64,000 bases of DNA, from positions 868,001-932,000 of the forward strand of contig NZ_CP159253.1 of assembly GCF_040438645.1 (NCBI RefSeq). Reading direction: 5' to 3'. Below are positions 1-64,000 of this stretch, piece after piece. A program made the position numbers and the translations under genes. Numbering within the stretch: position 1 is the stretch's first letter; each line of letters opens with the position of its first letter. This stretch comes from Mesorhizobium sp. WSM2240 (GTDB lineage Bacteria > Pseudomonadota > Alphaproteobacteria > Rhizobiales > Rhizobiaceae). The notes beneath the pieces are model-generated. The model was not told where the DNA came from. It did no database searches and was given only the letters and a program-made list of their open reading frames with translations.

Positions 1-349
1 AAAAGCTGGGCTCCATCCAAAGCTTGTCCATTTCGCCTGTTGAGTCGAACGCGATCCGATAATTCAGGTTCGGGAACTTTTCGGTCAACCACGCGTCCAA
101 CTCGCTTCGGGCCTCATCGGCCGTTGGAGCGTCTTCAGAAGCCGCGACTCCGACGATCTCGACCCCGCTGTCCCTGTACTTCTCCTGCAGCTGCATCAGA
201 TGCGGCATCCCGTCCACACATGGTCCGCACCACGTTGCCCAAAATTCGACGATATACACTTTGCCGGGCTTGAAGCTCGTGAGGGGCTCGCCACGCAGCC
301 AGTTCTCGACCATAATCGAAGGCGCCGGGGACTCGATCTGCAGTACCAT
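1..349 (-). CDS. TlpA-like thioredoxin-fold protein, C-terminus cut by window edge
   Basis: Reading the minus strand from an ATG at 349 gives an open frame to the window edge (about 116 residues). The protein has the redox motif WATWCGPC near residue 37, followed by a typical thioredoxin-fold stretch. This matches the TlpA/ResA-like family, which reduces or oxidises protein disulfides, usually outside the cytoplasm. No signal peptide is visible at this start, so either the true start lies upstream or the protein is cytoplasmic or a truncated remnant. Its C-terminal end is outside the window. Confidence 0.75.
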   Translation of the reverse strand, partial: MVLQIESPAPSIMVENWLRGEPLTSFKPGKVYIVEFWATWCGPCVDGMPHLMQLQEKYRDSGVEIVGVAASEDAPTADEARSELDAWLTEKFPNLNYRIAFDSTGEMDKLWMEPSF

Positions 350-2060
350 GTTGCGCTCCAAAGTTTGCTTTCTGCGCGAGTTTGTTCCCGCTCAGAGACA
401 GCACACGGGTTCAGGGGGAGAGAGAGCGTCGCTCGTCTGCCCCCAATGCGTGCAGTCAGCATCAAATGTGCAACAGCCGTGCCAGCGCGCTCAGCGCCAG
501 TAAGCGCCTGATTGCTTGGAAAAACCACCGCAGTGCCCAGATGGCCGGTCGTAATGAACCTGACATTTTTGCCAATGTCTGTTCCGAACCTGACATTTTG
601 TCTGCCCTCTGTCAGCTTTTGAACATCCATCGCCCGTGCTTCGCGCCAGAAAACTGTGGCCCATCCGAACGGTCCCGAAGCGCCAAGGCTATCACGGTGC
701 GTGCGGCACGCAGCCTCTGCCCGTATTCCCGAGGCCATTCGCCTCAGTGACATCAGCTACATGATGCCGTGCTCTCACGCAACCGGGCGACACTCCTGGC
801 TTGGCGTCGGCTGGCAGCGCGGCGCGCCAAGGATATCCTGACAAAAAGGGCCTCGCCGCGGTGCTGGTTGAGTTCGGTTTCGTCCAGGGCGACGAGGTGG
901 TCATCGATCTGGCGGACGACCTTCGCAGTTCGGCACCCTCGTTCGGACGGTGGGATGATGCCGGCGCGCTCATGGCTGCCGAACGATGTGGCTTCGGGCG
1001 CGTCCTCGGAGCGAGGCTGGCCGATGCCCTGCTGGCGCAGCGCCTGGCTGGGCCGATGCGATTCCGTTGTTCGGCACCGAGGCAGTGTTGGGCATGAGCT
1101 CAGGCCGATCGCGACAAGAGTGAGCGCTCTATCTCGGCCGGCTGGTCGAGGAAGCGCCAGCGCGGGAGCTCTCCGCCGCGCCGAGCAAACCTACACCGGG
1201 ATGCTCGACGCCGTTCCCGACTTCGGCGTGGAAGGCGTCGAGCGCCAGTCGATTGCCGGCGACATAAAGCGCGGTGCCGGAGCCGACGCGTTCGTTGCGG
1301 AACCAGCCGTTGAACATCGGCCCGGCTGTTACGGCTATGGGAGAGCAAGGGGAGGGGAAAGCTCCCCTCGCGGACGACGCGGCCTTGAAACAACAGGCGG
1401 CCCACACAAGGCGGCGAAAAACGCGATGACAGTCAAGCCGGCCCAGTCTCACTTTGGTTTCCGCGCCGCAGCGGTGCGGTAGTGCAAGCCCGACATTAAT
1501 CGGTGACCTGCGATGCCCAAAGATACAAGGATAGATTGTTGGGACGTTTCACATGGGCACCATTGTCTCATACCCGTTGGCAACCCCATCGAGAGTGTCT
1601 TCGCCACCGTGCGGCACAGGACGGTGCACCCAGGGGCTCGTTGTCGCCGACCACCGCCAAGCCGATGGTGTTCAAACTAGTGATCGCCGCATCGAAGACC
1701 ACCTGACGGCCCTACTCAGTTAGCGAAGCACATCTCGGATGTCAGATGGAACGTGGTATGGAGGTGATCCAAGTGCTGGCGAACCATGCCGCCCGATCGC
1801 CTCGTCACACAAAGTTCCGCATAGATTGACTTGGCGATGCTCGCCTTCGCAATGCCGGCGCGATACGACATCACGTTGATCCGCAACCCTCCCGCTCGAC
1901 GGCAAAAATCCGCTCGTTAATCCGGGACATTCGCCCGTATTCAGACTTGTTCGAAGCGGACTCGACCCGCACGGGTCAACGGTCTGTCTGGCGCAGAGGC
2001 TGCCGCTCAACGCGCCCCTTTGCAAAACCAAGAATGCGACATGCTGACTTTTGTAACCCG
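350..2060. other. Long stretch without a convincing gene
   Basis: Several open frames occur on both strands, but none reads as a recognisable protein. Between 555 and 602 two direct repeats of GAACCTGACATTTT look like an insertion-sequence end. The GC-rich part from about 760 to 1480 probably holds decayed gene fragments that I could not assign. Nothing else is supported. Confidence 0.5.
555..602. repeat. Two direct repeats, probable IS terminus relic
   Basis: GAACCTGACATTTT occurs twice about 28 bases apart. Repeated short boxes at an end are typical of IS21-type elements, but no transposase remains beside it. Confidence 0.4.
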
Positions 2061-2085
2061 CGTCAGCCTCTCGAAAGATAACACT
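2061..2085 (+). promoter_or_regulatory. tts box (TtsI-binding promoter element)
   Basis: CGTCAGCCTCTCGAAAGATA closely follows the known rhizobial tts-box pattern (TCGTCAGCTT-N-TCGAAAGCTAA). It lies about 59 bases before the ATG of the C48 effector on the same strand, as expected for a TtsI-controlled effector. Confidence 0.85.
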
Positions 2086-2143
2086 AGTAGGGGGAGAACG
2101 AGGCTGCCTGCATTTGCAAACCGGCCACAACCGGAGTTGGAAT

Positions 2144-5065
2144 ATGGACCGATTTCAGAACGTCAACCCGTCCGGGCGATATTCTGCTACGTACAACGCC
2201 ACGGTGCAACAGCGGCCAAAGCAAGAGCAAGCAGCATTTGAGCAGCACCTGCGCGACGTGCCACATGTCGATGCCGCAGTTGCCCGCCCTAACCAGGTCC
2301 TTGATGTCTCTCAAGACGAGCGCATTGGGGTGAGGACTTGGCGCCCAAGGAAAGGCAATTCGCGGTCGACATTAGAGCCGACGGCCCAATTGCCCGTGCA
2401 AAGTTTCGCTGAGGAACAACCTTTGGGTAGTGCCGCGGATCGGGGCGATGAGTATGGCGCACCGGCGAAGAGGCAGAAGACACTAAACAATCCGCAGGTC
2501 GCCGTTCAGGGGCTGCTGATCGAAAGCGGGAATTCAGGCACACGCGTGCTGATGCAGGCCGCAACCTCGCTGCTACCCGCTATCAACGAAGCGCAGATCG
2601 GGCGGGGGCGAATCAACAACCCTGACGCGCCGAACAAAGATCTTGACGGCTTCAAGCGTCCTACCAATGCGACCCAAAATTCAACACTGGTCACCGTGGG
2701 TGGCGACAACCGTGCTCTTTATTCCAAAGATGCGTCCCTTATCGGGGTGCTGGAGTCTGCGCTCCGCAAGGGCAAGGTCACGGAGGGCACCGTCAAGGCC
2801 AATGTAAATCCTCTTTTGCGCTTCGCTCGTTGGCTTGTTGACAACGGAAAGCAGGGCTTTGCTACTCGCCTTGATGAGACGTCGCTGAAACAGGATTTGA
2901 AGCAGTACGAGCGATCGGGTGGTCCGTCCCTCGAAGCGCCGATGCGCAATCTCAAGACTGCGGAGGCCGGCGGCGTGCCGATCGTAGGTCGGCCTCTCCG
3001 GAAACCGCATTCCTGTGACGAACCCCTCATCAAACTGAACAACGCAACCCAGTCTGCAACACTGGTTACCGTGGGTGGCGACAAACGTGCTCTTTATTCC
3101 GAAGATGCGTCCCTTCTCGCGGTGCTGGAATCGGCGCTCCGCAAGGGCAAGGTCGCGGAGACCACCTTCAAGGTCAATGTAAATCCTCTTTTGAACTTCG
3201 CTCGCTGGCTCGTTGCCAACGGAAAGCAGGGCTTTGCGACTCGGCTGGGCGAGAGATCGCTCAACCAGGATCGGAAGCAGTACGAGGGATCGGGTGGTCC
3301 CTCCCTCGAAGTGCCAATGCATCATCTCAAGATTGCGGCGGCCGGCGGCCCCCTGCCAGTCATAGGTCGCTCTGTCCGCAATCCCTATTCCCAGGATGAA
3401 GCCCTCATCAAACTGTACAATGCAACTCCGTCTGCGAAGAACATCGACCAAGCCAAGGCAATGAGGTATACATCTGCTCTTACACGTTTCAGTGACTACC
3501 TACACAAAAACGGTAAGATAGGCATTGCCGATCGCCTTAACGACAAGACGCTAGATGATGATGTCAAGCTCTATGAAGGTGATTACGTAGCGATCCACGC
3601 CGCGCTGGTGCATCTGCGGAGATCGGGCGTCGGAGAGTTGGGATCTGGGCGCCATATTGCCCCTGTTTTGCGCGAGGATGCTCACTTTGCGCCAGCGCCC
3701 CCTGTCAGGGCTCGCTCCAACACCTTCGGCGGTCTTCAGTCTTTTGTTGATCTGAATGCGCGCACACCGTCCGACTTACGCGACGATGCTCACTTTGCGC
3801 CAGCGCCCCCTGTCAGGGCTCGCTCCAACACCTTCGGCGGTCTTCAGTCTTTTGTTGATCTGAATGCGCCCACACCGTCCGACTTACGCGACGATGCTCA
3901 CTTTGCGCCAGCGCCCCCTGTCAGGGCTCGCTCCAACACCTTCGGCGGTCTTCAGTCTTTTGTTGATCTGAATGCGCCCACACCGTCCGACTTACGCGAC
4001 GATGCTCATTCTGCACCGGTGCGTCCGCGCGGGCAGATGCTCCGCGAATCGGAGTGGCAGCCCATGATGCAAGCGACAGGGTCCGCCGCCGCCGTCGCGG
4101 CGACGGGAGGGCCCGGTGACTTTCGGCCCATCCACCGCGGTCGACTTTCGCCGATGAGTGAAGCTGCGCCATCGCCACCGGCAAGGGCTCCCCAACCCGC
4201 CTCGCCAGTAATCCCTAGGCTGCCAGACACCTACCGTGGCCTTCCACTGGTTGATGTGACGACGCTAACGACCAGTTCCTCCGACACTCAGATCAGGGCG
4301 CTCGATACGACAGCCTCGTCCAATGTCCCCAACGGGTCGGTGCTCGACGCCACCGAGTGGCTCAGCGACGCCCATATCCTGAGGGATTACCAATTGCTGG
4401 AGGAGCAGCTGCGGACAACCGATCCGACGCTCGCCGGCAGGACACGGCTGGTGGATCCGTCGATCTCCCATCTACTGCGTCACATGGCGCCGCAAGACGC
4501 GCGCGACACATTGCAGTCCATCTATAATCAAAATGACGCGCCAGCCGACTTCCTGTTCCTTCCAGTGAACAATGGCACTCCTACTAACCCCGGCACGCAT
4601 TGGTCGCTGCTGCTCGTTGATCGCCGCAAACCGGAAACGCGGTTGGCCTATCACTACGACTCCCTCCAGCGAGAGGGATACAACGACGTGCCTGCAAAAC
4701 AGCTCGCAGGACTGCTGAACGCCACCTTGGCGCCAGCCCGCATGCCCCGACAGTCGAACGATTATGATTGCGGCGTCTTTGTGTTGGACGGCACGTGGGC
4801 GCTGGTTGGACGATTGCTCAACGGGGAGCAGCCGGACCACGAGCCGCTGCACCTCGACAACCTCGTGGCCGATCGGCAGGCGCTGCAAGACCGGCTGACG
4901 AGGCGCTTGCCGCACGAGGAGGAGCCCCGGCAGCTGTTTGATCATGAACCCGCCTCCCCACCAATGGTGGCATTCGAGCCAGGGGAACTCCGGCAGCTGC
5001 TGGATGATGAACCCGCCTCTCCACCACGGGGCGCACTATTGGGCACTTTCCGATCTCGGCCGTGA
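2144..5065 (+). CDS. NopD/XopD-like C48 (Ulp1-type) protease, type III effector
   Basis: 973 residues from the ATG at 2144, chosen because GGAG lies about 9 bases upstream; an in-frame TTG at 2114 has no such site. The C-terminal 200 residues form a Ulp1/SENP-like C48 cysteine protease: His819 in THWSLL, Asp839 in YHYDS, Cys876 in DYDCGVF, with an upstream Gln (RQSNDYDCG). Known relatives (XopD, NopD) remove SUMO from plant nuclear proteins. The N-terminal half holds three repeats of about 125 residues (from about residue 175) resembling the SAM-like core-binding domain of tyrosine recombinases. Then come three near-identical 36-residue repeats with DLN motifs (residues about 509-616). The tts box upstream and effector neighbours support secretion through the Rhc system. 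Function in the host is inferred. Confidence 0.85.
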   Translation: MDRFQNVNPSGRYSATYNATVQQRPKQEQAAFEQHLRDVPHVDAAVARPNQVLDVSQDERIGVRTWRPRKGNSRSTLEPTAQLPVQSFAEEQPLGSAADRGDEYGAPAKRQKTLNNPQVAVQGLLIESGNSGTRVLMQAATSLLPAINEAQIGRGRINNPDAPNKDLDGFKRPTNATQNSTLVTVGGDNRALYSKDASLIGVLESALRKGKVTEGTVKANVNPLLRFARWLVDNGKQGFATRLDETSLKQDLKQYERSGGPSLEAPMRNLKTAEAGGVPIVGRPLRKPHSCDEPLIKLNNATQSATLVTVGGDKRALYSEDASLLAVLESALRKGKVAETTFKVNVNPLLNFARWLVANGKQGFATRLGERSLNQDRKQYEGSGGPSLEVPMHHLKIAAAGGPLPVIGRSVRNPYSQDEALIKLYNATPSAKNIDQAKAMRYTSALTRFSDYLHKNGKIGIADRLNDKTLDDDVKLYEGDYVAIHAALVHLRRSGVGELGSGRHIAPVLREDAHFAPAPPVRARSNTFGGLQSFVDLNARTPSDLRDDAHFAPAPPVRARSNTFGGLQSFVDLNAPTPSDLRDDAHFAPAPPVRARSNTFGGLQSFVDLNAPTPSDLRDDAHSAPVRPRGQMLRESEWQPMMQATGSAAAVAATGGPGDFRPIHRGRLSPMSEAAPSPPARAPQPASPVIPRLPDTYRGLPLVDVTTLTTSSSDTQIRALDTTASSNVPNGSVLDATEWLSDAHILRDYQLLEEQLRTTDPTLAGRTRLVDPSISHLLRHMAPQDARDTLQSIYNQNDAPADFLFLPVNNGTPTNPGTHWSLLLVDRRKPETRLAYHYDSLQREGYNDVPAKQLAGLLNATLAPARMPRQSNDYDCGVFVLDGTWALVGRLLNGEQPDHEPLHLDNLVADRQALQDRLTRRLPHEEEPRQLFDHEPASPPMVAFEPGELRQLLDDEPASPPRGALLGTFRSRP
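2666..3640 (+). repeat. Three in-gene repeats of about 375 bp
   Basis: Units start at 2666, 3041 and 3419, each with asparagine-alanine-threonine. The first two are very similar (both contain LVTVGGD and ESALRKGKV); the third is diverged. They encode the integrase-SAM-like modules of the C48 effector. Confidence 0.8.
3668..3991 (+). repeat. Three tandem 108-bp repeats in the C48 effector
   Basis: Units at 3668, 3776 and 3884 are almost identical in DNA, with a partial fourth. Each encodes 36 residues including RSNTFGGLQSFVDLNA. The high DNA identity points to recent expansion. Confidence 0.9.
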
Positions 5066-5197
5066 GGTTCGGTTGATCAGCCCACGGTTTGTGACCCATA
5101 CGTGAAATCCAACGCGGATCACCGCAACTATGCTGAGCCATCTGCGAAGCAGTTAGTTAGCCGGCCCTCACTGCGCTTTGTGCCGGCACACTTTGTG

Positions 5198-5330
5198 CCG
5201 GCAAAGTGGATCGATCAGCTGGCGATCCAGGCCGTTCATCGCGTTCGTCGACGGCTGGTCGCCGATCGGGTGAGGCTTGTCAACCAGGCCCGTGGTCTCC
5301 TATCCGAGCATGGGATAGCCATCGCCTGAT
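5198..5330 (+). pseudogene. IS110-family transposase fragment
   Basis: About 40 codons (AVHRVRRRLVADRVRLVNQA, then RGLLSEHGIAIA) match the middle of IS110-family transposases. No start, DEDD catalytic region or C-terminus is present, so this is a relic left in the effector's downstream flank. Confidence 0.75.
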
Positions 5331-5732
5331 CATCATATACCCCCATTTATGATTCAATGGCGCTCGGCAAAGGATTAAAGCTCGGCTGAGCGACTTGCCA
5401 AGGCCAGCATTCGGTCCTTGTTCACAGATTGAGAACGAAGCGGTATTCGCATGGCTGTCAGCGCGGACATTGAAGAGTATTCGCCCGCCCGCTTGATCGG
5501 CGCAGATAACACATCACCTCAATCAAAACCGTCCCTAGCTGTGGCATGCTACCCATCCGGCGACGTAATCAAGAGGCTATCGCATCAAGACAAGCCGGCG
5601 TCCTGTTTTCCCCCGGATCATCGTGGCTTCAACCAAATCCGCCTGTTGATGCGCGATCCCACCACGTAGACGGCTGATGCACGCGGTAACTGAGAGGGTC
5701 ATATAACAAGCGATTTTCTCCGTCGCGTGAAG
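5331..5732. other. Intergenic stretch, nothing recognised
   Basis: A 72-codon open frame at 5451-5669 has no recognisable features. I see no promoter or RNA signal. Confidence 0.4.
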
Positions 5733-5802
5733 TGCGCCCCTGAGGGTGGACAGTTCGGCATGAGGGATTGACCAGTCTTGTCGGCTTTTCGAAGAGAGAA
5801 TC

Positions 5803-6090
5803 ATGGCAAGATACCGAACACACAGCATCGAGTTTAAGCGTCAAGTCGCGCAGGAATATCTGTCAGGCGAGACGCTACACGGTTTGGCGAACTCCACGAC
5901 ATCACCCGCAACCTGATCCGGGTCTGGGTCCGCAAATACGAGGAAGGCGCCTTCGACGACGATGCGCAGGCGGCCGACCTGATCCAGGAATACGAAGCTC
6001 GGATCGCGGCCCTTGAGCGGCTCGTCGGCAGCAGGCCCTGGAACTGGAGTTCCTAAAGGGGGCTCTGAAAAGCGCACCGCCGCCGAGAAG
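5803..6090 (+). pseudogene. IS3-family orfA (HTH protein), frameshifted
   Basis: The ATG at 5803 opens MARYRTHSIEFKRQVAQEYL, a typical helix-turn-helix OrfA start. The frame is lost near 5888; the continuation (TRNLIRVWVRKYEEGAFDDD) lies in another frame, and the coiled-coil end (LELEFLKGAL) needs a second shift near 6031. OrfA normally binds the IS ends and regulates transposition. Confidence 0.8.
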
Positions 6091-6946
6091 AGGGACTACA
6101 TCCGTTATCACCGGCCCCGCGGTATCTCCGTCGCCGAAGGATGCCGGCTGATGGGCACCGCGCGCTCGACCTACTATGACCGTCCGGAAAAGCGGGCTGA
6201 CGACACGGCGATCGTTGAGGCCATGTTTGCCATCTGTGACGAGTTCGAATTCTACGGCTATCGCCGCGTTGGTGCGGCCCTGCGTCAGCAGGGCGTGGTC
6301 GTGAACAATAAAAAGATCCGGCGGCTGATGTGCGAACACGGCCTGCAACCAAAGAATAGATGGCGATTTATTGCCACAACCGATAGTGATCACGGCGGTC
6401 CGATCTTCCCGAACCTGGCCCAAGACATTGTTCCGACGGGGCCGAACCAGCTCTGGGTCAGCGACATAACCTACGTTGCCCTGCCAACCCGGTTCGTCTA
6501 CGTCGCCATCGTCCTCGATGCCTGGTCGCGCCTGATTGTCGGCTACGCCATCGGCCGGTCAATCGATGCACGCCTGACAGTCGCGGCTTTGAAGGCTGCT
6601 ATCGAGCAAAGAATGCCACCTGCCGGCTGCATCCACCACTCCGATCGCGGCTCGCCATATGCTGCTGAGATCTACCGGCAGCTTCTTGCCGCCAACGGTC
6701 TGATCGGCTCGATGGGGCGCAGAGGGAATCCGTACGACAACGCCAAGGCCGAGAGCTTCATGAAGACGCTGAAGGTCGATGCCGTCTACCCATGGCTTTC
6801 GAGACCTCCGAGGACGTTGCCGGACACCTCCCCACTTCATCGAGGCGGTCTACAACAAACGCAGGCTCCATTCGGCGCTGGGATATCTCAGCCCGCAGCA
6901 ATTCGAGGATCAGCACATCCGGCAGACTGGCAAAACAGCGGCCTGA
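6070..6946 (+). pseudogene. IS3-family orfB transposase, frameshifted near the C-terminus
   Basis: The integrase core is clear: DITYV (first Asp), HSDRGSPYA (second Asp) and the third acidic residue in [16 protein letters not shown]. The frame is intact to about 6790, then shifts twice; the expected tail ([19 protein letters not shown]) lies in a different frame and ends at 6946. Intact relatives act as the catalytic subunit of transposition. Confidence 0.85.
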
Positions 6947-6970
6947 TCAGTGTCCACCCTCAGGGGCGCA

Positions 6971-7494
6971 CTCCAGCGCGGGGGGCATTTTGATCGAGCG
7001 GTTCACTGCCTGCCTGGTAATGACCCGATAATTCGGAGGTGGCGTGAAGGGCTTCGGCGGAACCGTTTCGCCAACCACTCGCATGATTTGTCGTCCCAAA
7101 CGGCGTTTGAACGGCTGAGATCGCGAAAACGGTCGCCTGAGCAGCTTTCTCGCTACGACACGCTCGCCTGATACGGCGAACGGCTGATAGGGTAGTGCGC
7201 GCCGCGACGCTTTTGGCGTCCTACTCGCCGACGAGCTCGGCGGAGGGCCGGCTTTTTCGCTCCGGCGTTTCAGATACGCTGCCAACGGAGGGGCTGGCGG
7301 AGAGATGGGACGACTCGGCGTGACTGCTACCGGATCCTGCTCGCTGCAGCAGGCGCTTCGTCTGCCCGAATGGAAAGACGTGAGCGCCCACTGCTTTGCC
7401 CTGTGGACGAATTCCATTCTCCATCATCATTGCATATATGCGTGCTACGAACGTCCGAATTGGGAAATGCAAACAAATTGGACGAGGCTTGATC
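6971..7494. other. Intergenic stretch upstream of the ProQ gene
   Basis: Open frames on both strands here do not read as known proteins. A minus-strand frame (6947-7417) is proline- and arginine-rich and looks like chance coding. Confidence 0.4.
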
Positions 7495-7974
7495 ATGTCG
7501 ACCGCTAGCCGAGGGAAATCGCCGGCGCAGCTTTTCCGCCATCTATCGGCAAGGTGGCCTGCGGCATTCAATCCGAAAGCGCCCAGGCCGCTCAAGATCG
7601 GCATTCATCATGATATTCGCGTGCATGACGGCGAACTGTCTGATGATGAAGTGAGGAGAGCCCTGCTCGCCTATACCAGGATGGCCAAATATTTGGCGAG
7701 ACTGGATGCCGGCGCCGCGCGGATCGATCTCGATGGCAAGCCGGCCGGCGAGGTCTCGGATGCGGACGCGGCGACCGCCAAGGCTTTGCTTGGCGCCCGC
7801 AAGGAAAAGCAGCAGACCAAGCAATCGCCGGCGCCAACGGCAGAGCTTAAAGCGCCACCCAAACCGAAACCGAAGCAAACGGCCGTGTTCAAGGCGAAGA
7901 ATACGGCAGAAAGCCCGAACGGCATAGTCGTTGAGAAGAGGCGTCGCCGGTCATTCCGAAAACCGATGGCTTGA
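7495..7974 (+). CDS. ProQ/FinO-domain RNA chaperone
   Basis: 159 residues from the ATG at 7495 (MSTASRGKSPAQ), with GAGG about 8 bases upstream; an earlier in-frame start at 7396 would add residues outside the domain. Residues about 10-100 show the ProQ/FinO fold signature: ARWPAAFN, RPLKIGIHHDI, LSDDEVRRALLAYTRMAKYL, ARIDLDGKPAGEVS. The tail is rich in Lys and Pro and ends in basic residues, as in many ProQ homologs. Family members bind structured RNAs and sRNAs; FinO controls plasmid transfer. On an island or plasmid this could regulate conjugation, but that is inference. No tra genes lie nearby. Confidence 0.8.
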   Translation: MSTASRGKSPAQLFRHLSARWPAAFNPKAPRPLKIGIHHDIRVHDGELSDDEVRRALLAYTRMAKYLARLDAGAARIDLDGKPAGEVSDADAATAKALLGARKEKQQTKQSPAPTAELKAPPKPKPKQTAVFKAKNTAESPNGIVVEKRRRRSFRKPMA

Positions 7975-8340
7975 TCGCCTCCGACGCTGGTTGCGAGCGC
8001 TCGGCCTTCGAGTATAACGCAGCCGCTGTCGGTTTGGACCGAAATATAAAGCGAACTGACCAAGCCGCTGATGGATGCGGCGATTGCAGCGGAAAAGGCG
8101 GGAGATCTCCAGCAACATTCGCTAAGCGCCAATCGAAGCAATCTGAAGGCTCGCACGCGACGTACGTCGCCAGTATCGCGGCCGGCAACAAGGGCGTGTT
8201 CCCCAAGGCGACTTTCCGCGCGGTCAATATCAGCACCGCTAGTTTGCCAGCCCATCCCTGACGCCGGACGGCAGGGATTCGCGGAGCTCTGAGATAGCCC
8301 TCGAATGATGCGGACACGAAGTCTATAGGAGTAGTGTGGT
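7975..8340. other. Intergenic stretch, nothing recognised
   Basis: Short open frames occur but none has a recognisable product. Confidence 0.4.
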
Positions 8341-8344
8341 GTCC

Positions 8345-8665
8345 ATGACTGGTAGCAATCCGAAGATTGAAATCCTGAACGGTCGCGACCGTCGGCGTCG
8401 ATGGTCGACGACCGAGAAGCTGTCGATGGATCGAGGAGACCTACGCGCCGGACGTGACGGTTAGCGTTGTCGCCCAGCGCAACGGCGTTCAAACCCCAAC
8501 CGGCTGTTCCACTGGCACAAGCTCGTGGCGCAGGGCGGGCTGGCGGCGACAGACGCCGAGGGCCGAGGGCGAATCGTGACACCTTCGGAATATGGCGCGA
8601 GTTGCAGTGCCTGCTCGGCTAGAAGACGATGTAAGCCGAGATCCTCAAGGGCTTCTTTCAAGCGG
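8345..8665 (+). pseudogene. IS3-family (IS2-like group) orfA relic
   Basis: Begins MTGSNPKIEILNGRDRRRRW and continues with an HTH region (VSVVAQRNGV, NRLFHWHKLVAQGGL), as in orfA of the IS2-type group. The coiled-coil end reads LQCLLG*KTM*AEILK, with stop codons inside, plus small indels upstream. It directly abuts the 3' end of the M16 gene, whose C-terminal tail runs into it. Confidence 0.75.
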
Positions 8666-11597
8666 CCGGCCGGCGGCTGCGCAAGGTGAGCCCACGATCG
8701 GCGTCCACCGAAGGGTGGCTGGCATGATGAGGAAGCGGGCCACAATCCGGCGATTCGGCAGCCTCAACCGGCAAATGCAAGGCCCGCGCAATCCGCTCCG
8801 CGGCCTTTAGAATAAACCTGATACTTTTGCCTCCTTGCGCTAGCGGCGGGCCGACGACCCTAATGGCGGGCTCGCCCGAAAGCAGCTTCTTGGCCGCTGC
8901 CTTGACCTGGTCGAGTGTCACCTGACTGATAAGGGCAGCGCGGCGCTGGATGTAGTCGATGCCGAGCTTGTCGAGCTGCCACTTAAGGAGGGTGGCTGCA
9001 ATCGAGCCGGAAGAATCCAGGTGGTTGCTGGTAAAGGCGCCGATCAGATGTGTCTTGGCCGCCTCGAGCTCGCTCTCGATCGGCCCCTCGTCCGCTATGT
9101 TCTTCACCACCTTGCGTATCAGGCTCAGAGTCTCGGCTGCGCGGTCCGAGCGCGTCGCCGTGGTGACGACGATCGTGTTGGAATGCTCGTCATCGTCTAG
9201 ATCGGAGCTGACGTCATAGGCGAGACCGCGCTCTTCGCGCACCACCTCGCAAAGCGAGGCGCCGAGGATTTCGTTCAGCAGCCCGGCGGCGTAGAAATCT
9301 GGCGCGCTGCGCTTCACCCCGGGATAAGCCAAGCGCAGCAACGTCTCCGGCAGGTCGTAGTCGACTGTCACCTGCTGGCCGAACTTCGGATCGACATCGG
9401 CGACGGGGGCGCGCGACTGCTTCTGAGGCAAATCGCCGAACAGCTGGTCGAGCTTTTTACGCAGCGTCTTCGCATCGATGTCGCCGACCACCGCCACATG
9501 CAGGCCGTCGAGGGCAAAAGTGGCCTTGTGGAAGGAGCTGAGATCGGCCGGTGTGATGCCAGCGAGGCTCTCTTTAGTGCCCTCGGCCGGCCTCGAATAG
9601 GGATGCGTGCCGTAGATCGCGCGCAGCCATTTGCGCTCGGCGATCGCCTCGGGGTCGCGCTCTTTGGCGATGATGCCGGAAAGGATCTGGGCGCGGATGC
9701 GGTCGATCGGCTCCCGGTCGAAGCGCGGCCTGTTGACCGCGAGCCGAAGCAAATCGAAAGCGGCGTCCTGCTGTTCGGACAGCATGCGCATCGAGCCATA
9801 AATGCCGTCGCGCTGCGCCTTAAAGCTCATCTCGGCGCCGGCATCGTCTAGCTTCACCTGGAAGGCATCGCTGTCGAGATCGCCGGCGCCCTCGGCCAAC
9901 AGGGCGCTCATCAGATTGGCGAGGCCCTCCTTGCCGGCCGGGTCCTGCGTGGTGCCGCCGTCGAAGACGAAGCGAATGGCAGTGATCGGCGTCGTGTGGT
10001 CCTCCACCAGCCAGGCGTCGATGCCTTTTTCAGATTTAACGTCCTGGATGTTCAGGCGTTTAGCGCCGGCAGGATGAGGAACGACATCGCGAGGAGAAGG
10101 ATCGCCAGCGGCGTGGCGAGGCGCGCTGCCCTCCCTTCTCCAAGGAGAGCGCGCCTGCGCGAAGACGCCATCGCGTTGGTTCGTCATCACATCAAATTCT
10201 CCGTCGGGCAAGAGATAGCCGGTGGTCGAATGGTCGAGCGCGAGATAGCGGGCGGCGACCGCCTTCACCTGATCGGCGGTGACCTTGCGGATGCGGTCCG
10301 GCCATTCCTCGACGTCCTGCACGGTGCCGCCGGTGGCGAGCGTGGAGCCATACATCTCGGCCACATCGTACTGCTTGTCGCGGGCGAAGATCTGGGAGCG
10401 GACACAGCGGTTCTTGGCCTTGTCCAGCTCGTCATCGGTCACACCGTCCTTGACGATGCGGGCGATCACTGCATGGGCCGCCGCCTCCAGATCGGCGAGC
10501 TTGGCATCGCCGCGCGGCGAGCCGTAGATGGTGAGCCTGGTGGCATCGAGCATGGTGCCCTGGAAATGAGCGCCGGCTTTGGCGGCGAGGCCCTGTTCCA
10601 CCACCAACTGCTGATAGAGCCGGCTGCGGTTGCCGCCGCCGAGAATTTCGGCCAGGAGGTTCAGCGCCTCGGCCTCACCGGGCTCGGCCGTCCGATAGGA
10701 CGGCACCACCCAATGGGTGGAAAAGCTGGGCACCGAAACGCGTACGTCGCTAAGCGTCACCGTGCGCCTGGTGTTCTGCTCCGGCTCGACCGGGCGGGTG
10801 CGCGGCGGTAAATCAGGACCCGGCGCGAGCTTGCCATAGGTCTTCTCGGCCAGCTCCTTCACCGTCTCCGGCTCGACATCGCCGGCCACCACCAGCACGG
10901 CGTTGTTGGGCCTGTAATATTTTTCGTAGAGCGCTTTAGCGTCGTTCCAGGTCAGCTTCTCCATCTCCTGCATCCAGCCGATGATCGGGATGCGGTAAGG
11001 CTGGTTCTGCCAGAGAGTCGCGTCAACCTGCTCTTCCAGCATCGTCTGCGGATTGTTGTCGACGATCCAGCGGCGCTCCTCCATGATCACGTCGCGCTCG
11101 GTCTTGATATCATCATCGTCGGTGAGGATGAGGTTGAACATGCGATCAGCCTCAAAGCTCATCATCTGCTCCAACGCCGAAGGCGCTACCGTTTCATGGT
11201 AGCCGGTGAAGTCGTAAGAGGTGAAGGCATTGATCGAGCCGCCGATGGCCGAGACGGCGCGGCCAAGCTCGCCGGCCGCATGGTTGGTTGTCGCCGCCTT
11301 GAACATCAGATGCTCCAGGAAATGGGCAATGCCTGATTTGCCTGGCGGCTCGTCGGCGCTGCCGATCTTATACAACACCATAAGGGTGACGATCGGCGCA
11401 CGGTGATCGGGGATGACGACCACCTCCATGCCGTTGTCGAGCAGGAAATTCGTCGCCTTGCCGTCTTCCCTTGCGGCGGGAGCCGGAGCGGTCGTGACCA
11501 GGGCAGGTGCGCACGCAGGAAATATCCTGCGCAGCCAGCCAGGCCGAAGCTTTATTGACGGTTGTGGTGGCAGGACGCGAGGAAAGGTCTGCGGCAA
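8658..11597 (-). CDS. Two M16 zinc metalloproteases read as one fused frame
   Basis: 979 codons. The first half carries the inverted zinc motif HFLEH (about residue 91) and the M16 N- and C-domains. The second half is the non-catalytic partner type (no HxxEH), typical of the paired bacterial M16 peptidases that act in the periplasm. Such pairs are normally two adjacent genes. Here the link region reads [14 protein letters not shown]..., while an expected signal-peptide-like stretch ([19 protein letters not shown]) is present in another frame at about 10075-10130. Two compensating indels have therefore probably joined the genes and destroyed the second signal peptide. The C-terminal 60 residues are also unusual and overlap the IS3 orfA relic, so the native stop was lost. 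Whether it makes a working enzyme is doubtful. Confidence 0.75.
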
Positions 11598-12346
11598 AGT
11601 GGTTTGTTCCTTACTTTGAAGGCGCTGCGTGACACTCTCCCTCCCGATTCTGGGAGAAGGTGGATCGGCGGGCAGCGCCGAGCCGGATGAGCAACCGTAT
11701 TCATGTTGCGGGCCACACTCGAGCGTCCTTGGATTTATCCGGGAGACCCGCGGCGGGGGTGGCTTTCTGTGAGGTGATCATGGAACGTCTTCTCCTTGTC
11801 CCTGACGTGTCTGCGCATGACCGCGCATGTACCGTGCCAAATGACAAACCGTTCAAACGCAAGGTGATGGACATGACAATGCTACGCTGCAGCGAGGTCT
11901 GCGGCAGGTCGTAGTGGACCTCCACCTGTTGGCCGAGCTTGGGATCGACATCGGCGACGGGGATGAGCGTCTGCCTCGCACCACCACAGATTATCGCAGG
12001 GTTCAAGCCTTGGCCTTGACATCCGGGGAGACCGTCACCGGCGGTGCCGCGGCGTGCTGATCGGATCATCCGCTGTCGCTGAGTTCCGCCGCCGGTTCAG
12101 TGGATCTCTTTGGGTCCGCCATCCCTGCAAAAATGACGGCTTCGCGACACTTTGTCGGGTTTGTCAGGTCCGCGCCACAGGCTTGGTGGGCCGATCCGTT
12201 GTTCGCCGCACGCTAAAGGGCTGTCGCCGGCTCGATTCGCCAGGTTGGCACGATCCTTGAACTGTTCAGGGTGAGACGATGGCAGCAGCCACCGGCTCTC
12301 CTGCCGCCCGTCCCCGTGATCGACACAACCAAGCAAGGAACACACC
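11598..12346. other. Intergenic stretch with one M16 relic
   Basis: Apart from the M16 fragment at about 11888-11970, no gene is visible. The ATG at 12347 is preceded by AAGGAA, a fair ribosome-binding site. Confidence 0.5.
11888..11970 (-). pseudogene. Short duplicated fragment of an M16 peptidase
   Basis: The minus strand encodes [20 protein letters not shown], closely matching [20 protein letters not shown] inside the M16 gene (about 9340-9415). Flanking sequence does not match, so this is a diverged remnant of a second copy. Confidence 0.75.
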
Positions 12347-13456
12347 ATGGCGAAGAACGCGCCGATTGCCGTCGCGAGCGATGGGTTGGCCGTAGATCGG
12401 CTGGTCGGCATCGACCTTGCTCGCGGCGTGGCTGTCTTCGGCATGTATGCCGCCCATGTCGGTCCCGTCCCCGGCGAAGGAGGACTAGTCGGGAATCTGA
12501 TGGAACTGGCTTCTGGGCGGTCGTCCGCCCTGTTTGCCGTATTGGCCGGATTTTCGATCATCCTGATTACCGGTCGCAAGGCGCCTAAGTCGGGAGTAGC
12601 CGGTAGACAGGCCATTGCCAGAGTCGCAATTCGTGCCCTTATTTTCCTGGGGCTTGGCTCAATACTGACCTACCTCGGTGCGCCGGTTGCGGTCATCCTG
12701 CAATACTACGCAATCTGCTTCTTGTTGGTCCTGCCGCTCTATCGGCTCAACGCACAGCAGCTCGGCTTGCTCGCTGCGGCGACCGCGTTGGTTCTCCCGC
12801 AAGTGCGCTTCCTCCTTTTGTCAATGTTTGGCTACGACGTCTCCCCAGTGTTCAAGCTCATGGTCAGCGGCACTTATCCCGCGATGACCTGGGTTCCTTT
12901 TGTGATCGCAGGCATGGCCATTGCGCGCCTTGGCCTTGCTACGCAAGCATCGCATTGGCGCCTTGGTCTGGCCGGGGGCGCGCTGGCCGTGTTGGGCTAT
13001 GGGGGGTCCTGGCTCGCGCTGCTGCCTCTACCGACCGCTTTGCAGGAATCCGCCCTGTGGTCGTCGGACCTTGGCCCCTCGTCCTTGTCGCTATTGGTTG
13101 CCGCACCTCACAGCGAGACGACGTTCTCAATCCTGGGCAACACCGGTTGCGCAATGATTGTCTTGGCGGCTTGCTTGCTCGCTATGGACGCGCTCCCGCA
13201 TCTGCGAAAGCTAGTCTGGCCAATAATCGCGGTCGGCTCGATGCCTTTAACGGCCTATGTCCTGCACATTGTGGGAATAGCTCTGTTGATGCACATTGGG
13301 GGAATAGATATGCGAGAAGGACGCTCGATGTCCATGCTCTTTGGCTTCATCGTGGTTGTAAGCACTTTCGCGGTGCTCTGGCTGCGCGTCTTCCAGCGAG
13401 GACCGATGGAAGCGCTGATGGGTAGGATCTCAGATCTCGCGAGTCGCATCCCCTGA
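12347..13456 (+). CDS. Multi-pass membrane protein, DUF418/DUF1624 (HGSNAT-like) type
   Basis: 369 residues with about ten hydrophobic segments. The N-terminus RLVGIDLARGVAVFGMYAAH is the hallmark of the acyltransferase-like DUF1624/DUF418 membrane families. The C-terminus FQRGPMEALMGR resembles the usual DUF418 ending. Family members are inner-membrane proteins whose substrate is mostly unknown; some are thought to move acyl or acetyl groups across the membrane. It stands alone between a relic region and the HxlR gene, so context does not help. Start chosen for AAGGAA at 11-16 bases upstream. Confidence 0.75.
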   Translation: MAKNAPIAVASDGLAVDRLVGIDLARGVAVFGMYAAHVGPVPGEGGLVGNLMELASGRSSALFAVLAGFSIILITGRKAPKSGVAGRQAIARVAIRALIFLGLGSILTYLGAPVAVILQYYAICFLLVLPLYRLNAQQLGLLAAATALVLPQVRFLLLSMFGYDVSPVFKLMVSGTYPAMTWVPFVIAGMAIARLGLATQASHWRLGLAGGALAVLGYGGSWLALLPLPTALQESALWSSDLGPSSLSLLVAAPHSETTFSILGNTGCAMIVLAACLLAMDALPHLRKLVWPIIAVGSMPLTAYVLHIVGIALLMHIGGIDMREGRSMSMLFGFIVVVSTFAVLWLRVFQRGPMEALMGRISDLASRIP

Positions 13457-13806
13457 GCACCGTCGCCCCGGCCCTCCGGATCGACATTACTGAAAAGCTG
13501 GGTTTTATCCAAAGCATGTTCGCGCAGGGGAGGGGACTTCCTACAAACCTGCCCGTCTTTGTGAGATTAGGGCGACGACGATCGCGCTGGCGCTGATAGT
13601 TCCGCATCGGTATTATCTCGTATCCATCCGGTGAAGCCGGTGAAGCTTGACCGGATGGGTACCCAGGAAGGAACCGCTCAACGTTGGAAAGCTGATACGA
13701 AAGTTGCCCCAGGCATCAGCGGCTCAGCTTTCGCGCTTCCCGCTCCAGCATGGTTAGCGGCTAGCGAGTACGGTCCAGTTTCGACTTGTCTCTGGCGCGC
13801 AACAGG
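13457..13806. other. Intergenic stretch with a tiny TlpA-like echo
   Basis: GAAAAGCTGGGTTTTATCCA at about 13495 resembles the sequence at window positions 1-20 (the TlpA-like gene's LWMEPS codons). It may be a leftover of the same kind of gene. Nothing else is recognised. Confidence 0.35.
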
Positions 13807-14217
13807 TCAGAATTTTCCGTTGTCGAAGCTACGGCGCGCCTCGACAACGCTGGCGTGGTTGTCTTCGGCCCACTGGAACAGATGCTCCATGGCCGCATGG
13901 AGCGACCGCCCCGAAGCGGTCAATGAATATTCGACGCTCGGCGGCGTCGTCGGGAAAACGTCGCGATGCACGTAACCGTCGCGCTGCAGCTCGCGGAGAG
14001 TCAGCGTCAGCATGCGTTGCGAGATACCCCGCACCAACCGCCGTAATTCGCCGAACCTGTAGGGTTGCTCCGCTAGTGCCATGAGCAACAGCCCGCTCCA
14101 TTTGCCCGACACGTTCTGCATCACGTCGCGGATCGGACAGTTGGCGATGCCGCCACTCATCACGTCGGCGCAGTAGCTCTCGATCTTCTGGCGGGTCGAG
14201 GCGGTGCGGATATCCAT
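13807..14217 (-). CDS. HxlR-family (DUF24) transcriptional regulator
   Basis: 136 residues. The core shows the HxlR winged helix: CPIRDVMQNVSGKWSGLLLMAL, FGELRRLVRGISQRMLTLTLRELQRDGYV, VEYSLTASGRSL. A cysteine near the start (C28 in NCPIRD) is the residue often used for redox or aldehyde sensing in this family. It is divergent from a truncated NAD(P)-binding oxidoreductase gene, the arrangement common for HxlR regulators of quinone reductases. With its target gone, it may now be an orphan. Confidence 0.85.
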   Translation of the reverse strand: MDIRTASTRQKIESYCADVMSGGIANCPIRDVMQNVSGKWSGLLLMALAEQPYRFGELRRLVRGISQRMLTLTLRELQRDGYVHRDVFPTTPPSVEYSLTASGRSLHAAMEHLFQWAEDNHASVVEARRSFDNGKF

Positions 14218-14346
14218 CGAATTCTCCCAGACGGGTGTTGTGCAGGCATCTACCTGATTTGAAACTGCCCTTCTTTACCAGGCGCCACCGACACACAATC
14301 AAGTGCCGGTCTCGAGCACGTCTCGAAACGCTTACAAACGAGCAAC

Positions 14347-14457
14347 ATGTCTAACACGATCTTCGCTACCAGCGCGTCCGGCCAACTCGGCCGCGCTGCC
14401 CGCAGCCAAGGGGTGATCCCGCCCGCTCAGCTGAGTTATCTGCTCGATCACGCATGA
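14347..14457 (+). pseudogene. N-terminal stub of a QorB/NmrA-like NAD(P)-binding oxidoreductase
   Basis: The 36 codons start MSNTIFATSASGQLGRAA, a near-standard beginning of NmrA/QorB proteins (TGASGQLG dinucleotide loop, here with T and G lost). The frame then diverges and stops. It is divergent from the HxlR gene, which is its usual regulator. Confidence 0.65.
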
Positions 14458-14581
14458 TGATGCCCCTTCGGTGATGGTGAATCGCCTTCAGATTACGTGC
14501 CAGACAGTGTTGGTTGCGGAGGTCACGGACCGCGGTCACCAAAGGCCGTTTTGGAACAGGTAGACTCCGGTCTGCTCCTGC

Positions 14582-15319
14582 TCAAATCATTACCATGCCG
14601 CCATTCACGTGAATTGTCTGCCCGGTGACGTAGGCAGCTTCATTGGAAGCGAGGTAGGCGACTGCGGAAGCGACTTCGTCGCTGGTGCCCATCCGCCGTA
14701 TCGGGATCGCCGCCATGATCGCCTCTTTCTGCTTGTCATTGAGCTTGTCGGTCATGGCCGATTCAATGAAGCCTGGAGCGACGCAATTGACGGTGATGTT
14801 GCGGGCGGCGATCTCCTGCGCGAGCGACTTGGAAAACCCGATCATGCCAGCCTTGGAGGCTGAGTAATTGGTCTGGCCAGCATTGCCGGTGACGCCGGAG
14901 ACCGAAGTGATGTTGATGATGCGGCCGTGCCGGCGCCGCATCATCGGATGGGTGAGTTCGCGGGTCAGCCGGAACACGGCAGTGAGGTTGACCTCCAACA
15001 GACTGTCCCAATCGACATCCGCCATGCGCACAAACAGCCCGTCCTTGGTGATGCCGGCATTGTTGACCAGGATGTCGACGCCTTCGAGCTCATCCTCTGC
15101 CTTCTGGCCGAGCGTCTTGACCTCGTCCCGATTGGAAAGGTTGGCCGGAAACAGCTTGGCTCGGTCGCCGAGTTCGGCGGCCAGCGCCTCGAGCTTCTCG
15201 ACGCGCGTCCCATGCAGGCCGACGATGGCCCCTTGCGCATGCAGCACCCTGGCGATCTTCTCGCCGATGCCTCCCGATGCGCCAGTCACGAGCGCCTTGC
15301 GGCCGTTCAATTCGAACAT
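14582..15319 (-). CDS. nodG: NodG / 3-oxoacyl-ACP reductase (FabG-type SDR)
   Basis: 245 residues, the full length of FabG. The Rossmann loop is TGASGGIG (residues about 13-20), NNAG is near 90, the catalytic Tyr-Lys pair is in NYSASKAG (about 152-156), and the end is GQTIHVNGGMVMI. It reduces 3-oxoacyl-ACP with NADPH in fatty-acid elongation. Lying downstream of nodF and nodE on the same strand, it fits NodG, which with NodE and NodF helps to make special acyl chains for Nod factors. It could equally serve as a second housekeeping fabG. The start has AAGAGGATAAG just upstream. About 260 bases separate it from nodE. Confidence 0.85.
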   Translation of the reverse strand: MFELNGRKALVTGASGGIGEKIARVLHAQGAIVGLHGTRVEKLEALAAELGDRAKLFPANLSNRDEVKTLGQKAEDELEGVDILVNNAGITKDGLFVRMADVDWDSLLEVNLTAVFRLTRELTHPMMRRRHGRIINITSVSGVTGNAGQTNYSASKAGMIGFSKSLAQEIAARNITVNCVAPGFIESAMTDKLNDKQKEAIMAAIPIRRMGTSDEVASAVAYLASNEAAYVTGQTIHVNGGMVMI

Positions 15320-15576
15320 TTCTTATCCTCTTCTCAATCGTGCAGGCCGGTGATGAATTGTGCAGTTAGTAGGCCTTGCTGCGGTCGGTCTCGGCCATGG
15401 GAAGCGAGGCGCCGCTCGATCGACGTGATCACCTCATCTGAGGCTTCGTGCTGGGGGCTACGCCAAAGTACTGCATACCACATTCAGTCTTCAGCCTACC
15501 TCAGCAAGGAGGCAGTTACCGGACCGGTGGAGTGATCCGACACGGGTGACCTTGCGGGAGGCATCTCGCAGGGCTT

Positions 15577-16785
15577 CTACACCTGCTTGAATGCTAAAAC
15601 TGAGTTCAATCCGCCCATGGCGAAGGCGTTGCTCATGGCCACGCGCACCTTGCGCTCGCGCGCAACATTGGGCGTGACATCGAGATCGCAATTGGGGTCT
15701 GGCTGGCGATAATTGGCGGTCGGCGGCACAACACCGTCTTGGATCGCCATCACACAGGCTATCATTTCAAGCGCACTCGCTCCACCGACGCAATGCCCGT
15801 GGGTGGACTTAGTGGAAGAGACGGACAGCGAATTAGCATGATCACCGAAGACGCGCCTGATCGCCGCTGTTTCGATTTCATCGTTGGCCTTCGTGCCAGT
15901 GCCATGCGCGTTTAGGTACTCCACATCCTCCGCATTCAACCCGGCATCGGCAAGGCAGGCGCGCATCGCCGCTTCCGGCCCCTCGACAGTCGGCGCGGCG
16001 ATGTGGAAGGCATCGGCGGAAAGGCCGATGCCGGCGATCTCGGCAAGGATCGTGGCGCCTCGTGCCTTGGCATGCTCGTAGCTTTCCAGCACGGCCATAC
16101 CCGCACCCTCGCCCAGCACCAAGCCCCTCCTGTCGGCGGAGAAGGGCCGGCAAGTGTCCGGAGCGAGTACGCGCATTGCCTCCCACGACTTCATCACAAT
16201 AAATTCAAATGGCGCGTCGCTGCCTCCGGCAAGCATCACGTCAGCCCGGCCGTACCTGATCTGGTCGACGGCCGAGGCGATCGCATAGTTGGCCGAGGCA
16301 CAGGCGGAGGTGGCGCCGAAGACCGGCCCGCGCAGGCCGAGGCTCATGCTGACGTGGCTGGCAGCTGCGCTCGGCATCGCCTTTACTCCGGTCATGAGAT
16401 CAATGCGGTTCGCGCCGCCCAAAAGCAGGGCGCGGTAGGCTTTTTCGGCCGCGTCCCAGCCGCCGAAGCCGGCGCCCACTATCGCGCCGAAGCGATGGGC
16501 ATTTCCTTCATCGCAGGAAAGTGCGGCCTGTCGCATGGCTTCGTGCGCCGCAAGCACAGCAAGTAGGCTGAAGCGAGCCATGGAGACGAGTTGCCTGCGG
16601 TCAAGGTCGTGATCAGGCAGCGCCTTGATCTCGGCGCCGATCGTGCCCTTCAGCTCATGAAGCTCTGCATTGACAATCGGGCCGATGGCGGAGAGGCCTT
16701 CGCGCATCCCTGTCCAAATGGAGGCGACGTCGGTGCCCAGTCCGCACAACCCGCCTAGTCCGGTAATGACGACGCGCCTGTCCAT
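15577..16785 (-). CDS. nodE: NodE beta-ketoacyl-ACP synthase
   Basis: 402 residues, KAS II/FabF family. Catalytic Cys is in [11 protein letters not shown], and the two His residues are in [11 protein letters not shown] and [10 protein letters not shown]. NodE elongates acyl chains carried on NodF, giving the polyunsaturated fatty acids found on Nod factors of rhizobia that nodulate galegoid legumes such as clover, vetch and Astragalus. Its ATG directly abuts the TGA of nodF, so the two are probably translationally coupled. The long hydrophobic stretch [20 protein letters not shown] is in the region linked to substrate choice in NodE. Confidence 0.95.
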
Positions 16786-17067
16786 TCAAGCCACCTTAGC
16801 AAGCAACCCGCGCATGGCTTCAATCATGCCGCCGACATTCTGAACACCCGCCCACGCCTCGGCCGTGTTCATTTCGATCTTGATGCCGTAGGCTTGCTCC
16901 AAGTCCCAGAGCACGTCAGCTAATCCCAGTGAATCGATGCCGAGCTCGGTCATTTCCGTCTCAGTCGTTATTTCGCCGACGATGGATGCAGTCGTTTCCC
17001 CGCCGCTCTCCGCTTCGACGCGTTTCTTGATTATGGCAATGATTTCCGTTGTGAGTTGATCAGCCAT
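16786..17067 (-). CDS. nodF: NodF specialised acyl carrier protein
   Basis: 93 residues from the ATG at 17065-17067, chosen for GGAAAGGAA just upstream and because it matches the usual NodF start (MADQLT-EII). The phosphopantetheine serine lies in [20 protein letters not shown]. NodF carries the growing acyl chain for NodE; NodA then transfers it to the chitin oligomer. It follows the nodB relic on the same strand. Confidence 0.95.
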
Positions 17068-17311
17068 TGTGTTCCTTTCCCATTTCAGCTTGTTTTGACG
17101 TGGACGCGGCTCGTCTCCTGAGACCTGCCGCGTGGCAAAAATAGCCATTAAGCTTGTGCAACCGACGAAGCCCAATGCTCATAAGAGCCGGATGAGTTCC
17201 GGCCGATCTGCGGTAGGCGCCGATGACGAAGAAGGTCACCGGCAAAAATGGATTGGGACCGTCGTGAAAGGTCAGCGTCAGCGCACCACTTGGTATGTAG
17301 CCCCGCTTCAT
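17060..17311 (-). pseudogene. nodB: nodB relic with internal deletion
   Basis: The ATG at 17311 overlaps the nodA stop (TTATGA), exactly where nodB starts in nodABC operons. The frame contains LTLTFHDGPNPF, a mutated form of the chitin deacetylase motif TFDDGP, joined directly to LPVTFFVIGAYRRSAG. About 15-20 residues between these parts are missing, and the frame loses similarity after some 50 codons before running into the nodF start. The remaining 150 residues of NodB are gone. Working NodB deacetylates the non-reducing end of the chitin oligomer, a step needed before NodA can act. Confidence 0.85.
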
Positions 17312-17898
17312 AACTCCGGACCGTTTCGGTCGATCAGGGTGCCAGACGGCCATTCGTCCATCGAGCGTCCAATTGGCGATACCAAGAGGAGCACGTCTTC
17401 CAGGCGCGTGGGCGGCAGGTCGGGATGCACATCCGGGCGGGTCGACCGTACGCTAACGCCCGAAATAAGTGTCGCCAGACCGCCTCGGCAGAACCTCTCG
17501 ACATGGTTGCGCATCGCGTGCCGAACCGTGCCGAAAGCGAATGGAACCCCAAGCTGCTGCAGCACTGGAAACACAGCGCTCAGTGAAAAGCTGATTCCGA
17601 GTCCTTCAAGATCTGGACGGATCCCATACAACCCCAGTTCGGCCACCAGTAGATCGACCCCGCCAACTTTGATGAACCGGCGCAGTATGCCAATGTGAGC
17701 CGCTACGCCGTGCGCATCGTAGCCGATTGCGCGGAATTCCGGCCGCGCACCGCCCCAACTGCGGCCGCCTTCGAATGGCTTTGTGTTGAAGGCCCCAGTC
17801 CGTCCATAGCTCTTTCGGAAGAAGTCCGACAGTTCGGCATGGTCGGCCAGTTGCAATTCATTTTCCCAGCACAACCGCCACCGCACGTCAGAGCGCAT
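17308..17898 (-). CDS. nodA: NodA N-acyltransferase
   Basis: 196 residues from the ATG at 17898 ([20 protein letters not shown]), the standard NodA start and length. Conserved stretches include [61 protein letters not shown] and the end [12 protein letters not shown]. NodA moves the acyl chain from ACP (here probably NodF) to the deacetylated chitin oligomer in the cytoplasm. It is the first gene after the nod box, about 270 bases downstream. The frame is open further upstream to 18204, but that extension does not match NodA. Confidence 0.97.
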
Positions 17899-18164
17899 GG
17901 AAAGACCTCGTCTTTGTTGCTGTTTCTTGAAGTAAGCGCCTATGCAGGAAAGAGCTTGTTGCAGCGAGCCGACGCGACGTAGCTTGCGCGGACCGAAGAA
18001 CCCAGCCGCAATGGACATGCGGCTTGATTGACCTTCGGCGAACACCGTAAGGCGTGCACCGGAAAATGCTACGCGGGGACAAAAATGCTCCTCGGAGCTA
18101 ACGCAAACATCGACAACTTCCTTTAAGGGGCTTCCTTGAATTGTCCCTATGCGACGTTCTGCAA

Positions 18165-18211
18165 AACCGGTAAAATCGTTTGTTTCGATTTGACGCATCC
18201 ACATTATGGAT
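18165..18211 (-). promoter_or_regulatory. nod box
   Basis: On the minus strand ATCCATAATGTGGATGCG is followed by ATCGAAACAAACGATTTTACC, closely matching the nod-box consensus (ATCCAT-GTGGATG, ATCnAAACAAnCGATTTTACC). NodD with a flavonoid would activate nodA and the genes behind it from here. Confidence 0.95.
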
Positions 18212-19667
18212 AGCTAATATGCGGTTCAAAGGGCTTGACTCATATCCCCCAAGGAGGAGCTGCAACAGATCTGTCTCCGGACGGGAAGACGAGGGCCCTC
18301 GGCCGGAGAGCAAGTTCGGGCGACGCGCGGCTCCTGTGGCGGCGATGCTGGAAGCGCTTCCCTATCCAATGGAGGCATGGAAGCCACGCTATAAGTCGCG
18401 GTGCGGTTCTAAAGCTTCAGCTTGGAATCGAAGATGCCGAGCACGTGGCGAGTTCCTGGCGACGCTTCAGGCTGCGCTCGCAACTGGCGAGCACAGCTAG
18501 GGCGCCTTGCCGGCGCGCCAGCTTCGGATGCTTAACGCTCTTAAATAACGGCACTTCGCTGCCCGGCGGAACATGGAAAGAACTGGGCCGATAGGCAAGA
18601 TGGTCGATTGCATATGGCGACATTGGTTGGTCCGTCTCCATGCATCTGTAAACGGCCCAGGATCGGGTATCGAGATCGCGCTGGTCTAAGTGCACCGGTG
18701 TGGTGGAGGCGCGCGTCGGGCCTCGTGCTGCGGGATCAATATTGCGGGTGTTTCCCCATCCTGCGGCGCGCCTCTGTGATCGGTCACGCCTCGATCCTTA
18801 CCGACTCTTGCGTCGGCCACGGTTCTCGCTTTCGCGACCGAATCGTAAGATGCGGCTAAGCAAGCCGCTATCAGCGCTAGCCCAAAACGTCCAGTCACGT
18901 TTGCGAAGCGCGCGTTGGAATTGGTGATCCTATAACGCAAGTCGATATGATTTAGCCGCGCCGCTGTCACAATGTTCGACGAGATAACCGGCGTTGCCTG
19001 AGACGATTCGGTCCGGCATCGGCCCATGTGCCCGAGCCCCCGCCCACAGGTCAGCGTCGGATCGAACCAACTCGGTTTTCCTTGGCAAGTGCGACGATCC
19101 CAAACGTGAATGACCGGTAGCAGAGGCAAGCGACGCCAATTATCGGCTAATGCATAACCCCGAACATGCGCAGCGGTTTTGCGAGAACGGCGCCGCCGGG
19201 AGACCCGGCCAAGGCAGCCTCGACCGAGGTGCTCTCGTGAAACCTGGCGGGAGGGCTTCGAAATGGTGGGCGAGCTCGTGTAGCGTGAGCTGCGGGCAGA
19301 AAATGTCGGCGGAGAGCGAAATCGCGCGCCGCGATGTTTGGATGCGTCCGGCTGTAAATCCGATTCAGACGATCAATGTTCTTCGGCGCCTCCTTCAGTT
19401 CCTCCAGGCTTGGTGCACAAAACGGGTTTGTGGGTCAGGAACTTATCGCTGCCTCGTCCTGCGGGGAAGCGGTGGAGTGAAGCGTCATCATGTCGGTTTT
19501 GTCCTGCACGGCGTAGCTTGCATGCTCATAGGAACCGGTGAGTTCAGCGTATCGGTCGCCCACGCGCTCTCTTGCTCTCGGGCGGTCTCGTCCATATAGC
19601 TCGGAGCAACAGGGGAAGCGCCAGAGCCGCGACTTCCTGCGCATTTCGTATCCAACAAGGAGAAACT
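18212..19667. other. Stretch between nod box and syrB without a clear gene
   Basis: Minus-strand open frames (18417-18695, 18686-19129) and plus-strand ones show no recognisable product. The region looks like decayed sequence. AAGGAG at 19658 is the ribosome-binding site of the next gene. Confidence 0.5.
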
Positions 19668-20360
19668 ATGAAGCGACAGACCCGACCGTTCACTGTGGAG
19701 GTCAAACAGAAACGTAGTTATCAAAAACGGGGTCGTTCCATCTGGAGCGATGTCGATCTCTCCGCAGCGCTGGCCGAGACAACAAGGGAAGTCGAGGAGA
19801 TGGAGCTGCCAAATCGTCGGCTTGCCGACTCTGAGGTCGTAACCATTGATGAAGAACACTTGCACAAACCGCTAGCGGATCACCTCATGGCAGATTCCCA
19901 GGACGCTGAATCCGTAAAAATTGCAAGCGAACCGACAGCCAAAGCGGAGAGGCCTGGCACGAAGAAGAAACCGTCGTCACGGTCGCGGAAAGCAAAGGCT
20001 GAGCCTAGGCCGCCTGCTCGTAAGAATAACGCCAACACGGCGTCCCAGGCTGAGGAAGCACCAGAAGCGGCTGTGCGGAGCGGCCGGAAGATCTACTCTG
20101 AAAAGGAGCGCGCCCAGAAGCTCGCCCAGATCGAGATATCAATCAGTGGCGGCGCGACACTCAAGAGCGCGGTAAAGCAGGCCAGCATATCGGAACAGAC
20201 CTATTATGATTGGAAGAAGGTCGCGACGCCTGCATCACAAAGTGACGATCTGAACGAGCTGGACGTGCTCGACGAAGAAAACAAGCGACTGAAGAGCCTC
20301 CTCGCGGAACGCCTGCGCAAGGAGAACGCGGAACTGAAGAAGAAGTTAGGGCTGCAATAG
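19668..20360 (+). CDS. SyrB-like regulator
   Basis: 230 residues from the ATG at 19668 (MKRQTRPFTVEVKQKR), preceded by AACAAGGAGAAACT, an ideal ribosome-binding site; the frame extends further upstream but without one. The middle is rich in Lys, Arg, Pro and Ala. The C-terminal 90 residues (GRKIYSEKERAQKLAQIEIS, LKSAVKQASISEQTYYDWKK) match the SyrB/SyrB2 regulators of Sinorhizobium and form an HTH like that of IS3 OrfA. A leucine-rich coiled coil (ENKRLKSLLAERLRKENAEL) follows. SyrB in S. meliloti represses syrM, an activator of nod and exopolysaccharide genes. A role in nod regulation here is inference. Confidence 0.75.
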   Translation: MKRQTRPFTVEVKQKRSYQKRGRSIWSDVDLSAALAETTREVEEMELPNRRLADSEVVTIDEEHLHKPLADHLMADSQDAESVKIASEPTAKAERPGTKKKPSSRSRKAKAEPRPPARKNNANTASQAEEAPEAAVRSGRKIYSEKERAQKLAQIEISISGGATLKSAVKQASISEQTYYDWKKVATPASQSDDLNELDVLDEENKRLKSLLAERLRKENAELKKKLGLQ

Positions 20361-20829
20361 AGCTTCAAAAATCCCGCACGCAATCGACTGTCCGGCCTTT
20401 GTCGGGTGTCGCTCGAGCGCATTCTCACGCTTGTCTTGGATAACGACCGACAATCTGTTCCCAAGCGTTGACGGACCATGTGGGACCGGGCGGATCTTCG
20501 AAGATCAGGTGTCCTTCATTGCCGCGCAGAATCGAAGCCGCATGGATCATCTTGCATCGCGGCGTGACTCGATATCGAGTCTTCCGGCGGATCGTGATGC
20601 GATCTTGCGATGATCGGGTGCGGTCATGTGTCAGACCAGTGATGCGGCGTTGGAGGTGCCGCTGGCCGTCATGGAGATCCGCGGATCAGGCGCAATCAAC
20701 TCAACGAGCTTTCGCTCTTGGAGCCTCGGTGGTTTTCCTGATGCCGATCAGACCGATCATTTGCCCTAGACGTTCACGACGTCCTCACATGCCGCCCATC
20801 ATGGCTTCGCAGTCGCCGAGTGCGTGCTC
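20361..20829. other. Intergenic stretch, nothing recognised
   Basis: No coding frame with recognisable content. Confidence 0.4.
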
Positions 20830-21597
20830 ATGCTGCCGCGCTGCCAAGATCCCGGTGATCCTCCTTCTTTGTCACCATCGCCCACACCGAACGAGCCATC
20901 TTGTTGGCCAACGCCATGGCAACCAGCATCAATGGTTTCTGATTCAGCATCCGAGCAGCCATGAGCCGGGCCGCGCACCGCGGCGGGAGACCCACTGGAT
21001 GACGGACATGGCACCGATGATCAGCAGCCGTCGGGTGTCCCGCTGGCCCATTTTCGACGTGCGGCCGAGCCGCTGCTTTCCGCCTGTCAAATGTGAACCA
21101 GCACCAGACCCAGCCAGGCAGCGAAGTCGCGACCGCGCTTGAAGGTCGACATTGGGCGCGCAAACGCTTCCACCGCCATGGCCGTGATCGGGCCGATTCC
21201 CGGCGTGGTCTGAAGGCGGCGTGTATCCTCCCCCGCACTGGGCTTCGCCGCGAAGGATTTTCTCCAGCTCGGCAACTTCGCGGCTCAACCGATCGACCTG
21301 ACGCGACCAATATCGAGGACCAGTTGGGCCATCGTAGGTTCGGTCGGCATCAATCACGGCAGCCAAGGTTTTCAGGTGAGCCGGACCTCGCGGTGCGATG
21401 ACGCCGTGTTCGGCAAGATGCCCGCGCAGGGCGTTGATCAGCTGCGTGCGCTGGCGCACCAAGAGGTCGCGCGTCCGGAATACCATCGACCTCGCCTGCT
21501 GCTCTTCCGTTTTCACCGCCACGAACCGCATCGTCGGTCGTGATCCCGCCTCAGCTATGGCCTCGACATCGGCGGTGTCGTTCTTCTGGCGATTTAC
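20830..21597 (-). pseudogene. IS110-family transposase, frameshifted and truncated
   Basis: Reads KNDTADVEAIAEAGSRPTMR, RTRDLLVRQRTQLINALRGH, then after a frameshift LQTTPGIGPITAMAVEAFA and AAWLGLV, then after another shift GAMSVIQWVSRRGA and LVAMALANKMARSVWAMVTK. These are the middle and C-terminal parts of an IS110 transposase. The N-terminal DEDD part is missing, cut at the palindrome starting at 21598. Confidence 0.85.
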
Positions 21598-21637
21598 TAA
21601 TCACGAGCTCCTCCACATTATGGGGAGCTCGTGATTA
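21598..21637. repeat. Perfect 14-bp palindrome with 12-base loop
   Basis: TAATCACGAGCTCC (21598-21611) and GGAGCTCGTGATTA (21624-21637). It sits exactly where the IS110 relic breaks off, so it may be the end of an inserted element. Confidence 0.85.
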
Positions 21638-21644
21638 TGCAGAG

Positions 21645-21722
21645 CGTTTTTAGCTTGGCGTCGCGCAGGAAGGCGGGTGGCGAGAGCGCGCTGCGGTGGA
21701 TCGCGACGGTGAGCTAAAAACG
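21645..21722. repeat. 11-bp inverted repeat, 56 bases apart
   Basis: CGTTTTTAGCT (21645-21655) pairs with AGCTAAAAACG (21712-21722). Next to the preceding palindrome; possibly ends of a tiny non-coding mobile element. Confidence 0.7.
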
Positions 21723-22085
21723 TGTTGGGCTAAGCCGCCGGCACGGGTGGCCGCTATGGGCGTTCAATTGAGGCCGCACCGACGAAAGAGGCATCGCGTG
21801 GACGCGGGATGCGGCGGACGCGGCGACTGCGGGGGTCGCGTACGCCGAAGCGACGCGGATATATCGGTCCCGGCAAGGTGAGGACCGGCGCCGCGCCCTG
21901 CCGGAGGGGGCCGGGAGGTGACGGCGCACATCTTGGCGGGACCGGCTCGGTTTCCGGCCGAACGATCCGACGATGACGAAGAAAGCCGAGCGCCACCTTC
22001 ATGATGTATCCCAGTATGGCGGTGGTCCGGTGACGCCGTCGAAGACTTCGATGACAATCATCTGCCCTTGGTGACAGGCCGGGCA
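21723..22085. other. GC-rich intergenic stretch
   Basis: No protein recognised on either strand. Confidence 0.4.
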
Positions 22086-22187
22086 TTGCCTCACGTAGCG
22101 TGTTACCGAGCGGCTTCATTGCCTCACCTAAAATGTTACCCGTGAAGTCGCATTCCGGCATGATGCCCTCGCCATGAGGGAGGGATC

Positions 22188-23605
22188 ATGAAGATGAAGA
22201 TGACGCATGCCATGCGCAGGGAGCTCGCCAATGCAGTCCGGGATCGCTATGCGGCCGCAGCGAACAAGGACAGACGCCGGATCCTGGAGGAGTTCATCGC
22301 GGCTACAGGGTATCACGAAAAATCCGCGATCCGTGTCCTCAACAGTTCATCGGAACCGAAGCGCCGGCAGACTCGTCGACGGTCTTCAATCTATGATGAG
22401 GCGGCTCGAGGGGCCTTGATCGTGCTGTGGGAAGCGTCTGATCGGGTTTGCGGCAAGCGCCTGAAGGCTTTGCTGCCCATTCTCCTGCCTGCGTTGGAAC
22501 GGAATGGACATTTGAGGCTCGAGGAGGAGCTACGCGACAAAATCCTGTCGATGAGCGCCGCCACGATCGACCGCTTGCTCCAGATGCCGAGACGCACGGG
22601 CCGTACGAAAAAGCCAAGAGTTGTGCCAGAGCCGCGGCGGCGCATCAAAATGCGCACCTTTGCTGACTGGAACGAGCCGCTTCCCGGCAGCATGGAAATG
22701 GACCTGGTGGCTCATTGCGGGGAGGTCAACCGCGGCAGCTACGTTCATAGTCTGGTTCTGACCGATATCGCCAGCGGATGGACGGAGGCTGCGCCCATCG
22801 TCGTTCGAGAAGGCACCCTGGTGGTTGAAACGCTCGATCATATCCGTGCGGGCTTGCCCTTCGCTCTGAGGGCGCTGGACGTGGACAATGGTAGCGAGTT
22901 CGTCAACAACAAGCTGATCGAATACTGCCTTGGTCACGGCATCGAACTCACGCGCTCGCGGCCCTACCGCAAGAACGATCAAGCGTGGATAGAGCAGAAA
23001 AATGGCGCCGTTGTGCGGAAGATACTGGGTTATCGGCGCTTCGAAGGTTTGGCGGCGGCCCGGGCGATCACGCGTCTCTACGCCGCATCGAGGTTGTTCG
23101 TGAACTTCTTTCAGCCATCGTTCAAGCTGGCTGCCAAACATCGCGACGGGGCGAAGGTGACAAAGCGGTATCATCCGCCACAAACGCCTTGCGAGCGTCT
23201 CCTGCAAGCGGAAAGTGTGCCGATGGCTACCAAGAGCAAGTTGAGCGAGATCGCCGCCAGCCTCGATCCGCTAAAGCTTCTGGAGGAGATGCGTGCTGTG
23301 CAGGCTTATCTGGCAGCATTGGCTGACGGCGAAGTACCGCCTGCGACGACATCCGAGCCGCCTAACTTGGCGGCATTCGTGGCAAGCCTATCAAGCGCCT
23401 GGCACGCCGGCGAAATCCGTCCGACATTCTCAACTGAAGCAAAACCGCTATATCTACGAAGCCTTCAAAAGGTCTCCACACGAGCTCCTATTGCGGGTCC
23501 ATCCGCCGCGCCCAAGCTGGCGATCCCACCCGCGACCGCAGCGCCGCCAACGAAGAAATCGGAGAAGCCAAAGCCGGTCTACGCCGAACCTGGCCAAGGT
23601 CACGA
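22188..23605 (+). pseudogene. DDE (rve) transposase, left part of the split IS
   Basis: Begins MKMKMTHAMRRELANAVRDR with an HTH region, then an integrase core: MEMDLVAHCGE (Asp), LRALDVDNGSEFVN (Asp), AWIEQKNGAVVRKILGYRRF (Glu). About 470 codons match the family; after 23601 the frame runs into unrelated sequence before the IS110 gene and stops at 23675. The missing C-terminus is found at 31476-31966. Confidence 0.8.
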
Positions 23606-23641
23606 CCTGACGCCGGGCCCAACATCGAATGGAGAACAGCC

Positions 23642-24667
23642 ATGGAAGAATATATCGGTCTCGACGTGTCGATGAAAGAGACGGCGGTATCGATCCGCCG
23701 GGAAGGCAAGCGCGTCTGGCGTGGGGTGTGCGCCTCAGACCCCAAGATCATTGCCAACCTTATCCGCAAGCGAGCGCCAGCCGCAAAACGCGTGGTGTTC
23801 GAGACCGGGCCGCTGTCGGTGTGGTTCTATCATTCATTGCGTGCCGAGGGGTTGCCGGCGATCTGTATCGATGCGCGCCATGCCAAAGCTGCGCTCGATA
23901 TGGCGCCGAACAAAACCGACGCGAACGACGCTGACGGTTTGGCGCATCTTGCAGAAGTAGGGTTCTTCCGAGAAATTCGGGTGAAAAGATTCGACAGCAT
24001 GCTGATGCGCACGCTCGTGGCGGCACGCGCCCGGCTGGTCCGGATCACGACCGAACTCTCGAACCATATCCGTGGGCTCATGAAAACGTTCGGGCTGCTT
24101 GTTCCTGCGGGCAAGGGAAGCACATTCGAGAAGAATGTCCGGAGCCTTCTTGTAGATCAGGATCGGCTCGCTCCTATCGTGCCGCCGATGCTGGAGGCTT
24201 GGCGCAGCATGCGCATCCGTGCTGCCGAACTCGGGCGTCAGCTCGTCGCGGATGCGCGTCAAAGCCAGGCCTGCCGCATGCTCATGTCGATCCTCGGCGT
24301 CGGCACGATCACCGCAACCTCTTTCGTCACCGCCATTGAGGAGCCCGACAACTTCAAGAAGTCCCGCTCGGTTGGCGCCTGGCTTGGTTTGACAACCCGC
24401 CGCTACCAATCGGGAGAGGTCGATTATGACGGCCACATATCCCGACGCGGAGACCGCCATTTGCGAGGACTCCTCTACGAGGCGGCGACAGTCATTCTGA
24501 CCCGCAGCTCAGCCAACAGCACCCTGCGCACATGGGGTCTCAAGCTCCGCGAGAGGATCGGCTTCAAACGGGCCGCCGTTGCCGTAGCGCGCAAACTGGC
24601 GGTCACCATGCATGCGATGCTCAAGACTGGCGAGCTCTTTGATCGGAACGCAGGAGCCACAACATGA
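23642..24667 (+). CDS. IS110-family transposase, intact
   Basis: 341 residues, full length. N-terminal RuvC-like DEDD domain: YIGLDVSMKET (Asp), FETGPLSVWFY (Glu), NKTDANDADGLA (Asp, Asp). C-terminal transposase_20 domain: LMSILGVGTITATSFVTAI, VGAWLGLTTRRYQSG, RRGDRHLRGLLYEAA with the Ser in LTRSSANSTL. IS110 enzymes insert site-specifically without usual inverted repeats. It sits immediately after the break point of the split IS. Confidence 0.95.
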   Translation: MEEYIGLDVSMKETAVSIRREGKRVWRGVCASDPKIIANLIRKRAPAAKRVVFETGPLSVWFYHSLRAEGLPAICIDARHAKAALDMAPNKTDANDADGLAHLAEVGFFREIRVKRFDSMLMRTLVAARARLVRITTELSNHIRGLMKTFGLLVPAGKGSTFEKNVRSLLVDQDRLAPIVPPMLEAWRSMRIRAAELGRQLVADARQSQACRMLMSILGVGTITATSFVTAIEEPDNFKKSRSVGAWLGLTTRRYQSGEVDYDGHISRRGDRHLRGLLYEAATVILTRSSANSTLRTWGLKLRERIGFKRAAVAVARKLAVTMHAMLKTGELFDRNAGATT

Positions 24668-24926
24668 AATTTTGCGGATAGCGTTCAAGATCTGAGCGCC
24701 TGAGACGTCCCTGCCGGGACGTGGGGGCGAGCCATTCCGCTGATGGGGTTGCACCGCTGACTCAGCAAAGTGCGTCGTCCACATTGAAGGCTCCTCCCGC
24801 GAACTCCATCATGCGGCGACTGATGTCGACTGCGAAGACAACCGTGTCCCCGGCAAACGCATCTCAAAGCGCGAAGATACTTGACGGCCCTGCCGCGATT
24901 AGACAACCCCATCAGTCCCCGTCAGG
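24668..24926. other. Short stretch between IS fragments
   Basis: No gene recognised; probably debris from nested insertions. Confidence 0.4.
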
Positions 24927-25421
24927 CGTATCTATCAGCAGACCTTCATCGACACCTACGCCAAGGTCGCCTTCGCCAAGCTCTATGACCGCAAGACGCC
25001 CATCACCGCGGCCGACCTGCTCAATGACTGGGTGGTGCCGTTCTACGACGCCCAGGAGGTGAAGCTCTGCCGGGTGCTTACGGATCGCGGCACCGAATAT
25101 TGCGGCAATCCCGAACACCACGAATACGAGCTCTACCTGGCGGTCGAGGATGTCGACCATTCCAGAACCAAGACCAAGAACCCGCAGACGAACGGAATTG
25201 TCGAGCGCTTCCACAAGACGGTGCTGGACGAGTTCTATCGGGTCGCCTTCCGCAAGAAGATCTACGGGTCGATCGCCGAGCTGTAGGCCGATCTCGACGC
25301 CTGGGTCAGAGCCTATAATGAAGAGCGCCCGCACCAGGGCCGCTGGTGCTTCGGCAAGACGCCAAGGCAGACCTTCCTTGACGCCGTGCCGCTGGCGAGG
25401 GAGAAATTGATCGCCGCCTGA
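24927..25421 (+). pseudogene. IS481-family transposase, C-terminal part with internal stop
   Basis: Reads IYQQTFIDTYAKVAFAKLYD, LTDRGTEYCGNPEHHEYELY, KNPQTNGIVERFHKTVLDEF, then an in-frame TAG at about 25284, then AWVRAYNEERPHQGRWCFGK. The last two acidic residues of the DDE triad are present (DRG, NGIVERFH). The N-terminus with the HTH and first Asp is missing. A second fragment of the same family lies at 36664-36957. Confidence 0.85.
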
Positions 25422-25490
25422 TCCCATCCGACAGGTGGAGCCGACCGATCTCCGGACGCCAACTGTCCGATCAAGTCCAAGCTACTACAG

Positions 25491-25846
25491 CTGAATGGTG
25501 CGCACCTCGGCGCCGGCCTCCAACAGATGGACGGCAAAGGCGTGCCGCAAACTGTGCGGCGTGACCGGTTTGGACAAGCCGGAGAGGTCGCGCGCTTTCG
25601 CGCAGGCTTGTCCCACCGCATCCCTGGTGATCGGCTGGCCGGCACGATCGCCGGGGAAGAGCCACGCCTCTGGCCGGCGCACCTTCCAATAGTTGCGCAG
25701 GATCTCCAAGAGCTTGGGCGACAGCATCACGTAGCGGTCCTTCTGGCCTTTGCCCTGCTCGACGCGGACGACCATTCTCTGGCTGTCGATGTCGGTGGGC
25801 TTCAGCTGCACAGCCTCCGAGATGCGCAAGCCGGCGGCATAGCACC
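25491..25846 (-). pseudogene. Tyrosine-recombinase (phage integrase) C-terminal fragment
   Basis: The frame shows CYAAGLRISEAVQLKPTDID (first Arg), VEQGKGQKDRYVMLS (Lys) and VTPHSLRHAFAVHLLEAGAE (His-x-x-Arg), then stops right after RTIQ, where the IS481 end abuts. The final Tyr box and the N-terminal domain are missing. XerC/D- or RIT-type recombinase remnant. Confidence 0.8.
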
Positions 25847-26007
25847 TATGTCCGATGGAATGGGCTGCAAGGAGCCACCCCATGCTTGCGCAGTTGGAGC
25901 TCCTTTTGCATGCATGACGCCACGGACGACGCAAGACTGCGCCGTCGGTGTATCGCTTCCTTGCCGCTCCGCGGTTGCGGAGCGGGTTAGTCCTAATCAA
26001 GTTATGG

Positions 26008-26271
26008 TCAGGTGAGCATAACTTTACATAAGGCTTGACGTAGCTGGGCGGGATGAGCCTCACCTCGTGGCCAACTCCCGAATTGCCCGGCCCCATTCGT
26101 GGGCGCGCAGGCCTCCATGGCGACCATACTGGTCGGCTGTCGGGCCAAGAACGGGAGGACCTGAGCGCGCGTCATTCTCTTCCGGAATGCGACGCTGCCG
26201 TAGGCGTGCCCGCCATGGGCGTGAAACACGCGCTTCGCCAGGTCGATGCCGATGAGGGTGACGGTGTTCAT
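26008..26271 (-). pseudogene. IS110-family transposase, N-terminal fragment
   Basis: Starts MNTVTLIGIDLAKRVFHAHG with VAMEACAPTNGAGQFGSWPR, the DEDD N-terminus of an IS110/IS1111-type enzyme. Only about 75 codons remain before the frame drifts. Confidence 0.85.
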
Positions 26272-26448
26272 GTCGTTCCTCCTGCTGTCGAGGCGGCCAT
26301 TTTCATCGGGCCGCAAAAGGCAAGCGGGATGTGGCAAAACGCGGGCGCGAGTCGCTCACCACGGCCTAGTGCTTGCACAACGCCAGTCTTCAGATGAATC
26401 CAGCAGGCGGGCGACCGCTACGATGCGCCGCGCATGACCTGCGCACAG

Positions 26449-26991
26449 CTATCGCGATCGCGTCAACGTCCTCGGTTCGGACTTCCCAGCAAAGGCACGC
26501 GACAGATCGAAATTGTGGCGCACCATCTCATTCCCTGGCTCTGTTTCGAGAGCTTGCCGATACAGCACCTGTGCCGCGTCATGTCGCCCCTCAATGTCCA
26601 AGATTACTCCTTTCGCGTTCAGTGCACGCAAATTCCCCGGCGCTGCAACTAAGACGCTGTCGACGACCTGAAGCGCCTCATGCGCACGCTTCTGCGCCAC
26701 CAAGGCGTTCGTAAGACCGATCGCCGCATCGACATTGTCCGGGTGCTGCTTCAGCTCGTCCCGTAAAGCGCGCTCTTGAGCATCCTGACCGACCGCGCGC
26801 AGTATGCGTTCGCGCATAGCCGGATCAATTTGATTGGCATTGAGCAACTCTGGGGACGAAGTCTCCTTCACTGAAAGAGCGGCCTTATCCGTCGCGCAAC
26901 CGCCGAGAAGCAGGATGGCAAGTACGGCGTAGAGAAGTGAGTAGCGGCGAAATGGCATAAACGTTGGTACTATGTTCTCGTTTGGATTCAT
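26449..26991 (-). CDS. y4yS: Y4yS-like TPR lipoprotein of the type III secretion cluster
   Basis: 180 residues. Signal peptide with lipobox LLLGGC (Cys at about residue 32), then TPR-like helices (DNVDAAIGLTNALVAQKRAH, PGNLRALNAKGVILDIEGRH, AAQVLYRQALETEPGNEMVR). It is the last gene of the nopC-nopA-y4yQ-rhcV-y4yS order known from Sinorhizobium strain NGR234, 63 bases after rhcV. The role of Y4yS is not well known; a periplasmic or outer-membrane helper of the secretion machine (pilotin-like) is plausible. Confidence 0.9.
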   Translation of the reverse strand: MNPNENIVPTFMPFRRYSLLYAVLAILLLGGCATDKAALSVKETSSPELLNANQIDPAMRERILRAVGQDAQERALRDELKQHPDNVDAAIGLTNALVAQKRAHEALQVVDSVLVAAPGNLRALNAKGVILDIEGRHDAAQVLYRQALETEPGNEMVRHNFDLSRAFAGKSEPRTLTRSR

Positions 26992-27054
26992 ATTTGGTTC
27001 CCAATGATCGGAGGTGATACGACATTCAGTTGTTGGCCAGGCGAATATTGCGCT

Positions 27055-29121
27055 TTACTCCAACGCTCCACTGTCAAATCCTGTCGGGAGTCTGATGGAG
27101 CCGGCGGGTTGAATTGTAAAGTCGGAGGCGAGGTCTTGATAGGACAGCACGGCAAGATCGATCCCGTGTCGGGTGAGGAAGCCACGGACGAAGCGTCTCA
27201 CATCCATTGAAGTTAAAACGATAGGGCGGGCCTGACCCTGCGTCGTGTTGGCAAGGGTCTGACGCATCTGTAGCAGCAGCGCTTCGCTTTGCCGATCCTC
27301 TAGTACGAGATAAGGGCCTGCAGCCGAATCTCGAACCGCATTGCGCATCACGTCCTCACTCTCACGTTCGATGATCAGGGCGAGCACGATGCCCTCTGCG
27401 TTGGCATAACGGTGGCAGATCTGCCGCCTCAAACCTGAGCGAACATATTCCGTGAGCAGGGCGACGTTTTGCTCACGTTCGCTCCATTCGGCCAACGCCT
27501 CCAAGAGGAGGCGGGTATGACGGATCGGGATGCCTTCATCCAGGAGGCGGCGCAGCACATCGGCAATCCGAGGGATTGGCGTCGTGCGCAGCACCTCTTT
27601 GACCAGATCAGAATATTCCTGCTCCATTCGGCTTAGCAATTGGCCGGTCTCTTGGATGCCGATCAAACGCGGCGCGTAGCGGGTCAACGTTGCACGAACG
27701 CGCAACGCGAGTGCTTCGCTGGGACCGTAATGCTCGATGCCGGCGCCCTTGAGAGCTGGTGCACGGTTTTGTTCGGCTAAGATTCTGTCCGTTTCTGGAT
27801 CACGCCGAAAGGGAACACCGCTCGATTCAACGTTGGCCTCGTCGTCTTTGAGCGTTGGCTGGCTCAGATCGAACACATCCTGTTCCACTGGCACCCCCTC
27901 GACATCTATCCGGAATTGCGACTCGGGCAGCTGCTGGTCGACCGAGACTGGGATCTGGGGTACAACAATGCCTAGATCGGCTGAGACCAGTTGAGAAACG
28001 CGGGCAATGTGCTGTTGCAATTCGACTTGCTCAATAGCGTGCATCAGGCTTGGCGCAAGGAAGAAAGCGATCGGAGAATCCTCCACGGGCGCGGCTTGCT
28101 TTTGGGTCTCTGCTGCAGCTGCACTCGTCCGGTCGACATCGGCGGCGCCAAGCACATCATCCTTGACAATGCTTATTCCGGCAAAGAGTGCGGCCAACAT
28201 CAGAAAGACGGGCATAGGGAAGCCAGGAACGAACCCCATCAAAAGCAAGACGCAAGCTGCCAGCCGCAACGCTCGCGTACTGGCCGTGAGTTGATTGACT
28301 ATTTCGGTACCAAGGTTGACCCTCGCCGCCCCAGTCACACGAGTGACGATGGTCGCCGCTGTAATTGAGAGCAGCAGAGCCGGAATCTGCGATATCAACG
28401 CATCGCCTATCGTGAGCAGCGTATAGTGATGCACCACCTCGCCGAAGGACATGCCCTTCGAGAGCAAGCCGATCGAAATTCCACCCACCATGTTGATGAA
28501 GATAACCACCAGTCCGGCGATGGAATCGCCCTTCACAAATTTCATCGCGCCATCCATCGCGCCGTAGAGTTGGCTCTCCTTCTCCAATGCGGCGCGCCGC
28601 CTGCGAGATTCGGCGGCATCGATGTGGCCGTTACGCAGTTCTGCGTCGACCGCCATTTGCTTACCCGGCAGAGCGTCGAGCGTGAACCGCGCCGCCACTT
28701 CTGCTACGCGTTCGGCGCCCTTCGCGAGGACCATGAATTGCACCATGGTGACGATCAGAAATATGACAAAGCCCACCACGATATTGCCCGAGATCACGAA
28801 ATCGCCGAACGTGTGGATGATGCTGCCTGCGTCCCCCTCGGCTAGGATCAGTCGCGTCGTTGCGACCGTAAGCGCCAGGCGGAATACCGTGGACAGCAAA
28901 ATGACGCCGGGCAAAGAGGAAAGATCTAGTGGGGTACTGACATACAGGGCAACCATCATCAGCAGGATGGCCAGTCCCATATTGAATCCTATCAGCGCGT
29001 CGACCACCACGACCGGGATAGGAAAGATCATCATAGCGATAGCGAGAAGCAGGATCGACGCGACCATTAAGTCCGGGTTGGCCGGGGCACGCTTGATGAA
29101 GTTACGCAGGACGTTGACCAT
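27055..29121 (-). CDS. rhcV: RhcV (SctV) export-gate protein
   Basis: 688 residues, the expected length of the SctV/FlhA family. The N-terminal third has eight membrane segments with the FHIPEP-type signature near LILAEGDAGSIIHTFGDFV. The cytoplasmic C-terminal half (from about residue 350) forms the nonameric ring that takes substrates and chaperones. The start has AAAGGAT upstream. About 230 bases separate it from y4yQ. Essential for secretion in all known type III systems; here the single visible copy. Confidence 0.97.
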   Translation of the reverse strand: MVNVLRNFIKRAPANPDLMVASILLLAIAMMIFPIPVVVVDALIGFNMGLAILLMMVALYVSTPLDLSSLPGVILLSTVFRLALTVATTRLILAEGDAGSIIHTFGDFVISGNIVVGFVIFLIVTMVQFMVLAKGAERVAEVAARFTLDALPGKQMAVDAELRNGHIDAAESRRRRAALEKESQLYGAMDGAMKFVKGDSIAGLVVIFINMVGGISIGLLSKGMSFGEVVHHYTLLTIGDALISQIPALLLSITAATIVTRVTGAARVNLGTEIVNQLTASTRALRLAACVLLLMGFVPGFPMPVFLMLAALFAGISIVKDDVLGAADVDRTSAAAAETQKQAAPVEDSPIAFFLAPSLMHAIEQVELQQHIARVSQLVSADLGIVVPQIPVSVDQQLPESQFRIDVEGVPVEQDVFDLSQPTLKDDEANVESSGVPFRRDPETDRILAEQNRAPALKGAGIEHYGPSEALALRVRATLTRYAPRLIGIQETGQLLSRMEQEYSDLVKEVLRTTPIPRIADVLRRLLDEGIPIRHTRLLLEALAEWSEREQNVALLTEYVRSGLRRQICHRYANAEGIVLALIIERESEDVMRNAVRDSAAGPYLVLEDRQSEALLLQMRQTLANTTQGQARPIVLTSMDVRRFVRGFLTRHGIDLAVLSYQDLASDFTIQPAGSIRLPTGFDSGALE

Positions 29122-29350
29122 CGAGGATCCTTTACGATCGCCTGAGAATTATTCCGCTGCTACCAGTGAAGCGTAGATTTCGAAATCCTAGGGCGCCTCG
29201 TCCACATGGGCGGCCCGTCAGCGGCAGGCTGTGCATGTATAGAAAGGCGCGAAGATGGCTGGTCAGCAACTGTTTAAGTCTGTCGCAGGTTTTTGAGCGC
29301 GGCAGAATGGTTTCCTGACCACCGCATTTTGCGCAATAGGGCCTGCAGAT
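29122..29350. other. Gap between y4yQ and rhcV
   Basis: No gene seen. AAAGGAT before the rhcV ATG is the only signal noted. Confidence 0.4.
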
Positions 29351-30241
29351 CTAATAGGGGAGAGCGGCAACGCGCCCATTGCGGCTCAGCAGCACACGTC
29401 GGTCCTCGATCCGATCGACCATCCATCCATCATCCAGAACGGCGCCGACAAAATACTTCTCGCCGTCGATGACAAGATACGGTTCGGGACCATGCCAAAC
29501 AGCTTCAACGGCCAATCCGGATGGCGCCCTTTCCTCTTTGATCAGCACTCCATTGACCAGCGTTAGAGTGCCCTTGGTGCGATGATCGAACCACTGCTGA
29601 AGCTTCTGCCAACTGATGACCGATTCAGACGTGACGGTGCCCTCTGCGGTCACAGCATCCATTGCGGAGCCAACCTTAATATTGGCAAGGCCCGCCCTAT
29701 CGACTTCCTCCTGCAGCTCTTTGGCCGCTGCCTTTGCAATCTGGTCGTTGGCGGGATGACTGGTCAGCTTGGGCTCATGTTCGGCACTGGATAAATTGGG
29801 GCTCGATGCATCACCGTCCCCGTTATAGGAGAAAATGGCTGATGCCGTGCCGATCCCTAGAGAGCTGACTATGATCATGGCGAGCATACGGAGCGAGAGG
29901 CGTGGTATGCCGACCGAACGAGTTGGCGCAGCATCCAGCACCGACCAGAGAATGGACATCTCGCCTACGAGAACGACGACAGGAAGGGACGCCACAACGC
30001 ACTCGCCCGGGGCAATATTCCGCTTACCCTCGATGCTGAGTCCGGCTGCAAGCGCCTCGATCTCGATCGAATTGCCAAGAAGAGTTATACGAAGATGATG
30101 CGGTGCCAGTCCTTGCTCGACAAAGATGACATCGGCGTCGAAGCCGCTCCCGATTACGCTGCCCTCGAGAGCAATCTTGCCGGTCAGTCCGCAATAGAGC
30201 CCCGAAAGCACTTCGAAATGGAGGGAATCGGCGTGGTCCAC
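29351..30241 (-). CDS. y4yQ: Y4yQ, SctD-type inner-membrane ring protein
   Basis: 296 residues from a GTG at 30241 (VDHADSLHFEVLSG), chosen because GAGAGA lies 8 bases upstream. The frame opens further up (TTG at 30280), but that part lies inside an intrinsic terminator hairpin. Domains: an N-terminal FHA-like cytoplasmic domain (about 10-100), one membrane segment (RMLAMIIVSSLGIGTASAIF, about 145-165), and a periplasmic part with ring-building modules. This matches SctD/YscD/HrpW-type proteins that form the outer part of the inner-membrane ring around RhcJ. Confidence 0.88.
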   Translation of the reverse strand: MDHADSLHFEVLSGLYCGLTGKIALEGSVIGSGFDADVIFVEQGLAPHHLRITLLGNSIEIEALAAGLSIEGKRNIAPGECVVASLPVVVLVGEMSILWSVLDAAPTRSVGIPRLSLRMLAMIIVSSLGIGTASAIFSYNGDGDASSPNLSSAEHEPKLTSHPANDQIAKAAAKELQEEVDRAGLANIKVGSAMDAVTAEGTVTSESVISWQKLQQWFDHRTKGTLTLVNGVLIKEERAPSGLAVEAVWHGPEPYLVIDGEKYFVGAVLDDGWMVDRIEDRRVLLSRNGRVAALPY

Positions 30242-30261
30242 AAAGGATCTCTCAATCACGG

Positions 30262-30293
30262 ATAAAAAGCCGCACGGCAATTGCCATGCGGCT
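30262..30293 (-). terminator. Intrinsic terminator between nopA and y4yQ
   Basis: On the minus strand AGCCGCATGGCAATTGCC followed by GTGCGGCTTTTTA forms a strong GC stem-loop with a T-run. It lies after nopA and before the y4yQ start, so it probably limits read-through and keeps nopC and nopA expression above that of the ring genes. Confidence 0.8.
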
Positions 30294-30361
30294 CATTTCG
30301 ATACGCGTCACGCCATCAGCGTGACGCGGCGAGGCAATATTAGAGCCCCGCTTCCGAAAAT

Positions 30362-30586
30362 TTACTGAACGCGTTCGTCAGCGGCTTTCTTGATGGTCGT
30401 GAGCTGGGTCGTCAGGGAACGCAGCTCCATGCTTCTAGTCGTCGCCTCTGCACTAACCTTTTTTAGCTCCTGGATTTGCGCGTGGAAAACAGCAGCCCCG
30501 GTGGCTTGGTCAAGGGCGCTTCTCCCCATTGAAGCCCCAGTACCAGCAAAAGAACCAAGAGTACTTATATTCGAGATATTAGGCAT
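30362..30586 (-). CDS. nopA: NopA, type III pilus subunit
   Basis: 74 residues (MPNISNISTLGSFAGTGASM...), small, alpha-helical, without signal peptide or cysteine, as for rhizobial NopA. NopA is exported by the Rhc system and is the main subunit of the extracellular pilus. It follows nopC by 68 bases with GAAAGGGAATAAC before the ATG, and precedes a terminator. Recognition is mainly by order and size plus the Ser/Thr-rich start. Confidence 0.85.
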   Translation of the reverse strand: MPNISNISTLGSFAGTGASMGRSALDQATGAAVFHAQIQELKKVSAEATTRSMELRSLTTQLTTIKKAADERVQ

Positions 30587-30654
30587 GTTATTCCCTTTCT
30601 GTCATATTGCGCCGTCACCACGGCACACACCTCCTCACGCCGGACCATCCAGCG

Positions 30655-30999
30655 TCAGGCATCCTCTTCAGTGTCTGCCATAGCCTCTTCAGCATCAGCC
30701 ATGGCATCGTTGAAAATAGTTAGCGCAACGGAGCGCATGACTTCTTCGAAGGCTTCAGTCATATCTTGCGAGCCATCCGCAGAAATAGTGGGACCTTCAA
30801 CCCTATCATTCCGGCCAACAGGCCTGTTTTGACCATCACTCCCGCCAACAGGCCTATTATGACCATCACTCCCGCCAACAGGCCTGTTATGCCCAGAAAG
30901 GTCGGTGGATGGTTGGTGCGGTTGGCCGCTCGGACCTCCATGCCCCCTACGGGACAAGGAAACGAAGTTGCCAATTCCACTCCCAATTGCTGCGACCAT
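30655..30999 (-). CDS. nopC: NopC-like secreted protein with decapeptide repeats
   Basis: 114 residues. The N-terminal MVAAIGSGIGNFVSLSRRGH is followed by three tandem copies of a ten-residue unit (NRPVGGSDGH type), and an acidic tail (AMADAEEAMADTEEDA). The C-terminal half (SQDMTEAFEEVMRSVALTIF) and the place at the head of the nopC-nopA-y4yQ-rhcV-y4yS operon fit NopC, a small protein secreted by the Rhc system and seen as an effector in S. fredii. AGGAG lies upstream of the ATG, and a tts box about 60 bases before it. Confidence 0.8.
   Translation of the reverse strand: MVAAIGSGIGNFVSLSRRGHGGPSGQPHQPSTDLSGHNRPVGGSDGHNRPVGGSDGQNRPVGRNDRVEGPTISADGSQDMTEAFEEVMRSVALTIFNDAMADAEEAMADTEEDA
30811..30900 (-). 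repeat. Three tandem 30-bp repeats inside nopC
   Basis: Units at 30811, 30841 and 30871, each with CCAACAGGCCT, differing at few bases. They encode the decapeptide repeats; copy number may vary between strains. Confidence 0.9.
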
Positions 31000-31055
31000 C
31001 AGGTACTCCTGTATCCGTTTCCATTGGCGGCGACGCCTAGAAAATCAAGCTATGA

Positions 31056-31080
31056 GCGGGAGCTTTCGAGAACCTGACGA
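31056..31080 (-). promoter_or_regulatory. tts box for the nopC operon
   Basis: On the minus strand TCGTCAGGTTCTCGAAAGCT is almost a perfect tts box, about 57 bases before the nopC ATG. Confidence 0.92.
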
Positions 31081-31378
31081 CTCTGGACAAAAAGCGGGCT
31101 ACCGGAAAATACAATCGCGCAGGGCTCGGGCTCCTGCAAAGTGGCAAATGTGGGTACTGCGCTTCTGCCACGGGGATCGGGCCTGCCCGGAGCCCGACTT
31201 TTTCCAGCGTAGCGCCAGGTCCGAGGCTTGCTTGCTACGATACAACTCTATGGAGCCGCCACGCGGAGATTCCCAGCTTTCCCACACGTGGCGGGCTGAG
31301 GGCGCGGGAGCTGAGCCCTGCGGTGGCCAAAGCGTTTTCAGATACCGACCTGCGCCAGACCAGGGTCGACAGCGCAAC

Positions 31379-31966
31379 GCCGCGCCCAAGCTGGCGATCC
31401 CACCCGCGACCGCAGCGCCGCCAACGAAGAAATCGGAGAAGCCAAAGCCGGTCTACGCCGAACCTGGCCAAGGTCGGATCCAGGCGCTCCGCATGGCATG
31501 GCCGATCGCGTGTCGTCGATTGGAGGAACTCCCCAACATCAATGCCATGCAGCTCTTCGAAGAGCTGTGTATCCAGTTTCCAGGTCGATTCACCCGCAAG
31601 CAATACAAGACCTTCGCCCGGCGCGTGGCCGTCTGGCGTGAGGCTGCTCGCGCGCGCCGCGTTGTCATCGGGCCCAAAACGTATCGTCTGCTCAGCGACA
31701 AACCGCGTGGCCGACGTCCCGATACGTTCAAGGATCATTGGGGAGGAGATGACGCAATGCTTGGAAGAACACCCGGATCAGACCGCGCTTGAACTGCTCG
31801 TCGAGTTCCAGGTCCGTTACCCGGGGCGATATAGCTTGCGACAGCTTTACACCTGCAGAAGCGAGTAAGGGCATGGCGACAACAAGCCGTGCAGCGGCTC
31901 ATCGGCGAGGCAAATATCCTACCGCCATATAATGATCTTAACCCCGCATGCCGGGCGAGCGGGTAA
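31379..31966 (+). pseudogene. C-terminal part of the split DDE transposase
   Basis: After the 97 bp shared with the left half, the frame continues RIQALRMAWPIACRRLEELP and FPGRFTRKQYKTFARRVAVW, the C-terminal helical repeats of this transposase. A frameshift at about 31738 and another near 31852 follow (ALELLVEFQVRYPGRYSLRQ, then ANILPPYNDLNPACRASG). The terminal repeats of the IS lie directly after. Confidence 0.85.
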
Positions 31967-32008
31967 CATTCTCGATGAGGCAAGCGGTAACAAAATTACG
32001 TGAGGCAA

Positions 32009-32260
32009 CACGACAGAGATCCAGGGGCGTTGCTACATGAGCGGATCGGGCGTGAATTCAGGCCGACCGCAGAGGCAGCCCGTGTCAGAACGGGCGACAT
32101 CTGTCCGGTTCCAAGCTCTGCATGCCAATGAGTGACAGCGCCTCCGCAAGCCAGACGATCTGATCCGGCGCATTCGCAGCTGCCAGGTGGGCGGCCCTAG
32201 GTTGTTTTCATCAAGGGCACGCTTGAGCCAGGTCGAATTTCGCGCGTCCAGGAGAACTCT
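32009..32260. other. Gap outside the split IS
   Basis: No gene recognised. Confidence 0.4.
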
Positions 32261-32286
32261 CCGTCAGCTAATCGTCAGTCAACCTA
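32261..32286 (+). promoter_or_regulatory. Probable tts box
   Basis: CCGTCAGCTAATCGTCAGTC, with AACC following, resembles the nopP tts box in this window (CGTCAGCTGGTCGTCAACC). It lies about 220 bases before the 776-residue effector candidate. Confidence 0.7.
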
Positions 32287-32507
32287 TCTATCTAGACCTG
32301 CCGTGCCTAACCGGCCCTGATGGCAACGGAAGATGACGGTGCAAATCCTAGTATACTGATTGGTGGCCCACCCGATGCGCACCACACGCACATTTGGTGA
32401 AGCTGACGAGGCGCGATGCACTCATTACAGCCTTGGTACACGAGGGCTCAGCGACATCAGCCTCAATAGCATAGACAACACATTCTCGCCTATAACGGAG
32501 ACGGAAT

Positions 32508-34838
32508 ATGACGGGCATTGACCGGTCTGGGAGATCGCGAGCTGAAAAGAGAGTCGGCAGGGCCGGGGAGGCGAGCAGTTCGCGCTCGCAGTCAAGTCTT
32601 GCGCCTGGGGAAGGCGGCCAGTCGTTCGATGCCGTCGTGGAGCAGATGCGCTCTGTGGCGATAGATAGAAGGACGCCCGCCGTTCTAATGCAGCGTGGTG
32701 TCGACGATGCCCCACGCGACCGGCCGTCGGGCTCCTCCGTTGGCATACACCGAAGCCTGGACATTGCACGGCATGCAGCCGCCGCGCCACGTGCAGCCAG
32801 TCCGCGGCGGCGCAGTGTTCCGTCGACATTGGAGAGTGAAGCCCTGGCGCCGGCCGCCAGCCAGCCGCCAACCTCGGGTGTGACGGTCCCGATTTCCGTG
32901 TCACCACAGGCACGAATGGACGAGCTCTTTGGGGAACTGGTCGCTTGCCGCAATGCAGCGGAGCAGAACCGCAACGAGCCAGAACTGATGGACCGTGTCG
33001 TCGTTGCAGGCTCAGCAGTTCTGGAGCATTACGCGAGCCTGAGCCCGTCGCCGGCTTTGGCGCGGAGCATTATGCCCGACTGGAGGGTGCGTCAATGCTG
33101 CGACCTCGTGATTGATGCGGTGGACAAATACTACACACGGACAACACCGACTCTCGACAACTTGGAAACGCACGTAACCGATTCGGTAAAATTGATCAGG
33201 AGGCTTAAATCCCTGGCAAGCCCCGACCAGATGACCAGAATGTATCTCAGCGCGGCGAAGGCGCAGGTTGCCTGCATAAACTGGTGGGAAAAAAGGATAT
33301 GGGGCTGCGAACAACAGTGCTTCGCCTCCGCCACCAAAGCCAGCTTACCAAATGCAACGGCCGAGATGCGGCAGGAAGATCAGATCCTGATGCGCCGGGC
33401 GACCGGCGAGCTGATGTTTGCACGGTTCGCGCTTGGATTGTCGCGGATGGATTCCGCGCACGTCAAAATTGAGTCGCAGGTGGACACGTTCGAACCAGCC
33501 GTGAGGGAAATCCTCCTGTTTGAGAACGGACGGCTGCCTCTGCTGGATGCCTTCGTGGACGATGTTGCTCCGGCATTCGCGTCGGCAGTACCTGCTGTCA
33601 GGGACAGCACGGGACGCCCACTCGACGCAGATCACTGCGCCGTTTTGGAGGGCGTGGTGAAGCGGCTTTCGGAATTTGAATGGGCGTTACGGGACGTGCG
33701 CGCAAACCTGAGCGATCACCCAACAAGCGGCGGCCTCCCACTAGAACTGTTGGACAGGATCGTGGAGGACGCGTCGATCACTGCGGACCATGTTGTGCGC
33801 CTACTGGAACTGCAGCCGAACTGGCCGGCCATCGTTGAACCGCCGGCGGACACGGGCGCTGGACCGGCCGCAGCGCCCAGGAAAGGGAAGGGGAAAGGCA
33901 AGCGCAAGCAGGGCGCTCGCGCAAGCACCTCAGTCGCCGACGCCAGCAATTCGGCAGCCGGACAACAGTCGCCGCAAATCGCTGCGGATGTCAAAATCCC
34001 GGCGCCGGTAGCCAAGGTGCTCGTACGCACGAATCTAGGTACGAAGAAGCTCTTGAGTGCAGAGGAGGCGCAGAAGAGTGCAAAGGAGGCGGCAGCGCGC
34101 TTGGCGGCCTGGCACGCCCCAGCCTCGAAGGAGGTGCTGACACCACGATTCGCACGCTTGACCGAACTCCTGCAGTTCGATCTGGCTGGTCTGCAAAGGG
34201 AAATCTCTCAAGCGCGCAAGATGAGCCCCGAGGACGCCGAACACATCGTCGACTCTGTGGTCGAGCGTCTTCAGACCCAAGCCGCCGAGATGGAGGCCTC
34301 TTTGGCAGCGTTTAAGGAGCCTCGTCTGCGCCTCCTGCTTTCGGGTGCGCAAATAACGAAATTGCACGAAGACACAGAACAGCTAAACAACATGTTGAGC
34401 CAGGCGCGGGGACAGGTGAAGGCTTTGAAGGAGCAAAAGGCCGCTATTGCGACCGATTGCATGAAGACTTACGCACTTCCGTCGCAGAAGTACCTTGAGC
34501 AATTGCGGACGGCCGGGGAGCTGATCCCACCGGATCAGCCGTCCGCGTTGCGTGGCGAGCCGGGCCATCTGTTTGAGATCAGGCTCCAGCACAAGGCGCT
34601 GCGCAATGGTGCAATGCCGAGTCCGATGTGGGTCCACATTCATACGAAACGGCCGGTATACGCGCGGGAGTTGGCAACGCTGGACACCGCCGAGTTCGCC
34701 GCTTGCCACGTCAAGTCCAATCAACAGCGTGGTCACAATCGGCAGTGGCAGGAGGCCCATGCTGCGACTCACGAAAGCGTCGCGATCCACCGAGGCAAGC
34801 TCACCCCCGCGTTCTGTAAGTCTTTGTTGGCCACTTAG
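32508..34838 (+). CDS. Candidate type III effector, 776 residues
   Basis: The start ATG follows GGAGACGGAAT. The first 120 residues are Ser-, Arg-, Pro- and Ala-rich and disordered, like type III export signals. The start MTGIDRSGRSRAEKR resembles that of the SKWP-type protein at 61954 (MTGVGRRLNAPSGSG). The middle is alpha-helical. A basic linker (GKGKGKRKQGARAS, about residues 463-476) could act as a nuclear localisation signal. The C-terminus (ACHVKSNQQRGHNRQWQEAH and VAIHRGKLTPAFCKSLLAT) recalls the ends of Xanthomonas and Ralstonia effectors of the XopP/HLK kind, from memory only. A probable tts box lies upstream. No enzyme motif is visible. Confidence 0.7.
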   Translation: MTGIDRSGRSRAEKRVGRAGEASSSRSQSSLAPGEGGQSFDAVVEQMRSVAIDRRTPAVLMQRGVDDAPRDRPSGSSVGIHRSLDIARHAAAAPRAASPRRRSVPSTLESEALAPAASQPPTSGVTVPISVSPQARMDELFGELVACRNAAEQNRNEPELMDRVVVAGSAVLEHYASLSPSPALARSIMPDWRVRQCCDLVIDAVDKYYTRTTPTLDNLETHVTDSVKLIRRLKSLASPDQMTRMYLSAAKAQVACINWWEKRIWGCEQQCFASATKASLPNATAEMRQEDQILMRRATGELMFARFALGLSRMDSAHVKIESQVDTFEPAVREILLFENGRLPLLDAFVDDVAPAFASAVPAVRDSTGRPLDADHCAVLEGVVKRLSEFEWALRDVRANLSDHPTSGGLPLELLDRIVEDASITADHVVRLLELQPNWPAIVEPPADTGAGPAAAPRKGKGKGKRKQGARASTSVADASNSAAGQQSPQIAADVKIPAPVAKVLVRTNLGTKKLLSAEEAQKSAKEAAARLAAWHAPASKEVLTPRFARLTELLQFDLAGLQREISQARKMSPEDAEHIVDSVVERLQTQAAEMEASLAAFKEPRLRLLLSGAQITKLHEDTEQLNNMLSQARGQVKALKEQKAAIATDCMKTYALPSQKYLEQLRTAGELIPPDQPSALRGEPGHLFEIRLQHKALRNGAMPSPMWVHIHTKRPVYARELATLDTAEFAACHVKSNQQRGHNRQWQEAHAATHESVAIHRGKLTPAFCKSLLAT

Positions 34839-35426
34839 TGCCATCCACGTCCATCTGGTTGCCGAGGCGGCAGCTTCGACGCAGGCTGTTCGCCAAGGCC
34901 GCTCTTTAGGCGTCTCGCGAGCTCCTCGCTTGTGGTGCCCATGAGTTGCGGTGCCAGATGAGTATTAAGCAAATTGAAGGAATTTCCGTCTTGAGCCAAA
35001 ACGGTAAATGCGAGGCGGTGTACGAGCTGCCGGCCACGTAACTCAACTACAGCAAGAGGCCGAGCGGAGCTGCCACGTATCTGAAGTTAGACGTGACAGA
35101 GCGCTCCGCCGTCGTCGGGCTCGCTCCGAAATCAATCCGGAAGATCGTCCGCGAAGAGGCGGTGTCCCGTCCCTAATTCGGTTCGCTTGCCTGCTGCAGC
35201 CACCATGCGCATTCATGCCGCAGTTCATCTTCCCGGCGAGCGGGGCTGCATTGCTGCGGCTCTGCTGGCGCGGGAGCAGGGTGCTGGAGCCAAGCAATCG
35301 CACCGGAGTGTTTTCTACGGCGACGAATCGAACCAATCGCCGGGAATCCAAAACAATACTCGGATTTCAATCTCTTGAAGACGGGGGCGCACGGCAACGG
35401 TTGCAAAGTCCGGCGGCGCCCGTCGA
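34839..35426. other. Gap between two effector genes
   Basis: A short stretch near 35065-35175 reads AATYLKLDVTERSAVVGLAP on the plus strand and looks like a gene remnant, but I cannot name it. Nothing else. Confidence 0.35.
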
Positions 35427-36257
35427 TCACATGAAGTCATCCTCGAACGAGTATCTAGGTGAACTTGGTAAACTCTCGACATCACTGCTCTCGCTACCCT
35501 CAGTTTTGCAGAGGTAGCGCGGCGGTTTGTCTGCACGCTGCCATTCGCCGGCACTGTTCTTCGTCCACTTTTCGGGATGTTGGGTAGGGTCAAGGACCAT
35601 GTCGCCATCACCTACCTCAACAAACCCCATCATCGCTGCGCGGGCTTGCGCTTCTGGATTAGCGGCGCGCCAATTCAGCAATGGCAGGTCGCCGTCCATC
35701 CGAAGTTGATGCTCCAGCAGTATATCGCCTGCGTTCTCGACGAGCGGATGAGCCACCTGAAAATCGACTATGGAGGTGATCTCAGTTCGACCAGGAAATT
35801 GATGGCGCCAATTTGCGGATTCGAACTCAGTCATGCTGAAGCCGCCTTCCGTTCTCATCAGTCCGGCACTCTGGTTTCCCAATTGATAGCTGAAATATCG
35901 CGCGTGCTCCGAATCTCGACGGATGCCATATTGCCTAGCAACCTCCGCAGTACGTCTGGCCCGTGAGGATACGAATTGCGAATACTCCCGTGGATTGTCG
36001 GCAATGTGCATGATTTTTTCGCCATGAAATTGCCTCACCTGACTCCTGAAAGAAGACCTGTCGATCTCTACCACCGGAGGTCTGGGATGAAGCGAATACG
36101 ATTGCGTAGCCGCCGACGATGAACCGCCGCTGGAATCCGATCCAGCTAAGTCCATGCGGGTAAACGTGTCCGCGAACTGTTGGGTTTGTGCATCCGTTTG
36201 CCTATTCGCACTGCGCGTGTAGTGGCGATCGGACGAGCCACCAATTCGACCATGCAT
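35427..36257 (-). CDS. nopP: NopP, type III effector
   Basis: 276 residues, beginning MHGRIGGSSDRHYTRSANRQ, nearly the standard NopP start. Conserved core: MHIADNPREYSQFVSSRARR, ARYFSYQLGNQSAGLMRTEG, VDFQVAHPLVENAGDILLEH, TKNSAGEWQRADKPPRYL. The core looks like a GNAT-type acetyltransferase fold. NopP is phosphorylated in plant cells and in some hosts decides compatibility (for example with Rj2 soybean). A tts box lies about 70 bases upstream. A diverged second copy is at 49544-50392. Confidence 0.93.
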   Translation of the reverse strand: MHGRIGGSSDRHYTRSANRQTDAQTQQFADTFTRMDLAGSDSSGGSSSAATQSYSLHPRPPVVEIDRSSFRSQVRQFHGEKIMHIADNPREYSQFVSSRARRTAEVARQYGIRRDSEHARYFSYQLGNQSAGLMRTEGGFSMTEFESANWRHQFPGRTEITSIVDFQVAHPLVENAGDILLEHQLRMDGDLPLLNWRAANPEAQARAAMMGFVEVGDGDMVLDPTQHPEKWTKNSAGEWQRADKPPRYLCKTEGSESSDVESLPSSPRYSFEDDFM

Positions 36258-36328
36258 AATACCGCACTCCTGTGTTTAGCATTAGGTTGAGGCTAGTTTG
36301 GCCCACAGCCTCCCTAGGTAGTCGGTTT

Positions 36329-36350
36329 GGTTGACGACCAGCTGACGAAG
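36329..36350 (-). promoter_or_regulatory. tts box of nopP
   Basis: On the minus strand TTCGTCAGCTGGTCGTCAAC. The first half is perfect; the second is degenerate. Right distance and strand for nopP. Confidence 0.75.
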
Positions 36351-36663
36351 GCGTTCTCCCTGATGCAGGCGAATTCCGAACTGCCGTTAGGGTTTTGTTG
36401 AGATCAGGCTGCGACCTGCGCCGGCCGGCCAAGGCCGCCGGTCAGGTCGACTGAACTTTTCGAGTCTTGCTGGCTGCCAATCTGCCGACCAAGCGGCGAG
36501 CGAGAACGTCGCCTAGCCACGGTTGGGGATCAGCCGCCGAGTTAGGAGCCCCTTCCTGGCGCCCACCGCCAATAAGTGCCCGAGATGCGCGGAAGCGTAG
36601 TAGCTGGGACCTGATCGAACAGTTGGCGTCCGGAGATCGGCCGGCTCCGCCTATCGGATGGGC

Positions 36664-36957
36664 TCAGGCGGCGATTATTTTCTCCCTCGCGAGCGGCACG
36701 GCGTCAAGGAAAGCCTGCATCGGCGTCCTGCCGAAGCAGCACCGCCCCTCATGCGGCCGCGCCTCATTGTAGCTCCTGACCCATTCATCCAGAATGGCCT
36801 TCAGTTCGGCGACCGAGCCGAAGATCTTCTTACGGAAGGCGACGCGATAGAAACCCGTCCAGCACCGTCTGTGGAAGCGTTCGGCGGTTCCGTTCGTTTG
36901 CGGATTCTTGGTCCTGGAATGGTCAACTTCGGACTTCCGGCAAGCGGAACTCGCCAT
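36664..36957 (-). pseudogene. IS481-family transposase, C-terminal fragment
   Basis: KNPQTNGTAERFHRRCWTGF and SYNEARPHEGRCCFGRTPMQ match the C-terminus of the IS481 fragment at 24927-25421. The adjoining end sequence (ACAGTTGGCGTCCGGAGATC at about 36620) is also shared with the first fragment's end, so both come from the same IS type. Confidence 0.85.
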
Positions 36958-37053
36958 CCTCCAGCCGCTTCGCGTAAAGGCAAACCACGGTGCCAGTCCC
37001 AGAAGATCAGCTTGATCCGATCCGCACAGCTCGTTTCATTGTACATCCTCTTG

Positions 37054-38034
37054 TCAGAGTCCGGGCAGCCGGATCATCCTATCATGTTGATAATCAATGT
37101 GGTTTTTGGCTCGACGTTCGATCACGCGCTGCACCGCTAGGCGTACTGTTTCCGAGCTTAGCGCCTCGACAGGAACTAACCATTGCGAGCCCTTGATTGC
37201 CTGTGTTGCCGGCAAGATGCCCTTCAGCACCAAGCTCTTTGCTGATCCGACACAAATTCCAAAATGTTCCGCAGCCTTCGCAAGGCCGATCGTTTGACCG
37301 TCCGATGATGCGGGGTCGTAGTCCGGCAAGCCCAAGCGTTCGCGCGTTTCCCGCACGCGAACGGTCGTCCAGGTCTCGCCGTCGCCGGTCTTACAGCGCA
37401 TCCGATTGAGCGACACGGTGAGCTCTCGATCGGGCCAACGACCAGCGAGTTTGCGAAGTGCGTCAACGGCAGTGGGTGCCAAATCCCCCGGATATCGGCC
37501 CGTCTTGACGCGAGCAACACGAACGTCCGTGTGCCGGCCGCCGGTCCAGTGGATGAGTAGAACCGCCTCATTGGTGTTCTTATCGAGATCGCAAACAATC
37601 TCTCGGACAACGATGTGAACCAGTCGCTGCTTGGTGCGTGTGTCCGTGGACGTTGCATTCCAAACCCGCGGCAGATCATGCGCAAGTTGCAGAAGCAGGG
37701 CGCGGTCGATTTTGGGACTTTCCGCCGACGCGGCGCGCAATTCCGTGATGCGGCTTTCAAGCTCGGCTACCCGTTCCAATGCACCGTTCCAGCGCGCCTC
37801 CAGTTCACGGGCCACATGGCGCTTGGCAGGATCCACAAGCTCGTATCGGCGCGCTGCAAGAGATGCTTCGTAGCCTGCGACTTCAAGCTCCCGTTCGACG
37901 GCGGCCATGATGTCTTTTCTCGAGCGCTCAACTTGGTCGGACGCCAATATCGCTGCTTCGACAGCCCGATCGGAGACCGCCTCAAGGATCTGCAGCGCAA
38001 CCGCACGATAGAGCTGGATCGGGAAATTTGGACA
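37054..38034 (-). pseudogene. Large serine recombinase, C-terminal part, cut by IS3 element
   Basis: About 325 codons: a coiled-coil stretch (RELEARWNGALERVAELESR), then the strand-rich part typical of these proteins (NEAVLLIHWTGGRHTDVRVA), then HTH-like parts ending RMIRLPGL. The N-terminal resolvase domain with the catalytic Ser is missing; the break coincides with the left end of the IS3 element. It was probably the integrase or resolvase of an older mobile element. Confidence 0.8.
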
Positions 38035-38093
38035 GGGGTTATGAGTGGAATTTCTGCCTGAACACGGCATAGAAGCCGGGAACAGGAGAGACC

Positions 38094-38405
38094 ATGACGA
38101 AACGCCCCCGCCGTAATCACAGCCCTGAGTTCAAGGCGAAAGTTGCGCTTGCTGCAATCCGCGGCGAGCGGACCCTTATCGAGTTGTCGCAGCAATTCGA
38201 TGTGCATCCCAACCAGATCAAGCAATGGAAGGACCTCCTCCTGGAGGGAGCATCTGGGGTGTTTGGCGCGGATGGGAAGGCCGAACCGGCGGCTCCGATC
38301 GTGGACGTGAAGACGCTGCATGCGAAGATCGGCGAACTGACGCTGGAGAACGATTTTTTAGAGGGAGCGCTCAACAAGGCCGGGCTGTTGAGCGCAAAGA
38401 AATGA
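38094..38405 (+). CDS. IS3-family OrfA
   Basis: 103 residues: HTH (HSPEFKAKVALAAIRGERTL, FDVHPNQIKQWKDLLLEGA) and a leucine-zipper end (LHAKIGELTLENDFLEGAL). OrfA recognises the IS ends. ATG preceded by GGAACAGGAGAG. Its TGA overlaps the orfB start. Confidence 0.95.
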   Translation: MTKRPRRNHSPEFKAKVALAAIRGERTLIELSQQFDVHPNQIKQWKDLLLEGASGVFGADGKAEPAAPIVDVKTLHAKIGELTLENDFLEGALNKAGLLSAKK

Positions 38406-39232
38406 TCGACCGCAACCACGCTCTGTCGCTCACCCGCCAGGCCCGCGCGCTCGGGATCAGCCGGGGCAGCGTCTATTATCTGCCGCGACCTCCCTCGGCC
38501 GCCGAAATTACGCTGATGCACCGGATCGACAGATTGCATCTCGACTACCCCTTTGCGGGAAGCCGGATGCTACAAGGGCTTTTGAATGCGGATGGCCACA
38601 GCGTTGGCCGGCGTCACGTAGCCACGCTGATGAGGAAAATGGGCATCGAGGCTCTTTACCGTCGCCCCAACACCTCGAAGCCGGCGCCGGGCCACAAGGT
38701 CTATCCCTACCTCTTGCGCAATCTGCCGGTCACCCGACCCAACCAGGCCTGGGCGATGGACATCACCTACATCCCGATGGCGCGCGGCTTCGTCTATCTG
38801 GCCGCCGTCGTTGATTGGTTCAGCCGACGCGTGCTGTCCTGGCGGCTGTCGATCACGCTGGAGGCCGCGTTCTGCATCGAGGCCGTCGAAGAGGCGCTGG
38901 CCCGATACGGCAAGCCCGACATCTTCAACACCGACCAGGGAAGCCAGTTCACCTCCATCAACTTCATCAAGACCCTGACGGATGCCGACGTGAAAATCAG
39001 CATGGACGGAAAAGGAGCCTGGCGCGACAACGTCTTCGTCGAGCGGCTATGGAGGACTATCAAATATGAGGAGGTCTACCTGCATGCCTATACCAGCGTG
39101 CCGGAGGCCCGGACCGGGATCGCCCGGTATCTGATCTTTTACAATACCAGACGTCCTCATTCATCGCTTGACCGGAAGACACCGGATCAGGCCTACTTCA
39201 ACATGCCAAAGCCAATCCTCGCAGCGGCATGA
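38402..39232 (+). CDS. IS3-family OrfB transposase
   Basis: 276 residues from the ATG at 38402 (MIDRNHALSLTRQARALGIS), translationally coupled to orfA. HTH_21 region, then the DDE integrase core: AWAMDITYIPMARGFVYLAA (Asp), PDIFNTDQGSQFTS (Asp), GAWRDNVFVERLWRTIKYEE (Glu). Full length; probably active. Confidence 0.95.
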   Translation: MIDRNHALSLTRQARALGISRGSVYYLPRPPSAAEITLMHRIDRLHLDYPFAGSRMLQGLLNADGHSVGRRHVATLMRKMGIEALYRRPNTSKPAPGHKVYPYLLRNLPVTRPNQAWAMDITYIPMARGFVYLAAVVDWFSRRVLSWRLSITLEAAFCIEAVEEALARYGKPDIFNTDQGSQFTSINFIKTLTDADVKISMDGKGAWRDNVFVERLWRTIKYEEVYLHAYTSVPEARTGIARYLIFYNTRRPHSSLDRKTPDQAYFNMPKPILAAA

Positions 39233-39469
39233 CAGAGGCGGAAATCCACTTACAAAACCCCGCCAAACTGTTCAGACAAACGAAGCCACCTCTCGGCGAT
39301 CGCGATCACTCCCGAAAGGTGGCCTCGAAAACCCGAAACACTGCTTACCTTTGTCATGTCCGGTGTCCTCATCGAACGCCGAGGCGGGGACGCTGCGCAA
39401 CCCGACCGCTCCGCGCCCAGCCTCGGCTCCCGCTTCAGCTATGACACCGTCTGTCAGATTAAGTCTTAA

Positions 39470-39868
39470 CTATTGCAGCGGAAGCCATTGCACGGCCCAT
39501 AACGACGAATTCCCGCACCGCGGGGCAGGTTCTCCAGCCGGCACATCGTCGAGTGGGAGGCCAGATCCCGACCCCGAATGCAGCGCATACCGGGCCATCG
39601 TCAAGATCGGATTGGAGCGCAACCGGTTGGCATCATTGCCATCCTCATAACCGGCGGCAATCATCTTCATGCGGAAGCCGGTGATATCCGCCAGGCTGTG
39701 GAGGACGTTGTACGGGCAGCGCGGATGGTCGATAAATGCGCGCCAGACTGTCCGGCCAGAGGCGAAGACACTGTTGTTGGACGACAGCATGCCGCCGTCG
39801 AAACGGGCGAAGCAGTCCTTGCCGCCGACTGGTGACAAACCGCTCAGCGGCAGCGTAGGATCGATCAT
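39470..39868 (-). pseudogene. IS1380-family transposase, N-terminal fragment
   Basis: 132 codons. FARFDGGMLSSNNSVF, HSLADITGFRMKMIAAGYED and ANRLRSNPILTMARY match the N-terminus of IS1380-type (DDE_Tnp_1 group) transposases, which are normally over 400 residues long. The rest is absent. Confidence 0.85.
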
Positions 39869-40009
39869 CGCGGTGCAGTCTCGGGAAGAGCGCGGATCGG
39901 CGTAGGCAAATCATCTTTCAATGGCTTGCACCACATACGTGTCAAATCTTCAGTTCAAGTTCGCTTGACAATCCACCAACCCCCGAGAATTTTTCAGGCT
40001 AGACTGGGA

Positions 40010-41047
40010 CTAAGCCAAGCCTGCGGCGAAGAGTGCTCTCGCCACGGGCTCGAAATATTGCCCAGGAACAGGGTCGCCCAGTTTCGCTTTGCTGATGAGC
40101 TGATGCGCTAGGACATGGTCATCGACAATTTGGAGACGTAGCGCCCGAGCCTCGCTAAGCAGGTGTGCAACGCGCTCGCCTTCGGCGCGGCAAACCAGGA
40201 CCGGGACCCCCGTCTTACCACGAACGTAGCGTATACCGATCAGTATCGCCCTTCCTTTGAAGACCAGCGTGGCGTGATGCACACCAAGGGGAGGATCGTC
40301 TGCTGTCTCGTCGCGGATGCGACGTCGTTCACCGATCAACTCGGGCGCCCCTTGCTGATCCTTCACCTCGCGCGTGACTTCAGTCTGGGTCATCCGCATT
40401 TCGCGCAGAAACAACGCACGCTGCAAAAGGAGATCAATCATGCCGGCGGCTAGAAGTGCGCCGGCGCCAATTCCGATCAGCAGTTTGGCCTCCGCAAAGA
40501 CAAGTCCCAGACAGCCCATGCCACAGACTGGCAGATAGACCATCGTCTTCCACATGCCGAGAAGGCAAAGGGAAAAGATAGCGCTGAGAACGAATACCTT
40601 AAACAGCGTCTTGCCAAGTTCGACGATGGAACGCGCAGACACCAGGCGCTTCAGCCCTTGAAAAGGATCGATTTTCTCAAAATTGGGCTTCATTGGTTCG
40701 AGAGAGAAAACAAATCCACCATTGGCTAGCAAGCTGGCCAAAATCACCGCAGCGACTAGGGTCCCAAGCAGCGGGCCAACAGTTGCCAGCGTGAGTTCGA
40801 GGAGCACAACCAGCGCCTGCCGGACCGCGAGATCGAAAGGCAGATTCTGCAGCTTGTCAGCAAACAGCAGCACTTCGCGGGACTTATCTTCGATTGCGCT
40901 GCCTCTTAGCCATAGGTACCCGAGCCCGGCGCAAGTGCCGACCGCCCGAACGAAATCAGAGCTACGTGGCAGCTGCCCTTTTTTGCGCGCTTCGTTTAGC
41001 TTCTTGGGGGTGGCGGCGTGTGTCTTCTCTTCACTGGTGTCGCTCAT
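40010..41047 (-). CDS. rhcU: RhcU (SctU) export switch protein
   Basis: 345 residues; starts [20 protein letters not shown], the usual FlhB/SctU opening, then four membrane segments and a cytoplasmic domain. In other SctU proteins that domain cleaves itself at NPTH. Here the corresponding region reads [20 protein letters not shown] and no NPTH is visible. Its start overlaps the rhcT stop by four bases. It is the last gene of the core operon; what follows is IS debris. Confidence 0.95.
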
Positions 41048-41862
41048 CTCAGCAACTTATCGAACCACTCGAGCGCGCCATTCGCCTGTGTGATCTCCAG
41101 TTTCATGCCCTCGACCAGATAGGCGGCGTAGGTGACCATGATGATCGGAAAGACAAGATTCTTGATCGTCGGGGACTGTTGGCTCAATTTGAATTGCGGC
41201 GCAAAGCGACGCATTAGCATCATAGATACATCAATCAGAATCATAAAGAACACGACGGGCCCTGAGACCAATAAAGCCATGCGCATAATCTGATCGAGGA
41301 GCCCTGATATCTCCATTGCTCCTTGCGTGCTCAATGTAGGGTGAAACCTATACACGGGCCAGATCAAATAGCTGCCATAAAGGGCGCTGATCACAGTTTC
41401 CAGCCCCCCTGATGCGACGAAGATGGCAATCGCAGTGATCCCGAGAAAGACTCCCATAGCGGAAGCCTGACTGTTCGTCGCGGGGTCGGACGGAGCGGAC
41501 GGGCTGGTGATGCCGCGTTGGTTATCGACAAACTCACCGGCCGCCTGAAGACCCCACAAGGGAATGCCAAGAAAAGTGCCAAGCAGTGCGCCGACAAAAA
41601 CTTCCTTTAATCCGAGCAGAGTTACCTGGATCAAACGTGTTCCAGGATCCAGCGCCTGCAAGCCGTCGCTGACGTGTGCCAGAAATGGTAATCCGAAGGC
41701 AACAGCCAGGCAGCCGCGGATCAGCCCATCGGTCTGAGTACGTGTAAATACAGGTAGGATCAGCATAATGCCTATCGCGCGCCCTGCGGCAAGACCAGCT
41801 GCAACGGCGAATTCGATAGCTGTATGGATCAGGATTTGAATCTCGGCCGGTGATGCATACAT
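41044..41862 (-). CDS. rhcT: RhcT (SctT) export-gate protein
   Basis: 272 residues with about six to eight membrane segments; FliR/SctT family ([60 protein letters not shown]). With RhcR and RhcS it forms the membrane entry pore of the secretion machine. Eight bases separate it from rhcS. Confidence 0.97.
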
Positions 41863-41870
41863 GGCGGAGA

Positions 41871-42152
41871 CTAGTAGCTAAGTGTCATGGCGGGAAACTC
41901 GGTAAAGATCTGGTTGGCCAACTCTATCAGCGGGGCGCTCAGCACAGGAGCAAACAAGCCAATCACCGCGACAACGACCAGAAGCTTCACGGTGAGTGGC
42001 AAACTTTCATCCTGGATCTGCGTCGCGGCCTGGATGATGCCAATGACGAGGCCAACGACCACCGATGCAGTGAGCGGCGGCAGAATCCAGATCATGAACA
42101 CCACCAACGATTGACTCATAAGAGTGACGATACTGGGTTCAGCGATAATCAA
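41871..42152 (-). CDS. rhcS: RhcS (SctS) export-gate protein
   Basis: 93 residues, two membrane segments, FliQ/SctS family ([40 protein letters not shown]). Four copies normally wind round the RhcR/RhcT core. Its ATG overlaps the rhcR stop by four bases. Confidence 0.97.
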
Positions 42153-42814
42153 CCTCCCGGTATTGTGTAACTCAACACAAGTCCGTGCATCAATTTCGAC
42201 CAGCCATCGATAGCGACGAACACGAAGAGTTTGAAAGGGACAGATATAAGTGTTGGCGATACCATAGACATACCCATGGCCATCAAAATTGTCGTAACAA
42301 TAAGATCAATAGCGATAAATGGAAGATAAAGGAGAAAGCCGATCTCAAACGCGCGCTTTAGTTCTGATATTAGAAAAGAGGGCACCAGAATGGAGAGATC
42401 ATCAGAGGTGGCTGTGGCACGCATTTCCTCTGGCCAGACTTTTTCAGTGGAGGAGAGGAAAAATTGTCGCTGCTCTTCATTTGTGAACTTTTTAAGATGG
42501 TCACGCAGGGGCTCACTGCCGGAATTGGCAGCGCTTACCCAGTCGTCGAGGGTCTGATAACGTAGCTTCGGATCAGTCATCCGGTCATAAGTCTGTTCAA
42601 CAACGGGCGCGCTAACGAACATGGTGAGGATCAATGCCACGGCGTACAGCACTATGTTAGGTGGTATTGTCTGAGTCCCGAGCGCATTGCGAACGAGGAA
42701 AAGAACAACCGATAACTTTACAAAAGCCGTGGTCGTAACGACTACTAGAACCAGCAGACCCAGTCCGGCGGTAATCGCAAGAAGCGCCAGGATTGTCGGC
42801 TGAACTTCAGTCAT
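42149..42814 (-). CDS. rhcR: RhcR (SctR) export-gate protein
   Basis: 221 residues, FliP/SctR family, four membrane segments. Signature stretches: FVKLSVVLFLVRNALGTQTI and LPFIAIDLIVTTILMAMGMS. Five copies form the core of the export gate. Its start overlaps the rhcQ end by eight bases. Confidence 0.97.
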   Translation of the reverse strand: MTEVQPTILALLAITAGLGLLVLVVVTTTAFVKLSVVLFLVRNALGTQTIPPNIVLYAVALILTMFVSAPVVEQTYDRMTDPKLRYQTLDDWVSAANSGSEPLRDHLKKFTNEEQRQFFLSSTEKVWPEEMRATATSDDLSILVPSFLISELKRAFEIGFLLYLPFIAIDLIVTTILMAMGMSMVSPTLISVPFKLFVFVAIDGWSKLMHGLVLSYTIPGG

Positions 42815-43871
42815 TGCATGTCAAGCCGCCAAGGAGCCTGATGCCCAGCGCATCCCCAATGCGCACGATGTCGCCACGCCCGATACACTGACCATTCGCA
42901 AGTATGTCGACGGGACCGTCGATCGGCCGTCCAAGTTCGAAAATATGACCTTCGCCGGCATTTCTTAATTCCCCTAGAGGAATAGGCCAGCGACCGCATT
43001 CAAAGACAAGCACGATCTCGACATCGTCGAGATCCTCCGTCAGCCCTAGTTGCGATCCAGGTTGTGTCATATGCGCATTCTCCAAAGAACATGATCGCGG
43101 ACGGAAAGGCCCCCGCAGGACGAACTGGTCGCCCTCGAGATCTGCACCGGCCCACAACTGGCCGAAAGATAGGGTGATCTCGCCGCGGCCGAACGACGCC
43201 ATGTCCGGCAACAGAGCATCACCGACACATGCCTTTCGAAGAAGCGACATAGGAACGCGCAGCGTGCCGATCTCTCCTGCAACTACGATCGGGAGGTCTG
43301 GAGACACCCCGCGCGGCTGTCGCGGTAACTGGGCAAGCAGTTCGCCTAACGCGCGAAACGCAGACGGCACCAAGTCGCCAAGATGCGCGAACAGGAAGAG
43401 ACGACCCGCGCCGCTGATCGGGCCGAAGACGATATCCAGTTCGAGATAAGGAGCCAGTGTCATGGCTTCACACACGCGCACGAGTTGCACGTTCAACTGC
43501 GTCTTATCCTCCAATCGAGCGACAAGCGGCTCAAGTGCAAGTTCCAGAAGAAGCGAAGCAGTTGGTTCGGAAGGGAAAGTCAGCCCATTCTGCACTGTAG
43601 CGATGAGGCCCTCCACAAGCGGCCGCGATATGGACAGGACGACCATCTCAGCTCCGACCTTCCAAATGCAGTCAAGCATTGGAATGCCGGCAGATTTCTC
43701 TTGCCAGACAAGCCCTGCCACACGCACCGATAGCGGCACGTCGCTGATCCGGCTCTGAAACGGGCTGCGGGAAGCCGCTGTGTCATTGAGCCACGACACG
43801 ACCTCATGGGACAGTGTCAGCACTGGTTCAAATATAGAGGGCCTCACCATAGCCGTTGCCAAAAATTGCAC
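42807..43871 (-). CDS. rhcQ: RhcQ (SctQ) sorting-platform protein
   Basis: 354 residues. The C-terminal SpoA (FliN-like) domain reads LRNAGEGHIFELGRPIDGPV and ANGQCIGRGDIVRIGDALGI. With RhcL, NolU and RhcN it builds the cytoplasmic sorting platform. As in Yersinia YscQ, a shorter internal product is possible but not shown here. Confidence 0.95.
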   Translation of the reverse strand: MQFLATAMVRPSIFEPVLTLSHEVVSWLNDTAASRSPFQSRISDVPLSVRVAGLVWQEKSAGIPMLDCIWKVGAEMVVLSISRPLVEGLIATVQNGLTFPSEPTASLLLELALEPLVARLEDKTQLNVQLVRVCEAMTLAPYLELDIVFGPISGAGRLFLFAHLGDLVPSAFRALGELLAQLPRQPRGVSPDLPIVVAGEIGTLRVPMSLLRKACVGDALLPDMASFGRGEITLSFGQLWAGADLEGDQFVLRGPFRPRSCSLENAHMTQPGSQLGLTEDLDDVEIVLVFECGRWPIPLGELRNAGEGHIFELGRPIDGPVDILANGQCIGRGDIVRIGDALGIRLLGGLTCND

Positions 43872-43898
43872 GATTGCGTCATGCGGAGGACCCGCGGG

Positions 43899-44435
43899 TT
43901 ATCGGATTTCACTGTGCGATATCTGGGCAAGCGGACCTCTCCCATACCGAAGCAGTATCTCATCGTCGGCCTCGATCTCGCCTTCGACCTCCGAATGAAT
44001 CTCGGCGGCGCGCCGGGCGTCGTCCTCGATTCGTTGCCATTTGTGCGTTGCCGCCGAACACGTGACCCATAAGTCCCTCGTCTCGGACGCCGCTATCTCG
44101 GCCTTTTCTTGAGCGATGCGCGCACTAACAAGCATCTGCCGCCTGAAAGTGATCTCAGCCGCAAGCCGCTCAATATGAAGGTGGTGACGGTCGAGCGCGG
44201 CGCTGGACAAGTTTTCAAGCGTCATCAGCTCCTGGTAGAGCGCTGCTTCAGCCGTTGAGTAATGCTTCTGTGCGATTGCAAGCTCTCGGGAGGCATTCTG
44301 TGCGGCTGAGGTGGCCATATGGCGCTGGGCTTCCTTTTTGGACAGCTGACTAAGAGCACGACGCTCTTGCATTTCCTTCAGGAGCCGCAATCTCAAAGCC
44401 TGACCATAATTCATTCGGTCAGACGCGACATCCAT
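43899..44435 (-). CDS. y4yJ: Y4yJ, SctO-type stalk protein
   Basis: 178 residues, almost all charged alpha-helix or coiled coil (RLRLLKEMQERRALSQLSKK and so on), as in SctO/YscO/FliJ proteins that link the ATPase to the export gate. It lies between rhcN and rhcQ, the standard place, and overlaps the rhcN end by 25 bases. Confidence 0.9.
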   Translation of the reverse strand: MDVASDRMNYGQALRLRLLKEMQERRALSQLSKKEAQRHMATSAAQNASRELAIAQKHYSTAEAALYQELMTLENLSSAALDRHHLHIERLAAEITFRRQMLVSARIAQEKAEIAASETRDLWVTCSAATHKWQRIEDDARRAAEIHSEVEGEIEADDEILLRYGRGPLAQISHSEIR

Positions 44436-45769
44436 GCGACCGTCTCCTCAAATCCTGACGCCTCGTCTTCGCCCTGGCGCAAAAACTCCCTAATCTCGTC
44501 GATTGACGACACGGCCCGGTCAGTCAGGGGATCGCCGCCTTCCTTATATTCGCCCACATTGATCAAAAACTCGGTCTCGGCATAGCGCGAGAGGAGTTCA
44601 CGGAAGAACGATGCTGCCTTGCGATGTGTCCCCGAAACGACCGCATCCATGACGCGACTGCGGCTCTGCAGCACATCGATAGCGGGGAAATGCGATCGCG
44701 CCGCAATAACGCGTGAGAGGACAACATGGCCATCGAGAATGCCGCGCGATTCTTCGGCGATTGGATCACCTGTGCCATCGCCTTCCACAAGCACGGTATA
44801 GAAAGCCGTGATTGAGCCACGCTCACCCATGCCGGCGCGCTCCAGCAGACCTGGCAACATTCCAAAAACGGAAGGAGGAAAGCCCCGTCGCGTCGGCGGC
44901 TCACCCGCAGCAAGGCCTATTTCGCGCATGGCGCGGCAGAAGCGCGTCAGCGAGTCCAGCATGAGAGCAACGCGTAGCCCTTGTTCGCGAAAATATTCCG
45001 CGAGCGCTGTCGCCATCGGAGCACATTGCGCCCGCTCAACCGCCGAGCGGTCGGAGGTTTCAACAACAACGACCGTACGGCGAAGGCCCTCCTCGCCAAG
45101 GTGCCTCTCGATGAATTCACGAACTTCACGTCCTCGTTCGCCTATGAGCGCGACTACGACAACGTCAGCGGCGGCACCTTTGACGATCTGTGACAATAAC
45201 GTCGACTTGCCACAACCTGGCTCGCCGTAAATCCCGATCCGCTGGCCCTCGCCGCACGTCAGGAGACCATCCAAGGCACGGACGCCAAGCGGGAATGGCC
45301 GGTCGATCATGCGCCGGGTCATTGGATTGGGGGCGCTGCCGTGCAGCGGCCGAGTTTCGGCGGTTTCGATTTGGCCTTTGCCGTCCAGTGGACGGCAACG
45401 ACTGTCAATTACGCGGCCGAGCAAATTGCCGCCGACCGGTACTTCACGCATTCGTCCAGTGGCCACGACTTCTGCGCGGCTGGACAGCCCCACCAAGTCA
45501 CCGATCGGCGTCAACAATACGCCATAGTCCAACAGGCCGATTACCTCGGCTTCGAGCGACAGTCCGGTTCGCGGGTCCTGTAGAAGGCAAAGTTCCCCAA
45601 TGCGAGTGTCTGGCAAGACGGCATGGACCAGCGTGCCGACAGCCCGCGTGATCCTGCCGCGCACGACGCGCGTGTCGATCCGCTCTGCCTTAGCTCTCAA
45701 AGACGAAATCGCCGGATCGGCAGCCCAGATTGCAGCGCCGCTATTATGTTCTGATACCGGCGTGGTCAC
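44411..45769 (-). CDS. rhcN: RhcN (SctN) secretion ATPase
   Basis: 452 residues. Walker A GEPGCGKSTL (about residue 183), Walker B VALMLDSLTRFCRA, and the F1-ATPase-like DPIAEESRGILDGHVVLSR. It unfolds substrates and strips off chaperones at the base of the machine. Its start overlaps the rhcL stop by four bases. Confidence 0.98.
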   Translation of the reverse strand: MTTPVSEHNSGAAIWAADPAISSLRAKAERIDTRVVRGRITRAVGTLVHAVLPDTRIGELCLLQDPRTGLSLEAEVIGLLDYGVLLTPIGDLVGLSSRAEVVATGRMREVPVGGNLLGRVIDSRCRPLDGKGQIETAETRPLHGSAPNPMTRRMIDRPFPLGVRALDGLLTCGEGQRIGIYGEPGCGKSTLLSQIVKGAAADVVVVALIGERGREVREFIERHLGEEGLRRTVVVVETSDRSAVERAQCAPMATALAEYFREQGLRVALMLDSLTRFCRAMREIGLAAGEPPTRRGFPPSVFGMLPGLLERAGMGERGSITAFYTVLVEGDGTGDPIAEESRGILDGHVVLSRVIAARSHFPAIDVLQSRSRVMDAVVSGTHRKAASFFRELLSRYAETEFLINVGEYKEGGDPLTDRAVSSIDEIREFLRQGEDEASGFEETVAWMSRLTE

Positions 45770-46389
45770 AGTTCGCCTTTTTTGGAAAGAATCCCGAAAC
45801 CGAGGCGCAACGCGCGCATTTGCGCGTCAAGCCCCAGATCGACATTGCCGTATTCGCTCCACAGCACGCACCGTTGCGGCGACAACGTCGGATCCGGTTC
45901 GATCCGAACCCTCGGCCGACCATCTTTTCCGTCGCATCCAGCAAACTCTTGCGTAAGCATGTCCGCTTGCATCGGGCACACGTGGAGGCAAACTTCCGCG
46001 CCGCTGTATTGGCGCTCAATGGCGTGACGAACAGCCATCACCAACAGTTCGCCCGGATCGAACGTTCCCACAAGATCGCTTAGTATCTCCATCACGAGCT
46101 GCGGCAACTCCTGCTCCAGAACCGCCTTTCGTCGTGCGACTTCGGCGACTGCCTCTGCAATCAGCGCTGCCATTTCCTCGGCGCCAGCATTGAAGCCCTC
46201 GCTATGACCGCGCTCCAACTCACGCTGATACGCGGCACGTGCCCATCTGCGGACCCGCTGCTGATGCCGTTCTGCACCGGCACGTGCTTGTGCGGCGCTA
46301 TTCCAGATTTCGAGCTCGCTAGCCGGTATCAGTGGACCGATTGGGCGCATCTGTGGCGCTGTTGGCGCCACGGAAATATCGGCTGTCAT
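45766..46389 (-). CDS. rhcL: RhcL/NolV (SctL) ATPase stator
   Basis: 207 residues, SctL/FliH family: alanine- and glutamate-rich helix (RWARAAYQRELERGHSEGFN and AEEMAALIAEAVAEVARRKA), then a globular end. It regulates the RhcN ATPase and anchors it to RhcQ. Overlaps nolU by four bases. Confidence 0.95.
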   Translation of the reverse strand: MTADISVAPTAPQMRPIGPLIPASELEIWNSAAQARAGAERHQQRVRRWARAAYQRELERGHSEGFNAGAEEMAALIAEAVAEVARRKAVLEQELPQLVMEILSDLVGTFDPGELLVMAVRHAIERQYSGAEVCLHVCPMQADMLTQEFAGCDGKDGRPRVRIEPDPTLSPQRCVLWSEYGNVDLGLDAQMRALRLGFGILSKKGEL

Positions 46390-47024
46390 ATCAGCGGGTT
46401 CTCCGTCTCAAAATGAGCTACTACAAGAGAAAACAGCTGGCCGGAGGCGTTCCCGTGCTCAGGCTCCGGATTTTCTGCCGCGGTCCCCACGGGCAACCGT
46501 AGAAGCACGCGGTTACGCTCCATCACCGGCCTGTCATGGAGCCAAGCACCAAGACAGCCATGTCCATCGTGTTCGATTTGCTGCGCGAGTTTTTCCGGAT
46601 CAGCGATCAATCTGTTCGCGATGGCGTGCGACTGATGTCGGATTCCAAATGCGTGCGCATCAGCGCCGATATGTTCAATAAGCACGCTGAGGTCAGGCTG
46701 GGACACAAGTTTAAGCAGCGAACGGGCATGCCATACACTACCCGCAAGGAGGGCAGCCCGATGGGGATCATTCCCGTGCAGAAGGTCAGGCGCCCAGTCG
46801 GTGCGGCTCGACTCCGAGTCGTTCTCAAGCAGCAATTCTGTCAGTTTGCGGTGCAGTCTGGGACACTGCTGCAACTGTGCCAACGTCGCAGCCGATAACG
46901 CCGGATCAAGACGCGCTGCAAGACGAGTCGGATGGGCCGAAGCAGCAAGCTCGCTACAGCCCAAGGCAGGCAATTGGAACGAACCATCAGTTTGGGCAGT
47001 CTGTATCGGCATTGGCATTGACAT
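46386..47024 (-). CDS. nolU: NolU, SctK-like platform protein
   Basis: 212 residues with no membrane segment. Order (nolT-nolU-nolV) and length fit NolU of Sinorhizobium. SctK proteins attach RhcQ to the inner-membrane ring. A 47-base piece from the start of this gene (46873-46919) is repeated at 56259-56305. Confidence 0.93.
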   Translation of the reverse strand: MSMPMPIQTAQTDGSFQLPALGCSELAASAHPTRLAARLDPALSAATLAQLQQCPRLHRKLTELLLENDSESSRTDWAPDLLHGNDPHRAALLAGSVWHARSLLKLVSQPDLSVLIEHIGADAHAFGIRHQSHAIANRLIADPEKLAQQIEHDGHGCLGAWLHDRPVMERNRVLLRLPVGTAAENPEPEHGNASGQLFSLVVAHFETENPLI

Positions 47025-47025
47025 G

Positions 47026-47886
47026 TCACTTAGGCGCTATCGCCGGTGTTTTTTTGCGGATGGCCTCGACAGCAGAAACACCCGACCGCCGCTCGAGCTT
47101 GGAAAGTTCGCCCGATGGTTGGCTGCGCCGGCGGCTAAGAGCGCTGGCTAAGAGATAGCACGCCACTGCAAATACGGCTGCGGCAATGCCGATCACGGTT
47201 GCCAGAAGTGGCGCTGGAACGGGCCTGGATGCTTGGGCCAAAACAGTTGCAGGCATGGGCCGTTGCTCATGCGCGGGCCGCTCCACCGGGACCAAAACCA
47301 CCTCTACCTTGTCGTAGGACAACCCTTCGATGCTGTCGGCGACGAGCATCTTTATCTTCGGCAGCAGAACCGAGAGATTTGCTTTGGCGTCGTGCCTGAT
47401 AAAAACCGAGGCCGAGGACGGCGTGGCGCCTGCCCGCAAAAGGTCGTTATGCGGCAGAACTACATGAACACGCACCGATAACACTCCATCGATATCGCTG
47501 ATCGTGCGCGACAGCTCTTCGCTCAGTGCGTACACGTAACGGGCACGCTCCTCAGTTGGCGAGGCAATCAGGCCTGATCCGTCGAATATCTGGCCGAGGT
47601 TCTTGAAGGACTGGCGCGGCAACCCCTTGCCATTCAGGAGGTTGATTGAGAAAGCAAGCAGCTTTTCGTCAACCTGGATCGTGCTGGTCCCATCTTTGGC
47701 AACCACCCGGACCGCAGCAACCCCGTTGTCCATCAGAAGGGCGAGCATCTCGTTCGCCTCGCGCTCCTGCAGTTGCGTGTAGAGGTCGACCTTGCAACCA
47801 CTAAGGGCCACGAGAAGTGGCACGACAAGGCGAAGCGATCGCCGACCAGACCTTCCACGCATGATTTCGACGGCTAAGCCAGTCAT
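47026..47886 (-). CDS. rhcJ: RhcJ/NolT (SctJ) inner-ring lipoprotein
   Basis: 286 residues. Signal peptide with lipobox VALSGC (Cys about residue 31), ring-building modules typical of YscJ/PrgK/FliF (ALLMDNGVAAVRVVAKDGTS, ARYVYALSEELSRTISDIDG, RVHVVLPHNDLL), and a membrane segment near the end (LLATVIGIAAAVFAVACYLL). It forms the inner-membrane ring with Y4yQ. A broken copy is at 56307-56779. Confidence 0.97.
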   Translation of the reverse strand: MTGLAVEIMRGRSGRRSLRLVVPLLVALSGCKVDLYTQLQEREANEMLALLMDNGVAAVRVVAKDGTSTIQVDEKLLAFSINLLNGKGLPRQSFKNLGQIFDGSGLIASPTEERARYVYALSEELSRTISDIDGVLSVRVHVVLPHNDLLRAGATPSSASVFIRHDAKANLSVLLPKIKMLVADSIEGLSYDKVEVVLVPVERPAHEQRPMPATVLAQASRPVPAPLLATVIGIAAAVFAVACYLLASALSRRRSQPSGELSKLERRSGVSAVEAIRKKTPAIAPK

Positions 47887-47895
47887 GGCCGCGGC

Positions 47896-48399
47896 TCAGC
47901 CTTCCTTTAGAAGCTTATTCACCGATGAGGTGATGCCGCTGACACCTTTGGAAACAAGAGCAATCTGGGTGACGCCGTTGTAAAGATCCCGCAGACCAGC
48001 GATCATCGCTTCGAAATCATGCCTCCCTTGCGGAAGGGCCGACATCCCGGTTCCCGTGCCACCTTCGGCAGGTAGCTTCTGCTGCGGCCCAGGGTGGGCA
48101 CCGCTCAAAAGAACTACCTGATGGTCGGGCGCGGCCGAACTGACGATATTATTCGAGTACATCGAAGAAATCGTCCGCAACACGCGATCGCCCAGGGCGC
48201 TCGTCTGCGTAGCCGCGCGTTGAACATCCATCGCCGGAGGAACAGGCACCCTCGGTGGCGCCCAGGCGGCGTCGTTTTTCAGCGGGTCGGACGCATGCGC
48301 TAGCGCGCGCTCAAACTGGGCCTGCTCGCTGAACGACGGTGAGCCGGCCCTGGGCAGGTAGTCCGTTGGGGTGGCAGTGATCGACGTGATAGGCATCAT
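47896..48399 (-). CDS. nolB: NolB/NopB, type III pilus-associated protein
   Basis: 167 residues from an ATG at 48399 (MMPITSITATPTDYLPRAGS); the frame opens at a TTG five codons earlier. No signal peptide. NopB is exported by the machine and is found with NopA in surface pili (SctI/inner-rod-like role). First gene of the core operon, 9 bases before rhcJ. A second copy at 56789-57292 differs by one residue (Thr to Ala). Confidence 0.93.
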   Translation of the reverse strand: MMPITSITATPTDYLPRAGSPSFSEQAQFERALAHASDPLKNDAAWAPPRVPVPPAMDVQRAATQTSALGDRVLRTISSMYSNNIVSSAAPDHQVVLLSGAHPGPQQKLPAEGGTGTGMSALPQGRHDFEAMIAGLRDLYNGVTQIALVSKGVSGITSSVNKLLKEG

Positions 48400-48431
48400 A
48401 ATGCAAGGACTCAATTGCTTCCGCTTGACCG

Positions 48432-48456
48432 ACGTCTAGGCGGCCGAGCTGACGAC
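48432..48456 (-). promoter_or_regulatory. Probable tts box for the core operon
   Basis: On the minus strand TTGTCGTCAGCTCGGCCGCC keeps the TCGTCAGCT half; the second half is degenerate (CCTAGACG). Position and strand fit nolB. Confidence 0.6.
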
Positions 48457-48547
48457 AATCTGACTAATGGTCTGGCAGTCAGTTAAAAGTCATACTGAGC
48501 GACTTAGTCACTTGTGAAAATTTCAGACTTTGGTTTATCAGTGCGAG

Positions 48548-49242
48548 ATGCTGAGAGCTCTCATCCAATCCGTCTCCCTGCACGTTTTGAGACTTCTGTG
48601 TGCGGGGTTTTTCTAGCCACCGGAATCCACGGAACTCTCGGGGTCCCTTTATCGCTCTCCAAGACACCTTACAGGTATACGGTTCTCGATCAGGATCTCT
48701 CTACCGCGCTGCAGGAATTCGGCAACAACATGAATATCCGGGTCAATATTAGCGCTGAGGTGAAGGGACGGATTCGCGGGAGCATGCCGGGTTTGCCACC
48801 GCGCGAGTTCCTCGACCGCTTGGCCAACCTGTACGGTCTGCAATGGTACTTCGATGGGCTTGTCCTCTACGTGTCATCCGCAAAAGAATCGCAAACTCGC
48901 ATGCTGGTGTTGACTTCGATTCGCTTCAATGCGCTCAAGGAGGCCCTTGACGAGCTTGAGATCTCCGATAATCGCTACGTCGTGAGACCCGCGCCGGGAG
49001 ATGGCCTCGTTTTGGTTTCCGGTCCGCCGCGCTTCACCGCGCTCGTGGAGCAGACGTTCAACGGTCTCGTCGCGGAAGCACAGGCGCGCATGCCTGAAAC
49101 GCCGCCAAGGGAATCGGTCCTAACACTGTTTCGGGGCTCCTCCACCATGGTCGTCCGCAACGGATTTCCTGAAGCCGCTTATTCGTCCGATGTGCCGCAG
49201 CAGGATGGTGTTGGCGGGAAGCCAGAGCCACGCCAAAAATGA
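48548..49242 (+). pseudogene. nolW: nolW/rhcC1 copy 1, signal peptide frameshifted
   Basis: The ATG at 48548 opens the same signal peptide as copy 2 (MLRALIQSVSLHVLRLLCAG), but the T-run at about 48608-48612 has five Ts instead of six, so the frame stops at once (TAG at 48614). The rest of the secretin N-domain (PYRYTVLDQDLSTALQEFGN to SDVPQQDGVGGKPEPRQK) is open in another frame, which reaches back to a GTG at 48514 with no signal peptide. RhcC1 must reach the outer membrane with RhcC2, so this copy is probably dead unless slippage on the T-run restores the frame. Confidence 0.88.
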
Positions 49243-49309
49243 AATCTGCGGTCGCAGCTTCGGGACAAATCATCACCGCGGCCACGTCAAGTTGTGAATT
49301 CTTCTGAAC

Positions 49310-49334
49310 TCGTCAGTTTGCCGAAAGCTCAACC
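49310..49334 (+). promoter_or_regulatory. tts box before nopP2
   Basis: TCGTCAGTTTGCCGAAAGCT, with CAACC following. About 210 bases before the NopP-like gene. It belongs to the duplicated block; its twin at 58204 serves nopX. Confidence 0.9.
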
Positions 49335-49543
49335 GCCCATGGTGAGGGCCGGCAGCTTCAGCGATATCTCCGGCCATTGTGCTGGATTTGCACTTGGAGC
49401 TGGCGCAGACGAGGCAATTTGAAGCAAAGCAGGGGTTTTCGTCCCGGCCGAGTTCGCAAGAGCTTGATATCAAAACATCCTTTTTGATTCAGGCTCTTAA
49501 GTAGACCGATATTGACTACAGTGCAGATATGGAGAGCGATCGC

Positions 49544-50392
49544 GTGTATAGCAGAATCACTGGTTCATCCAGCCAACCTACAAGCGCAGGCCATGTCGAT
49601 GAATCGGAGCAGGCAGCAGATAATCAGAGGTTTACGGAATCGCTTGCAGGCGCGGGGACTAGTTCGTCGTCAGCGACACGGCCGTATTCCCTCACCCCCG
49701 AACCTCCTATCTACGAGATGGACAGTGATGAGTTCAGGCAAGAGTTGAGGGATTTCTATGGTGTCGATGTCAAGCACATAGCCGATAATCCTCAAGAGTA
49801 CTCGGATTTCGTGTCCTCAAAAGCCGAGCGCACCGCAATTGTCGCTAGAGCAGGTGCGACCGTAGATGACGAGGCGGGTTCGAAGTACTTCAGCTACCAG
49901 TTGGGCGATAAGAGCGTCGGGCTCCTAAGGACGGACCCAGGATTCCGCATCAAAGGGGAAGAGTGGCAGAAGGAATACTTTCCGGACCGAAAAAACATTT
50001 CATCGGTCGTGGCCCTTCGAGTTGCGCACCCGCTCGTTGAGAACGCCGGCGATGTTCTGCTCGAACATCAACTTCGGCTCGACGGCAAGAAGCCTTTGAT
50101 CATGTCACGTCCTGCTAACGATGCGGCGAAGCCCCGTCTGGAGCAGATGGGCTTTGTTGACGTGGGGGAGAACCAGTTCGTGCTTGACCCTAGACGGTCC
50201 GATAAGTGGACGATGAACAACGAGGGTGAATGGCAGCGGGCAGGCAAGCCTCGACTGTATCTTCAAGCCGAGAGCGAGGATCCCGTTGAACGAAGTAGCG
50301 ACGAAGGATATGTCGAGACAGATTCGTCCGACGATGATCCTTCTTGGTTCTTGGAGCGGGCGCTCAATTTCCGCGGAGGACCGGCTGGCTGA
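49544..50392 (+). CDS. Second NopP-like effector
   Basis: 282 residues from a GTG at 49544. This start aligns VYSRITGSS with the NopP opening MHGRIGGSS and has GGAG 10 bases upstream; an ATG five codons earlier (49529) lacks a good site. The core matches NopP: KHIADNPQEYSDFVSSKAER, SKYFSYQLGDKSVGLLRTDP, VALRVAHPLVENAGDVLLEH, TMNNEGEWQRAGKPRLYL. Overall it is clearly diverged from the copy at 35427-36257, especially in the middle and the acidic C-terminus. Such a change may alter host recognition. Confidence 0.88.
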   Translation: MYSRITGSSSQPTSAGHVDESEQAADNQRFTESLAGAGTSSSSATRPYSLTPEPPIYEMDSDEFRQELRDFYGVDVKHIADNPQEYSDFVSSKAERTAIVARAGATVDDEAGSKYFSYQLGDKSVGLLRTDPGFRIKGEEWQKEYFPDRKNISSVVALRVAHPLVENAGDVLLEHQLRLDGKKPLIMSRPANDAAKPRLEQMGFVDVGENQFVLDPRRSDKWTMNNEGEWQRAGKPRLYLQAESEDPVERSSDEGYVETDSSDDDPSWFLERALNFRGGPAG

Positions 50393-50697
50393 GATTCTCG
50401 ATAGACGGACGGAACGTGCATGAAGGCTATCATGTTTCGTGCCCCGCGTACCGGGCGCGAACGGGATAACCGAAGCGATTCGTACCGATGTGAGGGGCGT
50501 CCAATTGAAGAGCTGGAGCAGTGGGCGTTGGTGCATCGATCGGGGCATTCGGCGCAGGTCAATCTATGATGCGATTTGTTATGCCTTTTTTGCTTGGCGG
50601 CGGACAGACTCCGGGCATCCGCACGCCAGCATTTGGTTGAGAACGTCGCAACCGATGGCAACCTCGGTCTGCTGAGCGGGAAAAGAACGCGCCCGTA
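50393..50697. other. Gap after nopP2
   Basis: No gene recognised. Confidence 0.4.
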
Positions 50698-50883
50698 GGC
50701 GTCAAGAGCATTGAGAGCCAGATAACCCGATCCCTTTTGGTCGCGCGATCGAGACTTGTCGCCATCCGCCGTGATCTCGAGAACCAGGTTCGATCGATGC
50801 TGAAGGAATATGGACTGCAGTTCGGCCGCTCGATCGGCGCGCAGTTCCGGCGAAAGGTCGTAGAGCTGATTGCCGACGGGCAT
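50698..50883 (+). pseudogene. IS110-family transposase fragment
   Basis: [20 protein letters not shown] and [20 protein letters not shown] match the middle of IS110 transposases. Both ends are missing. Confidence 0.85.
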
Positions 50884-50996
50884 TCCAGCCGGCTTCAATT
50901 CGGAATGCCGGCCGGTTTCATTTCGGAATTGTGGGCAGCTTCAATCGGAACGGTGGCCGGCTTCAAGTCGGAATACCCGGCCGGAATAAATCGGAA
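50884..50996. repeat. Four diverged repeats, IS21-type terminus relic
   Basis: Repeated units like CCGGCTTCAATTCGGAAT at about 50888, 50912, 50936 and 50960, in the manner of the multiple terminal boxes of IS21-family elements. No istA or istB follows. Confidence 0.6.
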
Positions 50997-51461
50997 TTCG
51001 CATACCGACATTCCACGCAAAAGATGCCTGCAATCCTGCTTCGTCCTCTATCTGGCGGGAGCAAGTGACTGTTTTGAGCGCGGCGGGCACGTTGCGGTTC
51101 GCACACGGGATCGGTGGGCAGGACGATGCGCGTCGCATCCTGCCAATCGGCACCTTCGCTATCCGCGCACAGCAGGCGCAGGTAAGTGGCCGAGCAAACC
51201 ACTTCTTCCGCCAAATTGAATTTTTGGCGATCTCCAACCGGCGCTTGGCAAGAGGATCGGCTGAACTTTCGCCAAAATGCGTTTAGAGACGATGTCCCGG
51301 CGCGCCGATCGCATCTTCCAGGCCGGCTTACAGACGGTTCGGAGAGAGGGACCGACGGACTGGCCGATCCTGAAAGCGGAGGAGGTCGTCGTCGCCCTGA
51401 TCCTCTCGCTCGCGGCGACCCCACAATCTGGTGTCGGCGAGAGCCGCTCCAGCGAGCTCCA
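50997..51461. other. Stretch without recognised gene
   Basis: Only short frames. Upstream side of an effector's 3' end. Confidence 0.4.
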
Positions 51462-54137
51462 TCAGCCCCAGCGGGGATGAGTCCTCAGTCGCTGCCGGAG
51501 TGCCTGGCGATCGCCAACGAGGTCATTGAGGTGCACCTCGTCTGGCCGCTGTCCTTGTTCCAATCCTGCAGCCAGCGCCCGCGTGGCGTCCAGCAAAAAG
51601 ACGCCGCAATCGTAGCCGTTTCGCTGCTGGGCCATGCCGGGTCGTACCGGACGGCCGGCGTGCAGCCTCGCTGCGAGCTCTGCTGCAATGCTGTTGTGGC
51701 ATCGGTATGCCCTGAGGGAATCGTAGTGATAGGCGACCGGGTTTGCCCGGTCGCGGCGATCAAGGAGCAGCAGCGACCAATGGTTGCCACGGAGAGTAGG
51801 ATCCGTAGGATTGGCATCGTTCACTGGCAGGAACAGGAAGTCGGCGGTATCGTTACGATTCTGATCCCGAACGATGTGGCCGAATGTAGCTTCCGCGGCA
51901 TCTTCGGTGCTTGAGCGCAGCTGATAGGCTACGAGGGGATCGACGAACCGCGTCCGGGCGGCGAGATCCGGATTGATGTTCTGCAACTCCTGCTGCAAGA
52001 GCTCGTAATCCGCACTGATATGGCGGTCGTCCAGCCAGCTCTCCGGCCCGAGCTCCAGCCTGTTGCGGCGGTGGGGAGCAGATTGGGCATCGTCACGCAG
52101 TGCATCCGGGCCAAACGACCCCAAATCGGAGTCGGACGGCACCTCCACTGGCCGTGCGGACGTCGCGCCGGCACGTCCCAGCCGCTGGGCCTGGTCGACC
52201 TCCTGCCAAAAGCGCTCCTGATTAAAGCTTTCCACGTGCGACGGGGCAGGCATCCACGAGGTCGACCCGGTGGGTTCCTCCAACCCCCGCCTGAGCTGGT
52301 CCCAAGCCCCCGAGCTCGCAGAGCCTGGTGAGGGAAGCTCGTCAAATGCGCTGGGCTGCCAGTTAGGTTCCTCAGTGTACCGCCTGAGCAAATCCCAAGC
52401 CCCCGAGCTCGGCGTGGCTGGCGTTGCTGGAAGCTCGTCAAATGCGCTGGGCTGCCAGTCAGGTTCCTCAGTGTACCGCCTGAGCAAATCCCAAGCCCCC
52501 GAGCTCGGCGTGGCTGGCGTTGCTGGAAATTCCTGCCGGGCGCCCTCTCCGGTAAACGAACGCGCGCCCTCGGGCGGAGACAACCCCAGCGCTCTATTCG
52601 CCTCGGCGACTTGCAGGTACTTTCGAAGCTCACGCAATCCGCCCGCATACAGTCCTGTGGCTTTGGTGAAGTCCTGGCGATCTGCTTTCAAAGACTGTTG
52701 CTGCCGAGCACTGCCGTTGAGTCGGCTCACTAGGCTCCCCCTATCCTCCTTTTGAAGCCAATCACTAAACCTGCGTTGCTTGGAACACATGGTTGAGACG
52801 CGGAGTCTCTGTTCGCGGGTCGAGTCGGGTCCAAGGTTGCGGACGGCTTCGCTGTAGAGGCGATCGATAACGAGGGCGTCGTCGAGATAAGGATGCGTTG
52901 ATTGGCGCCCCATCAGGCGGGGCCCGGGACCGAATGCTTGGAGCCCCTCAGCCCCGAGCCTCCGGAGATGAGACAGTGCCGACTTGAGACGGTCACGATC
53001 GTCCCCACCGCCTGCCGTGTAATCCTCGATGTCGGCGGCTAGTGACCTTGGCTCGTTAAAAGCCCTAGTAGTCAAGGGCCCCCTGTTCTCTGCTCGGAGC
53101 CAACGAGCAAACCCCCTAAGAACCGCTGAATTGTCCTTGATCGTGGGCATCGGAACCCTTCCGCGACCTCGGCCGGTGGTACCGTCGGGAACAACTTCGT
53201 ACGCTCGGACTGAGGCCGCGAATTGCCCGATAAGGCGCTCGTCTTCGGGATGCACAGGTTGACGTTTCGCGCCCATCCACGGGGCGGATAAGGGATTTCC
53301 GGCGCGGAAGTTCTGGAGTGTGTCCAATGCCCCACCCAAATAATTCCTGCTATTGCTGCTCGCCACCTTCATGAAGTCATCCTTACAGGCTTTCAACAAA
53401 TCAGCGTCGCCAAGCAGGTCCTCCAGTGTCACGTCTTTGGATTGAAGGAACTCGCTGAACCATCTGAGAACGGTCACGTAGTTATCAACGGTCTTAGGCT
53501 TACGTTTCTCGCGGTACAACGCCACCTTGAATTCTTCAATGAGCCCCAGGTCCGCATCGGACGGGCGGCTGCGCTTGGCAAAATCCATGCGAAGCTCTGA
53601 ATAGACCTCGTCAGACGCCGATTCGCCGGATGCCTTTTCGCGACGACTCCCGCCGAAGGCGTTGCCAACGCCTGACTTGAAACGCGACCACAGTCCACGG
53701 CTCTTGCCATCTTTCGTCCGCATCGTAGGCTGCGCTTCTGACGGCGAGGTGTAGCGCGTGCTACTGAACCCCCTGTCATGCAAGCCGGACCGCGATGCCC
53801 CTTCAGTCGAGCTATCAAAGCGTGCGCGAGGGAGGTCCACGCTAAAGCGCGCACTGCCGAACCGGTCATCCCGCAGGCTGGACTGCGATGGCATCCGCAT
53901 CGAACCGCCGATATCAGCGCGCTGGATCGCTTGCGCGTCTGTGGGGCGAGTGTCAGGCGAACCAGACTCTGCGGGGCTCGTATCAGATGAATTGAGTTGC
54001 AGCTCGTCCAGCAGGTGCTCAAAGTTCCCTGCAGCTTCAGGCATATTGCCCGATCGTTGCATCAGCCGCTGCTGCTTTCGCATGGCAGTGTACTGATTTA
54101 TATTGCAACCGTCCCACGGCTTATAATTGGACTCCAC
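51462..54137 (-). CDS. Second NopD/XopD-like C48 protease effector
   Basis: 891 residues from a GTG at 54137 (VESNYKPWDGCN), chosen because AAGGGAGAGGGAT precedes it; the frame is open 28 codons further. C-terminal Ulp1-like protease: His786 (GNHWSLLLLD), Asp806 (YHYDS), Cys844 (GYDCGVFLLD). Upstream are three integrase-SAM-like repeats (VALYREKRKPKTVDNYVTVL, SAVLRGFARWLRAENRGPLT, CSKQRRFSDWLQKEDRGSLV) and two to three 32-residue repeats (SSGAWDLLRRYTEEP). Same plan as the gene at 2144-5065, but sequences differ, so they are old paralogs. Likely acts on SUMO-modified proteins in plant nuclei (inference from family). Confidence 0.87.
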   Translation of the reverse strand: MESNYKPWDGCNINQYTAMRKQQRLMQRSGNMPEAAGNFEHLLDELQLNSSDTSPAESGSPDTRPTDAQAIQRADIGGSMRMPSQSSLRDDRFGSARFSVDLPRARFDSSTEGASRSGLHDRGFSSTRYTSPSEAQPTMRTKDGKSRGLWSRFKSGVGNAFGGSRREKASGESASDEVYSELRMDFAKRSRPSDADLGLIEEFKVALYREKRKPKTVDNYVTVLRWFSEFLQSKDVTLEDLLGDADLLKACKDDFMKVASSNSRNYLGGALDTLQNFRAGNPLSAPWMGAKRQPVHPEDERLIGQFAASVRAYEVVPDGTTGRGRGRVPMPTIKDNSAVLRGFARWLRAENRGPLTTRAFNEPRSLAADIEDYTAGGGDDRDRLKSALSHLRRLGAEGLQAFGPGPRLMGRQSTHPYLDDALVIDRLYSEAVRNLGPDSTREQRLRVSTMCSKQRRFSDWLQKEDRGSLVSRLNGSARQQQSLKADRQDFTKATGLYAGGLRELRKYLQVAEANRALGLSPPEGARSFTGEGARQEFPATPATPSSGAWDLLRRYTEEPDWQPSAFDELPATPATPSSGAWDLLRRYTEEPNWQPSAFDELPSPGSASSGAWDQLRRGLEEPTGSTSWMPAPSHVESFNQERFWQEVDQAQRLGRAGATSARPVEVPSDSDLGSFGPDALRDDAQSAPHRRNRLELGPESWLDDRHISADYELLQQELQNINPDLAARTRFVDPLVAYQLRSSTEDAAEATFGHIVRDQNRNDTADFLFLPVNDANPTDPTLRGNHWSLLLLDRRDRANPVAYHYDSLRAYRCHNSIAAELAARLHAGRPVRPGMAQQRNGYDCGVFLLDATRALAAGLEQGQRPDEVHLNDLVGDRQALRQRLRTHPRWG
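52241..52528 (-). repeat. Tandem 96-bp repeats in the second C48 effector
   Basis: Units at 52337 and 52433 are nearly identical; the one before (52241) is diverged. Each encodes 32 residues with GAWDLLRRYTEEP and WQPSAFDELP. Confidence 0.9.
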
Positions 54138-54501
54138 ATCCCTCTCCCTTGACGAGATAAATCTTTCATGGCCTCGCCTCGAGGCTAGGCTCGCGTGCAC
54201 GGGCCGCAGAGGCTCCAGCATGGGAAGCCGATCGTTGAGATCGACAACCAGAAAAAAACGCCGTCAAACCTCAGTTGTTGTACGGACCATGCCGAGTCCG
54301 CACCTTAACTCACACCCGCTGTCAGCGTTACTGGCCGCGCGCTGGTCCCCTTCGACGCAAGCCAAGCCGAAACTACGGGCGCGGGTCCCTCCTTGCGGTT
54401 TGCACACGCCGTCGAAATCAGTCATGCAACCCTCGCGATTCACATTGCGTTCGAGCCATGAGCCGCTTCGACGGCTTTGGATATCCACGCCTCATGCTAA
54501 G

Positions 54502-54528
54502 ACCGTCAGCTGTCGAGAAGCTGTCTAG
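54502..54528 (-). promoter_or_regulatory. tts box of the second C48 effector
   Basis: On the minus strand GACAGCTTCTCGACAGCTGA matches the tts pattern at most positions. About 365 bases before the GTG start, on the same strand. Confidence 0.7.
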
Positions 54529-54734
54529 CGTCAAGACGAATTCACAATGAGCCAACGTCGACCGCATTGATTTTCCCCGGAAGCAGCGGCGGCGGCGGCC
54601 CGTCGAAGAAAGGCTTGCGGTGGCGGCTCTGCCGAAACAGGCGCGATGTCACGGTCAAGCCGCTTCGCACCTTACGGATCGAGCCTTACCCATCCTGAGT
54701 TAGCCGCGGTCAGGAGGTGCCGATCCGATGGCTG

Positions 54735-55430
54735 ATTGGAATCGACGTCCATCGATCTTTCGGCGAGGTGGTGTTTTGGGAGGACGGCAGGCCCCGGCGT
54801 GCGGGCCGCATTGATATGACGCGGACTGCCTGAGAGGGATATGCCAAGACCCTGCTGGCCAGTGATGGGGTGGTGGTCGAATCAACCGCCATCAGCACGG
54901 CGGTGTCGCGGGTTGTGGCGCCATTCGTTGCGCAAGTGACTGTCGCAGAAGGCGATCGCCCAGGCTCACATAAAGATCAACAAGATGCACGCCGCCACGC
55001 TCCCCGGTCTGGAGGCGACGGGATCACTGCCGCAGATCTGGCGGCCGGACGTAGTTGGCCGCTCAACAGTTGCAGAACGACAAGCGAGCAGCCATCCATC
55101 GGTAAGTCCGTGAGCTTGAGCGGCTGGCGGAAGACCTGGACCCCGCTCGACCGCGAGATTGCGCAGGACGCCATCGATGATCCCGCGGCCAACAGATTTG
55201 ATGACGATCGCCAGCGCGATTCTCGCGGTTGCCGCCGGGATTGTGGCGGCGATTGGCGGCGTCAGCCGGTTCAACCGCCTGCAGAATCTGATGGGCTTTT
55301 TCGCGCTGAACCCGCGGAGCCGCACATCAGGGTCGCATGAGCAAGGTCGGCCGCGGTCACGCGCGCGCAATGCTGGTCGAGGTGCCACGGCCAGCGGTCA
55401 AGACGTCCGATGGCACTAGGTGAGCGAGCA
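54735..55430 (+). pseudogene. IS110-family transposase, heavily decayed
   Basis: Begins IGIDVHRSFGEVVFWEDGRP; a stop at 54829 is followed by LLASDGVVVESTA. Later frames give KINKMHAATLPGLEATGSLP and AILAVAAGIVAAIGGVSRFN, then GFFALNPRSRTSG. Order of motifs is that of IS110, with several frameshifts and stops. Confidence 0.8.
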
Positions 55431-55513
55431 CGTACGGGCGGCTTTGCTCCACCGAGCTGCGCCTCCACCAGACTAGATCAACTTCGTGGTGGCACTGCGA
55501 TTGCAAACGCTCA

Positions 55514-55768
55514 TCATCGAGGCGGCTGTACATCCCGCGTTGCCCCCGCAGGCGCTTCGGGGGCCACCCTGTTGCTGGCTCCATCGCCGCCACTGCCCTT
55601 GTTGCCCGCAGCAAAGGTCCCATAGCTGGCAACAGGAAGGGCGGCACGGTCGCCGTTGCTTGGCGGGATCGATCGATTGTCGAGCAAATCGAGCGGATCA
55701 TTGACCATGGTTGCCAGATTGTTTCTGGTCGAGCAGCCAAGCGTTGGGTCAAATGAATTATCGCTCAC
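55514..55768 (-). pseudogene. Possible CpaD-type pilus-assembly protein fragment
   Basis: FDPTLGCSTRNNLATMVNDP and LDLLDNRSIPPSNGDRAAL resemble the C-terminal half of CpaD lipoproteins of Flp/Tad pili (typical GCAT-NNLAAMVANPADL). Only about 84 codons; no neighbours of a tad cluster. Confidence 0.5.
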
Positions 55769-55836
55769 TGCAGGCCCGACGATGGAAAGAGCCGGACGGG
55801 CAGCAGGATGGGCTTCATAGGAGATCGCCTCTATTG

Positions 55837-56295
55837 TTACCCCGAAACGGGCGGGCAGATCGAGCGGGCAGGGGGACAGGCGGATGTTACAAAGGGTGTG
55901 AGCGTCGGGTCGCCGAGCACGCCGGCGAACGCGATCAGTGCCCTACGCCGCTTCGCGACCGAATTATCGTCGAGCAGCGCGGCAAGCGCGGCTACCATCT
56001 CCGCCTTGCGTTCTTTCGCGGCAGCGAGCGCGCCGCGCGTCCAATAGGCGACCGAACTCAGTTCGTGTCGTGCCGACAACTCCACGCCGCCCTCGACATC
56101 GCCGTTGCGAAGCCGCGCCAATAGCCTCATCGGCCAGCTCGCCCCGAACAGGCCGGTAAGCTCGAGCACATAATCGCCCTCAACTTCCTCGAGCGCCGCC
56201 ATAGCTTGCCAGCGCAGCGTCGCTGTCGGTAGGCCGTGATTAACCGGATCGCTTAGCCAACTGTGCCAACGTCGCAGCCGATAACGCCGGATCAA
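55837..56295 (-). pseudogene. Chimeric frame: nolU start piece joined to an unknown protein end
   Basis: The first 12 codons (MIRRYRLRRWHS) lie in the 47 bases copied from the start of nolU, read in another frame. The following 140 residues (TLRWQAMAALEEVEGDYVLE, WTRGALAAAKERKAEMVAAL) are alpha-helical and well formed but not recognised. It is probably the tail of a real gene cut by the rearrangement. Confidence 0.5.
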
Positions 56296-56306
56296 GACGC
56301 GCTGCT

Positions 56307-56779
56307 GACAACCCTTCGATGCTGTCGGCGACGAGCATCTTTATCTTCGGCAGCAGAACCGAGAGAGATTTGCTTTGGCGTCGTGCCTGATAAAAACCGA
56401 GGCCGAGGACGGCGTGGCGCCTGCCCGCAAAAGGTCGTTATGCGGCAGAACTACATGAACACGCACCGATAACACTCCATCGATATCGCTGATCGTGCGC
56501 GACAGCTCTTCGCTCAGTGCGTACACGTAACGGGCACGCTCCTCAGTTGGCGAGGCAATCAGGCCTGATCCGTCGAATATCTGGCCGAGGTTCTTGAAGG
56601 ACTGGCGCAGCAACCCCGTTGTCCATCAGAAGGGCGAGCATCTCGTTCGCCTCGCGCTCCTGCAGTTGCGTGTAGAGGTCGACCTTGCAACCACTAAGGG
56701 CCACGAGAAGTGGCACGACAAGGCGAAGCGATCGCCGACCAGACCTTCCACGCATGATTTCGACGGCTAAGCCAGTCAT
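56307..56779 (-). pseudogene. rhcJ: rhcJ/nolT copy 2, broken
   Basis: Starts like intact RhcJ (MTGLAVEIMRGRSGRRSLRL, lipobox LSGC), but a 108-base deletion between two GCAACCCC repeats at about 56612 shifts the reading to a chance continuation. A two-base insertion (GAGAGAGATT instead of GAGAGATT) near 56365 breaks it again, and the C-terminal 90 residues with the membrane segment are missing. Confidence 0.9.
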
Positions 56780-56788
56780 GGCCGCGGC

Positions 56789-57292
56789 TCAGCCTTCCTT
56801 TAGAAGCTTATTCACCGATGAGGTGATGCCGCTGACACCTTTGGAAACAAGAGCAATCTGGGTGACGCCGTTGTAAAGATCCCGCAGACCAGCGATCATC
56901 GCTTCGAAATCATGCCTCCCTTGCGGAAGGGCCGACATCCCGGTTCCCGCGCCACCTTCGGCAGGTAGCTTCTGCTGCGGCCCAGGGTGGGCACCGCTCA
57001 AAAGAACTACCTGATGGTCGGGCGCGGCCGAACTGACGATATTATTCGAGTACATCGAAGAAATCGTCCGCAACACGCGATCGCCCAGGGCGCTCGTCTG
57101 CGTAGCCGCGCGTTGAACATCCATCGCCGGAGGAACAGGCACCCTCGGTGGCGCCCAGGCGGCGTCGTTTTTCAGCGGGTCGGACGCATGCGCTAGCGCG
57201 CGCTCAAACTGGGCCTGCTCGCTGAACGACGGTGAGCCGGCCCTGGGCAGGTAGTCCGTTGGGGTGGCAGTGATCGACGTGATAGGCATCAT
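56789..57292 (-). CDS. nolB: NolB/NopB copy 2
   Basis: 167 residues, identical to the first copy except for one Thr-to-Ala change (GGTGTG to GGAGTG near the middle). Intact with the same upstream region, including the probable tts box, so it may add to NopB supply. The gene behind it (rhcJ copy 2) is dead. Confidence 0.93.
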   Translation of the reverse strand: MMPITSITATPTDYLPRAGSPSFSEQAQFERALAHASDPLKNDAAWAPPRVPVPPAMDVQRAATQTSALGDRVLRTISSMYSNNIVSSAAPDHQVVLLSGAHPGPQQKLPAEGGAGTGMSALPQGRHDFEAMIAGLRDLYNGVTQIALVSKGVSGITSSVNKLLKEG

Positions 57293-57324
57293 AATGCAAG
57301 GACTCAATTGCTTCCGCTTGACCG

Positions 57325-57349
57325 ACGTCTAGGCGGCCGAGCTGACGAC
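57325..57349 (-). promoter_or_regulatory. Probable tts box before nolB copy 2
   Basis: Same sequence as at 48432-48456. Confidence 0.55.
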
Positions 57350-57440
57350 AATCTGACTAATGGTCTGGCAGTCAGTTAAAAGTCATACTGAGCGACTTAG
57401 TCACTTGTGAAAATTTCAGACTTTGGTTTATCAGTGCGAG

Positions 57441-58136
57441 ATGCTGAGAGCTCTCATCCAATCCGTCTCCCTGCACGTTTTGAGACTTCTGTGTGCGGGG
57501 TTTTTTCTAGCCACCGGAATCCACGGAACTCTCGGGGTCCCTTTATCGCTCTCCAAGACACCTTACAGGTATACGGTTCTCGATCAGGATCTCTCTACCG
57601 CGCTGCAGGAATTCGGCAACAACATGAATATCCGGGTCAATATTAGCGCTGAGGTGAAGGGACGGATTCGCGGGAGCATGCCGGGTTTGCCACCGCGCGA
57701 GTTCCTCGACCGCTTGGCCAACCTGTACGGTCTGCAATGGTACTTCGATGGGCTTGTCCTCTACGTGTCATCCGCAAAAGAATCGCAAACTCGCATGCTG
57801 GTGTTGACTTCGATTCGCTTCAATGCGCTCAAGGAGGCCCTTGACGAGCTTGAGATCTCCGATAATCGCTACGTCGTGAGACCCGCGCCGGGAGATGGCC
57901 TCGTTTTGGTTTCCGGTCCGCCGCGCTTCACCGCGCTCGTGGAGCAGACGTTCAACGGTCTCGTCGCGGAAGCACAGGCGCGCATGCCTGAAACGCCGCC
58001 AAGGGAATCGGTCCTAACACTGTTTCGGGGCTCCTCCACCATGGTCGTCCGCAACGGATTTCCTGAAGCCGCTTATTCGTCCGATGTGCCGCAGCAGGAT
58101 GGTGTTGGCGGGAAGCCAGAGCCACGCCAAAAATGA
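57441..58136 (+). CDS. nolW: NolW/RhcC1, secretin N-domain protein, intact copy
   Basis: 231 residues from the ATG at 57441. A signal peptide (MLRALIQSVSLHVLRLLCAG followed by FFLATGIHG) leads into the secretin N0/N1 domains (PYRYTVLDQDLSTALQEFGN, VKGRIRGSMPGLPPREFLDR, ALDELEISDNRYVVRPAPGD). In rhizobia the secretin is split in two genes: rhcC1 gives the periplasmic N-domains and rhcC2 (not in this window) the outer-membrane barrel. With the T-run of six Ts this copy keeps frame, unlike copy 1, so it is likely the working gene. nopX follows on the same strand. Confidence 0.95.
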   Translation: MLRALIQSVSLHVLRLLCAGFFLATGIHGTLGVPLSLSKTPYRYTVLDQDLSTALQEFGNNMNIRVNISAEVKGRIRGSMPGLPPREFLDRLANLYGLQWYFDGLVLYVSSAKESQTRMLVLTSIRFNALKEALDELEISDNRYVVRPAPGDGLVLVSGPPRFTALVEQTFNGLVAEAQARMPETPPRESVLTLFRGSSTMVVRNGFPEAAYSSDVPQQDGVGGKPEPRQK

Positions 58137-58203
58137 AATCTGCGGTCGCAGCTTCGGGACAAATCATCACCGCGGCCACGTCAAGTTGTGAATTCTTCTG
58201 AAC

Positions 58204-58228
58204 TCGTCAGTTTGCCGAAAGCTCAACC
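58204..58228 (+). promoter_or_regulatory. tts box of nopX
   Basis: TCGTCAGTTTGCCGAAAGCT with CAACC, identical to the box at 49310. About 205 bases before the nopX start. Confidence 0.92.
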
Positions 58229-58431
58229 GCCCATGGTGAGGGCCGGCAGCTTCAGCGATATCTCCGGCCATTGTGCTGGATTTGCACTTGGAGCTGGCGC
58301 AGACGAGGCAATTTGAAGCAAAGCAGGGGTTTTCGTCCCGGCCGAGTTCGGAACTGTCAAAGCACGTGCACACAAGAGTTTCCTGAGGGGCTCTTGCGCG
58401 GATTTTCAACATCACGTTTGAGGATATATTG

Positions 58432-60639
58432 ATGTCGGATTTATTGTCCATTATCGCTAATCGCGTACCGCCCGGACAGCTAGCGAAAGCTTTGATGCCG
58501 CCTCAGCAAAGCGCATCGGCCTTCGAAGTAATGCTGGGCAACTGCACGCTCAAACACTTCGGGCTGCTCCCAGGTCCCGTGCCAAGTTCGAGAATCACTT
58601 GGAACGGCGGCTTGCTGACACAGGCCGAACTGCAGATCGTGGCGGTGCTGAACCGTCACAAGGACCAAATGCCTCTCAGTTGGCATTCGCTGGCGGACAA
58701 AGCCAATGATCCCTCCACACCACCAGATCTGAGAGAGGCGATCGAGGGACTGCAGCGGGCCCCAGAACTTTTCCATGCAATCGGCTCCCAAGGCGATGGC
58801 CGCTGTGGCGGTAAGATCACGGCGAAGGATTTATCTGGATTCTCTGGCCATCACTCACAAGTTGCCGCATTTCAGGGCCAGCAGGCGCAAAGCTACGTGC
58901 AGAATTACGTCCCATCCGACAGTACTGCAAACACGCAGCCGTCGGTCATGACCCGGAACGATGCATTGCGCGAGCTTTACCGGTATTCCGAAAACCTACC
59001 CAAGAACCTGAGTCTGGCTGGTTTTAAGCAGATCGTCGAAGGTGGCGCAAAAACCGGCAAATGTCCGCCGCAGGTCATTGCGGCGGCTCAGTACTTCGTC
59101 AACCACTCGAATGAATGGAAGCAGTTTGCATCGGGCTGCACACATGGTTTCAAATTTCCGCTTGCATCGGACGGCACACATGAACTCAAACTTCCGGGCA
59201 GCACACATGGATTCAAACTTCCGCTGTGCGGCGATTCGGTCCACAAAGAGGATTTTCTCAAGGCCGCTTCATCGTCGATGAGCCTTACGCAATACGAGCA
59301 AAATACACTTAAGACCATCAATAGTAATCAGCGCGCCTTTTTTGGGACCGGTGTCCTGACTCGTGACAAGCTCGCGAGCATGGCAAAAGACGAGAGCCTC
59401 AGTCCGAAAGTACGGCAGGCCGCCTCGCAGCTGCTTTCCGATCCTCTGCTGTTCAGTCTACTAAACAATTCGATTACGGGCTATAAAACCCACAACTCGT
59501 TTTTCGACTTCGGCGGGGGACACACGGTCGATTCCGGCAACATCAGCAAAAAAGACTTTGCCCGCTTCTACAACGGTATGTCGTCAGCCAACCGCACCGT
59601 TCAGCAGCCAAAGACCCATACGCCCGAAACCGCTGGGGAACAGCAAGCCGTCGCGGACATGATGATGGGCCGGGCCGACCAACCTGATATCAAGTCAGCC
59701 AAGAAAAACGGCGGGGCCTTCATCCACGCAGTCGACAAAGTGCTCAAAATAGCCGTGCCAGTGCTTGATTGGGCTGCGACGGCTGTCGGCTTATTGAGCT
59801 TCGTTCCGGTCCTGGGCCAAGTGGCCGATGCCGTGTCGATGGGGCTTGCGTGCCAGGCGCAAGCGCTAAATCTTGTCCGCACAGCCATTACAGGAGGCAA
59901 TATGAAGCAGGCGCTCCTAGAAGCTGGTATCAATATCGGAGCGCAGGCGCTCAGCCTTGTCGCGGGCCCCCAGGTCAAGCTTGCAATTCGCAACGGTCTC
60001 GTGAAGAAGGCGCTGGAAGAGGCCGCCAGCGCCGGGATCGATCTCCCGATTTCCATGGCGCAAGGCTACGCACAAGATTATTTGCACAACCTGCAAGCAC
60101 GCGTTGCGGCCGAACCTGTGCAAGTGGCCGGCCTGCCCAGCGACCATGTGGATAACCTGCAACCGCGGCTCGCGGCCGGAGCCGTGCAAGCGGCGGGTCT
60201 CCCCAGCGACCATGTGGACAACCTGCAACCGCGCCTCGCGGCCGGAGCCGTGCAGGCGGCGGGTCTCCCCAGCGACCATTTGTACGATCTGGAACCGCGC
60301 CTTGCGGCCGGAGCCGTGCAGGCGTTGGGCCTCCGCAGCGACCATTTGTACGATCTGGAACCGCGCCTTGCGGCCGGAGCCGTGCAGGCGTTGGGCCTCC
60401 GCAGCGACCATTTGTACGATCTGGAACCGCGCCTTGCGGCCGGAGCCGTGCAGGCGTTGGGCCTCCGCAGCGACCATTTGTACGATCTGGAACCGCGCCT
60501 TGCGGCCGGAGCCGTGCAGGCGTTGGGCCTCCCCAGCGACCATATGTACAACTTGGAACCGCGCCTTGCGGCCGGAGCTGTGCAAGCGGCCAGCCTCTCC
60601 AGCCAGATGGGCATGCCAATATACCAGAAGGTGGCCTGA
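58432..60639 (+). CDS. nopX: NopX, type III translocon protein (HrpF family) with C-terminal repeat array
   Basis: 735 residues from the ATG at 58432, preceded by GAGGATATATT. Typical NopX/HrpF features: the start MSDLLSIIANRVPPGQLAKA, repeats with LTRDKLASMAKDESLSPKVR and ITAKDLSGF, and two hydrophobic stretches (VLDWAATAVGLLSFVPVLGQ, ALLEAGINIGAQALSLVAGP, about residues 440-510) that insert into the host membrane. A segment near 230-265 repeats THGFKFPL-type units three times. The last 180 residues are eight 22-residue repeats. Located behind nolW and its own tts box as in Sinorhizobium. The repeat tail is the unusual part. Confidence 0.93.
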   Translation: MSDLLSIIANRVPPGQLAKALMPPQQSASAFEVMLGNCTLKHFGLLPGPVPSSRITWNGGLLTQAELQIVAVLNRHKDQMPLSWHSLADKANDPSTPPDLREAIEGLQRAPELFHAIGSQGDGRCGGKITAKDLSGFSGHHSQVAAFQGQQAQSYVQNYVPSDSTANTQPSVMTRNDALRELYRYSENLPKNLSLAGFKQIVEGGAKTGKCPPQVIAAAQYFVNHSNEWKQFASGCTHGFKFPLASDGTHELKLPGSTHGFKLPLCGDSVHKEDFLKAASSSMSLTQYEQNTLKTINSNQRAFFGTGVLTRDKLASMAKDESLSPKVRQAASQLLSDPLLFSLLNNSITGYKTHNSFFDFGGGHTVDSGNISKKDFARFYNGMSSANRTVQQPKTHTPETAGEQQAVADMMMGRADQPDIKSAKKNGGAFIHAVDKVLKIAVPVLDWAATAVGLLSFVPVLGQVADAVSMGLACQAQALNLVRTAITGGNMKQALLEAGINIGAQALSLVAGPQVKLAIRNGLVKKALEEAASAGIDLPISMAQGYAQDYLHNLQARVAAEPVQVAGLPSDHVDNLQPRLAAGAVQAAGLPSDHVDNLQPRLAAGAVQAAGLPSDHLYDLEPRLAAGAVQALGLRSDHLYDLEPRLAAGAVQALGLRSDHLYDLEPRLAAGAVQALGLRSDHLYDLEPRLAAGAVQALGLPSDHMYNLEPRLAAGAVQAASLSSQMGMPIYQKVA
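60088..60606 (+). repeat. Eight tandem 66-bp repeats in nopX
   Basis: Each unit encodes about 22 residues (DLEPRLAAGAVQALGLRSDH type). The four central units are nearly identical in DNA; the outer ones are more diverged. This also creates long open antisense frames. Confidence 0.95.
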
Positions 60640-61429
60640 CAACAAATGTGCGACTTCCTCGCCACGCTTCATCGCTCTATCGATCACCTTGCGAGAAACC
60701 TTTGCCTTTCCGCGCGTAGATTGAGCAGGCGTGCCTGCGGTCAGTTCGCAGCAGGCCGGGTCTTAATCCGCTGATTGTTCGGCCTTGACGTCGTCTTCAC
60801 ACTTAGCCTGTGAAAGGTGAGAACGGCTCGAAAAGAACACCCGGAAAAGAGCGGTCATGTTGACCAGTTGGGCGCGGCACCCGGGCGCCAGTGCTTCACC
60901 GGCATAGGCTCCACCGGCCCGCAACATGGGCCGGTGGAGCGCGGCGATGCAGCCGCACCATCGGCACGACCGGCCAAGATCAAGATCGCTTAGCTAATTG
61001 AGCCGCCGCCGTCGGTTCACGCGCCCGCCAATGAAGAATGTGATTTTTCATGGAATGGGGACTCTGACGCATGTGTGGACGTATATGGACCCCGCCCGAT
61101 TGCAACAGGTTGGCTGAATCCGGTTGATGGTCACAACTGCTGACGTATATCCGGCTTCCTCATGCGGCTCGATGTTCAGCGCCGCGAGCCTCGATGGGTT
61201 TTCGCCCGCTTCCACCTCAACGGCCCCCAGACATCGGCCGAAGCCGTGCCGGTCCACACACCAGGTTCGGGAAGCGACGGGGTGAGCGTTTCGCCATCTC
61301 CTGCCATTTGGCTGCAATTGCCGAGGTGGAATCTCCTTCTCGCTCTCCAGGGAGCGTCAGGCTGCTTTCACCGACAGGTCCGGTTGATAGGCCGCATGAC
61401 CCGAGAGCATTGACCAGACGATCCTCGCA
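60640..61429. other. Stretch without clear gene
   Basis: 60640-61150 holds no recognisable gene. 61150-61429 probably carries the worn N-terminal part of the IS1595 relic. Confidence 0.45.
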
Positions 61430-61660
61430 TTGAAGCTTCCAGAGGCCATCTCCGCGCGCAGGGCCGATATGGTGCTCGAGGGCGAGGTAGAGATCGACGG
61501 CAAGTACGCCGGCGGTCACACCGGTCCGGAGAACAAGGCACGAGCCTGCCAGCCTTCGTCTTTGCCTCGTCAGACCATATTGGTCGTCAAGTGCTATCAG
61601 CGTGGCTTGGCCGAGCTTGTCCATAGCGATTTCGCTCACTGCCGCAGCTGGCGACGACAT
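61430..61660 (+). pseudogene. IS1595-family transposase fragment
   Basis: MVLEGEVEIDGKYAGGHTGP, with PRQTILVV further on, is the centre of IS1595/ISXO2-like DDE transposases (EIDG with the first Asp). The rest is decayed. Confidence 0.8.
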
Positions 61661-61742
61661 TGATAAGGGCTTCGTAATCCCCGGACGACTGGCGAAATAA
61701 GGTGAACGCGATGCGACTCCAGGTTGACCGAGGTCAGGTTTA

Positions 61743-61766
61743 CGTCAGCTGTATATGTTAGATGCC
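61743..61766 (+). promoter_or_regulatory. Possible degenerate tts box
   Basis: CGTCAGCTGTATATGTTAGA keeps the first half of the tts box; the central TCG and second half are weak. About 190 bases before the SKWP-type gene. Confidence 0.4.
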
Positions 61767-61953
61767 AAGGCGCGCACTGTTATGCAAAAAATGACGATCC
61801 GCACTTGCTGGTTGTGGCGGACACGTGTCGTCGTCGGCGCAGCGTCAGGAGCTCCGCTCTGCGGTGTCGAAACAACGCGGTTGAGGCGCCGCGGCGGTCC
61901 GTGTGTGCCAAGCTTTGCATCGGCGCATTTTCGCCTAGCATAGGAGACGGATT

Positions 61954-64000
61954 TTGACGGGAGTTGGCCGGCGTTTGAATGCGCCCAGCGGATCAGGCAC
62001 GCGCTGGTCCCGTGCTGAATCAGATCATGGCAGTGGAAAAGATGGCTCGACGTTCAGTTCTGTCGTGCAGGGCTTGCGCTCTGACGATCGACAAGGATCG
62101 TCCTCCGCTCAAAGGCCACCTTCGGCCGGCGATGTCGGGGGCCGCACGTCGGCCGATCCCTCCGTTATTGCTCGTGACGGCCAGCCCGGAATTCGCGACT
62201 TGCCGCATCGGGGCGCGACAAGTCGGGACGAAAGTTCGGCGCGTTCCGGCGCCGAGGGCCGCAGTGCCGATCAGTCCAGGAGTTCACAACAACGTCCTCC
62301 TTCGTCGCGCAGGCAATCCGTGTCCGGCCTGGAGCGCCGACCAAAAAGGCGGCGCCTGGATGATGTAGCCCCGCACAGCGTGCAAACTGCAATCTCAGAA
62401 GAACAATCCAACGAAGCTCTGCACGCGATTTATTACGCCCATGATATCGTGGGATTCTCACGCGCAGTTGTGGAGCATGACAGACGGCTGCAGGGGGCAA
62501 GCGACGAGATCCATGCAGCCTTCGTGCAGAAGGCCGCCGCCCAGTTCAGAAATCAATTTGTCACACGCTTCGAGGACGATATCCGCCGCGGGAAGTCATG
62601 GGGCTACGCCACCGCATGCAACGCGGTGAGTCGCACGGCCGGAGGTCAGGAAGGTGTCGAAGCTTGCAAGGCGATGGCAGCTGGGGTGTCGCAGCTTCGT
62701 GATGCATTAATGCGCGAAGTCGACCCCAAAGCCCTTTCGCTCTTCGCGGTATCATTTGGTCGGCATCCGCAGTCGAGGACATGCCGCAGTGGAACAATCA
62801 GAATCGCCGAATTTTGCCGCGATGAGGGCAGGGCACTTGGGGCGCTGAACAGTCAAAGTCTGTCGTTGCTGGTGAACGGTTTCAGCAAGTGGACGGAGCG
62901 GCCAGAAACTCGTGAGGGTACGGAAGCCGTCGCCAATGAGGTCTGTCGTCGCGCCGAACGGCGCTTCCGGCTCTCTGATTTTAAGCAGCAGGAGCTGACG
63001 AACCTTGTAAACGGTTTCAGCAAATGGCCGGAACAGGCGGCGTTTCGCGAAGCCGCAGGCGCCATAGCCGGTGAGGTCCTCCGTCGTGACCACCGTGCCC
63101 GGCTGTCTGATTCTACTCCGCAGGAGCTGGCGAACCTTGTGAACGGTTTCAGCAAGTGGCCAGAAGAGGAGTGGTCTCGCCAAGCCACCGGAGCGATCGC
63201 TGGTGAGGTCGGCCGCCGCGCCGCCCGCGGCGGGTTCGGGCTCTCTGCCTTTAATCACCAGGACCTGGCGAACTTGGTGAACGGTTTTAGCAAATGGCCG
63301 GATGGGGCGGTCTATCGCCAAGCCACAGCCAGAATCGCCACAGAACTCTCTCGCCGCGCCGGCGAACAAGGGCTCTTTCATTTTACTCCACAGGAGCTGG
63401 CCAACCTAGTGAACGGGTTCGGCAAATGCCCGGACGATGCGGACTATTATCAAGCCACGGTCGCGATCGCCAGTGAGGTCATTCGCCGCCGCACCCGACT
63501 CTCTGATTTTAATCACCAGGACTTGGTGAACCTAGTGAACGGTTTCAGCAAGTTGCCACAACAGACGGACTGTCGCGATGCGACACGCGCGATCGCCGGT
63601 GAGGTCTTTAGCCGCGCCGACCAGTTCTCTCATCTTACTCAGCAGGCGCTGGCGACATTGGTGAATGGTTTCAGCAAGTGGCCGGAAGAGGCGGCGTCTC
63701 GCCAAGTCACAGTCGCGATCGCCGGTGAGGTCAGTCGCCGCGCCGCGCGCGGCGAGTTCGGGCTCTCTGAATTTAATTCCCAGGACTTGGTGCACCTGGT
63801 GAACGGTTTTAGCAAATGGCCGGAAGAGGCGGGGTCTCAGCAAGCCACAGTCGCGATAGCCAGCGAGGTCATTCACCGCGTCGACCGGCTCTCTGGGATT
63901 GATCCGCAGGGATTGGCAAACCTGGTGAACGGCTTTAGCAAGTGGCCGGAAGCTGCGGCATCTCGCCATGCCACGGGTGCGATCGCCAGCGAGGTCGTTC
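61954..64000 (+). CDS. SKWP-repeat type III effector, 3' end outside window
   Basis: At least 682 codons without a stop, from a TTG at 61954 preceded by TAGGAGACGGA; the frame has a stop at 61936-61938, and the start MTGVGRRLNAPSGSG resembles that of the effector at 32508. Residues 1-140 are disordered and rich in Ser, Arg and Gly (secretion signal). From about residue 300 come at least nine repeats of 41-46 residues with the motif LVNGFSKWPE followed by an AIAGEV helix. This is the signature of SKWP (RipS) effectors of Ralstonia and of a very large Mesorhizobium loti type III protein; the repeats form alpha-helical HEAT/armadillo-like solenoids. Function in the plant is unknown. Confidence 0.88.
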   Translation, partial: MTGVGRRLNAPSGSGTRWSRAESDHGSGKDGSTFSSVVQGLRSDDRQGSSSAQRPPSAGDVGGRTSADPSVIARDGQPGIRDLPHRGATSRDESSARSGAEGRSADQSRSSQQRPPSSRRQSVSGLERRPKRRRLDDVAPHSVQTAISEEQSNEALHAIYYAHDIVGFSRAVVEHDRRLQGASDEIHAAFVQKAAAQFRNQFVTRFEDDIRRGKSWGYATACNAVSRTAGGQEGVEACKAMAAGVSQLRDALMREVDPKALSLFAVSFGRHPQSRTCRSGTIRIAEFCRDEGRALGALNSQSLSLLVNGFSKWTERPETREGTEAVANEVCRRAERRFRLSDFKQQELTNLVNGFSKWPEQAAFREAAGAIAGEVLRRDHRARLSDSTPQELANLVNGFSKWPEEEWSRQATGAIAGEVGRRAARGGFGLSAFNHQDLANLVNGFSKWPDGAVYRQATARIATELSRRAGEQGLFHFTPQELANLVNGFGKCPDDADYYQATVAIASEVIRRRTRLSDFNHQDLVNLVNGFSKLPQQTDCRDATRAIAGEVFSRADQFSHLTQQALATLVNGFSKWPEEAASRQVTVAIAGEVSRRAARGEFGLSEFNSQDLVHLVNGFSKWPEEAGSQQATVAIASEVIHRVDRLSGIDPQGLANLVNGFSKWPEAAASRHATGAIASEVV

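Follow-up and report, generated by a model that had tools for sequence, protein, structure and literature searches.

In rhizobial type III secretion systems the secretin is split, with RhcC1 (NolW) making up its N-terminal part and a separate protein, RhcC2, the pore part, as set out in passages of PMC3574062 and PMC4500985, and a passage of the latter adds that secretins generally bear an N-terminal Sec signal. A section of PMC3973906 indicates that, in the strains reviewed there, rhcC1 has no tts box and may be constitutively expressed. The closest well-described counterpart of the locus analyzed here is that of Sinorhizobium fredii NGR234 (nolXWBTUV, Rhc-I), which has the same nolW/rhcC1 gene with the same start ATG, placed at the rhc operon's end in divergent orientation to nolB, and a tts box between nolW and nolX. 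The closest named locus is the T3SS locus of Mesorhizobium carmichaelinearum ICMP 18942, whose NolW is 95% identical and whose operon order is the same. The NGR234 stretch that was compared has a single nolW with nolX next to it, and M. carmichaelinearum has one full-length copy of the block, with nolW continuous with nolX and an open signal frame; in contrast, the unit studied here is duplicated and split, with a stop in the signal-peptide frame of one nolW copy. Recent duplicate pseudogenes occur in rhizobial symbiosis islands, where a near-identical repeat has one frame-broken copy and truncated neighbours, but here it is a core-machine gene that is broken, not an effector or insertion-sequence gene. 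Searches of one open-access library found no report of a duplication or a frameshift of nolW; a passage of PMC11218460 has rhcC1 among the genes listed, and the frameshifts there lie in other genes.

The window, by which we mean the whole 64-kb stretch that was analyzed (G000:C1:868001-932000), comes from a genome of 6.70 Mb in four contigs. Assignment of the gene as nolW is supported by a match to PF03958 (32.7 bits, cut-off 28.2), with the N0 domain PF21304 at 23.4 bits, below its cut-off of 27, and by sequence matches in the PDB to MxiD, EscC and InvG. A separate rhcC2-like secretin pore gene is present (L093:8992-10467; PF00263, PF13629 and BON) and is adjoined by a ttsI-like regulator (region L093:8992-11272), both names being based on family match and position. 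The other machine parts found are sctJ, N, Q, R, T and L, sctU, sctV, a sctD-like gene and a TPR protein; the names nolU, y4yJ and sctS follow position, partly after NGR234, as these genes had no family match or lay outside the family scan. Matches to the tts-box consensus number nine in the window at three mismatches or fewer, against 0.95 expected, and neither Rfam (gathering scores) nor ARAGORN returned RNA genes in the 64 kb.

Table 1 Features of the duplicated nolB-nolW locus (window positions)
Feature	Coordinates	Strand	Remarks
Core rhc operon: nolU, nolV/sctL, sctN, y4yJ, sctQ, sctR, (sctS), sctT, sctU	40010..47024	-	
Intact nolT/sctJ, next rhc operon gene beside copy 1	47026..47886	-	TIGR02544 above cut-off
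Repeat unit copy 1: nolT 5' end, nolB, nolW, nolX-type tts box	47713..49456	.	
nolB copy 1	47896..48414	-	Pfam NolB; T48057 = Ala120Thr, derived by comparison with relatives
Mature NolW part, copy 1, GTG-led open frame without signal peptide	48514..49242	+	242 aa; PF03958 Secretin_N above cut-off; PF21304 (N0 domain) does not reach its own
nolW copy 1 signal-peptide frame	48548..48616	+	ATG, 22 codons, TAG; open in 20/20 relatives
Five-T run, nolW copy 1	48608..48612	+	Copy 2 has six
tts box, copy 1, now upstream of nopP-like gene	49312..49329	+	0 mismatches to consensus
nopP-like effector gene behind copy 1	49529..50392	+	Annotated 'host specificity protein' in two plasmid records that match at 90.9% and 93.8%
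C48-protease (XopD-like) effector gene between copies	51462..54221	-	PF02902 above cut-off; NF041337 63 bits, below cut-off
nolU remnant, 48 nt, left edge of copy 2	56258..56305	-	
nolT (sctJ), truncated remnant ahead of copy 2	56307..56633	-	
Repeat unit copy 2	56606..58350	.	1743/1745 columns identical to copy 1
nolB copy 2	56789..57307	-	Pfam NolB; ancestral state at differing site, by comparison with relatives
nolW (rhcC1) copy 2, intact, with predicted signal peptide	57441..58136	+	231 aa; ATG 57441; NGR234 annotation begins at matching ATG
Six-T run, nolW copy 2	57501..57506	+	
tts box, copy 2, upstream of nolX	58206..58223	+	
nolX (nopX), usual downstream neighbour of nolW	58429..60639	+	Pfam NolX 679.5 bits

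The two repeat units lie in direct orientation about 8.9 kb apart, and the roughly 7 kb that separates them holds the C48-protease gene and the NopP-like effector gene, the latter matched by 64 records altogether. The large repeat has just two differences, the gap in the T run and a substitution in nolB (T48057 in copy 1, C56950 in copy 2), where codon 120 is ACG for Thr in the former and GCG for Ala in the latter; from 48413 up to the T run the DNA is the same in both. Two shorter repeat pieces lie to the left of the large one, at 47318-47641/56307-56633 (321 of 328 columns; ragged ends and an indel of 2 bases) and at 46872-46919/56258-56305 (48 of 48 columns). On the copy 2 side, what remains of nolU and nolT therefore lies to the left of complete nolB and nolW genes.

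The T run is the sole difference between the two nolW copies. Translation of copy 1 from the ATG at 48548 gives MLRALIQSVSLHVLRLLCAGFF and ends at the TAG at 48614-48616 because the run is five long and not six. A sequence-only reading of this DNA had described five Ts in copy 1 and six in copy 2, a TAG that costs copy 1 its signal peptide, and two genes otherwise nearly the same; our analysis places the runs at 48608-48612 and 57501-57506 and the stop after 22 codons, and agrees on all of these points. Its view that the change is recent is borne out by the presence of only two differences in 1,745 repeat columns. The mature part of copy 1 is open in a frame other than that of the signal ATG, and plain ORF calling shows copy 1 as an intact-looking NolW of 242 aa though the export signal is gone. 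Judged by inspection and hydropathy, the putative N-termini of copy 1 have no N-terminal Sec signal, whereas copy 2 is predicted to have one: the best 12-residue hydropathy within the first 40 residues is 1.73 in the GTG-led frame of copy 1, with a charged stretch before it, versus 2.18 in copy 2, and a start at GTG 48598, which lies in the mature frame, reaches 1.37. Because secretins in general carry a Sec signal, a nolW copy that lacks one should not reach the periplasm.

Relatives carry a single copy of the block in the order nolB and nolW (divergent), tts box, nolX. The succession nolB-nolW then nolX is unchanged in all nine relative loci mapped onto the window, and a tts box with no mismatch to the consensus lies shortly downstream of nolW in each of the seven nolW loci scanned. 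Among eight annotated plasmid loci that were compared, the gene list continues from nolW to nolX in five, with an IS transposase in that position in two and no annotation in one. The five genomes reached via named loci gave one full-length block match each, two of them with one extra short weak match. The base at the position of 48057 is C in 16 of 17 aligned relative rows, which correspond to 11 of 12 distinct loci (rows L043-L047 repeat the loci of L004-L008, and L018 is gapped). The signal frame of NolW is uninterrupted in every relative locus examined, namely L004-L010 and L016-L020 (five named loci and seven matches of at least 65% identity, the own-genome match excluded) and L136-L143 (8 of 32 plasmid records with one place covering at least 80% of the query); L019, L020 and L136 look alike, so these 20 loci are not all independent, and distant matches of at most 40% identity (L011, L021-L042) were left out of the count. 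One TAG was counted in L018, and it is located outside the signal stretch read.

Because the relatives carry the copy 2 states at both differing sites, comparison with them identifies both differences in the large repeat as derived in copy 1. The longest T run in the matching stretch of the relatives ranges from 3 to 7, and in L137 the run is broken by a C (GGG TTC TTT CTC), a pattern which indicates that selection maintains the residues rather than the run. Runs of the copy 2 type are also unremarkable in the window, which holds eight runs of six Ts, counting that of copy 2, and one of seven. In a protein search with the copy 1 product, none of the 120 matches listed among 168 covers more than 93% of the query; as its results are grouped at 90% identity without display of the N-termini, an identical five-T allele could be hidden in it. 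The three sequences from it that were read (P0003, P0004 and P0008) have a normal signal at the start. The genus search covered three genomes, and that for the genus of G066 covered one.

Viewed against these relatives, the ancestral gene order is split in the window between copy 1, which keeps the rhc operon and nolB, and copy 2, which keeps nolX. Given the observed repeat, its two differences and their derived state, the stop and the divided gene order, we think it probable that a recent duplication with insertion divided a single ancestral locus made up of the rhc operon, nolB, nolW, the tts box and nolX, that copy 2 supplies NolW, and that copy 1 has decayed through a real change of one base. 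The duplication would have left two nolB-nolW copies in direct orientation with effector genes between them, and copy 2, which retains a whole nolW, the same upstream DNA and nolX, would be the most likely source of secreted NolW. With a complete nolW in copy 2, preceded by the same DNA as in copy 1 and followed by its usual neighbour, copy 1 can be regarded as a spare that was free to decay; once redundant, copy 1 would have lost its signal-peptide frame by the one-base change in the T run. Its ATG frame would then yield just a 22-residue peptide, and the remainder would be at most a cytoplasmic fragment, unable to join the outer-membrane ring. Since rhcC1 may be constitutive and the upstream DNA is identical, copy 2 should be expressed as before and need no special promoter, and we infer that it is sufficient for the machine. 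The sequence-only reading had proposed that the machine depends on a distant copy 2; we likewise infer that exported NolW comes from copy 2, but 'distant' is misleading. As nolX follows nolW in all of the mapped relatives, copy 2 is no stray copy, for it adjoins its normal neighbour just as copy 1 sits beside its own, nolB and the rhc operon. It is possible that copy 1 still yields some full-length product through ribosomal or polymerase slippage.

The duplication could have arisen either by integration of a circle or by tandem duplication followed by loss. When a donor of the inserted stretch was sought among relatives, it matched only in pieces, these being the nopP-like gene, the C48-protease gene, a 234-nt piece and a 37-nt palindrome; the 234-nt piece recurs downstream of nolX in relatives. 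The palindrome (49460-49496) lies where copy 1 meets the inserted stretch; similar copies occur in G001:C36 and G002:C54, and none was found in 800 kb of this genome's core. In the same region (49312-49529), copy 1's tts box, of the nolX type, has come to stand 200 bases ahead of the nopP-like gene, whose homology to two other nopP-like loci starts at 49490-49495 and of which an S. fredii homologue has a weak tts box of its own (L149:1413, three mismatches); from this arrangement, the effector gene looks to have captured the nolX promoter.

The main alternative to decay of copy 1 is a homopolymer error of the assembly, with both copies intact in the living strain; we consider this unlikely, though it deserves to be weighed. 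The 1.7-kb repeat exceeds the length of short reads and would be hard to polish, and the genome does contain comparable candidates. A core alignment of 269,635 columns against two drafts of the same genus (G002 and a single stretch of G001) contained 500 non-triplet indels, of which the 46 that stood alone were tested; a control detected 272 of 424 removed bases, both coding and noncoding. Three of the 46 looked frame-breaking, one in a draft and two in this genome; both of the latter are one-T deletions within T runs, one convincing by eye (a conserved 358-aa frame in the draft that is split here) and the other possibly in a shadow frame. A noisier gene-based test added a candidate in an ABC-transporter permease gene of this genome as well as a possible frame break in the draft. 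This test, with 17 and 13 joins, and a further frame test, with 7 and 9 frame pairs, were swamped by shadow frames and upstream extensions and served only to pick sites for inspection. Against an error, an earlier run over 55,060 and 17,428 of the same columns had found no frame-breaking indel (72 of 102 removals were detected in the larger part). Candidate frame breaks occur about once per 60-100 kb, a rate that makes an error improbable a priori in the 1.4 kb that the two nolW copies occupy. Furthermore, clean A/T runs of at least five bases have the same length as in G002 in 52 of 57 cases, and in the remaining five this genome is shorter in two and longer in three. Because copy 1 carries another derived change, Ala120Thr in nolB, by which the copies had truly begun to diverge, an error in nolW is possible and not the likeliest explanation, and we judge a true base difference considerably more probable.

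A second alternative is that copy 1 still makes a usable NolW, either by a -1 slip of the ribosome at TTT TTC TAG or from an internal start. A -1 slip on TTC does re-enter the mature frame, in which GTG 48598 also lies. However, the folding z-score for 48590-48690 is 0.02, with 97 of 200 shuffles folding at least as well, so there is no unusual structure; the internal start has no positively charged hydrophobic signal (1.37 versus 2.18); and the slip site is not conserved, the frame being uninterrupted in 20 of 20 relatives. We regard this alternative as very unlikely. An even slimmer prospect is that the 1.74-kb direct repeats act as a recombination cassette, in which crossing-over would drop about 8.9 kb with the NopP-like and C48-protease genes and rejoin nolB-nolW-nolX, and gene conversion between the five-T and six-T forms would toggle the operon-side nolW; if true, this would amount to reversible, repeat-driven variation of the symbiotic injection machine and its effector set.

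Least probable of all is a slippage-based on-off switch of nolW copy 1, which the sequence-only reading had thought conceivable: the run is a homopolymer and one genome holds both lengths, but five or six bases are short for a contingency locus, the run varies in length and purity among relatives while the frame stays open in all 20 and no long tract is kept, comparable runs are common in the window, any switch in copy 1 would be masked by copy 2, and a literature search on rhizobia, type III secretion and phase variation returned nothing with these terms in title or abstract. For copy 1, a slippage switch, a programmed frameshift and an internal start all proved weak explanations when examined. 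The loss in copy 1 is most likely due to the ordinary decay of a redundant copy or to a slip in sequencing, and not to a switch.

Several observations concern the surroundings of the locus and the wider genome. The end of nolX (60014-60669) contains 66-nt (22-residue) tandem repeats past the NolX domain that are also found in L004 and seem mostly missing from L005-L008. A second NopP-like gene (35427-36257, minus strand) matches the one at 49529-50392 at 70% over 233 columns. A very long XopAD/skwp-type effector frame lies at 61954-64000, and a 2006-aa frame just past the window (L093:105-6125) that ends in a shikimate-kinase domain is probably its continuation. At G000:C1:745578-753028 (L015, L144), a 63-nt match to nolT-region DNA lies about 7 kb from a 714-aa secretin frame, possibly part of another secretion system. 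In the joined stretch L121-L124, opposite G002:C1:107747 (L107), the conserved core gene with the 358-aa frame in G002 is split by an A run one base shorter; the cause could be an error of assembly or a genuine frameshift in the core.

The analysis indicates no new mechanism. It indicates which nolW copy to delete in secretion studies of this strain, and the preferred account, in which copy 2 supplies NolW and copy 1 has decayed, would present a core secretion locus caught shortly after a duplication had divided it and introduced effector genes.
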